Origin: a virus
Reading direction: 5' to 3' (one strand)
DNA length: 31,436 nucleotides
Virus record (IMG/VR): IMGVR_UViG_3300047678_000840
Location: 1-31,436 of that record
The notes under the pieces: generated by a model
Seen by the model: only the letters and a program-made list of their open reading frames with translations
Databases searched by the model: none
Told to the model about the DNA's origin: nothing
Part shown: positions 1-31,436 of the stretch, piece by piece
Layout of the letters: each line of letters begins with the position of its first letter
Position numbering within the stretch: position 1 is the stretch's first letter
Made by a program: the position numbers and the translations under genes

Positions 1-40
1 CTACCCGCAAAAGTGGCTCAGTTTTCGGTCGGCGCCAACA
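1..40 (-). mobile_element. Possible insertion-sequence end interrupting the tape measure
   Basis: On the minus strand the tape-measure reading frame loses its family character at about base 40 and becomes sequence beginning TGTTGGCGCCGACCGAAAAC, with a TAG stop at bases 3-1. A terminus starting with TG and this GGCGCCGACCGAAAACTGA-type sequence resembles IS21-family ends as I remember them. Only 40 bp are visible, with no target duplication or transposase, so the call is tentative. Confidence 0.4.
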
Positions 41-1047
41 TGCTGGCCCACACCCAGTTCCTTGCCAGCCTGCGCAATGCGGGTGTACAGGCCCGCTGTG
101 GCTTCCAGGTTGGTGTTGGTGCGCAGGGCAATGGCCTCGATGCCCTGCATGGCCACCGTGAACTCTTCGCCCGTGCCGGTGACCAGCTTGATGCGCGCCT
201 GCATGTTCTGGAAGGCTTCGGCCGTCTGGCTGACGTCGCCCACCAGGTTCTTCAGCTCGCCGCCCACTTTCAGCGCCAGGTCCAGCGCCGTCAGGTTGCG
301 CAACTGGCCCACCAAGCCGCCCAGCTTGCCGCCGGCTTCGTCGGCGGCAGCGCCTTGGTTTCTTGTTGCGCCGGCTGCTTCATTTGCCGCGGCAGCGTTG
401 TCCTTGCTGGCCCTGCCGGCTTTGTCGCTGCTGGTGGTCACCGCGTCCAGGGCCCGTGCGGCAGCGCTGGCATTCGTCACCTGGTCCAGGTAGGCAACGC
501 GCGCCGTGCGCGAACGCTCTGCCAACAGGTCGAGTTGAGCGACTTCGTCCTTTTCGGCCTTTGTCAGATCGCCCAGGCTTGCCCGGTACGCATCCACGGC
601 GGCGTCGGCTGCCTGCATGCGCTGGCGCGCAACATCAATGGCACTGACTTCGACCTGCACCGCATTGGCCGCTTCGCGTGCTGCTGCCGCAAGGGCTCTG
701 GCTTCTGCAGCCGCCTTGGCTTGGGCGGCGGCCACTTCGGCGGCAGACTTCGCCGCAGTGTCCAACTGGCGGTCCAGTTGCACATACTCGGCCTCCAGTT
801 CCTGCACCCGCGCCGCAAGCGTCTTGGCTTCGGTCTCGGCCTTGTTTTCGGCACCGGCCAATGCGGTCGTGGCGGCGGTCGTGTCGGTCAGCTTGCGGTT
901 GAGCGTGTCCAGCTCGTCCTTCAGGGCCACCGCCACCTTGTCCAAGGCCTGCGTGTCAACGCCAGCATCGCGCAGGCCTGCACCCAGCTTGTCGATGTTC
1001 TCCAGGCCAGACGCACCGACCTTCAGCAGAATGCCGACTTCTTTCAC
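1..1047 (-). CDS. Phage tail tape measure protein, N-terminal part, apparently interrupted
   Basis: This encodes the N-terminal 340 or so residues of a tail length tape measure protein, which sets tail length and is ejected with the DNA. Start is GTG at 1047 with AAAAGG 6 bases upstream. Residues 30-230 are Ala/Glu/Lys-rich and predicted coiled coil; residues 280-335 (ending around LYTRIAQAGKELGVGQ) match the conserved tape-measure region that normally leads into several hundred more residues. Here the frame ends after a short unrelated tail at base 1, and the last 12-13 codons look like the end of an inserted element. It follows the tail tube gene, the usual order. It is a truncated copy unless the element is spliced out or the sequence is chimeric. 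Confidence 0.75.
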   Translation of the reverse strand: MKEVGILLKVGASGLENIDKLGAGLRDAGVDTQALDKVAVALKDELDTLNRKLTDTTAATTALAGAENKAETEAKTLAARVQELEAEYVQLDRQLDTAAKSAAEVAAAQAKAAAEARALAAAAREAANAVQVEVSAIDVARQRMQAADAAVDAYRASLGDLTKAEKDEVAQLDLLAERSRTARVAYLDQVTNASAAARALDAVTTSSDKAGRASKDNAAAANEAAGATRNQGAAADEAGGKLGGLVGQLRNLTALDLALKVGGELKNLVGDVSQTAEAFQNMQARIKLVTGTGEEFTVAMQGIEAIALRTNTNLEATAGLYTRIAQAGKELGVGQHVGADRKLSHFCG

Positions 1048-1086
1048 CGAGTGCCTTTTCTGAAAGCGCCTTGCGTCAACTGAAAA

Positions 1087-1118
1087 CGCCGGCCCGGTCT
1101 TGCAACCTGGGGCCGGCG
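1087..1118 (-). terminator. Candidate intrinsic terminator between tail tube and tape measure
   Basis: The arms CGCCGGCCC (1087-1095) and GGGCCGGCG (1110-1118) form a perfect 9-bp GC stem around a 14-base loop. On the minus strand the stem is followed directly by TTTTCAG, the arrangement of a rho-independent terminator or attenuator. It lies in the 105-bp gap after the tail tube gene. Confidence 0.55.
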
Positions 1119-1152
1119 CTGGTGGTGGCTACAGCCGGGCGGCCGTGCCGGG

Positions 1153-2082
1153 TCAGACTTGCTGGGTGCGGAAGAAGGACGACACGCCGCTGCCCTTGGT
1201 GCTGTCTTTCAGGCATTCCGCCGTGAATTTCAGTTCGCCGAAGTTCTCGCCGATCAGCGACAGTTCGGCCGCCGCCGGCACGCGCATGCGCCACACGTCC
1301 ACCAGCATGGGTGTGCCCAGCGTGGCCTCGTTCAGGCCTTCGAAGAACACCTCCAGTTCCTGCGCCGTCAGCATGGCGGCTTCGGTCTGGCTGTAGGCCA
1401 GGTTGGTGTAGGTCACCTTGTAGCTGCCGCCGTCGGTCACGCCCGCCGCCGTCGGAATCTGCAGGCCGCCGGGGCTCTGGGCGTAGTCGGTGGTCACGGT
1501 CAACGCATTGCCCGTGGCGGTGATGGCGGCGCTGGCTGCTGTCTGCGTGATGTCCACCGTGTAGGTGCCCACGCCGCCGGTGCCGGTGCCATTGGCGGTG
1601 ATCTTGGTGGCTGCTGTCACGCCGGTACCGGCCAGCGTCTGGCCGATGGCCACGCTGCCCGAAGCCACTGCGGTCACGGTCAAGGTCGTGCCCGCGATCG
1701 CGCCGGTGAAGCTGCCATTGGGCCCGGTCACCGACGTGATGGCGTTGGGCGGTGCCGACAGGCGCGCCAGGCTGCCCTTGTACAGCGCCACCACTTCGTT
1801 GGTGATCGTGCCGGCCGCGACGGTGCTGGCCGGGCCGGCCAGCGCCACGGCCAGGTTGGGGCCGTTGAATTCCAGCCAGGTCATCTCGGCCTGCACGCTG
1901 TCCAAGCGCTCCACCTGGTTCACCAGGCCGCCGCCCACGCGGGTGCGGTCTTTCTGCTTTTGCACGTTCAGGTTCTGCTTCAGCGTCAGCAAGCCGACGT
2001 TGCCGACATAGCGGCGTGCGCCGGTGGTGCCGTAGGCGCGCACGTGGACCTTGCCCACGCCCATGTAGCTCTGGTCAGCCAT
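1153..2082 (-). CDS. Phage major tail tube protein with an inserted beta-rich domain
   Basis: This 309-aa protein forms the tube of a non-contractile tail. The start is ATG 2082 with GGAGA upstream. Residues 1-110 and 195-309 are tube-like: an early GKVHVR segment, [16 protein letters not shown], then a C-terminal [19 protein letters not shown] region. Between them, about residues 120-190 are low-complexity Thr/Gly/Ala/Val sequence with the signature of a small beta domain often found in phage structural proteins ([32 protein letters not shown]). I infer an exposed surface domain on each tube subunit. Position between gp37 and the tape measure supports the call; a sheath gene would be expected here in a contractile relative and is missing. 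Confidence 0.75.
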
Positions 2083-2120
2083 GTTCTTTCTCCGTCTCGT
2101 TCAAGTGTTGGGAAGCGCGT

Positions 2121-2573
2121 TCAGGCAGGGGCGCGCACAGCGGCCATCTGCAGGCTGAACAGCAGCGGGAAATAGCTCACGTCCTTGCCGTAGTCCGGGC
2201 GCGGCCCGGTCTTCCAGGCGAAGCCGTAGTCGCTGCCGTCGGGCTTCCAGCCCATCAGCGCAGCCACCGTGGCGGGTATCAGCGGGCCGAACTCGGCCGC
2301 GTTGGCATTCGGGTCGCGCGCTGCGCTGCGCACGGCCAGCACCACCAGCCAGTCTTGCTCCACGCCGGCCACCTGGCGCAAGCCGCTGGCAGGCGTGGTC
2401 ACGCGCAGGCTGGCCAGCAGCACCACCGCGGCCGGAAAGGCGCGCGGCTCGCTGGCCTTGGGGTCGAATTGGTCGATGCACAGCACTTCGCCCAGGCCCG
2501 GCACTTCGGCCTTCAGCCGGGCCACGATGGCCTCGCCGGCCCAAAGTGCGTTGTCGATCCACGGCGGGCTCAC
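2121..2573 (-). CDS. Mu gp37-like protein (DUF1834), tail terminator or connector
   Basis: A 150-aa protein of the Mu gp37/DUF1834 family, found between gp36 and the tail tube or sheath in Mu-like phages and thought to act in tail completion at the neck. Start is GTG 2573, which overlaps the TGA of the upstream gp36 gene by four bases (GTGA), indicating translational coupling. Visible features are an N-terminal helix (IVARLKAEVPGLGEV), the AFPAAVVLLASLRV strand region, a WLVVLAVRS strand and a C-terminal FPLLFSLQMAA strand. Its length suits the family. The frameshifted 153-aa reading at 2101-2562 is a shadow. Confidence 0.75.
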   Translation of the reverse strand: MSPPWIDNALWAGEAIVARLKAEVPGLGEVLCIDQFDPKASEPRAFPAAVVLLASLRVTTPASGLRQVAGVEQDWLVVLAVRSAARDPNANAAEFGPLIPATVAALMGWKPDGSDYGFAWKTGPRPDYGKDVSYFPLLFSLQMAAVRAPA

Positions 2574-3019
2574 TGCACGCCGCCGGTGATGGGGTCGCGG
2601 CCCATCACCTTGCTGCCCTGATTGAACTCGGCCACGTTCAGTTCAGGGCTGGCCAACGGGAAGCCAAAGATCACGTCAGGCCCCAGCGGCAAGGTGCCCA
2701 GCCGCACCGCCTTCAAGTCGGCCCGTGCCGCGTCGAAGCGGGCCTGAACCCAGGTGGGCGGCTCGGTGCCGTACAGGTAGTAGTGCGCCAGGTCGCCGGC
2801 GATGTAAGTCAGCACCGCCGGCACCGCGTTCAGCGGCGTCACATAGCGTGCCGCCACACTGGTCTCTACCTCGGCATTGGCGCGGTCGCACGCGCGCTGC
2901 GCCACCGCCATCACCACGGCGCCCTGGCGCGGCCGTTCAATGTCGGTCAGCCGCTCCATCTCGACCTGGCCGAAGGTGTCGATCAGCTGCTGCGGGGTGC
3001 AGTAGGCGGTGAGCGTCAT
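2570..3019 (-). CDS. Mu gp36-like protein (DUF1320), head-tail connector
   Basis: A 149-aa DUF1320 protein. The family pattern is clear: YCTPQQLIDTFGQVEMERLTD at the N-terminus, then an Ala-rich helix with RANAEVETSVAARY, then VLTYIAGDLAHYYLYG and the VQARFDAARADLKAVRLG segment. DUF1320 proteins resemble gp6-type head completion proteins that dock on the portal, so a connector role is inferred. Start ATG 3019; the stop overlaps the gp37 start. The gene is co-directional and tightly packed with the capsid genes. Confidence 0.85.
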   Translation of the reverse strand: MTLTAYCTPQQLIDTFGQVEMERLTDIERPRQGAVVMAVAQRACDRANAEVETSVAARYVTPLNAVPAVLTYIAGDLAHYYLYGTEPPTWVQARFDAARADLKAVRLGTLPLGPDVIFGFPLASPELNVAEFNQGSKVMGRDPITGGVQ

Positions 3020-3058
3020 GGCGCGGCCTGGTGCGGTTCGGTGCGGTGTGGTCGGGCG

Positions 3059-3292
3059 TCAGGCCTTGGGCGGCTCGATGTCCACCTCGGTGACGACCAA
3101 CCAGCCGCCCACCTTGTCGCCCTCGGCGATGATTTCGTCGGCCTGCTCGGGCGTCAGGTCGGCCAGCGCGATGGTGCGCGGCTCGCCGGTGAATTCGTGA
3201 CCGCCGCGCCAAAAACTGCCTGCGGCCTTGTGGGCCACCTTCAGGCCCTTGTCGGCGGGGCCGGCTTTCTTCGCTGTCGATTTCGTCGCCAT
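3059..3292 (-). CDS. Mu gp35-like small protein
   Basis: A 77-aa protein located between capsid and gp36, the position of Mu gp35. A Lys/Ala-rich N-terminus (MATKSTAKKAG) is followed by GGHEFTGEPRTIALADLTPEQADE and a GGWLVVTEVD strand, the pattern of the gp35/HI1506 family (short basic tail plus a compact C-terminal domain). The ATG at 3292 is chosen over a longer open frame because GGGAG lies 7 bases upstream and because the upstream extension is out-of-frame capsid gene. Precise function is not known to me; a minor head protein is likely. Confidence 0.7.
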   Translation of the reverse strand: MATKSTAKKAGPADKGLKVAHKAAGSFWRGGHEFTGEPRTIALADLTPEQADEIIAEGDKVGGWLVVTEVDIEPPKA

Positions 3293-3338
3293 GTGGTGCT
3301 CCCGGTGTCGGCTGATGGTCAGGTGGTGGGTCGGCCGA

Positions 3339-4235
3339 TCAGGCCAGCCACGGGCAGACGATGACCTTGGCGGTGCCGTACATCGTGTTGTCCTGGCCGT
3401 TGGCCAGGCGCTGTGCGGCGACGATGTCCTGCGCCTGCTTTTCCAGGCTCGGGTGCACCAGCAGGGTTTCCGGCGTGATGGCCAGCACCTTGCCGCCATT
3501 GCCCTTCAGGCTCAGCATGCCGGCGCGGGCCGCGGCGTAGCTGGTGATGTCCAGCGTCTGCTTGCTCATGTACGCCAGTTGCCACAGGCCGTAGCCCACA
3601 TTCAGCCGCGCGTCCACGCCGTAGCGGTATTCATTGCGCATGAACACGCCTTCGTCGTCCAGGCTGGTCATGCCCTGGAAGTTGTAGGCGCGGCGCACCT
3701 GCTTGATGAAGGGCTTGATCGGCCGGCTGGTGCACATCAGGTACCACGGGGCACCGGCTCCGCCGCCGTAGTTGCTGACGGTGGTGGTGCTGCCGTCGGC
3801 GGCCAGCACCGGGTGGCTGGTGTCGAAGTAGTTCTGGCCGTCGTAGCACTTCTGGCTGGCGCCGTTCAGCGCCAGGCCGGCGAAGACCAGTTCGTCCGGG
3901 TGCGTCTTCGCTTCCATGCCCAGCTGCTGGATCATGGGGTTGTACAAGCCGTACTTGTCATCTTCGATGTGCTCGCGCTTCACGCCGATGCTGTTCTCGA
4001 AGGTCTTGTTCTTGATGGTGAAGTCGTGCGCGGCCAGGCTCTGAATCTGGCGGTCGCCGATCCACTCGCGGAAGCGGGGCATGGTGCCCAGCCAGGCGTA
4101 GTGCTCTTCGCTGCCGCTGCTGGGCACTTCGGTGGCCACCATGTCGGCCATGCTGGGGGCCTGCTGCCAGGCGCCTTGGAACACGAGCTGGTAGCCCCGG
4201 AAGAGGTCCAGCATGTTGCCGCGATTGATGATCAT
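3339..4235 (-). CDS. Major capsid protein, Mu gpT family
   Basis: A 298-aa protein of the Mu major head subunit family (gpT). Recognisable segments include DLFRGYQLVFQGAW near the N-terminus, then MPRFREWIGDRQIQ, the FENSIGVKREHIEDDKYG region, NYFDTSHPV in the middle, and TLLVHPSLEKQAQDIVAAQ near the C-terminus. These are the conserved blocks of the family and the length is typical. It assembles the HK97-fold shell after cleavage or loss of the scaffold made by the protease gene just upstream. Start ATG 4235 (MIINRGNM). Neighbours are the decoration-type protein upstream and gp35 downstream. Confidence 0.93.
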   Translation of the reverse strand: MIINRGNMLDLFRGYQLVFQGAWQQAPSMADMVATEVPSSGSEEHYAWLGTMPRFREWIGDRQIQSLAAHDFTIKNKTFENSIGVKREHIEDDKYGLYNPMIQQLGMEAKTHPDELVFAGLALNGASQKCYDGQNYFDTSHPVLAADGSTTTVSNYGGGAGAPWYLMCTSRPIKPFIKQVRRAYNFQGMTSLDDEGVFMRNEYRYGVDARLNVGYGLWQLAYMSKQTLDITSYAAARAGMLSLKGNGGKVLAITPETLLVHPSLEKQAQDIVAAQRLANGQDNTMYGTAKVIVCPWLA

Positions 4236-4311
4236 GAGCGTTGCTCCAGATGAAAAGGGGTTGCGCGAAGGCGGGTGGTTGCCGTGTGCGGGCTGGTGGG
4301 CTGGCTGCGGG

Positions 4312-4719
4312 TCAGAACTCGACCCAGACGCCGCTGGCGTCCACGTCGCGGATGGTTCCGGCCACGCTGCGCGTGCTGCTGCCGTTGGTCAGCGCCACGG
4401 TCTGGTCGTCCACGATGTAGCAGCTGGCGCCGATGTCTTTCAGGGCGATGGCGTCACCGGCCGCGCTGTTGCCGAAGCGCCAGGTGCCGCGCTCCACCGG
4501 AACGTTGATGGCGCTGTCGGCGCCCGACGTGTTGTCGGCCTGTTCCTGCGCCACGCCCACGCACTTCAGGCCGGTGGCGGCGCTGCCCTTCACAGCCAGG
4601 CTGGATGCGTTGATGCACACCAGGCTGCCGGCGTAGATTTTCGAAGACGCGGCAACAGGGAATGAAAACTGGTGGCCCGAACGCTTCGGTGTGGGGCGGT
4701 CAACGGCAAGTGCAGTCAT
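4312..4719 (-). CDS. Capsid decoration/cement-like protein
   Basis: A 135-aa beta-rich protein encoded between the protease/scaffold and major capsid genes. It has the layout of small phage head decoration proteins such as the DUF2190 group: a short N-terminal arm, GHQFSFPVAASSKIYAGSLV, an AATGLKCVGVAQE strand pair, then alternating strands ending in GVWVEF. I infer it binds the outside of the shell, because genes in this slot usually do. There is no strong signature residue, so the family assignment is from composition, size and position. Start ATG 4719. Confidence 0.6.
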   Translation of the reverse strand: MTALAVDRPTPKRSGHQFSFPVAASSKIYAGSLVCINASSLAVKGSAATGLKCVGVAQEQADNTSGADSAINVPVERGTWRFGNSAAGDAIALKDIGASCYIVDDQTVALTNGSSTRSVAGTIRDVDASGVWVEF

Positions 4720-4753
4720 GGTGTGGGCTCCGGTGGGTCAGGGGGCGCAGCGC

Positions 4754-5350
4754 TCAGGCCGCGGCGGCGGCCACGGCCGCCAGGTGGGTCTGGTAGGCCT
4801 TGGGGTCGATGCCCAGCTGCGCAGCGATCTTGTTTTGTTGCGTCGTCAGCGCGCCGGTGCCGCCGCCGTCGCCACCACCGCCATCGGCAGCGGCTGCGCC
4901 GGCCGCAGCGCTCTGGCCGTTCAGGCCTGGGATGGCGGGCATGGCGGCCAGCATCGTGGTCAGGCTGGTGAAGTCGCGCTTGCCCAGATCGATGAAGGTC
5001 TGGCGCGAAGCGGTGGCCAGCTTGCCGGCAGTGATGGCGCCGTCCACGGCCTTGACGACCTGGTCGGCTTGCAGCTGCGCGGTCAGCGTGGCCACCTGCG
5101 TCTGCAGCGTGGTCACCAGGGCGACGGTCTCGGTGCCGACGTTGGCGGTCTTCAGCGACTTCACGGCCGTCAGCGCGGCCGTGGTGTCGGCGGTTTCCGG
5201 CAGGCCAAGCTCGGCGCGCAAGGCGGCCAGGCCGTCACGCGCAGCGGTCGCCGTCGCGGTGAGCGCACTGACGGCGGCCAGCGCTTCGGCTTCGCTGGTG
5301 GCGGCGGGCAGGCCAATGGCGGCGAGCAGTGAAACGAGAAGTGCGGCCAT
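4754..5350 (-). CDS. Internal in-frame scaffold protein (Mu gpZ-like)
   Basis: Within the protease gene, ATG 5350 (residue 172, MAALLVSLLAAIGLP) is preceded by AGGAG with a 7-base spacer, a far better ribosome site than chance would give inside a gene. Translation from here would give a 198-aa helical Ala-rich protein identical to the protease C-terminus, as Mu makes gpZ inside gpI and lambda makes Nu3 inside C. The scaffold shapes the prohead and is then degraded. The start is seen; expression is inferred. Confidence 0.65.
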   Translation of the reverse strand: MAALLVSLLAAIGLPAATSEAEALAAVSALTATATAARDGLAALRAELGLPETADTTAALTAVKSLKTANVGTETVALVTTLQTQVATLTAQLQADQVVKAVDGAITAGKLATASRQTFIDLGKRDFTSLTTMLAAMPAIPGLNGQSAAAGAAAADGGGGDGGGTGALTTQQNKIAAQLGIDPKAYQTHLAAVAAAAA

Positions 5351-5863
5351 GTCGGTCTCCTGGTGTTCAGGTGGAAGGTTGAAAAGGGTGTTCAGCTGGG
5401 CCACGACGGCGTCCATGCCCAGCAGTGCAGGGAAGTTGGTCAGCGCGCCCATCAGCACGCCGGTGATCACGCCCTTGCTGTCGAAGGTGATGACGGGGCT
5501 GATGAAGCGGTATTCACCGGCCTCGATGCGGGCGCGCGCGGCGGCGGTCCATTCGACGTCGGCGAACAGGCCTTCGCCCGGCCGCCAGGTGGCGTGCTTG
5601 ATCCAGCCGGCAGCCGGCGCGGGCTGGCCGTTGGTGGGCGCGCTGAGGGTCTGGTGTTCGTAGTCGATGACGACGGGCGTCTTGGCCGTGATGGCGTTCA
5701 GCGCATCGGCCAGCAGCTGGCCCTGCGCGTCGGTCACCTTCCAGCTTTTGCCGGGGCCGGGCCGGCCATCTCGGGCGGCGAACTCACCAGCCGGCAGCAG
5801 TTGCGCCTGGCCGCTGGCCAACAGGGGCAGCGTGGCGGCAAGAAGGGCGGTGTGCAAGCGCAT
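4754..5863 (-). CDS. Prohead protease with C-terminal scaffold (Mu gpI-like)
   Basis: A 369-aa head maturation protease fused to its scaffold. The protease part (residues about 20-150) shows the Mu gpI pattern: TPVVIDYEHQT with the conserved Asp-Tyr-Glu-His, then AGWIKH, RIEAGEYRFISPVI and LMGALTNFPALLGM at the domain end. Residues 172-369 are Ala/Thr-rich helical scaffold with a Gly/Ala-rich linker near 320-335. The scaffold can be made alone from an internal start (listed separately). The gene begins a new transcription block: a conserved promoter-like element lies 39 bp upstream of its ATG. The upstream gene gpG ends 78 bp away. Hydrophobic residues 5-20 look like a signal peptide but are unlikely to function as one here. 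Confidence 0.85.
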   Translation of the reverse strand: MRLHTALLAATLPLLASGQAQLLPAGEFAARDGRPGPGKSWKVTDAQGQLLADALNAITAKTPVVIDYEHQTLSAPTNGQPAPAAGWIKHATWRPGEGLFADVEWTAAARARIEAGEYRFISPVITFDSKGVITGVLMGALTNFPALLGMDAVVAQLNTLFNLPPEHQETDMAALLVSLLAAIGLPAATSEAEALAAVSALTATATAARDGLAALRAELGLPETADTTAALTAVKSLKTANVGTETVALVTTLQTQVATLTAQLQADQVVKAVDGAITAGKLATASRQTFIDLGKRDFTSLTTMLAAMPAIPGLNGQSAAAGAAAADGGGGDGGGTGALTTQQNKIAAQLGIDPKAYQTHLAAVAAAAA

Positions 5864-5901
5864 GCCGCCACTTTGCGTGGCCGCAGCCTGCGCGCCTACG
5901 C

Positions 5902-5917
5902 AAACTGTTTTAAGACT
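5902..5917 (-). promoter_or_regulatory. Conserved late-promoter-like element upstream of the protease operon
   Basis: Plus-strand AAACTGTTTTAAGACT (minus strand AGTCTTAAAACAGTTT) starts exactly 39 bp upstream of the protease ATG. It matches the element before the lysozyme gene at 15 of 16 bases with the same 39-bp spacing, and in both places CACTTTG on the plus strand (5869-5875 here) starts 6 bp before the ATG. The core AAAC-N-GTTT is a dyad, suggesting an activator site or promoter used for late genes. Confidence 0.55.
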
Positions 5918-5941
5918 TGCGCCGGGCCGGGCGCAGTGCGG

Positions 5942-6466
5942 TCACACGCCGAAGATGTCGTCCAGGAAGGCGGTGATGTCCGCACTCAGGTCGGCCTCGT
6001 CACCAGCGCCCAGTGTGCCCGCTTCAGGGTCGGCCAGGAAGATGCCGCGGCGTGGCATCTTGGTGGTGCCGAACTCATGCAACAGCGGTATCGACCACCG
6101 GCCGCCGTCGCTCAGCCGGTTCATGCCCACTTCGACCTGGTCGGCGCTGACGTTGGCATTCAACGAATTGATCATCTGCCCAGTGCGTTCCAGCAGGGTA
6201 CCGCGGCGCACCACCGTGCCGGCATTCTTGCCCTTGGTCGGCGTGTCTTGCTGGTCGTAGCGCTTGCGCGTGCTGGGTGCCAGTTCGGCCCAGCGGTTGC
6301 CTTGCGGGTCGGTCTTGGTGTTGAAGCGCCGGTTGATGTTTTCCACCAGCGTGCCGCCCAGTACTGTCAACAGGTCGCGGGGGTTTTGCAGGCGCTGCGC
6401 GGCCTGATTCAATTGCTCGACCAGCGCCTGGTTGCCGGTGATTTCAACGCTCAGGAAATCGGCCAT
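5942..6466 (-). CDS. Mu gpG-like virion morphogenesis / tail completion protein
   Basis: A 174-aa protein of the phage virion morphogenesis family (Mu gpG/gp31, related to P2 gpS). Diagnostic segments are NINRRFNTKTDPQGNRWAEL near residue 45, the LLERTGQMINSLNANVS block, an IPLLHEFGTTKMPRRGIFLA block and a C-terminal acidic helix. The family acts at the head-tail joining step. Start ATG 6466; it follows the gpF gene by 3 bp and closes the first late transcription block, since a promoter-like element lies between it and the protease gene. Confidence 0.88.
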   Translation of the reverse strand: MADFLSVEITGNQALVEQLNQAAQRLQNPRDLLTVLGGTLVENINRRFNTKTDPQGNRWAELAPSTRKRYDQQDTPTKGKNAGTVVRRGTLLERTGQMINSLNANVSADQVEVGMNRLSDGGRWSIPLLHEFGTTKMPRRGIFLADPEAGTLGAGDEADLSADITAFLDDIFGV

Positions 6467-6469
6467 CGC

Positions 6470-7687
6470 TCAGTTTCCTTTGCGGGCGTTCGACAGTTTG
6501 CGCAGGCGTTCGATTTCAATATTGCCAATCGCGTCACCGGCCGCCACCCGCCGAAACCGCACCAGGTCCAGCGCCGCTCCTTTGGCCTGCACATGCAATA
6601 CCGAAACCCAGCCGTCACGTTCCAGGAATATCACCACGTTGTCGGCGCCGTCCGTGAACTGCGCGCCCGCGTCCAGGGTTTGCTGCACCCAGTCCAGGCT
6701 GGCCAGCGAACCCGGCGCAGCCTGGGCCTGCGCCGTCTTGCCCTGCAGCACCAGCGTGCGGCTGGCGACACCGGGCAGCAGGCGCCGGGCCGCCTGCACC
6801 ACGGCCACCGGCTGCGCTTCGTCAGGCAGCGGCGCGCGCATGAAGCGGCTGAAGTTCGGTGTCTGTATCTGCTGCGCCACCTGCGCGGCGGCCAGCTCGG
6901 GCGCAGCGCGGTCCAGCGCCTGGCGCTGCAGACCGCTGGTGTGCGCCAGGTAACTCTTGCCCGGGTTGTAGCCAAAGCCCGGGTCCACACCCACCGGCGT
7001 GGTGGATGTCTCGCCGGTGCGCGGGTCACGGTAGGGAACCCTGGCCACCGGCGGCGCTTCGCGCTGCACGGGCTCACCGTCGGCCACCATGCGGTCCAGC
7101 GCGCGCTGGCTGATGGAATAGGCGCGGCAGCGGCAGCGCCAGCCGTTGGGCGGGTAGTGCTCGGCCCAGAAAGCATCGTCCACCGGCAGCACCAGGCCGT
7201 CCCACGGGCGGTGGCTGGTGCGAACCCGTTCGTCGCGCATGGTGCGGTAGGTGATGAAGGGCTTGGTCTTCTTCGTGCGCTCGATGTCCGCCCAGCGGCC
7301 GGCCGCGTAGCTCTGGCGCAGATTGGTGTCATAGATCAGCTGCAGGCGCGCGGCGTCGAAGCGCGTCGTGCGTATTTCGCCACTGCTGGGGTCGGTGATC
7401 TCGATGTCGCCCCACCAGCCCTTCTTCACCAGCTCGGGCCGCACGGCCTTGGCAAAGTCGGCCAGGCTGCTGCCGCTGGCCAGGGCCTTGTCGATCTCGC
7501 CCTTGAACAACTGCAGCACGTCGGCCTGGGCCACGCCGGCCACCATGAACTTGCCGGCGTGTTCCGCTTCCCACAGGTCGTGCCAGTTGAAGGTGGGCTG
7601 CAGCAGGCCGCGCTGCGCGAAGGCGTTCATGGCGTCAGCCGGCTGGCTGGCGCCGATGGTGAAGCCGGGCGGCACCGCCTGCGGCAT
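6470..7687 (-). CDS. Mu gpF-like minor head / head morphogenesis protein
   Basis: A 405-aa minor head protein with the SPP1 gp7/Mu gpF domain. The conserved core is at residues 110-215: QLIYDTNLRQSYAAGRWADI, then YRTMRDERVRTSHRPWDGLV and the cysteine-containing HYPPNGWRCRCRAYSIS. The C-terminal third resembles the barrel-like extension often appended in Mu-like phages. The start is ATG 7687, one base after the portal TGA; the longer open frame to 7846 is rejected because its extra residues are Arg/Pro-rich shadow of the portal gene. The protein joins the portal and is thought to enter the prohead with it. Confidence 0.88.
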   Translation of the reverse strand: MPQAVPPGFTIGASQPADAMNAFAQRGLLQPTFNWHDLWEAEHAGKFMVAGVAQADVLQLFKGEIDKALASGSSLADFAKAVRPELVKKGWWGDIEITDPSSGEIRTTRFDAARLQLIYDTNLRQSYAAGRWADIERTKKTKPFITYRTMRDERVRTSHRPWDGLVLPVDDAFWAEHYPPNGWRCRCRAYSISQRALDRMVADGEPVQREAPPVARVPYRDPRTGETSTTPVGVDPGFGYNPGKSYLAHTSGLQRQALDRAAPELAAAQVAQQIQTPNFSRFMRAPLPDEAQPVAVVQAARRLLPGVASRTLVLQGKTAQAQAAPGSLASLDWVQQTLDAGAQFTDGADNVVIFLERDGWVSVLHVQAKGAALDLVRFRRVAAGDAIGNIEIERLRKLSNARKGN

Positions 7688-7688
7688 G

Positions 7689-9407
7689 TCAGGCGTCCTG
7701 GCCGGTGAGGTCCAGGTCGGCCTCGCCCGCCAGGCGGGCGCCGAAGCCGGCGCGGGCCAGGTCTTCGGCCAGCGGGCCGGCGTCCATACGCGCAACCAGT
7801 TGCGGCAGCCGCGCCGCGAAGGCCTGCAGGCTTTCACCGGCTGCAACGGCCTTGTCCAATTCGGCCAGCAGCGGGCCCACCAGCGGCGTCAGCAGCGGCT
7901 GCCACTGCGCCACCTGTTCAGCCACCAGGGCGTCGATGGCGTCGGGTTCAGGCTGCACGGCAGGCGCCGCGGCGGCGCGCGCCTGTGCAGCCAGCGCTGC
8001 GGCGCGCTGGTTGAACGCTGCCACGAAGGCCTGCGCCGCATCGGCAGCGCCAGCAGCACCGCCAGCACCAGCCGCACCGACTGGCGGCGGCGCGGGCGCG
8101 GCGGGCGCCGACAGCACCGCTTCCCCAGCCTGCGGCGCCGGTATGCGCAACTTGTCTTGCGCCCAGCTCACGCCGATGGGCAGGCCTATGCCCACCAGCT
8201 TGGGCAGCGCGTCGGCGTAGGCCGTCAGGTCTTCGGCGTCGCCGGTGTCCAGCACCAGGCGCGGCAGGCGGCGCAAGTCGGCACCAGCGATGTTCAGCGC
8301 CACCAGCGGCTGTATCAGCTGGCGGCTCAGTGTGGCTTCGATCAGGCGGGCATCGGCGTCGCGGATGTCCATCCGCACCTTTTCATGCACGCGGCCCAGC
8401 GCCTGCGAACCGCGCTGGCCCTGCTCGGCCGTCAGCGTCTGGCCCAGGATGGCCTTGCTCTCGGCCGCGTCCATGCGGTCCCACATCGCCGCGAAGGGGC
8501 CGTCGGTGCCGTCGGCCGCGGCCAGGAAGTCGATGACCATGCCTTGCGGAATGATGCCGGCGGCGTTGTGGCCGATGTCGGTAACGGCGCGCAGCAGCGT
8601 GCGCTTCTCGTCCGGGCTGGCGCCGGCCGGGTACTTGCCGATGCGCGTGGGCAGGCCGTAGATTTCCAGGAACTCGGCCAGGTCGCGCACGCTGTAGTTC
8701 TTGAACAGGTAGGGCCAGGCCAGCACGCGCGCCAGGCTCATGCGGCTGACGTAGCCGCTGCGCGCCGGGTGCAGGTGCATCAGCCAGGCGTAGGGCAGCA
8801 ATTCCACGCCCATCACCGACGGCAGGTAGTCGCTGGCCGGCGTGCTTTCGGTCTGGCTGCGCAGCAGCAGGCGGCGGCGGTCGGCGCTGGGCGTGAACCA
8901 GCGCTGGGGCTGTTGCGTCAGCGTGGGCAGTTGCACCTTCGCGCCGCTGCCGTCGGGCTGCAGGGCCCACACCATTTCAATGGGGGCAAAGCCTTTCAGC
9001 AGCGCGTCGGTCATGGTGCTGATGACCAGCTCCAGCCCGCCCTGCATGCCGTCGGCGAAGCACTGGATGGCGCCCAGCCAGTAGGCCACGCGTTCGGTCA
9101 TCGCCTTTTCAGCGGCGCTGGGGTTGGGTGGCGGCTCAACCGACCAGGTCTGGCTGGTGATGGCGCCGCGCCGCTTGCTCAGCTCGGCGTACAGGTGCGC
9201 GTCGCGTTCGCACATGTCGTCGGCCAGTTCCAGCTGCGCCACCAGGTTGCCCTGCTCGGCCTGCACCAGGATGCTGTGCAGCCGCTGCGGCGTCAGCCCG
9301 CGCGCCGGGTGGTTGTCGAATTCGCGGTGCAGGTAGACCACGCGGGCGCTTTGCGGTTCGGCCAGCGCCGACACGTCGATGGGTTGGCCGTTGACGTCAA
9401 GGATCAT
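7689..9407 (-). CDS. Portal protein, Mu gp29 family (DUF935)
   Basis: The 572-aa portal forms the dodecameric DNA channel at one head vertex. DUF935 blocks seen include LTPQRLHSILVQAEQGNLVAQ (N-terminal), ELSKRRGAITSQTW, GFAPIEMVW, SGYVSRMSLARVLAWPYLFKN, FLEIYGLPTRIGKYP, and the LGQTLTAEQGQRGSQALG segment. A Pro/Ala-rich linker near residues 435-470 leads into an Ala-rich helical tail, longer than the Mu protein. Start ATG 9407 (MILDVNG) has GAAGG 7 bases upstream and is preferred to the open extension to 9521, whose residues look non-coding. It lies between terminase and gpF as in Mu. Confidence 0.93.
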   Translation of the reverse strand: MILDVNGQPIDVSALAEPQSARVVYLHREFDNHPARGLTPQRLHSILVQAEQGNLVAQLELADDMCERDAHLYAELSKRRGAITSQTWSVEPPPNPSAAEKAMTERVAYWLGAIQCFADGMQGGLELVISTMTDALLKGFAPIEMVWALQPDGSGAKVQLPTLTQQPQRWFTPSADRRRLLLRSQTESTPASDYLPSVMGVELLPYAWLMHLHPARSGYVSRMSLARVLAWPYLFKNYSVRDLAEFLEIYGLPTRIGKYPAGASPDEKRTLLRAVTDIGHNAAGIIPQGMVIDFLAAADGTDGPFAAMWDRMDAAESKAILGQTLTAEQGQRGSQALGRVHEKVRMDIRDADARLIEATLSRQLIQPLVALNIAGADLRRLPRLVLDTGDAEDLTAYADALPKLVGIGLPIGVSWAQDKLRIPAPQAGEAVLSAPAAPAPPPVGAAGAGGAAGAADAAQAFVAAFNQRAAALAAQARAAAAPAVQPEPDAIDALVAEQVAQWQPLLTPLVGPLLAELDKAVAAGESLQAFAARLPQLVARMDAGPLAEDLARAGFGARLAGEADLDLTGQDA

Positions 9408-9579
9408 GGTCGGGCCTTCGAAAGTGGGTGGCCGGCCGATGTGGCCGGGGTCAGCGTTTGGGGCGTTTTTTCGGGTGGGGGTGCGGCATGGATAGCGGCG
9501 CGCGCCTTTCCAGGCCCGCAAGGCCGTTCATGAACGTTCAAAAAGGCAAACGCCGGGCACAGGCTGGGTGCGCAAAGCA

Positions 9580-11259
9580 TCAGAAACCCCCATCGCCTTC
9601 GTATTCACCCATGCGCAGGTCGTCGTCGGCGTCACTGGCGCGCATCTGAAAGCCGCGCCCTTGCGGCGCTTCCTGCCGGTGGCTGCGGCCCGGCGCGGGC
9701 GTGAAGTCGATCTCGCCGGCTTCGCGGTGGAAGGCGTACTCGGCCATGAACAGGCTGATGGCGAAGTCGCCATGCCGCCGGCCGTGCTTGCCGGTTCCGC
9801 CCTCAGCCGCTTCGGCGCGCGCTGCGGCGCTGGCGGTGTTGGTCTTGGGCAGCATGGGCACGCCGCTGACCAGTGCGATGGCGCGCAAGTCGGTCTGCAG
9901 GTGTTCGTCGCGCGGGATGTCGGTCAGCGTGCCGTCTTGCAGGCCGGCCTTCAGCTTGGGCATGTGCGCCAGGTAGAAGGCCACGCTCAGCTTCACCTGT
10001 TCGATCATCTCCACGCCGTAGCGCTGCGCGGCCTTCTCAGCCAGGCTGGCGCCGTTGCCGGTGGCATCCATCGCGCCGCCCCGGAAGCGCCTGGACTTCA
10101 GCGCATCGACGATGGCGAACAAGATCTGTTCCTGGCAGCTGAAAGGGCAGTTGCCCAGCTCCACCACCAGCTTCACCCGGTGCACCAGGTCCACGTCTTC
10201 TTCCAGCACGGTGATGACGCTCAGGTCCAGGCTGCGCGCGAAGTCTTGCCCGAACACGTGGCGGCGCAGCGGGTTCAGTGCGGCCAGCATGGGCGCCAGG
10301 TGCTCGGCAATCCAGCCCTTGATGGCATAGGTGCGAACGTCTTCGCCCAGGTAGGCGAAGGCATCGTCCCACCGGCCACGCACCAGGTGCGGTCCCACAG
10401 GCGCGGGCACGGCTGTCATGCGCTGGCCGATCAGCGCCAGGCTCAAGTACTTGCCGGCGCTGCTGCTGGGCACCACGTCCAGTTCTTCCGGCGCGTCTTC
10501 GCCGTAGAAGCGGTAGGCGGCGGCCACCCAGGCGTCTTCGTCGGGCTGCGACCAGGTCTTGCCCTTGCGCAGGCACACGCGCTGGTACAGGCCGGCGGCC
10601 ACGGCGTCACCGAAGGCCACGCGGTGCACGCTGGCCACACGCGGGCCGCCGCGCTTGCCGGCCCGCACTTCATCCACCAATTGCGCGAAGGCGTTCTCCA
10701 CGCCGTCGTGCGTGGACCAGATGCGGACCTTGTCACCCCACAGCAGCATGGCCATTGCGGCCTTCAGCAGGCCGCCCAGCTCGGGCGCGAAGGCGGCTTC
10801 GTCGATGCCCACCACGCCCTGCTTGCCGCGCAGGTTGGTGGGCCGGCTGCTCAGCGCCACGATGCGCCGGCCGGTGTGCGGGTAGCTGATCTCGTAAGTC
10901 TTGATGAAGCGGCGGTTGCTGTCGGCCACGTCAGCGCCGTCGTCGTACAGGCCTTCGCCCATTTCGCCGGCCGCATAGTTGAAGGCGCGCGTCCACATCG
11001 CCGCGGCCTCGACGAATTCGCGGGCCATGTCTTGCGTGGCGCTGATGTAGAAGTAGTTGGTGCCGCCCTCGCTGGCCGCGATCAGCACCGCGTCTGCAGC
11101 CTCGGCCCAGGTCAGGCCCACGCGGCGGCCTTTCTCGCAGACCTTCAGCTGGGCTTCGTCGGCGATCCAGGCTTGCTGGTAGGCCAGCATCACCGGCGGC
11201 GGTTCGTCGGCCAGCGCCGAGGTGTTCAGCGCGTTCAGCGGGTTGGCTGCGGTGCTCAC
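9580..11259 (-). CDS. Terminase large subunit, Mu gp28 family
   Basis: A 559-aa DNA packaging motor: an ATPase domain followed by a nuclease domain. The deviant Walker A typical of Mu gp28 is CEKGRRVGLTWAEA (about residues 41-54); Walker B is VVGIDEAAF (149-157), followed by a WSTHDG coupling-motif region near 189. The nuclease half contains FGQDFARSLDLSVI, where acidic residues are expected. The start is taken as GTG 11259, which overlaps the TGA of the upstream integrase gene (GTGA); an open frame to 11310 exists but its extra residues are atypical. The C-terminus ends in an acidic tail. In Mu this gene follows the small subunit directly; here three extra genes intervene. Confidence 0.95.
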   Translation of the reverse strand: MSTAANPLNALNTSALADEPPPVMLAYQQAWIADEAQLKVCEKGRRVGLTWAEAADAVLIAASEGGTNYFYISATQDMAREFVEAAAMWTRAFNYAAGEMGEGLYDDGADVADSNRRFIKTYEISYPHTGRRIVALSSRPTNLRGKQGVVGIDEAAFAPELGGLLKAAMAMLLWGDKVRIWSTHDGVENAFAQLVDEVRAGKRGGPRVASVHRVAFGDAVAAGLYQRVCLRKGKTWSQPDEDAWVAAAYRFYGEDAPEELDVVPSSSAGKYLSLALIGQRMTAVPAPVGPHLVRGRWDDAFAYLGEDVRTYAIKGWIAEHLAPMLAALNPLRRHVFGQDFARSLDLSVITVLEEDVDLVHRVKLVVELGNCPFSCQEQILFAIVDALKSRRFRGGAMDATGNGASLAEKAAQRYGVEMIEQVKLSVAFYLAHMPKLKAGLQDGTLTDIPRDEHLQTDLRAIALVSGVPMLPKTNTASAAARAEAAEGGTGKHGRRHGDFAISLFMAEYAFHREAGEIDFTPAPGRSHRQEAPQGRGFQMRASDADDDLRMGEYEGDGGF

Positions 11260-12371
11260 AGTGCAGCAGCCTTGGCAGGCGGGACTTCGAACAACGCCAC
11301 GCGCTTCCACTCTTCATCGCTCAGCCCACGGTCGTCGATGTAGAGGTCGGTCATCTCAGAATTCTTGTGGCCCAGCAGCACCTGCAGCGTCTTCTTGCTG
11401 TAACCCTGCGCGTGGTATGTGCGGGCGCACAGCGAACGCACTTCGTGCAGGCTGGGCCATTCGTAGGCATCGAAGGCGTCTTCACCCAGCACCACCAGGA
11501 TGTGCTCATGGAAGCGGGCGCTCAGCGAAGACACTTCGAGCCGCTTGCCGCCGGCTGAACGCAGCAGCGCGGGCCCAGGTGATCCGCACTCGCGGCAAAG
11601 CTCAATGACGTCGCCCACGCTCATGTCGATTGCTTCCATGCGCAGGCTCAGCGGTATCTCGACACGCGCGCCGATGCGCTTGCCGGCCTTCTTTTGCTGC
11701 TCGATGCGCAGGTACTGCTTGCCGTCATCACCGGTCACGATGTCTTGTAAGCACACGCGACCCAGATCGGCGCGACGTTGCCCGATCACCATAGCCAGCA
11801 GCAGCATCGGGCGAACCCAACGCTGCGGGCTGGCCTTAGACAGTTCCAGCATCTGTCGCCAGACTCCCAGCGTCAGTCGCGCGCGCATGGTGCTGTGCTT
11901 GGGCGGCTTGATGTGAAAGGCCGGGTTGTTCTCGCACCAGCCGTTGGCGATGGCCTCGGTGTAGGCCTCGCGCAGCTCGGCCAGCACGCGGCCGGCGGTG
12001 GATGTCTTCTTCGGGTCGAACCCCTTGCGCAGTGCCGTGGCCACCTGGTGCGGCTTCAGCTCACTGATAACAGAGTCGCCCCACATGCGCCGCACGTGCT
12101 TCAGGTTGGCGCCTCGGTTCTTCAGCGTCTGGTCGGTATATCCGCGTTCGCGCAATTGCTGCTCATGCAGGTCAAGCCACTCGTTCAGCGTTTTCTGAGG
12201 TACCACCGGTGCGGGCAGCGCGGGGAGTGCTGCGGATACAGGCGCGGCAGGCAGCGCCGCAAGCGCCGCCTGGGCACCAGGCATGCTGCCCTGCAACGCC
12301 TGAAGCTCGGGCACCAGGCGCAAGGCCTGGGCCAGCACTTCAAGCGTGGCCGCGAGATCGGCGGAGTTCAT
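11256..12371 (-). CDS. Lambda-integrase-type tyrosine recombinase
   Basis: A 371-aa site-specific recombinase. Residues 60-150 form a SAM-like core-binding domain (TLNEWLDLHEQQLRERGYTD); the catalytic domain spans about 165-350. Catalytic residues visible are Arg199/200 (VIGQRRADLGRV), a Lys in the QQKKAGKR turn near 226, His309 and Arg312 (SLHEVRSL), His335 (LLGHKNS) and Tyr344 (MTDLYIDD), so it looks active. Start ATG 12371 (MNSADLAATL) is chosen over 12428, which would overlap the upstream gene. It overlaps the terminase start by four bases, so it is co-expressed with late head genes, an odd place and time for an integrase. A Mu-type phage needs no such enzyme; it could resolve cointegrates or multimers, or be a captured gene. 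Confidence 0.9.
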   Translation of the reverse strand: MNSADLAATLEVLAQALRLVPELQALQGSMPGAQAALAALPAAPVSAALPALPAPVVPQKTLNEWLDLHEQQLRERGYTDQTLKNRGANLKHVRRMWGDSVISELKPHQVATALRKGFDPKKTSTAGRVLAELREAYTEAIANGWCENNPAFHIKPPKHSTMRARLTLGVWRQMLELSKASPQRWVRPMLLLAMVIGQRRADLGRVCLQDIVTGDDGKQYLRIEQQKKAGKRIGARVEIPLSLRMEAIDMSVGDVIELCRECGSPGPALLRSAGGKRLEVSSLSARFHEHILVVLGEDAFDAYEWPSLHEVRSLCARTYHAQGYSKKTLQVLLGHKNSEMTDLYIDDRGLSDEEWKRVALFEVPPAKAAAL

Positions 12372-12399
12372 GTTCGGGGCACCGGCAGGGGCTTGGGAA

Positions 12400-14928
12400 T
12401 CAGATCGGGTCGAAGAACAAGGACACATTTATTGCGGCCCCGTTCCACGCCGTGACTGCTTGCAGGTACAGGGTCGTGTCAACGGTGAACACCGATGCAG
12501 ATGCGATAGGCGCGACGGAACTTTTCGAGTTCGCCGCGACAGCCTGCGCGGACAGCACTTGCGCACCTCCGGACGTGGTGCCGATGTTCAGGCCGCCAGT
12601 AATGGTGGCACCGGCGCCCTCGATTATCGAGACCAGCCGCAACGCAGAGTTAGCAGGGACGGTCAAGGTGCTGTTCGCGTTGATGGACACCCTGATAGGC
12701 GACTGAATCTTGTTGATGACGCCGGCCGATGGCTCATTGAACGGCAGCTTCAGTGGGTCAGACACCACCGTTCCAATGAGCGTGGTGTCGATGTTGCCGA
12801 TGGTTGCGTACAGGTATTTCTTCCCGTTGAATCGGAGCACCCACGGATTTCCGATGTCCGGGCTCAAGGAGTTCAACAGGACCCCGTTGAAGGCGTTGTT
12901 CACGATTGGATTCAGTTCCCCGGACATGCCGTAGGAGTTTGCTTTCCGCCCCTCGATCTTGCTGTTGGCTGTGGGAATCCAGTCCACACCGTCCTTTGAT
13001 GTTGCTGCAAGAATAGTCAAAGGCGTGTTGCCCCCGCCAGCTACGGCCGACATGTAGAGCATGCTCAAGTACCCGTTCACATACTCCAGCCAAGCATGCC
13101 CAGTTTCCGAGCGCAGGGACATAGCAGCGCTTGAGACGTTGGTAGTCGAGCCAATTTGGTAGGTGCTGCCAGCTTTCCCCAGTTCGCCTGTCAGCAGTTT
13201 TACCAATGGCACCGCAGCAGCCACACTGGTCCAGATCAGTTGATTCATGGTGAACCTGCCGACGCCTGCAATGTCGCTGTTGAGCGTCAGCGTCGTGTTG
13301 CCGGTGATCGTGCCTGTCCATTCAAGGCTGACCATAGGCAGCTTGTTGAGCGGAAAGGCTATGACCTTGAATGGACCTTTGGGATCGTTGCAGACTGCGA
13401 TTCCGGTGAACCAGGTCGCCATGTCCGTGCTGTTCGGATATGCATCGAAAGACATGTAGTAAAGGCCGCCTGGACCCTTACACACCCCACCCGCAGCGAC
13501 GGTTCCCGGCACGAACGAGTAGCCTTGACCCGTGAGCGTAAGAGCGAGCGTTGCTTGGCCCACCAGGGTTTTCGGGTTCGTGCCGTAAGCGACCGCTATG
13601 CCATTGCCCGATGTGTAGTAGATGTACGCGAGGCCGTTGTCGTACATGCAGGTAGTCTCGCCATCGGGCACATACGGGGCCGAGGCCAGCAGGTTGTCCT
13701 GAAGAAGCGTCCAGGGGCCATTTGGGTCGGTCGCCGTTACGGCGGAAACCCCGCCAAACCCACCTTGCTTAGAGTAGAAGCCGTTTATCAGACCCGCTGA
13801 ATCAAGGTAGGAAGTGAACTCCCCAGGCGATCTTCCAGACGCAACAGTCCCCAACAAACCGCTTCCGTAAGAAAACTCACTTCCCCAGTTCGTGACTGAG
13901 AGATATGTCGATAGAGTCGGATTAGTGCCGGCCGGACCAGCCGCGTAGAGCGTTGCGGTCGCACCGCTGCCTTTATACATATACGGCCGCAGGCGGATGT
14001 ATCCGTTGGCGTCAAGGCCGCTCGGCATGACGCGGAAGAATGCTTTTGCGACGTTGTTAGTCGTGCTGGAACCGTAATGAATTAGGGCCTTAAAAAAGTT
14101 CGTCTGGTCCTGCAGATTCGACAGCAGCGAGCCTTTAAGGCAGCACCGAAGCGAACTGCCGGCTACAGAAAGAACGCTCAACCAAAAATCATCGACGTTG
14201 GTGCACACGCCCAACTCAACCTCGATCAGGTCCATGACCTTCGCGGGCCGGTAAATCTCCCAGCCGCTCTTTACTGGTGCGATGGTGTTTGCGGAAACCG
14301 TAACGGTTGCGTTGGCACCGGCATTCGGGAGCACCGTGGTCGCTGCCGGAACAAGCCCTTGCGCTGCCCCGCGCATGTTCTTGGCAATGAAAGAGGCTAC
14401 TTGGTAGAACTGGTTGACTTGGTGCGAGAAGCTGCCGCTCACAGCGTTGGCCGCGTAAAGCCGGAAGACGAGGTTGCCATTCTGGTCAAGGTCTGATTGT
14501 TTGACCGTGTTGACCGCGACGGCCCCAGCCTGGACGCCGTAAGCGTAGATGCCGCTGCCCAGGTTATCCGCTGGTACAGCGAAGCCTAGGACTGATTGCA
14601 AACCTTCAGTGCCTGAACCCCAGTCCCGCGCAACGGGTCCGCCAACGCTCCACATCGACAGCTTCAAACCGCTGCCAGATGCGGTTTGGAACATGGTCCA
14701 ATCTTCCACGGCGATCGGATCGCCGACGTTGGCCTGGACAATCAAATCGGCGTACTGGTTGTCTGTCTGCGCCACCGGGATCGGCACGGCCGACGACGAG
14801 TACGGGGGGGTCAGCGTGAAGGCATTGGTCGGTGCCGTCTGCACTTTGGCAACGACGGCGTAGGGCTTCGGATTCCCAGCCCCTGACACCGCGCCGCCCG
14901 CCCCGCCAGTGCGACCGCGCCCGCTCAC
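12400..14928 (-). CDS. Large beta-propeller-like virion or accessory protein (possible GH43/GH32-like fold)
   Basis: An 842-aa protein whose family I cannot name with certainty. The Gly-rich start (MSGRGRTGGAGGAVSGAG) and residues 20-330 look like beta-rich attachment modules. Residues 370-740 contain repeated strand-turn patterns of a bladed propeller (DPNGPWTLLQDNLL, TCMYDNGLAYIYYTSG, KGPGGLYYMSFDAYP, FTGIAVCNDPKGPFKVI, NPWVLRFNGKKYLYAT), reminiscent of GH43/GH32 enzymes and some phage receptor-binding proteins. The C-terminal 100 residues are a Ser/Ala-rich beta domain. Base composition is visibly richer in A/T than the neighbours, suggesting recent acquisition. GTG 14928 overlaps the preceding gene (GTGA). 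Likely a decoration, host-binding or glycan-active protein; catalytic residues were not identified. Confidence 0.5.
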   Translation of the reverse strand: MSGRGRTGGAGGAVSGAGNPKPYAVVAKVQTAPTNAFTLTPPYSSSAVPIPVAQTDNQYADLIVQANVGDPIAVEDWTMFQTASGSGLKLSMWSVGGPVARDWGSGTEGLQSVLGFAVPADNLGSGIYAYGVQAGAVAVNTVKQSDLDQNGNLVFRLYAANAVSGSFSHQVNQFYQVASFIAKNMRGAAQGLVPAATTVLPNAGANATVTVSANTIAPVKSGWEIYRPAKVMDLIEVELGVCTNVDDFWLSVLSVAGSSLRCCLKGSLLSNLQDQTNFFKALIHYGSSTTNNVAKAFFRVMPSGLDANGYIRLRPYMYKGSGATATLYAAGPAGTNPTLSTYLSVTNWGSEFSYGSGLLGTVASGRSPGEFTSYLDSAGLINGFYSKQGGFGGVSAVTATDPNGPWTLLQDNLLASAPYVPDGETTCMYDNGLAYIYYTSGNGIAVAYGTNPKTLVGQATLALTLTGQGYSFVPGTVAAGGVCKGPGGLYYMSFDAYPNSTDMATWFTGIAVCNDPKGPFKVIAFPLNKLPMVSLEWTGTITGNTTLTLNSDIAGVGRFTMNQLIWTSVAAAVPLVKLLTGELGKAGSTYQIGSTTNVSSAAMSLRSETGHAWLEYVNGYLSMLYMSAVAGGGNTPLTILAATSKDGVDWIPTANSKIEGRKANSYGMSGELNPIVNNAFNGVLLNSLSPDIGNPWVLRFNGKKYLYATIGNIDTTLIGTVVSDPLKLPFNEPSAGVINKIQSPIRVSINANSTLTVPANSALRLVSIIEGAGATITGGLNIGTTSGGAQVLSAQAVAANSKSSVAPIASASVFTVDTTLYLQAVTAWNGAAINVSLFFDPI

Positions 14929-15239
14929 GCGCCGTCTCCGATGTGCACCACGATGCCTTGCGAACCGCCTGGGCAGTACACCGCCAGGTACTTTGCGCCC
15001 GCGCCCTTGGCGAAGGGCTGCAAGCTGTTTGCAGGAACCCGCACGCTGTTCAACGTAGCGGCCAGACCGGCCAACACCGGCCCGGCCTTGACGTACACGT
15101 CCAGCGAACCCGGGTTGTCGATCATCACGTCTTCAGCCTGCAGGCGCGTGTCGTCAGTACCAATCAACGTCACCGCGCTGGTGCTGGTGGCAGTGATGGG
15201 TATGCCATCGCTGCCGTAGATGGCCCAGTTCTTTTTCAT
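14925..15239 (-). CDS. Small beta-rich phage protein of unknown function
   Basis: A 104-aa protein with no family I recognise. It is predicted mostly beta: WAIYGSDGIPITATSTSAV, a VMIDNPGSLDVYVKAGP strand pair with Asn-Pro-Gly, then AKYLAVYCPGGSQGIVVHIGDG. The pattern resembles small jelly-roll or head-decoration modules. ATG 15239 overlaps the TGA of the gp27-like gene and its own TGA overlaps the start of the 842-aa protein, so the pair is translationally coupled and may work together, for example as base and fibre of a surface appendage. Confidence 0.55.
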   Translation of the reverse strand: MKKNWAIYGSDGIPITATSTSAVTLIGTDDTRLQAEDVMIDNPGSLDVYVKAGPVLAGLAATLNSVRVPANSLQPFAKGAGAKYLAVYCPGGSQGIVVHIGDGA

Positions 15240-15865
15240 GCTGCGTTCCCTGTCGGCGTTGCCGCCGGGTTGTTGGGCGCTACCGCGGTCGGCGCCAATG
15301 GCGCCGCCGTCGCAATGCCCAAGATGCGGTTCTTGATCTCGCGCACCTGCGCCGCCTTCATGCCGCCGGTCTTGGCGATCTTGGCGACGGCGTCGGCCAC
15401 CTGGCGGGCGCGTTCTTCCACCTGGTGGCGGTGCTGCCGCTGGCGCACGCTGGTGGTGGTCAGGCGGCCGGCGGCCAACGCGGCCTTGTTCAGCAGCGCC
15501 ATGCGCGCCGGCAGGTCTTCTTCGGCCTCGGCCTCGCGCGCCAGCAGCAGGGTTTCGAACAGGCCTTCGCTGACCAGCGCGTTCAGCGCTTCGCCACGCT
15601 TGTCGCTGTCGTCTTGTGCCGTGTCGGCGATCAGCTGCATGCTGCGCGTGGCCGCCGCAATGGCTTCGCTGGCGCGGCGCACGCGCTGGCTTTCTTCACC
15701 CACCGCGCTCTTGCCGATGGTGATGGCCACGCCGGCCTTCTTCATCAGCTCGTTCAGTTCGGCGGTGATGGCGACGATGTCGCCATGCGCTCGTTCCACG
15801 AAGGTGCGGTGCAGCCAGGTGCGCAGCTCAGGCGGCAGCTTGGCGATCTTGGGCACGGGTGGCAT
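15236..15865 (-). CDS. Mu gp27-like small terminase (DUF3486)
   Basis: A 209-aa DUF3486 protein, the predicted small terminase subunit of Mu-like phages that recognises phage ends and loads the large subunit. Conserved pieces are KIAKLPPELRTWLHRTFVE at the N-terminus, ELMKKAGVAITIGKSAV, then a long Ala/Glu-rich helical region (RRASEAIAAATRSMQLI, LLLAREAEAEEDLPARM). The C-terminus is Ala/Pro-rich and disordered. Start ATG 15865. Unlike in Mu, the large subunit gene does not follow directly: the 104-aa, 842-aa and integrase genes are inserted between them. Confidence 0.85.
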   Translation of the reverse strand: MPPVPKIAKLPPELRTWLHRTFVERAHGDIVAITAELNELMKKAGVAITIGKSAVGEESQRVRRASEAIAAATRSMQLIADTAQDDSDKRGEALNALVSEGLFETLLLAREAEAEEDLPARMALLNKAALAAGRLTTTSVRQRQHRHQVEERARQVADAVAKIAKTGGMKAAQVREIKNRILGIATAAPLAPTAVAPNNPAATPTGNAA

Positions 15866-15874
15866 GGCCTGCCC

Positions 15875-16183
15875 TCAGCCCGCCGGGCCGGGGCGCTGCA
15901 CGCCCTCGACGATGGCGTGGCCGGTGGCCACGTCCAGGCCCTTGGCCGTCAGGGTGGCGCTGGTCACGCCCTGGTCGGTGTGCAGGTCCACCAGGCCGGC
16001 CAGGCTCAGCCAGGCCAGGTCGGCTTCCAGGTCGCCCGTCAGCGCGGTGTGGCCCACGGCTTCGCAGTAGCTGCGCAGCAGCAGCGCGCTGGCGCGGTAG
16101 CCGGCCACGGCCTGCTGCAGGCCGCGCAGCACCGCCAGGCGGCGGTGCTGGCTTTGGAATTCGCTGAACTTCAGGCTCGTCAT
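15875..16183 (-). CDS. Winged-helix phage protein (Mu gp26-position, ArsR-like)
   Basis: A 102-aa protein with a winged-helix look: MTSLKFSEFQSQHRRLAVLR, then LLRSYCEAVGHTAL, EADLAWLSLAGLVDLH and a wing-like VTSATLTAKGLDVATG. It belongs to a small family found between DUF2730 and DUF3486 genes in Mu-like phages and sometimes annotated ArsR-like. Start ATG 16183; longer readings extend into the DUF2730 gene in another frame and are rejected. Role unknown; a packaging-associated DNA-binding protein is plausible because of its position. Confidence 0.75.
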   Translation of the reverse strand: MTSLKFSEFQSQHRRLAVLRGLQQAVAGYRASALLLRSYCEAVGHTALTGDLEADLAWLSLAGLVDLHTDQGVTSATLTAKGLDVATGHAIVEGVQRPGPAG

Positions 16184-16188
16184 GGCGT

Positions 16189-16563
16189 TCAGCCCTTTCT
16201 TTTCAGCAGGTAGTCTTCGACACGGCTTTGCGAATCGCGCAGCACCTTCAGGGTCTCTGCCATCAACGCCTGGCGGGCGTTTATCGTGTCCACCGTGCCC
16301 TTGATCTCGGCCAGCTCTTCGCTGTTGGGCATGTGCTGCATATGGGTTTCGATGCTCTTGATCTGCAAGGACTGGCGGTTGAATTCCAGCCGCGTTTCGT
16401 CGCGGTGCAGCTTCAGCTGCAGGTCGAATTCGTGCTGCAGCTTCGTGGCCGCAGCGCTGGCATCCATGCCCGGCTTGCGCAGCCAGATGGCTGCCGTAAC
16501 GCCGATGAGCCACAGCAATTGCAGGCCCTGCAGCAGCAGGTAGAAGGTGTACAGCTCAGGCAT
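16189..16563 (-). CDS. Mu gp25-like protein (DUF2730), membrane-anchored
   Basis: A 124-aa DUF2730 protein. An N-terminal membrane segment (residues 5-27, TFYLLLQGLQLLWLIGVTAA) is followed by WLRKPG and a long coiled coil (FDLQLKLHRDETRLEFNRQS, then LAEIKGTVDTINARQALMAE). The family is a constant member of Mu-like genomes just before the small terminase genes; its function is not established. Start ATG 16563, just downstream of the spanin genes (stop at 16571). Confidence 0.85.
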   Translation of the reverse strand: MPELYTFYLLLQGLQLLWLIGVTAAIWLRKPGMDASAAATKLQHEFDLQLKLHRDETRLEFNRQSLQIKSIETHMQHMPNSEELAEIKGTVDTINARQALMAETLKVLRDSQSRVEDYLLKRKG

Positions 16564-16570
16564 GGCGGGT

Positions 16571-17263
16571 TCAGCGCGTGGCGCGAAGGAAGTCGATCAG
16601 ATGCTGGTAACGCGCGCGGTCTTCCGCGCAGCTGGCAGCGTTGGCGGCGTGGTTGCGCCAGGCGGCGGCAAGGCTGACGTTGGCCCCAGCGGCACAGGCG
16701 GCGCTGGTGGTGTCATCAGCGCGGCAGGCACCGGCGGGCACGTCGTGGCCGGCAAGGGCGCTGTTCCACAGGCTGACAGCGCCAAGACTGAGACCAGGAT
16801 CAACACCGCCACCGGAAACATCGGCAGGTACACCAGGCGGCACCAGCCCCGCCGCAGCGGCAGCACCAGCCACACGCAGGCCAGGGCCAGCAGGCCCTGC
16901 ACCAGTTTCAGCGGCAGCAGGCCCAGCCAGGCCAGCGGCGTGAACAGGCGCTGGCACAGCAGGCCCACGGGAAGGTGCGACGCGGCACGCGGGCGCGGTG
17001 GCAAGCAGGGGCGCATGGGTGGTCCTTTTCTCGACGGTGTTCTGGTTGCTGCGGATGTCTGCCACCTGCACGCCCAGCGCGGCCACGCTGGTTTCGCCGG
17101 TGACGCGGGCCTTTTCCAGCACGACAGCCCGTGCTTCGGCGGCCTTGACGCCCGCTGCGACGGCTGCGGTGTGCGCCAGGCGCTGGCCTGTGCCCACGCC
17201 CAGCACGAAGGCCAGGGCCAGGCCACCCAGGCCGGCCAGCAGCTTGGTGCTGATGTCTGTCAT
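16571..17263 (-). CDS. Inner-membrane spanin (Rz-like), long open frame
   Basis: The N-terminal 90 residues are a credible i-spanin: a signal anchor (residues 7-26, KLLAGLGGLALAFVLGVGTG), then an Ala/Glu/Val coiled-coil region (VKAAEARAVVLEKARVTGET) facing the periplasm. Start ATG 17263 overlaps the lysozyme stop (ATGA). The frame then stays open for 230 residues, but residues 95-180 are low-complexity Gly/Ala/Pro and overlap the o-spanin in another frame, so they may not be meaningful. The last 37 residues (SLAAAWRNHAANAASCAEDR onwards) look like the C-terminus of an o-spanin, suggesting a one-base shift between the two frames. Spanins disrupt the outer membrane at lysis. Confidence 0.6.
   Translation of the reverse strand: MTDISTKLLAGLGGLALAFVLGVGTGQRLAHTAAVAAGVKAAEARAVVLEKARVTGETSVAALGVQVADIRSNQNTVEKRTTHAPLLATAPACRVAPSRGPAVPAPVHAAGLAGPAAAETGAGPAGPGLRVAGAAAAAGLVPPGVPADVSGGGVDPGLSLGAVSLWNSALAGHDVPAGACRADDTTSAACAAGANVSLAAAWRNHAANAASCAEDRARYQHLIDFLRATR
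16597..17016 (-). CDS. Outer-membrane spanin (Rz1-like lipoprotein), overlapping, possibly frameshifted
   Basis: A 139-aa protein nested in another frame inside the i-spanin gene, as Rz1 is inside Rz. ATG 17016 has AAGGA 8 bases upstream. Two hydrophobic stretches (residues 25-53 and 62-82) precede a lipobox, VLALSAC with Cys83, followed by a Pro-rich linker (CPPVPAALMTPPAPPVPLGP) typical of o-spanins. After that the frame ends in unconvincing TTPPTLPAARKTARVTSI. A -1 shift at the GGGG run near 16696-16699 would instead join it to NVSLAAAWRNHAANAASCAE, a natural LysC/Rz1-type end stopping at 16571. A single-base indel, sequencing error or programmed slip are all possible. Confidence 0.6.
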   Translation of the reverse strand: MRPCLPPRPRAASHLPVGLLCQRLFTPLAWLGLLPLKLVQGLLALACVWLVLPLRRGWCRLVYLPMFPVAVLILVSVLALSACGTAPLPATTCPPVPAALMTPPAPPVPLGPTSALPPPGATTPPTLPAARKTARVTSI

Positions 17264-17850
17264 GCGCCGGCCCGTGAAGCGGCCGCCGCAGCGGCGCCGG
17301 TGTAGCGGCCCTCGCACATCGCGCGTTCAGCCGCGCGGCGTCGCGGTATGCCACCGCAGCGCAAGGCGTTTTCAGGGGCGGCGCAGTTGCGGCCGGCCAC
17401 ATACGTCCAGCGGCTGAGCTCGGCGCAGGCGCCGGGCATGTCGCCGGCATTGGCCTTGGCCACCAGGGTGCTGCTGCAGGCATTGCCCACGCCCACGTTG
17501 AAGGCCCAGCTCAGCAGCGCGGCGCGTTCATGGTCTTGCAGTGGGGCGGTGACGCAGCCGTTCAGACCCGCGTTGTGGCGCACCAGGTCGCTGGCCAGCA
17601 GTTCGCGGCAGCGTTCTGGCGTGTACGCCATGCCCAGCATGGCGGCGCTGGTGTTGCCGGTGCAGGCGGTGACCACGCCGCCCAGGTCGCGGTAGCCCTG
17701 CAGCACCGTGCCTTCGAACTGCGGCACCAGCCACAGCACCAGCGCAGCGGCCACTGAACCCACGGCAGCCACCAGCGCGAAGAAGGGGCCCGCAGCCGGC
17801 AGGCCGGGGGCGGCGCTGGCTTGGTCTGGTGGCGGTGCGGCTGGGTGCAT
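17260..17850 (-). CDS. Lysozyme, GH24 SAR-type endolysin
   Basis: A 196-aa muralytic enzyme that cleaves peptidoglycan for lysis. The T4-lysozyme catalytic triad is spaced correctly: Glu46 (QFEGT), Asp55 (GYRDLGG) and Thr61 (VVTACTGNT). A weakly hydrophobic, Ala/Gly-rich segment at residues 21-42 (GPFFALVAAVGSVAAALVLW) fits a signal-arrest-release anchor, so export may not need a pore holin, and no holin gene is obvious. Several cysteines (63, 81, 99) could form the disulphide switches known in SAR endolysins. Start ATG 17850. It is the first gene after a conserved promoter-like element, so it probably heads the late lysis/packaging transcript. Confidence 0.88.
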   Translation of the reverse strand: MHPAAPPPDQASAAPGLPAAGPFFALVAAVGSVAAALVLWLVPQFEGTVLQGYRDLGGVVTACTGNTSAAMLGMAYTPERCRELLASDLVRHNAGLNGCVTAPLQDHERAALLSWAFNVGVGNACSSTLVAKANAGDMPGACAELSRWTYVAGRNCAAPENALRCGGIPRRRAAERAMCEGRYTGAAAAAASRAGA

Positions 17851-17888
17851 GCGGGCACTTTGGCCCGCGCGCGCGCAAGGGGGTAGCT

Positions 17889-17904
17889 AAACCGTTTTAA
17901 GACT
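17889..17904 (-). promoter_or_regulatory. Conserved late-promoter-like element upstream of the lysis operon
   Basis: Plus-strand AAACCGTTTTAAGACT (minus strand AGTCTTAAAACGGTTT) starts 39 bp before the lysozyme ATG. It is the second copy of the element found before the protease gene, with one mismatch and identical spacing; CACTTTG (17856-17862) is also conserved 6 bp before the ATG. The match covers a control region rather than coding sequence, which argues for a shared activator or promoter signal. Confidence 0.55.
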
Positions 17905-17945
17905 GGATGCCGGCTTTGCCCGGGTTCAGCCGCGCCTGGCGCAAT

Positions 17946-18518
17946 CTAGCAGGGCTTCATGCGCGCCACCCTGTCGCGTATGGCTTGCTTCTCAGCAGCC
18001 GTCTTGCTCTGGCTGTTCTCGCCCACGCCCGCGTTGCGGATGTCCAGCGCGCTGTAGCAGCGTTCCGTGTGCGTGCGGACGTAGCCGGGCCGCGACTGGA
18101 TGGCCGTGACCAGGCCGTTCTCGGTATAGACGTACTGCGTGCCGTCAGCGCCGCGGTTGAAGACCATCTGCTTTTGCATGCGGTCGCCGTAGATGTCGGT
18201 GTTCACGTGGCTGGGGTCGCCCCAGCTGTTGAAGACCTCTTGTTCCGTCATGCCGATGGCAACGCGGCCGGCCATGATCAGCTCTTCCACACGCGACCCC
18301 CGCAGCGGCCCGGCACGCAAGCCGGCTTCGGGAATGGGGTGCGCATCGACCACATTGGCCATGATGCGCACGCCGACCTGGTCGGCCGCTGCTGGGCAGC
18401 GTGCATCTGAATACGTGACCTTGCCCGTCTTCGGGTCGGTGCACTTGAAGACGGCATGCGCCTGGTTGGTGGTCAGGGCCAGCAGCAGCAGCGCTGCAAC
18501 GCGCAGGCCGGCGCTCAC
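17946..18518 (-). CDS. Secreted DUF4124-domain protein
   Basis: A 190-aa exported protein. Residues 1-22 are a signal peptide (LRVAALLLLALTTNQAHA) with an AHA-V cleavage site. The mature N-terminus VFKCTDPKTGKVTYSDARCP is a DUF4124 motif, a small disulphide domain common in periplasmic proteins of beta- and gamma-proteobacteria. Residues 80-150 contain MTEQEVFNSWGDPSHVN and RMQKQMVFNRG, a BamE/SmpA-like lipoprotein pattern. GTG 18518 overlaps the preceding gene's TGA. It is not a known phage core function; I infer an accessory (moron) gene acting on the host envelope. Confidence 0.75.
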   Translation of the reverse strand: MSAGLRVAALLLLALTTNQAHAVFKCTDPKTGKVTYSDARCPAAADQVGVRIMANVVDAHPIPEAGLRAGPLRGSRVEELIMAGRVAIGMTEQEVFNSWGDPSHVNTDIYGDRMQKQMVFNRGADGTQYVYTENGLVTAIQSRPGYVRTHTERCYSALDIRNAGVGENSQSKTAAEKQAIRDRVARMKPC

Positions 18519-18997
18519 CGCTCAGCCTTCTCAGCCATGCGCACCATTGCATCGCTCATGTCGGCCAGCATCAACGAGCCTTCTTTCAGGGCCTTCGCAA
18601 CCAGCCAGACGAAGACCGCCGCGCAGGCCGCAAGCACCAGCGTCAGAAAGCTCTTTTCACGCGCCCAGGCAATGGCACCACCCAATGCGACCAAGACCGC
18701 GATGAAGGCGCCGAAGTAGAAGCCGAACTGCGCGAAGGCACGGAATGTGGGGTACAGGCTTTCGTGACGCAGCCGGTCGATGAACTGGCGCGGCATTTCA
18801 GCCGGCTGGGTCGTGCGCTTGAACTTGAAGTCTTCGGTGCCCGTGGCCGCCAGCGGCGCCGGCCGCGTGTTGGGCACAGGCCGCGCGCCCGTGGGGCGGG
18901 CCTTTGCATACAGGGCGCCGCACTGCGGGCAGGCGTCATCGTCCTGGCCCGTCGCATTCGTGTTTTCACACCCGCACTTCACGCATGTCATTCGCAT
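18515..18997 (-). CDS. Zinc-ribbon membrane protein
   Basis: A 160-aa protein with an N-terminal zinc ribbon (CVKCGCENTNATG and DACPQCGALYAKA, two CxxC pairs), a Pro/Arg linker, a TFRAFAQFGFYFGAFIAVLV segment and a second hydrophobic helix (FLTLVLAACAAVFVWLVA), then an amphipathic C-terminus. Start ATG 18997 has GGGGGA about 6 bases upstream. It is translationally coupled to the DUF4124 gene (overlap GTGA). No phage core family fits; together the two genes look like an accessory cassette modifying the host envelope. Confidence 0.7.
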   Translation of the reverse strand: MRMTCVKCGCENTNATGQDDDACPQCGALYAKARPTGARPVPNTRPAPLAATGTEDFKFKRTTQPAEMPRQFIDRLRHESLYPTFRAFAQFGFYFGAFIAVLVALGGAIAWAREKSFLTLVLAACAAVFVWLVAKALKEGSLMLADMSDAMVRMAEKAER

Positions 18998-19050
18998 GCC
19001 ATTCCCCCGTCACAACACCCGGCTGCCCCGGGCCGCTTGACTCTATCGGC

Positions 19051-19374
19051 CTACCGCCCCAGCCGCATCATCTTGTCGATGGGCCACCGCCACAAGGCCG
19101 CCCAACGCCGCCGCTGGTGCCAGGCCCGGATGTCCAGGCGGCAGTGCATGCACACCGGCGTGTAGCGCCAGGTCAGCGCCTTGCACTGGGGGCATTTCTG
19201 CGAGACGTCAGGATCATCTGGCGGGGCTGACTCTGGCCAGTGGTTGTGAATGTGCTGGTCGCGGGTGACGACCACGCCCGCACGCCGAACGACTACCGGT
19301 TTACTCCGCGACACGGCTTTCTGCCTGTTGTTTCTCCCGACGGAACATCTTGCCAAACGCCCATGCCTGCGCAT
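19051..19374 (-). CDS. Small Cys-rich (zinc ribbon) protein, start uncertain
   Basis: The C-terminal half is convincing: KCPQCKALTWRYTPVCMHCR forms two CxxC pairs of a zinc ribbon, followed by a basic Trp/Arg-rich tail (RAWHQRRRWAALWRW). Upstream of about residue 50 the sequence is Arg/Val-rich and less protein-like. Starts at ATG 19374, TTG 19413 or an internal GTG are all possible and none has a strong ribosome site. It lies between repressor and the envelope pair. Function unknown. Confidence 0.4.
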   Translation of the reverse strand: MRRHGRLARCSVGRNNRQKAVSRSKPVVVRRAGVVVTRDQHIHNHWPESAPPDDPDVSQKCPQCKALTWRYTPVCMHCRLDIRAWHQRRRWAALWRWPIDKMMRLGR

Positions 19375-19429
19375 AGGCGGGGCACCCCGAATACCCCCAT
19401 TCGGGTGCTGCAAGGTCTGACAGGGTGGG

Positions 19430-19858
19430 TTAACGCCTGCGCTTGTCGCCCATGTCGATGTTCAGGCTGCCGTAGATGGTCTGGTCGCCGTCGATGATGG
19501 TTTGCGAACGGACCTTGCCGTTCACCACAACGCGCGACGCCGCCTCGGGCTTCGCGCCGACCAGAGCACCCAACGCGGCCTTTCGTGTGGGGGCTGAGGC
19601 CTGCCGCCAGTAGGTCAGCAGCGTCTGCTCTTCAGCCGTCAGCGGTTCTGGTGGCACGTAGTCGCGGCTGCCGGTCACCAGGTAGCGGACATCGACGCCC
19701 AGCGTAGCCACCTTCTCCAGGTAGTCGGTGTCGGGCGCGCGTTCGTCGGTTTCGTAGTTGAACTGAGTCTTTCGGCCCACACCGGCGGCCAGACCGAACT
19801 CGGTCTGGCTCAAACGCAGTCGATCCCTCTCCTGACGGAGGCGATCCCCAATAGGCAC
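19430..19858 (-). CDS. CI-like phage repressor (XRE family HTH)
   Basis: A protein of about 142 aa (146 if TTG 19870 is used). The helix-turn-helix occupies the N-terminal half: GDRLRQERDRLRLSQTEFGL, then AAGVGRKTQFNYETDERAPD and the DYLEKVATLGVDVRYLVTG segment typical of XRE repressors. The C-terminal part has EEQTLLTYWRQASAPTRKAAL, then an unusual strand-rich end (SQTIIDGDQTIYGSLNIDMG). There is no LexA/CI autocleavage signature, so induction must use another route. GTG 19858 is preferred because GGGG lies 6 bases upstream. It faces ner across a 115-bp switch containing palindromes, as expected for the lysogeny repressor. Confidence 0.8.
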   Translation of the reverse strand: MPIGDRLRQERDRLRLSQTEFGLAAGVGRKTQFNYETDERAPDTDYLEKVATLGVDVRYLVTGSRDYVPPEPLTAEEQTLLTYWRQASAPTRKAALGALVGAKPEAASRVVVNGKVRSQTIIDGDQTIYGSLNIDMGDKRRR

Positions 19859-19877
19859 GATTGACCCCAAAAAATTG

Positions 19878-19907
19878 TTGACGTATGGGTTCGTTTGTTC
19901 CCATAAT
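19878..19907 (+). promoter_or_regulatory. Early promoter with overlapping operator palindrome
   Basis: TTGACG (19878-19883) and CATAAT (19902-19907), separated by 18 bp, form a sigma-70-type promoter firing towards ner and the early operon. A 6-bp inverted repeat, TATGGG (19884-19889) and CCCATA (19900-19905), fills the spacer and overlaps the -10 element, the right place for a repressor operator. Confidence 0.65.
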
Positions 19908-19951
19908 CGTGCAACGCATCCGATTTATCTGGATGCCTAACAAGTTGCACG
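19908..19951. promoter_or_regulatory. Nested inverted repeats in the early leader
   Basis: CGTGCAAC (19908-19915) pairs with GTTGCACG (19944-19951), and inside it GCATCC (19916-19921) pairs with GGATGC (19931-19936). The structure lies just downstream of the early promoter -10 box and upstream of ner. It could be a second operator (for example for Ner) or an mRNA leader hairpin. Confidence 0.5.
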
Positions 19952-19973
19952 ACCTCAAAGGATACCGCCGCCC

Positions 19974-20222
19974 ATGCACCCCGAACTGATCAAGGCAGCC
20001 CTGCGCATTGGGGGGGTCACCCCCGCAGCGCTGGCCGATTCGCTGCAGGTCAGCCGCATGACGGTCAGCAACGTCATCCACGGCCGCGGCACGTCCATGC
20101 GCATTGCCAGTGCCATCGCCAGCGCCATCGGCAAGTCGGTCACCGACATCTGGCCGAGCAAGTACGGCGCTGCCAACGGCAGCAGCTTGCGGCGCACCGG
20201 CAGCAGCCGCCGTGCGGCCTGA
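19974..20222 (+). CDS. ner: Ner/Nlp-like transcriptional regulator
   Basis: An 82-aa DNA-binding protein of the Mu Ner family: MHPELIKAALRIGGVTPAAL, a helix-turn-helix (LADSLQVSRMTVSNVIHG) and IASAIASAIGKSVTDIWPSKY, matching the Ner/Nlp ending around LWPxRY. Ner turns down early and repressor transcription after the lytic switch. It is the first gene after the early promoter; the AAAGGA ribosome site lies about 12 bases before ATG 19974, rather far, so translation may be modest. Confidence 0.88.
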   Translation: MHPELIKAALRIGGVTPAALADSLQVSRMTVSNVIHGRGTSMRIASAIASAIGKSVTDIWPSKYGAANGSSLRRTGSSRRAA

Positions 20223-20270
20223 ACCCCCTTTCACAACCCGCGCACCGCGCACAACCCAAGGAGTCCTGTG

Positions 20271-20711
20271 ATGCTTTTCCGCGCCTACGTGTACTCAGCC
20301 TTCCCCACGCCGCTCAGCGAACTGGCCGTTTTCTTCGAGGCCCCCACCAGCCGGGACGCACCGCAGCGCCTGCAGCAGATGCTGGGCTGGATGTGGGACT
20401 GCCACCCCGACAACGTGCACTTCTACAACCTGTTCAACGAAACCGCGCTGCGCCACCCCGACCTGACCCAGGGCCGCTGCTTCGAACGCGGCACCGACGC
20501 CGACACCGTGCTGTTCGAAAACGGCTTCGGCCCCGAAGGCGCCACCTACACACCGGCCCACCGCACGTTGCTGCTGGTGAGCCCGCGCTGGTTGCACCGC
20601 CTGTGGTCCGCGCTGAAGCTGGCGGAACAGCGCCGCACCGAGAAGGAAGTGAACGCGGTGCTGTACGCCGCCGCGCTGGCCATGCCACTGGGCCAGGCGG
20701 TGGCTGCATGA
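20271..20711 (+). CDS. Early phage protein of unknown function
   Basis: A 146-aa protein that I do not recognise. It begins MLFRAYVYSAFPTPLSELAV and contains GWMWDCHPDNVHFYNLFNET and TLLLVSPRWLHRLWSALKLA, then a Glu/Arg-rich helix. ATG 20271 is chosen because AAGGAG lies 7 bases upstream; a GTG sits at 20268. The stop overlaps the next ATG (ATGA). Position directly after ner suggests an early host-takeover or regulatory function, but nothing in the sequence shows which. Confidence 0.6.
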   Translation: MLFRAYVYSAFPTPLSELAVFFEAPTSRDAPQRLQQMLGWMWDCHPDNVHFYNLFNETALRHPDLTQGRCFERGTDADTVLFENGFGPEGATYTPAHRTLLLVSPRWLHRLWSALKLAEQRRTEKEVNAVLYAAALAMPLGQAVAA

Positions 20712-20998
20712 TCACCGTGTCGCAAGCCGAATGCCTGCTGCGCCAGGCCGTGGTGCGCGCCGAAGTGCGCGTGGCTGCCTACCTGGCCAGCAAGCCCACC
20801 AGCACCGACCCGGCCGGTGACGAAAGCGACCACATAGCAGCGGTGGCCGGCGACCTGGCCGACGCCATCGACGCCCTGGTGCCCGGCCTGGGCCTGCGCT
20901 TCATGAGCGCACTGCACCCGAACCTGGACCTGCGCCTGGACGAAGAGCTTTTCGCCGCCGCGCTGCTGTCGCACGAACCCACCGGGGCCATGCAATGA
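20708..20998 (+). CDS. Small early phage protein of unknown function
   Basis: A 96-aa mostly helical acidic protein. Visible segments are SQAECLLRQAVVRAEVRVAA, DHIAAVAGDLADAIDALVPG and LHPNLDLRLDEELFAAALLS. It starts at ATG 20708, overlapping the preceding stop, and its stop overlaps the next ATG, so the three genes are translationally coupled. No family recognised. Confidence 0.6.
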   Translation: MITVSQAECLLRQAVVRAEVRVAAYLASKPTSTDPAGDESDHIAAVAGDLADAIDALVPGLGLRFMSALHPNLDLRLDEELFAAALLSHEPTGAMQ

Positions 20999-21312
20999 GC
21001 GACGCACACGCCCAGACCAAGTACCTGAACAGCAGCCAGCAGCGCATCTTGGGCCTGCTGCGCTGCCTAGCCGGCAACGAGATGGAAGGCCTGGCGCCCG
21101 GCGATATCGCCAAGCTGAACGGCTGCAGCGCCAGCCAGGTCACCCGCGACCTGGACAACCTGTACACGGCCGGCCTGGCCGAACAGCTGCCCAACACCGG
21201 GCGCTGGCGCCTGGGGCCGCAGATCGTGCAGATCGCCATGAAGCACATGACGGCGCTGGACCGCGCGCGCAAGCGCCTGGACGAGACCACCAACCGCTAC
21301 AGCCGCGCCTGA
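20995..21312 (+). CDS. Winged-helix (IclR-type HTH) early regulator
   Basis: A 105-aa DNA-binding protein. A winged helix is clear: NSSQQRILGLLRCLAGNEME, the recognition region LAPGDIAKLNGCSASQVTRD, then LDNLYTAGLAEQLPNTGRWRL with the wing. It resembles the N-terminal domain of IclR regulators without the ligand domain, a type common in early regions of Mu-like phages. Start ATG 20995 overlaps the previous stop. It probably adjusts early transcription; the target is unknown. Confidence 0.75.
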   Translation: MSDAHAQTKYLNSSQQRILGLLRCLAGNEMEGLAPGDIAKLNGCSASQVTRDLDNLYTAGLAEQLPNTGRWRLGPQIVQIAMKHMTALDRARKRLDETTNRYSRA

Positions 21313-21339
21313 CGCAGCACCCCCGAAGGAGACGATTCC

Positions 21340-22245
21340 ATGACCGCCGGCCGCAAGCCCAACCCCACACCCACCACGCCCATCGAGGCGCTGGACCGCG
21401 CCACCCTGGATGCCGACGGCGCCGCCCTGACCGAAGTGGGCCGGCGCAGCGCCGAGGTGTCTGAACGCTTCGGCGACGGGCTGCCCTATGAGCGCAGCCG
21501 CATCGTCAGCCAGGCCCGTTTTTTCATGGGCCAGAGTGCCGAAGCCATGCTGTCGCTGGGCCAGTGCCTGATCCAGCTGAAGGAGAACGAGCCCCACGGC
21601 GACTTCACCGAAATCGTCACCGAACGCCTGGGCATCAGCACCCGCAGCGCGCAGCGAATGATGCAGGCCGCGCTGAAATACCTGTCGCCCAAGCTGGCCT
21701 CAAATGCGACACCAGTGGCGCTTTTGGGCAAGTCGAAGCTGTTCGACCTGATGGACGAAAGCGACGACGACATCCAGGAACTGGCCGAAGGCGGCACGCT
21801 GGCCGGCCTGACGCTGGACGACATGGCCAGCATGACGCGCCGCGAACTGCAGGCGGCGCTGGCGGAAAGCAAGAAGCTGGCCGCAGCCAAAGACAAGGTC
21901 ATCGCCAAGAAGGACGCGAAGATCAATGATCTTGAACAGCGCGAAGAGCTACAGGCGAGTGACGAGAGCGAGGCTCTGAAGCTGCTTCGAACGAAATGCC
22001 TTGCGGCTGAAGGCGCGCTGGCCCACGCAATCCAGGCAGTGGATTCGGTGCTCAACAAGCCGCCCACGCAGGCCTGTGAACTCGCAGCACGCCACAGTGT
22101 GGACTACCTGGTTCGGCGACTTGTCGATGTTTGCGAGACGTACGGAATCGCCGTCGATCTTGCCGAGCAGGTTACGCCCGCATGGACCGATCCTATTAAT
22201 GCGGCCGTGGATGCTGCACCAACTCGCAAAGCGGCCAGGAAGTGA
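21340..22245 (+). CDS. DUF3102-like early protein
   Basis: A 301-aa protein. Residues 45-150 resemble DUF3102: ERSRIVSQARFFMGQSAEAM, LGQCLIQLKENEPHGDFTEI, and VTERLGISTRSAQRMMQAAL, which suggests a DNA-binding helical domain. Residues 180-225 are a charged coiled coil (LAAAKDKVIAKKDAKINDLE). The C-terminal part changes base composition and codon use towards the next gene, so a junction may lie near 21,920. ATG 21340 has GAAGGAG upstream. Such proteins are common in Mu-like early operons; their role is not established. Confidence 0.7.
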   Translation: MTAGRKPNPTPTTPIEALDRATLDADGAALTEVGRRSAEVSERFGDGLPYERSRIVSQARFFMGQSAEAMLSLGQCLIQLKENEPHGDFTEIVTERLGISTRSAQRMMQAALKYLSPKLASNATPVALLGKSKLFDLMDESDDDIQELAEGGTLAGLTLDDMASMTRRELQAALAESKKLAAAKDKVIAKKDAKINDLEQREELQASDESEALKLLRTKCLAAEGALAHAIQAVDSVLNKPPTQACELAARHSVDYLVRRLVDVCETYGIAVDLAEQVTPAWTDPINAAVDAAPTRKAARK

Positions 22246-22246
22246 C

Positions 22247-22711
22247 ATGCGAATCGCTTCCAAAGAGTTGATCGCCGTTGTCGCCAAAGACGTTTGCCTG
22301 CTTGAGAGACAGGTCCAAATAAACAGGCGCCTGGGCTTCCAGCCGCTGGGCAACGATGGGCTCACCGATTGCGGCTCGATGCTCGTGCAATGGATGGTGC
22401 GCTATGAGCACTCAGAGTCGTCCGAGGTTCGGTACTTTGTGAGCCGAGTCACCTTCGCACCCATGCCGACTGTCGAGATCGGATGCAACACGTACTACGT
22501 GTGTGAAGTTCCGAATTTGAAGCCCGGTACCGACTGCATTGCTCGGCGTTTCCCGGGAAAGAGCTGGGTCGAGATCCTGTCCTATCACCGATCTCCAGAC
22601 CGCCTGAAGTGGTTTGCCGTTTCGAGGAAGCAAGACGTCGACGCTAATCGGGATTTTGAGAATCGTCTGAGGGCAGCACAAGCTGCTGCGGACCTGGAGC
22701 TGGAGGACTGA
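22247..22711 (+). CDS. Accessory protein of unknown function, atypical composition
   Basis: A 154-aa protein with no recognised family. It has mixed alpha/beta character: MRIASKELIAVVAKDVCLLE, then MLVQWMVRYEHSESSEVRYF, FAPMPTVEIGCNTYYVCEVP, and a charged C-terminal helix. Codon use is less GC-rich than in the transposase gene that follows, and the shift begins in the end of the preceding gene, so the pair boundary looks like an acquired segment. ATG 22247 comes one base after the upstream TGA. It sits immediately before the transposase gene, a spot where I would not expect cargo. Confidence 0.55.
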   Translation: MRIASKELIAVVAKDVCLLERQVQINRRLGFQPLGNDGLTDCGSMLVQWMVRYEHSESSEVRYFVSRVTFAPMPTVEIGCNTYYVCEVPNLKPGTDCIARRFPGKSWVEILSYHRSPDRLKWFAVSRKQDVDANRDFENRLRAAQAAADLELED

Positions 22712-22716
22712 CTGCC

Positions 22717-24468
22717 ATGCTCACAGCCACCGAATTCGACCTGCTGGCCCGCGCCCGCGACGACCTGCGCGCCGCAGGGCGCGGCCAGCGCGGACCCATC
22801 ATCGACCGCGTGGCCCGCACGCTGGGCATCAGCACGCAGACGGCCTACCGCAAGCTGGGTGACGCCGGCTTCGACAGTGGCCGCAAGCGCCGCGTGGATG
22901 CCGGCGAAAGCATGCTGGCCGGCGACCACCTGCAGCTGGTGGCCGGTGTGCTGGCCGCCAGCCTGAACAAGAAGGGCCAGCGCATGCCGGTGGCCACCGC
23001 CATCGACATCCTGCGCGCCAGCGGGCAACTGCCTTTCGACGTGAGCGAAAGCACCGTCAGCCGCCAGCTGTACCAGCACCACCTACACCCCGAACAGATG
23101 GCCCTGCCCAGCGCCACGGTGCAGATGACCAGCAACCACCCCAACCATGTGTGGCAGCTGGACAGCACGACCGGCGCCTACTACTACCTGCCCGGCGGCC
23201 GGCTGCGCTGGATGCCCGAAGACCAGTTCTACAAGAACAAGGTCGAGAACATCGTGAAGGCCAGCACCGACCTGCTGACCCGCTACGCGATGGCCGACCA
23301 CACCAGCCACGCTTTCCGCTGCCGCTACTACCTGGGCGGTGAGACGGCCGAGAACCTGCTGGACTTCGCCACCTGGGCGATGTGGAAGGCCGACACCAGC
23401 CCCATGCACGGCCTGCCGCTGATGCTGATCATGGACCCGGGCGCGGCCAACAAGAGCCAGCTGATGCGCAACTTCTGCAAGGCCACGGGCATAGCCCCGG
23501 AATGGCACGCTGCAGGTGCTGCCAACGTCACGGGCAGCGTGGAGAAGGTGCACGACCTGGCGCGCATGCACTTCGAAACCCGCTTCCGCTTCAAAGACCC
23601 GCGTGAAGTGACGCTGGACAAGCTGAACGAGGAAGTGCAGAGCTGGGCCGCCGCCTACTGCAGCACCCGCGTGCACAGCCGCCACAAGCGCACGCGCTTC
23701 GGTGCCTGGATGGAGATACGCGCCGAGCAACTGCGCGTAGCCGCCAGCCTGGAAGCCCTGCGCGAAGCCGCAGTGCGTGAGCCCGAGACACGCCGCGTAG
23801 ACAACGACATGACGGTGTCTTACGGCGCCAAGACCTACGACCTGCGCCGCGTGCCGGGTGCCATTGCGGGCCTGAAGGTGACGGTGCAGGTGAACGTGTT
23901 CCGCGCGCCGGCCATCGACGTGCAGTTCATCGACCCCGACACCGGCGCCGTGACCTGGCACGTGGTGGAACCCGCGAAGACCAACGAATGGGGCTTCCGT
24001 GAAGGCAATGCAGTGTGGGGCGAAAGCATGCGCACCGCCGCCAACAGCGCGGTGGACGACAACCGCAACGCCGTCACCAAGCAGGCCTACAAGACCGGCG
24101 ACGGCCTGCCCACGCTGGAAGAGGCCGCCAAGGCCCGCAAGGCCCACGCAGCGGCCTACGCGGGCGTCATCGACCCGATGGCCGACGTGAAGGCCACGCA
24201 GGTGCCCAGTTACCTGCCGCGCCACAGCACGCCGGTGGCGTTGCCGCAGCGCCAGGTTGAAGCCCGCCGCTATGACCACTACGAGGCCGCCAAGATGATC
24301 CGCGACCGCACGGGCCCGGCCTACACGCCGCAGGTGTACGGCGACCTGGTGCAGCGCTTCCCCGAAGGCGTGAATGAGGCGCAGATCGACCAGGTGTGCG
24401 CTGAGCTGACCGCACCGCCGCCCGAGGCTGAAGACGGCCTGCGGCTGATTGGTGGGGGTGCAGCATGA
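22717..24468 (+). CDS. MuA-like DDE transposase
   Basis: A 583-aa transposase that integrates and replicates the phage by cut-and-join transposition. An N-terminal HTH (RVARTLGISTQTAYRKLGDA) and a second DNA-binding region (residues 80-120, ending ESTVSRQLYQHHL) precede the RNase-H-like core. The catalytic triad is Asp149 (HVWQLDSTTGAYYYLPGG), Asp240 (LMLIMDPGAANKSQL) and Glu276 (GSVEKVHDLARMHFETRF), an exact DD35E spacing. Residues 390-460 form the beta-barrel of MuA domain II (VSYGAKTYDLRRVPGA). ATG 22717 has GGAGG upstream. The stop overlaps the ATPase start. It appears intact. Confidence 0.95.
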   Translation: MLTATEFDLLARARDDLRAAGRGQRGPIIDRVARTLGISTQTAYRKLGDAGFDSGRKRRVDAGESMLAGDHLQLVAGVLAASLNKKGQRMPVATAIDILRASGQLPFDVSESTVSRQLYQHHLHPEQMALPSATVQMTSNHPNHVWQLDSTTGAYYYLPGGRLRWMPEDQFYKNKVENIVKASTDLLTRYAMADHTSHAFRCRYYLGGETAENLLDFATWAMWKADTSPMHGLPLMLIMDPGAANKSQLMRNFCKATGIAPEWHAAGAANVTGSVEKVHDLARMHFETRFRFKDPREVTLDKLNEEVQSWAAAYCSTRVHSRHKRTRFGAWMEIRAEQLRVAASLEALREAAVREPETRRVDNDMTVSYGAKTYDLRRVPGAIAGLKVTVQVNVFRAPAIDVQFIDPDTGAVTWHVVEPAKTNEWGFREGNAVWGESMRTAANSAVDDNRNAVTKQAYKTGDGLPTLEEAAKARKAHAAAYAGVIDPMADVKATQVPSYLPRHSTPVALPQRQVEARRYDHYEAAKMIRDRTGPAYTPQVYGDLVQRFPEGVNEAQIDQVCAELTAPPPEAEDGLRLIGGGAA

Positions 24469-25745
24469 CTTCGAACCGCCGCGACTCACTGCGCAGGGTG
24501 CAGCCCTCTTTCGACGTGAGTGACCCGCCTGAAGGCAAGCGCCTGAACCTGGGTGTGGTGGCTGCGAATCTGGGCGTGACCATCACCGAGATGGCCAACG
24601 CCTGCACCGCAGCAGGCCACCCCATCAGCCGCACCGGCATTGCCGACGTGCTGAGCAACAAGTGGCCCGTGCGCACCGCGCAGGAAGGCCTGCGCAGCGC
24701 GCTGCTGAGCCTGATGGCAGCGCGCGGCGCCAGTGACGACGACCTGGCCACCTTGTTCTGGGCCTTCGGCCCCGGCAAGGCGCCGGGCCAGAACCCCAAC
24801 CCCACCCCGGGCAGCCCAACCGCTGCACCCGCACAACCCGAGGAACCCGACATGCTGCTGGCCAAACAGACGCTGACGCCCCTGGCCAAGCGCCACTTCA
24901 AACTGTTCAGCAACCCCTTCGACGGCGAGGTGGTGAAAGACGAACACTTCTTCAGCGGCAACGACATTGCCTGGGTGCGCGAAAGCGCCTGGCAGTGCGT
25001 GCAGAACGCCAGCTTCGTGGCCATCGTGGGCGAAAGCGGTGCGGGCAAGACCACCATCCTGGCCGACCTGGAAGCGCGCCTGCTGGCAGACGCACGCGGC
25101 GTCACCCTGATCAAGCCCGGCGTGCTGGGCATGGAAGAGACCAACACGCGCGGCCAGATGCTGAAGAGCGCGGACATCCTGCACGCCGTCATCACCACGC
25201 TGCAGCCCACGGCTGCCGTGCCGCAGACTTTGCAGGCCCGCACAGTGCGCACCCACAAGCTGCTGGCCAGCAGCGCCGAGGCCGGCAATTCGCACCTGCT
25301 GGTGATTGAGGAAGCCCACGGCCTGCCAGACGCCACGCTGAAGCACCTGAAGCGCCTGCATGAACTGCGGCTGGGCCGCCGGCCGCTGCTGGGCATCTTG
25401 TTGCTGGCCCAGCCCGAGCTGAAGACGCGCCTGGCCAACGGCCTGCGCAACGGTGCGCTGCGTGAGGTTGCACAGCGCTGCGAAGTGGTGGACCTGCTGC
25501 CGCTGGACAACGACCTGAAGGCCTACATCGACTGCCGCGTGCAGGCCGCCGGCCGCCGCCTGGGCGACCTGATGGACGACGCCGCCATCGAGGCGCTGCG
25601 CTTGCGCCTGACGCGCAAGCAGGGCAGCACGGCCGTGAGCATGTGCTACCCGCTAGCCGTCAACAACATGCTGACCCGCGCGCTGAACGAAGCCGCGGCC
25701 ACAGGCGTGCCGCTGCTGACCAAAGAAGTCTTCGTCCACCTGTGA
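24465..25745 (+). CDS. MuB-like AAA ATPase, transposition target selector
   Basis: A 426-aa ATPase that, as MuB, binds target DNA and activates the transposase. Residues 30-100 form an HTH-type domain (VVAANLGVTITEMANACTAA); a Pro-rich linker follows at 103-128. The AAA core has Walker A GESGAGKTT (189-197) and Walker B HLLVIEEAHG (277-286). The region from FKLFSNPFDGEVVKDEHFFS matches the IstB/TniB/ExeA-type ATPases of phage and Tn7-like systems, making this longer than Mu MuB (312 aa). ATG 24465 overlaps the transposase stop, so the two are coupled. Confidence 0.92.
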   Translation: MTSNRRDSLRRVQPSFDVSDPPEGKRLNLGVVAANLGVTITEMANACTAAGHPISRTGIADVLSNKWPVRTAQEGLRSALLSLMAARGASDDDLATLFWAFGPGKAPGQNPNPTPGSPTAAPAQPEEPDMLLAKQTLTPLAKRHFKLFSNPFDGEVVKDEHFFSGNDIAWVRESAWQCVQNASFVAIVGESGAGKTTILADLEARLLADARGVTLIKPGVLGMEETNTRGQMLKSADILHAVITTLQPTAAVPQTLQARTVRTHKLLASSAEAGNSHLLVIEEAHGLPDATLKHLKRLHELRLGRRPLLGILLLAQPELKTRLANGLRNGALREVAQRCEVVDLLPLDNDLKAYIDCRVQAAGRRLGDLMDDAAIEALRLRLTRKQGSTAVSMCYPLAVNNMLTRALNEAAATGVPLLTKEVFVHL

Positions 25746-25756
25746 AGGGCAACGCC

Positions 25757-26071
25757 ATGCAACTCCTGTCTGAAGACATCGTGCGCAGCGGCGCACACGT
25801 CACGCCCACCCGCACCATTCCGCGCTGGTATGCGGCTGTCTGGCCCACGCTGGGCTGTCTTTTCGTGGTGGGCGTGATTGCACTGGCAACCTGGTCTGAC
25901 AAGCAGGCCGACCAGCGCGAGGCCGCCCGCCTGCTGGCTCTGGAAGCCGCCGAGCAGCGCGGCTTCGAAGCCGGCCGCGAGCTGGGCCATGCCGAGATGG
26001 TTGCCAGCGCTGAAGCCGCCTGGCAGGCGGCGGGCACTGAGGCTGAGCGCTGCGCGAGGGGCAAGCCGTAA
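25757..26071 (+). CDS. Small membrane-anchored early protein
   Basis: A 104-aa protein. One transmembrane helix lies at residues 27-46 (AAVWPTLGCLFVVGVIALAT), followed by a charged Ala/Glu/Arg coiled coil (QADQREAARLLALEAAEQRG). The stop TAA overlaps the next ATG. I do not know its function; small membrane proteins in this slot of Mu-like phages are sometimes linked to superinfection exclusion or cell killing, which would be a guess here. Confidence 0.55.
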   Translation: MQLLSEDIVRSGAHVTPTRTIPRWYAAVWPTLGCLFVVGVIALATWSDKQADQREAARLLALEAAEQRGFEAGRELGHAEMVASAEAAWQAAGTEAERCARGKP

Positions 26072-26466
26072 TGCGTGCGCACGCCGGCTACACGCTGGAC
26101 ATCTGGCGCGCCGTTCGAGCGGCGGCCGGTGCGGGCCTTTCGACTTCAGAAGTGCGCGGCATCGTGGCCGGCCGCGCCAATGACCACGCCACCGAAGCCT
26201 GCCTGCAGAACCTGCGGGTGACGGGTTATCTGCGTTTCGAAGGTATCACCCGATGGGGCCGCTGGCACCTGGGCACCGAGGTGCCGCCAGCCGTTCTCGC
26301 GCATGAACGTCAGCTCGCCCAAGACGATGGTGAGCCCGTCAAAGACACCGCCTGGGACCGCAAGCCGCTGCACAAGCCGGTGAGCGGTGTGCCGCAGGGC
26401 GTGCCGAATTCCATCTTCAGCCTGGCCGCCACGCAGCGCCAGCAAAGCCAGCAGGAGCAGCTATGA
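26071..26466 (+). CDS. Early protein with winged-helix-like N-terminus
   Basis: A 131-aa protein. Residues 10-75 look like a winged helix: LDIWRAVRAAAGAGLSTSEV, GRANDHATEACLQNLRVTGY and a wing ending in GRWHLG. The remainder is basic and Gln-rich. Start ATG 26071 overlaps the upstream stop and its own stop overlaps the next gene (ATGA). It likely binds DNA; target unknown. Confidence 0.6.
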   Translation: MRAHAGYTLDIWRAVRAAAGAGLSTSEVRGIVAGRANDHATEACLQNLRVTGYLRFEGITRWGRWHLGTEVPPAVLAHERQLAQDDGEPVKDTAWDRKPLHKPVSGVPQGVPNSIFSLAATQRQQSQQEQL

Positions 26467-26789
26467 AAGGCGCCGGCGTCACCGACCTGCTGAACGCCAT
26501 GAGCAAGCACCTGGGCGCCGACAAGGGTGCCAGCGCCGACGGCCTGGCCACCGAACTGCGCTGCAGCCCGCGACAGCTGCGCCGCCTGATCAGCGCCGCG
26601 CGCGAGCAGGGCGCGGCCATCTGCGGCCATCCCGGCACGGGCTACTACATGCCCACCACCGCCGAAGAGCTGGACCGCGGCTGCGAGTTTCTCAAGGCCC
26701 GCGCGCTGGGCAGCCTTCGCCTGCTGTGCCAGATGAAGCGAATCAGCATGCCGGTGCTGGCTGGGCAATTGAACTTGAACCAGGGCTGA
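26463..26789 (+). CDS. Small HTH early protein
   Basis: A 108-aa protein with a helix-turn-helix of the HTH_11 type: GASADGLATELRCSPRQLRR, LISAAREQGAAICGHPGTGY, where the GTGYYMP end resembles the wing of biotin-repressor-like domains. Residues 75-108 form a further helix. Start ATG 26463 overlaps the preceding stop. The second DNA-binding protein in a row suggests a small regulatory block between MuB and Gam. Confidence 0.65.
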   Translation: MKGAGVTDLLNAMSKHLGADKGASADGLATELRCSPRQLRRLISAAREQGAAICGHPGTGYYMPTTAEELDRGCEFLKARALGSLRLLCQMKRISMPVLAGQLNLNQG

Positions 26790-26829
26790 GGCCCGAGATA
26801 CCTGCAAACCGCATTCAACGGAGTAACCC

Positions 26830-27357
26830 ATGCCGACGATGAAAGAGATTGAAAACCGCGCGCTCGCATTTTCCGAGTCGCGCACCAAGCTGGCCGAATA
26901 TGTGGCCGAACTGCAGGCGGGTATCGAAGCCCTGAAGCGCGACCATTTGCCGCGCGTGCGCCGCGCACTGCATCGCGCCGCCCAGCTGCAGGCCGAATTG
27001 ATCGACCAGGTCGGTGAATCGAAAGACCTGTTCGTCAAACCCCGCACGGTCATCTTGCATGGCATTCGACTGGGCCTGGAAAAGGGCAAGGGCGCCATCG
27101 ACTTCGAAGACGCCGAAAAGGTCTGCGAGCTGATCGAGAAGAAGCTGCCCGACCTGGCCGACACGCTGATCAAGACCGACAAGAAGCCGATCAAGACCGC
27201 GTTGAAGAACCTGAGCGTGAAGGAACTGAAGGCCATCGGCTGCACGGTCGAAGAGACCGGCGACCAGGTGGTGGTGCGAGCGGTCGACCGCGACGTGGAC
27301 AAGCTGGTGACCGCGCTGCTGAAGGGCGCCGCCGAGGAACAGGCCGAATCTTCCTGA
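26830..27357 (+). CDS. gam: Mu Gam-like host nuclease inhibitor
   Basis: A 175-aa protein of the Mu Gam family, which binds double-stranded DNA ends and shields them from RecBCD-type exonucleases. An N-terminal coiled coil (residues 5-55, EIENRALAFSESRTKLAEYV onwards) is followed by the central strand region (SKDLFVKPRTVILHGIRLG) where the Gam hallmark of an Arg-Thr-Ile/Val strand is seen, then LSVKELKAIGCTVEETGDQV. Length equals that of Mu Gam (174 aa). ATG 26830 has a GGAG site 7 bases upstream. Confidence 0.9.
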   Translation: MPTMKEIENRALAFSESRTKLAEYVAELQAGIEALKRDHLPRVRRALHRAAQLQAELIDQVGESKDLFVKPRTVILHGIRLGLEKGKGAIDFEDAEKVCELIEKKLPDLADTLIKTDKKPIKTALKNLSVKELKAIGCTVEETGDQVVVRAVDRDVDKLVTALLKGAAEEQAESS

Positions 27358-27577
27358 TGCTGGGACCGCGCAGCCGGCCGCCTTGGGGCGCGACAGGCCG
27401 GTGGGTTGTAAGCCGCGTGTGGACCCCAAAAACAACTGCGGCAGCTTGGCAGCACTCCCAGGTCATAGGAACGTGGCTTGGGTGCACAAAGGACGGCACC
27501 TTCCGTTCAGCGGGCATAGCCGCTTCGCCGGTGTGCGCAACACCGGCACCCATCAACCCCACGTCAAGAGGCCAGCG
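27358..27577 (+). other. Non-coding gap with small hairpins after gam
   Basis: This 220-bp gap, the longest in the window, holds no credible gene; an open frame covering it (27357-27581) has unconvincing composition. Near its right end are two clear hairpins: AGCGG/CCGCT at 27509-27524 and a perfect 8-bp stem GCCGGTGT/ACACCGGC at 27527-27547, with a weaker GGACGG/CCGTTC pair just before. No T-run follows, so they are not obvious terminators. An early-operon attenuator, processing site or small RNA are possible. Confidence 0.35.
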
Positions 27578-27829
27578 ATGAAGCAAGACACCACGGCGCC
27601 GCCGCCCGACATCTACGTCAAGTGCACGGGTTCGGACTACACCACCAACACCATCCGCGGCAAGCGCGCCAGCTGCACGCACAGCGCCGAAGAAGCTGCG
27701 CGCCGGCTGGCCGCCAAGCTGTACGGCGACCAGGTCGAGCGCGTCGATGAAGTCAAGGAAGGCAATGTCTTCACCCGTCTGTTCCGCGTGGTGTTGAAGG
27801 CGCCGGCAACCCAGGCGCCGGTGCAGTGA
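27578..27829 (+). CDS. Small early phage protein
   Basis: An 83-aa protein: MKQDTTAPPPDIYVKCTGSD, then KRASCTHSAEEAARRLAAKL and NVFTRLFRVVLKAP. ATG 27578 has AGAGG 6 bases upstream. Its stop overlaps the next ATG (TGATG). The order helix between two strand segments hints at a small alpha/beta fold, but no family is recognised. Confidence 0.6.
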   Translation: MKQDTTAPPPDIYVKCTGSDYTTNTIRGKRASCTHSAEEAARRLAAKLYGDQVERVDEVKEGNVFTRLFRVVLKAPATQAPVQ

Positions 27830-28020
27830 TGGAAGCCAAGAACGAAACCCTGCAGGCCTACCTGGCGCTGCTGCGGGCCAAGGTTTCCGATCTGGTCAGC
27901 GGCATTGCCAGCAGCAAGCCGGGCCTGCACGGCGCCACCTTGCACGGCAAGCTGGACGAGCTGGAGCAGACGCTGAAGCATGCGCGGGCGGCTGCGGTGA
28001 GTGCGGGGCATCGGCCATGA
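27829..28020 (+). CDS. Very small helical early protein
   Basis: A 63-aa protein predicted almost entirely helical (ETLQAYLALLRAKVSDLVSG and GKLDELEQTLKHARAAAVSA). It is coupled on both sides by overlapping start/stop codons. No function can be assigned. Confidence 0.55.
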   Translation: MEAKNETLQAYLALLRAKVSDLVSGIASSKPGLHGATLHGKLDELEQTLKHARAAAVSAGHRP

Positions 28021-28484
28021 CGGGCGTGTTCGCTGACCTGGTGCGGGTGGCCACCGCGGAACGCCCGCCGATACCGGCCCGCAGCGGCGGCATTGCACCG
28101 AACGGCGGCACCGTTACCGATGAGCTGATCCGCCTGCTGTTCACCAAGGGCCGCATGAGCACCCGCCAATTGGCCGACGCCGTGGACCTGAGCACCCGCC
28201 TGGTGTGGGGCCTGCTGAAGACGCGCCTGCAGCGCGGGCAGGTGGTCTACAGCAGCGGCTGGTGGACGGTGGCGAATGGGTACGGGGAAAGCAGCATCGA
28301 GCAGATCGAATGGCACCCGGAGAGCCGCAAGCCGGACAGCGACATCACCGTGCTTTGCTGGGGCAGCGAAGGCTTCTTTACCGGCTACTGGGACGACAGC
28401 GTTCCCGGTTGGATTGCCTGTGAGAGCGGCGGCACTGTGCTGGGTGTGACGCATTGGGCGCAGCCGGAAGGGCCGGTGGCGTGA
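28017..28484 (+). CDS. HTH plus DUF551-like early protein, last phage gene before the cassette array
   Basis: A 155-aa protein. Residues 35-80 look like an HTH (DELIRLLFTKGRMSTRQLAD, AVDLSTRLVWGLL). The C-terminal 50 residues follow the DUF551 pattern: SDITVLCWGSEGFFTGYWDD, then GTVLGVTHWAQPEGP. ATG 28017 overlaps the previous stop. Its TGA (28482-28484) ends one base before the outermost attC R box, so it marks the phage/integron junction, unless it is itself a cassette gene read in the opposite sense, which I think less likely. Confidence 0.6.
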   Translation: MTGVFADLVRVATAERPPIPARSGGIAPNGGTVTDELIRLLFTKGRMSTRQLADAVDLSTRLVWGLLKTRLQRGQVVYSSGWWTVANGYGESSIEQIEWHPESRKPDSDITVLCWGSEGFFTGYWDDSVPGWIACESGGTVLGVTHWAQPEGPVA

Positions 28485-28485
28485 G

Positions 28486-28542
28486 CTTCAACGTTGCAAT
28501 TAAGCCGCGCCGTCAGGCGTCGGCTTGAATTGCGGGTTAGGG
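28486..28542 (-). repeat. attC site of cassette 3 (outermost)
   Basis: This 57-bp site is read on the minus strand. R'' is CCCTAAC (28542-28536); the stem arm GCAATTCAAGCCGACGCC pairs with GGCGCGGCTTAATTGC around a TGAC loop, leaving two extrahelical bases that are T and G on the plus (folded bottom) strand, the canonical attC pattern. The terminal R box is GTTGAAG (28492-28486). It closely resembles the aadA1 attC. Read in minus-strand frame it encodes RPNPQFKPTPDGAA, a peptide typical of attC read-through. Confidence 0.85.
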
Positions 28543-28573
28543 CGCTTGTGAACGAAGTCAAGGAAGGGAAGCG

Positions 28574-28717
28574 ATGGACGACAACGATTTGATGTTGCAA
28601 CTGCATGCGCTGGTGGAAGCTGCTGCGCAGCTATGGCCTGGGAAAGACGACTATGAGCTGTACGAGGAGCTTCACGAGCGGCTGCGCGACGTGATGGACG
28701 AAAGGAATCCGGCATGA
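28574..28717 (+). CDS. Cassette 3 small acidic protein, first ORF
   Basis: A 47-aa acidic helical protein (MDDNDLMLQLHALVEAAAQL, then YELYEELHERLRDVMDERN). ATG 28574 follows a GGAAGGG site with a short spacer, and the stop overlaps the next ATG (ATGA). It lies within cassette 3 but points towards intI, with the phage early operon. Function unknown. Confidence 0.6.
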   Translation: MDDNDLMLQLHALVEAAAQLWPGKDDYELYEELHERLRDVMDERNPA

Positions 28718-29007
28718 GCGACCTACTGCAAAGGCTGCGCGAAGAACGCGACCTATGCGCCGCCGGGCATGCGGACGACATTGCGAATTTGCTGCATGAA
28801 GCGGTGCTTCACATTACGGCCATACAGCAGAGATGCGACGAAGGTGATCGTTGCCGCGATGCGCTACGTGATTTTGTAAACGCATACCGCGCAATGCCAG
28901 ACGGTGAACTCGGTCGCGGTTTGAACAATGGGCTGTTCCTACGCGCCGAGGAGCTTGTGCGCCCTAACGTTGGAGCTAACCGGGCGGCGCACCCAAGTAG
29001 GACGTAG
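28714..29007 (+). CDS. Cassette 3 small helical protein, second ORF
   Basis: A 97-aa helical protein: MSDLLQRLREERDLCAAGHA, then LLHEAVLHITAIQQRCDEGD and GLNNGLFLRAEELV. It is translationally coupled to the 47-aa ORF. The last 13 or so residues (PNVGANRAAHPSRT) are encoded by the R box and stem of attC of cassette 2, so the C-terminus depends on which cassette lies next to it. No family recognised; it resembles small phage or cassette proteins of unknown role. Confidence 0.6.
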   Translation: MSDLLQRLREERDLCAAGHADDIANLLHEAVLHITAIQQRCDEGDRCRDALRDFVNAYRAMPDGELGRGLNNGLFLRAEELVRPNVGANRAAHPSRT

Positions 29008-29049
29008 CCGCCCAGGCCGTTGCCGCTCCGGTTAAGCGACGTGTTAGGC
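28962..29049 (-). repeat. attC site of cassette 2
   Basis: This 88-bp site is read on the minus strand. R'' is GCCTAAC (29049-29043, perfect consensus) with a 5-base spacer to the stem arm GCTTAACCGGAGCGGC, which pairs with GCCGCCCGGTTAGC to leave two extrahelical bases, both on the same arm. R' is GTTAGGG (28968-28962). The remaining 33 bases form a terminal loop with its own small GC pairing. Two one-sided bulges plus R boxes are strong attC evidence and set polarity. Confidence 0.85.
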
Positions 29050-29068
29050 ATCAGTGGTGGAGGACGAG

Positions 29069-29269
29069 ATGAGAGTACCGAACTGGCAACCGATGACGCA
29101 GGCCGACAAGGCTGGCCGCTGGTATGCGCGAGACACTGACGGCATGGAGGCGTGGACGTGGCACGACGGCGACGAGTGGACGCGGGAGGCATGGCGCGAG
29201 ACTGAAGATCGCCAGGAATACCTGAGCGAAGAATGGTGGACGCCCGTGGAGTACCGGGCTGATGCCTAA
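29069..29269 (+). CDS. Cassette 2 small Trp-rich acidic protein
   Basis: A 66-aa protein rich in Trp, Asp and Glu (RVPNWQPMTQADKAGRWYAR, MEAWTWHDGDEWTREAWRET). ATG 29069 has GGAGG 5 bases upstream and is preferred over GTG 29054. The TAA stop lies inside the R box GCCTAAC and ends exactly at the cassette boundary. One compact ORF filling a 300-bp cassette is typical, except that it points opposite to the attC polarity. Function unknown. Confidence 0.65.
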   Translation: MRVPNWQPMTQADKAGRWYARDTDGMEAWTWHDGDEWTREAWRETEDRQEYLSEEWWTPVEYRADA

Positions 29270-29363
29270 CGTTCGAGCTGAAACGGAGACAACGGCGTGA
29301 CACTGATGACTATTGAGACGCTGCCGAGCGCCGTTGGCTCTCGGTTCGAGCGAGGGGTTCGGC
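29264..29363 (-). repeat. attC site of cassette 1 (intI-proximal)
   Basis: This 100-bp site is read on the minus strand. R'' is GCCGAAC (29363-29357) and R' is GTTAGGC (29270-29264). Arms GCTCGAACCGAGAG and its partner CTCCGTTTCAGC pair imperfectly, followed by a perfect inner CAACGGCG/CGCCGTTG stem. The extra bases are again on the 5' arm of the minus strand. It is more degenerate than the other two; the minus-strand reading TPNPSLEPRANG is a familiar attC read-through peptide. Confidence 0.7.
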
Positions 29364-29902
29364 GTCTGGGTCCGAAGCGCGCAGAAGTTGGCGCGTTCTA
29401 CTCGGTGCCGTGCGTGCGTGTGCCATTCGGCTTCTACGGTATGAAGTGGGCGCCCGTGATTGGCCCGAAACACCGAGACGTAGAGCTTGGCGTGGACTGG
29501 GAGCATTGGCATGTGGACTGGCGCTTTGTGCCTGAAGACACGTTGCGCCATGCCAGCGCCGGCCGCATTGCCAGCCCACACGGCAAGGTCGTTTCCAACG
29601 ACAACCCGAACCGATGGGGCGACCACGAGCTGACGGGCGCGTCCGAACTCAAACGCAGGATGTGCCGCCGCCAGATGCCGGACTTCCCTGCATCGCCGGG
29701 GCCGATTTGGGCCGCGATGGAGACGGCACAGCGCATCCGCTGCGACAAGCTGAAGGACGGCCACACATGCCCGCACCGTGGCATTGATCTGCGGCCGTTT
29801 GAGAAAGAAGACGGGACGGCGGTGTGCCCAGGTCACGGCTTGCGCTGGGACTTGCGCACGGGTCTTTTGCTGGCCCGCCACAAGACGCCGAACGTGTTGT
29901 AG
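29297..29902 (+). CDS. Cassette 1 Rieske-type [2Fe-2S] protein
   Basis: A 201-aa protein with a C-terminal Rieske motif: Cys158-Pro-His160 (HTCPHRGIDLRPF) and Cys177-Pro-Gly-His180 (AVCPGHGLRWDLRTG), which would bind a [2Fe-2S] cluster. Residues 45-85 contain FGFYGMKWAPVIGPKHRDVE and WEHWHVDWRFVP, a His/Trp-rich block that may contact metal or partner. Start GTG 29297 has GGAG 8 bases upstream, but it lies inside attC; GTG 29405 is an alternative. The end (TPNVL, TAG 29900-29902) passes 10 bp beyond the cassette boundary into the attI region. It could be a ferredoxin-like electron carrier or an oxygenase component; no oxygenase catalytic domain is present. Confidence 0.7.
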   Translation: MTLMTIETLPSAVGSRFERGVRRLGPKRAEVGAFYSVPCVRVPFGFYGMKWAPVIGPKHRDVELGVDWEHWHVDWRFVPEDTLRHASAGRIASPHGKVVSNDNPNRWGDHELTGASELKRRMCRRQMPDFPASPGPIWAAMETAQRIRCDKLKDGHTCPHRGIDLRPFEKEDGTAVCPGHGLRWDLRTGLLLARHKTPNVL

Positions 29903-29937
29903 ACAACCACCCCAGTCGCCTAATCCCAGACCACCAC
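29887..29937 (-). other. attI: Candidate attI region
   Basis: Reading away from intI, the R-type box GTTCGGC (29893-29887) marks the junction with cassette 1; it exactly complements the R'' of cassette 1's attC, as expected of an integrated cassette. The crossover lies 45 bp upstream of the intI ATG. A short GTTGT/ACAAC inverted pair (29896-29907) next to it could be the second IntI-binding box. The site is short compared with known attI sites, and no Pc promoter is evident. Confidence 0.55.
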
Positions 29938-30975
29938 ATGCAAGTCCTTGTCACACCTCAATTTGCAGATGCTGAAGGCAACGCGGTTGCGCGTGTTCCC
30001 AGCGAGGCCACGGGCAAGCCGAAGCTGATTCATCAACTGCGCGCAGCGATTCGAGTGCGGCACTACAGCCTGCGCACCGAAGAGGCCTATGTGCACTGGG
30101 TCAAGCATTTCATCTACTGGTCAGGCATGCGCCATCCGAAACACATGGGCGCTGCCGAGTGCGAAGACTTCTTGAGCTTCCTGGCCACGCAGCGGAAGTT
30201 GGCCCCTTCCAGCCAAAGCCAGGCGCGTAGCGCGTTGCTGTTCCTATACGGCAAGGTGCTGGATGTCGATCTGCCCTGGCTGAAGTCGCTGCCCTGCGCG
30301 AAGTCTTCGAAGCACCTCCCTGTGGTGCTGAGCGTGCCTGAAGTGCAGCGCCTGCTTGCTGCGGTATCCGGTCGCACCGGCCTGCTGATGGCGCTGCTGT
30401 ACGGCACCGGCATGCGCATCACCGAATGCCTGCAGTTGCGCGTGAAAGACCTGGACTTCGACCACCAGGCCATCGTGGTGCGCGACGGAAAGGGCGGCAA
30501 GGACCGAATCGTCACACTGCCGCAAAGCCTGGCTGACGCACTGCGCCAGCAACTGGCCCGCCGCGCTGACCTGCACCGCTTGGACCAGCAACGGGGCATG
30601 GTGGACGTGTGGCTGCCCCACGCGCTGGCCGTGAAGTACCCGCGTGCTGCGCAGTCATGGTCCTGGCAGTACGTGTTCTGCGCCGATGACTATTCAACAG
30701 ACCCCATCACCAAGGCCCGCCGCCGGCACCACCTGAGCCCGGAACACATCCAACGGGCCATGCAGCGCGCCGTGGCCGCCGCCGGTATCCACAAGCGCGC
30801 CACGCCGCACACCCTGCGCCATTCCTACGCCACGCACCTGCTGATGTCGGGCTACGACATCCGCACCGTGCAGGAAATGCTGGGCCACGCCGACGTGAGC
30901 ACCACCATGATCTACACCCACGTCCTGCGCCTGGGCGGCAAGGCCGTGCGCAGCCCGCTGGATGACCTGTCGTGA
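29938..30975 (+). CDS. intI: Integron integrase (IntI family tyrosine recombinase)
   Basis: A 345-aa recombinase that catalyses attC x attI and attC x attC exchange on folded single-stranded attC. The N-terminal core-binding domain has the IntI signature LRAAIRVRHYSLRTEEAYVH, then FLYGKVLDVDLPWL. The catalytic domain has Arg160 (YGTGMRITECLQLRVKDLDF), Lys185-type loop (DGKGGKDR), His291 and Arg294 (HTLRHSYATHLL), His317 (LGHADVS) and Tyr326 (MIYTHV). Residues 226-256 carry the extra alpha domain found only in integron integrases (ALAVKYPRAAQSWSWQYVF, STDP). ATG 29938 is chosen by alignment to IntI1. TGA overlaps the gemA GTG by four bases, placing it in the phage early operon. It appears intact. 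Confidence 0.95.
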   Translation: MQVLVTPQFADAEGNAVARVPSEATGKPKLIHQLRAAIRVRHYSLRTEEAYVHWVKHFIYWSGMRHPKHMGAAECEDFLSFLATQRKLAPSSQSQARSALLFLYGKVLDVDLPWLKSLPCAKSSKHLPVVLSVPEVQRLLAAVSGRTGLLMALLYGTGMRITECLQLRVKDLDFDHQAIVVRDGKGGKDRIVTLPQSLADALRQQLARRADLHRLDQQRGMVDVWLPHALAVKYPRAAQSWSWQYVFCADDYSTDPITKARRRHHLSPEHIQRAMQRAVAAAGIHKRATPHTLRHSYATHLLMSGYDIRTVQEMLGHADVSTTMIYTHVLRLGGKAVRSPLDDLS

Positions 30976-31436
30976 GCGCTGTACAAACCCGCCACCTGGC
31001 CGACCGCCGCGCCGACCTGGCCGCCATCCACATCGCCAAGAAGGCGCTGGGATTGGACGATGACGCCTACCGCGACCTGCTGCAGACCATCTGCAGCGTG
31101 CGCAGCAGCGCCGACCTCGACGTCAGCGGCCGCAAGCGCTGGCTGGCGCATCTGCAGGCCTGCATGACCAGCAGCGGCTTGAAGAGCAGCAAGCCCCGCA
31201 CGGGCAGCGCCCCGCGCAAGCCCCTGACGGCCCGCCAGCGGCTGATCTGGTCGCTGTGGCACCAGCTGGCCGACGCCGGCCTGGTGAAGGCCAGAACGGG
31301 CGCTGCTGTCACGGCATTCATCAAGCGGCAGACCCAGGTGGACCGCCTGGAATGGCTGAATCCCCAGCAGGAAGACCTGGTCATCGTGTCGCTGCGCCAG
31401 TGGTTGAAGCGTGGAGGGCCTGAAAGTGGGGCGTGA
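30972..31436 (+). CDS. gemA: GemA (Mu gp16-like) early regulator
   Basis: A 154-aa DUF1018/GemA family protein. The family start RADLAAIHIAKKALGLDDDAYRDLL is clear, then a RKRWLAHLQACM helix, and the C-terminal block LTARQRLIWSLWHQLADAGL followed by AVTAFIKRQTQVDRLEWLNP. In Mu, GemA modulates host and phage transcription through DNA topology. GTG 30972 overlaps the intI stop (GTGA). It proves that the early operon resumes directly after the integron. The stop codon is the last three bases of the window; mor/C-type regulators would be expected next. Confidence 0.9.
   Translation: MSAVQTRHLADRRADLAAIHIAKKALGLDDDAYRDLLQTICSVRSSADLDVSGRKRWLAHLQACMTSSGLKSSKPRTGSAPRKPLTARQRLIWSLWHQLADAGLVKARTGAAVTAFIKRQTQVDRLEWLNPQQEDLVIVSLRQWLKRGGPESGA

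Follow-up and report, generated by a model that had tools for sequence, protein, structure and literature searches.

Integrons are regarded as bacterial devices, and the polarity of their attC sites, which orients captured gene cassettes for the promoter Pc, is a rule central to the accepted view of how they work; Pc itself is not essential to the definition of the integron family. The integrase, IntI, prefers the folded bottom strand of attC, and each cassette is thereby oriented for expression from Pc (PMC8946536). The locus described here shares with the class 1 integron (IntI1/attI1, Tn402-borne) an integrase of the IntI family, a predicted attI beside intI, attC sites with extrahelical bases and an array on the strand opposite intI, and its third attC has a core of the aadA type. 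It differs from the class 1 integron in an IntI of only moderate identity, in the lack of a Tn402 context, in having no Pc-like promoter that we could find, in forming part of a phage operon, and in genes that are reversed relative to attC. The sedentary chromosomal integrons of Burkholderiales, which supply its nearest chromosomal IntI and attC relatives, have the same intI-attI-array geometry, and they too differ from it in the direction of their genes.

Integrons have been reported from phages before. Qi et al. 2023 (PMC9892861) reported four cases from named phages, three of them complete integrons and the fourth an intI on its own, in Vibrio phages Va_90-11-286_p16 and Va_PF430-3_p42, a P1 isolate and the Shewanella prophage M16-3; they also reported attC clusters without intI in phages and showed recombination of phage attCs with attI1. 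These resemble our locus in carrying intI, and mostly also attC, within a phage record. Unlike it, they are host-type integrons or fragments with a host-like IntI and canonical gene orientation, and that study describes none in a Mu-like early operon and no phage-specific IntI lineage. In the records of Shewanella M16-3 and Vibrio Va p16, most annotated array genes point against intI, the bacterial arrangement. Our literature search covered papers, preprints lying outside it; on integrons in phages it found only Qi et al. 2023, and it returned no phage-specific IntI lineage, no intI in a Mu-like early operon and no rule of reversed cassettes.

A further phage, Virus Rctr41k (KX853513), likewise has attC-like sites and, in a co-directional operon, a gene of the IntI family. 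Its attCs, however, are on the plus strand and the array is downstream of intI, so that intI, and not the genes, is flipped relative to the array. The record (L131) carries an xerD annotation, the IntI-family gene and the attC-like sites after it occupy 4680-9434, and the phage is missing from those tables of Qi et al. that were consulted.

Here we describe an integron in the early operon of a Mu-like phage and argue that it very probably represents a phage-adapted lineage that captures reversed cassettes and has them expressed from the phage early operon.

Results

An integron integrase between Gam and GemA

The window, by which we mean the whole stretch of DNA analysed, comes from IMG/VR as a virus record 31,436 bases long, a single metagenomic contig that is linear, incomplete and ends at gemA. 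The phage is Mu-like. As in Mu-type transposable phages, A, B, Gam, GemA and Mu head genes all occur in this one genome (Table 1), the head and lysis genes including Portal_Mu (E 7e-95), Mu_F, Mu-like_Pro, Gp27 and a lysozyme. A second tyrosine recombinase, of the phage integrase family (PF00589, E 3e-11), is encoded at 11256-12428 on the minus strand, amid the head genes and adjoining the terminase. A DNA search of named phages found none similar to the window phage, neither DNA search nor scans produced a second contig of it, and relatives of its Mu A are scarce in 399 Burkholderiales genomes (one, at 38%).

The original prediction, an intact integron integrase lodged in the early operon of a Mu-like phage, was borne out. 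The open reading frame between Gam and GemA scores 435 bits (E 1.7e-130) against the NCBI integron integrase model TIGR02249, whose cut-off is 265. In an 18-row alignment of the window protein with 17 IntIs, the catalytic residues R160, K185, H291, R294, H317 and Y326 are all there and the IntI-specific insert, KYPRA..SW.W..VF..STDP, is intact. The nearest solved structure is 2a3v, a Vibrio integron integrase (E 6e-83). The similarity to IntI1 noted in the original prediction measures 56-59% identity, and class 1 identity, which requires near identity to IntI1, is rejected on that figure. XerC, XerD or an ordinary phage integrase is rejected as well: the XerC and XerD models give 167 and 165 bits (cut-offs 335 and 330), about half the cut-offs or less, and phylogeny, the check proposed with the prediction, places the protein inside IntI and splits it from Xer with support of 100/100.

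Of the two neighbours named in the prediction, gemA on the right is real and starts inside the intI stop codon, the two genes overlapping by four bases (TCGTGAGC). The DUF551-like gene on the left is not: the actual neighbour encodes a Rieske-like protein of 201 aa, and the small gene preceding it had no Pfam match.

Table 1. Features of the Mu-like phage window and its integron
Feature	Position	Strand	Basis and remarks
Mu A-like transposase	22717..24468	+	63-70% identity to viral relatives; weak rve match
Mu B-like ATPase	24465..25745	+	AAA_22 E 4e-16; synteny
Gam-like protein, left anchor of variable Gam-GemA region	26830..27357	+	PF07352 E 4e-5; 40-64% identity in relatives L012-L018
Phage early gene at far end of array	28017..28484	+	stops 1 base short of cassette 3 attC; homologue in Mu-like phage L018
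attC of cassette 3, aadA-like core	28486..28542	-	R1 38.7 bits, E 2.8e-8
Gene cassette 3	28492..28967	-	R'' GCCCTAAC matches cassette start TTAGGGC
Cassette 3 gene a, 47 aa, reversed	28574..28717	+	coding score 26.5 vs -17.9
Cassette 3 gene b, 97 aa, reversed	28714..29007	+	ORF list; overlaps gene a (ATGA)
attC of cassette 2	28962..29049	-	R1 47.0 bits, E 1.8e-10
Gene cassette 2	28968..29269	-	R'' GCCTAAC matches cassette start TTAGGC
Cassette 2 gene, 66 aa, reversed vs own attC	29069..29269	+	coding score 34.8; other strand without ORF
attC of cassette 1	29264..29363	-	R1 40.6 bits, E 8.8e-9
Gene cassette 1 (attC minus strand, gene plus strand)	29270..29892	-	R'' GCCGAAC equals cassette start at attI
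Cassette 1 gene, Rieske-like, phrog_10072, reversed vs own attC	29306..29902	+	phrog_10072 E 1.7e-15; alternative GTG start 29297
Predicted attI	29887..29937	-	junction GCCGAAC 29887-29893 plus conserved block to intI start; R'' match, block conservation
intI, intact integron integrase	29938..30975	+	345 aa, no frameshift; TIGR02249, catalytic residues and IntI insert, IntI clade in trees
gemA, start within intI stop codon	30972..31436	+	PF06252 E 2.3e-30

Could an integron fragment have been joined to a phage contig during assembly? The record is a single metagenomic contig and cassette arrays are hard to assemble, but the evidence leaves such a chimera hardly any probability. The four-base coupling of intI to gemA recurs in a divergent phage, L246; two contigs, L231 and L311, carry the same intI-mor-terL order; many sister contigs link intI with other phage genes; and the GC content and coding score of the window intI are near those of the phage genes. 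The misassembly that the prediction had named as its own refutation was looked for on both flanks, and the phage genes there belong to one Mu-like family with the same Gam and GemA order.

L246 and L231 also answer the proposed search for Mu-like phages with intI at the same place: there are two, and the intI that each carries in this early region is divergent. L246 has Mu A, Mu B, Gam, intI, GemA and a Mor-like gene; L231 has GemA, intI, Mor and terminase, with intI overlapping mor. Closer relatives of the phage itself lack the integron. In L012-L016, whose transposases are 63-70% identical to that of the window, and in L017 and L018, which were also compared, Gam and GemA stand in the same order as in the window, and the interval between them holds other small accessory genes and neither intI nor attC. 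The integron of the window was therefore acquired, in a variable part of the early operon. The window gene 28017-28484 has its L018 homologue downstream of gemA (10989-11423), so this gene moves around gemA.

Three attC sites and a predicted attI

An array of attC sites and an attI beside intI were absent from the original prediction. We searched the window, with filters off, using a covariance model (R1) trained on 21 attCs, which came from Burkholderiales chromosomes and class 1 integrons, and on none of the window. Three minus-strand sites stood out (Table 1); on the opposite strand they score 9.4 bits or less or go unlisted, and the next best site in the 31 kb reaches 10.3 bits. All three have the R''-L''-L'-R' arrangement and extrahelical base of attC under this independent model, and the site of cassette 3, with an extrahelical base in its fold, has a bottom-strand z of -4.5. 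An Rfam search gave no attC match in the window. By eye the sites had been read on the plus strand, since plus-strand genes precede them; the extrahelical base and the covariance model overturned that reading.

The ends of all three cassettes match their own R'' boxes. On the minus strand the predicted attI junction reads G/TTCGGC, a near match to the consensus G/TTRRRY, and its six bases equal the R'' of the first cassette's attC. The same holds in 22 of 26 related loci tested; reasoning from R'' in this way puts their junctions no more than about 120 bases from intI. In those loci the attI side has the conserved sequence AAC/TTAAATTC.ACGACAC...TGTCG; the window has the right part of this block, which can be aligned with 14 other phages. 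By its sequence, then, the window holds a complete integron, with intI, a predicted attI and three attC-bounded cassettes, and these parts lend strong support to the suggestion that the phage could capture cassettes.

The gene of cassette 1 scores 52.5 for coding against -8.8 on the other strand. Its Rieske match (E 0.0012) falls short of the cut-off, weak Rieske relatives of the protein occur on plasmids, and neither an IMG/VR pattern search nor tblastn against named phages found a relative.

Reversed cassette genes across phages

Every cassette gene of the window lies on the strand opposite to the one that Pc-driven expression along attC would read, a real departure from the usual integron. 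How general is this? We scored gene orientation with a dicodon gene finder trained on 1,036 long ORFs. In the window and phages L180, L181 and L182, the better ORF ran opposite to the attC strand, and along intI and the phage operon, in 24 of 24 cassettes. Over all viral loci, the attC-attC cassettes divided into 80 against attC, 1 along it, 2 ambiguous and 1 without an ORF; the same handling of 20 Burkholderiales loci gave 73 along, 3 against, 5 ambiguous and 9 without an ORF, and class 1 cassettes ran along attC in 4 of 4. The gene thus follows attC in 73 of 76 scored chromosomal cassettes and in 1 of 81 phage cassettes (reversed 80:1 in viruses vs 3:73 in chromosomes, Fisher p 6e-40, cassettes not being fully independent). 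Counted per locus, nearly all viral loci are reversed, the exceptions being L215 and L220, viral contigs with some cassettes in canonical orientation. The reversal thus extends to dozens of other phages whose intI is related. In L223 a plus-strand attC array lies downstream of intI and the genes run along attC, again with the operon; Rctr41k is laid out alike.

Homology backs the reversed strand in several phages: N6_N4 methylases (L182, L221), a C5 methylase (L185), PAPS reductase-like proteins (L181, L213), DHH proteins (L195, L199) and an SspD-like protein (L181) are all encoded there. A Mom-family gene adjoining attC sites (L193, 1231-1875) is likewise a reversed cassette gene, and a reversed radical SAM cassette gene in L242 (E 2e-4) scores under the cut-off. 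The identified cargo of the sister phages is mostly DNA modification (methyltransferases, Mom, SspD-like). The start codon of reversed cassette genes lies a median of 18 bases past attC, so that attC becomes a 5' element. Cassettes, whole or partial, are common to phages with different IntIs, as in L195 and L199 (85.7% over 916/917 bases) and among L181, L194 and L322, which supports their mobility. Such sharing of reversed cassettes, with cargo that is mostly DNA modification, suggests a common phage pool of accessory and anti-restriction genes.

A phage lineage of IntI

An IMG/VR scan with the IntI alignment returned 80 loci at 41-63% identity. In a large quick tree (145 rows, Xer outgroup), the window IntI falls inside IntI in a 37-row set made up only of itself and 36 IMG/VR viral IntIs (SH-aLRT 99). 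In a smaller careful tree, a branch with support of 99/97 sets the main viral set apart from every chromosomal and class 1 IntI sampled. Rooted on the distant Xer, this tree does not show the set as one clade, although a single clade is not rejected by the AU test (p 0.29); the claim of a strict single clade, seen in the quick tree and not in the careful one, is therefore stated with care. More viral IntIs are scattered elsewhere in the tree, so acquisition appears to be repeated, and phages probably gained intI more than once. One of these phages, L194, has an IntI that nests among chromosomal IntIs (96/89) and cassettes that are reversed nonetheless.

These data bear on another possible origin, a recent transfer into the phage of an integron from a host chromosome or of class 1, which would then be mere transient cargo like those in the four phages of Qi et al. 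2023. That paper documents integrons in P1 and close to prophage ends, and in a collection of named phages (50,697 records) the best matches to the window IntI lineage are of IntI1 type (55-59%), the nearest being P1 and host-type integrons. The window IntI, however, shares no more than 57-59% identity with any chromosomal or class 1 IntI in the sample and groups with viral IntIs, and its reversed cassettes are a phage-wide feature unlike host-type arrays, the array genes of M16-3 and Va p16 running canonically. We regard a recent host origin as improbable. The window integron is a member of a previously undescribed phage integron family with reversed cassettes. Its odd placement, the point of the original prediction, is real, but as a single case it was drawn too narrowly: the window is one member of a broad phage-integron lineage.

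The neighbours of intI differ among sister phages. It is joined to the terminase, with an overlap, in L242 and L324; it stands next to portal (L182), baseplate (L180), tail fibre (L198, L206), phage integrase (L203) and virion protein (L193) genes elsewhere. In L242 (2950) and L324 (1942) the intI stop lies over the start of the large terminase, a coupling like that with gemA in the window. The phrog_2 terminase by itself matches 8 of 50 sister records, so several hallmark genes were used to establish their phage nature. In L226 (3132-13639), an IntI-family gene lies between two portal-like genes and a MuF-containing protein of 1343 aa, and no attC was found.

Has IntI become a phage recombinase with another job, such as resolution or integration into host attC, the attC-like hairpins being relics or regulatory? 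The fusion of intI into phage operons, with overlaps of gemA, mor and terL, is in keeping with this, as are the few attC sites of L231 and L270, which have a related intI. Yet among phages of the main clade the attC arrays are still well formed, the cassette ends match and attI is conserved; cassettes are common to several phages; and the window phage has its own transposase, as many sister phages have their own integrase. A change of job thus seems improbable too, by a shade more than a recent host origin.

A Burkholderiales genome provides a further locus (L375; G121:C13, 1-6219). Its IntI is 89% identical to that of L186 over 208 residues. The locus also has eight minus-strand attC matches in a reversed array, a phage integrase and a small AlpA-like gene, and it borders on ordinary chromosomal genes. 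This is probably a prophage end and a lead to the host.

Discussion

We return to the reading of the window as a phage-adapted integron. Why would a phage reverse its cassettes? No sigma-70-like promoter, and no Pc-like one, was found on either strand of window positions 28400-30300, and no LexA-type box between 27 and 31.4 kb, which fits expression of intI and the cassettes from a repressor-controlled phage early promoter. IntI would then be made along with the other early phage proteins and would recombine the folded bottom strand of attC with the attI just before intI; from that position of attI, new cassettes would be expected to enter the array at its intI-proximal end. The polarity of attC would set the direction of insertion, and a gene in the usual orientation would face against phage transcription. 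With the phage operon running the opposite way, only a reversed ORF would be expressed, and for this reason the phage may keep cassettes in which attC lies upstream of the start codon. Such cassettes would be read from the phage early promoter as part of an operon that continues into intI and gemA, and would circulate between phages as a shared pool of accessory and anti-restriction genes, with a possible benefit in counter-defence.

More broadly, we think it likely that phages have integrons as a system of their own, with several intI lineages specific to phages, an attI of phage type and reversed cassettes that form a pool apart. Such cassettes would move among phages that are not related, both Mu-like and of several other tailed kinds, and would bring mainly genes for DNA modification and other counter-defence into whatever phage operon harbours the array.

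The arrays of the phage lineage keep the insertion geometry of integrons, but their cassette genes face the other way, where the phage operon would read them. If this is true, phages would be hosts of integrons and not carriers only, and would have a mechanism for swapping anti-restriction genes among themselves. It raises the question of where reversed cassettes are made, and cassette formation would become testable in a small, fast-replicating system.
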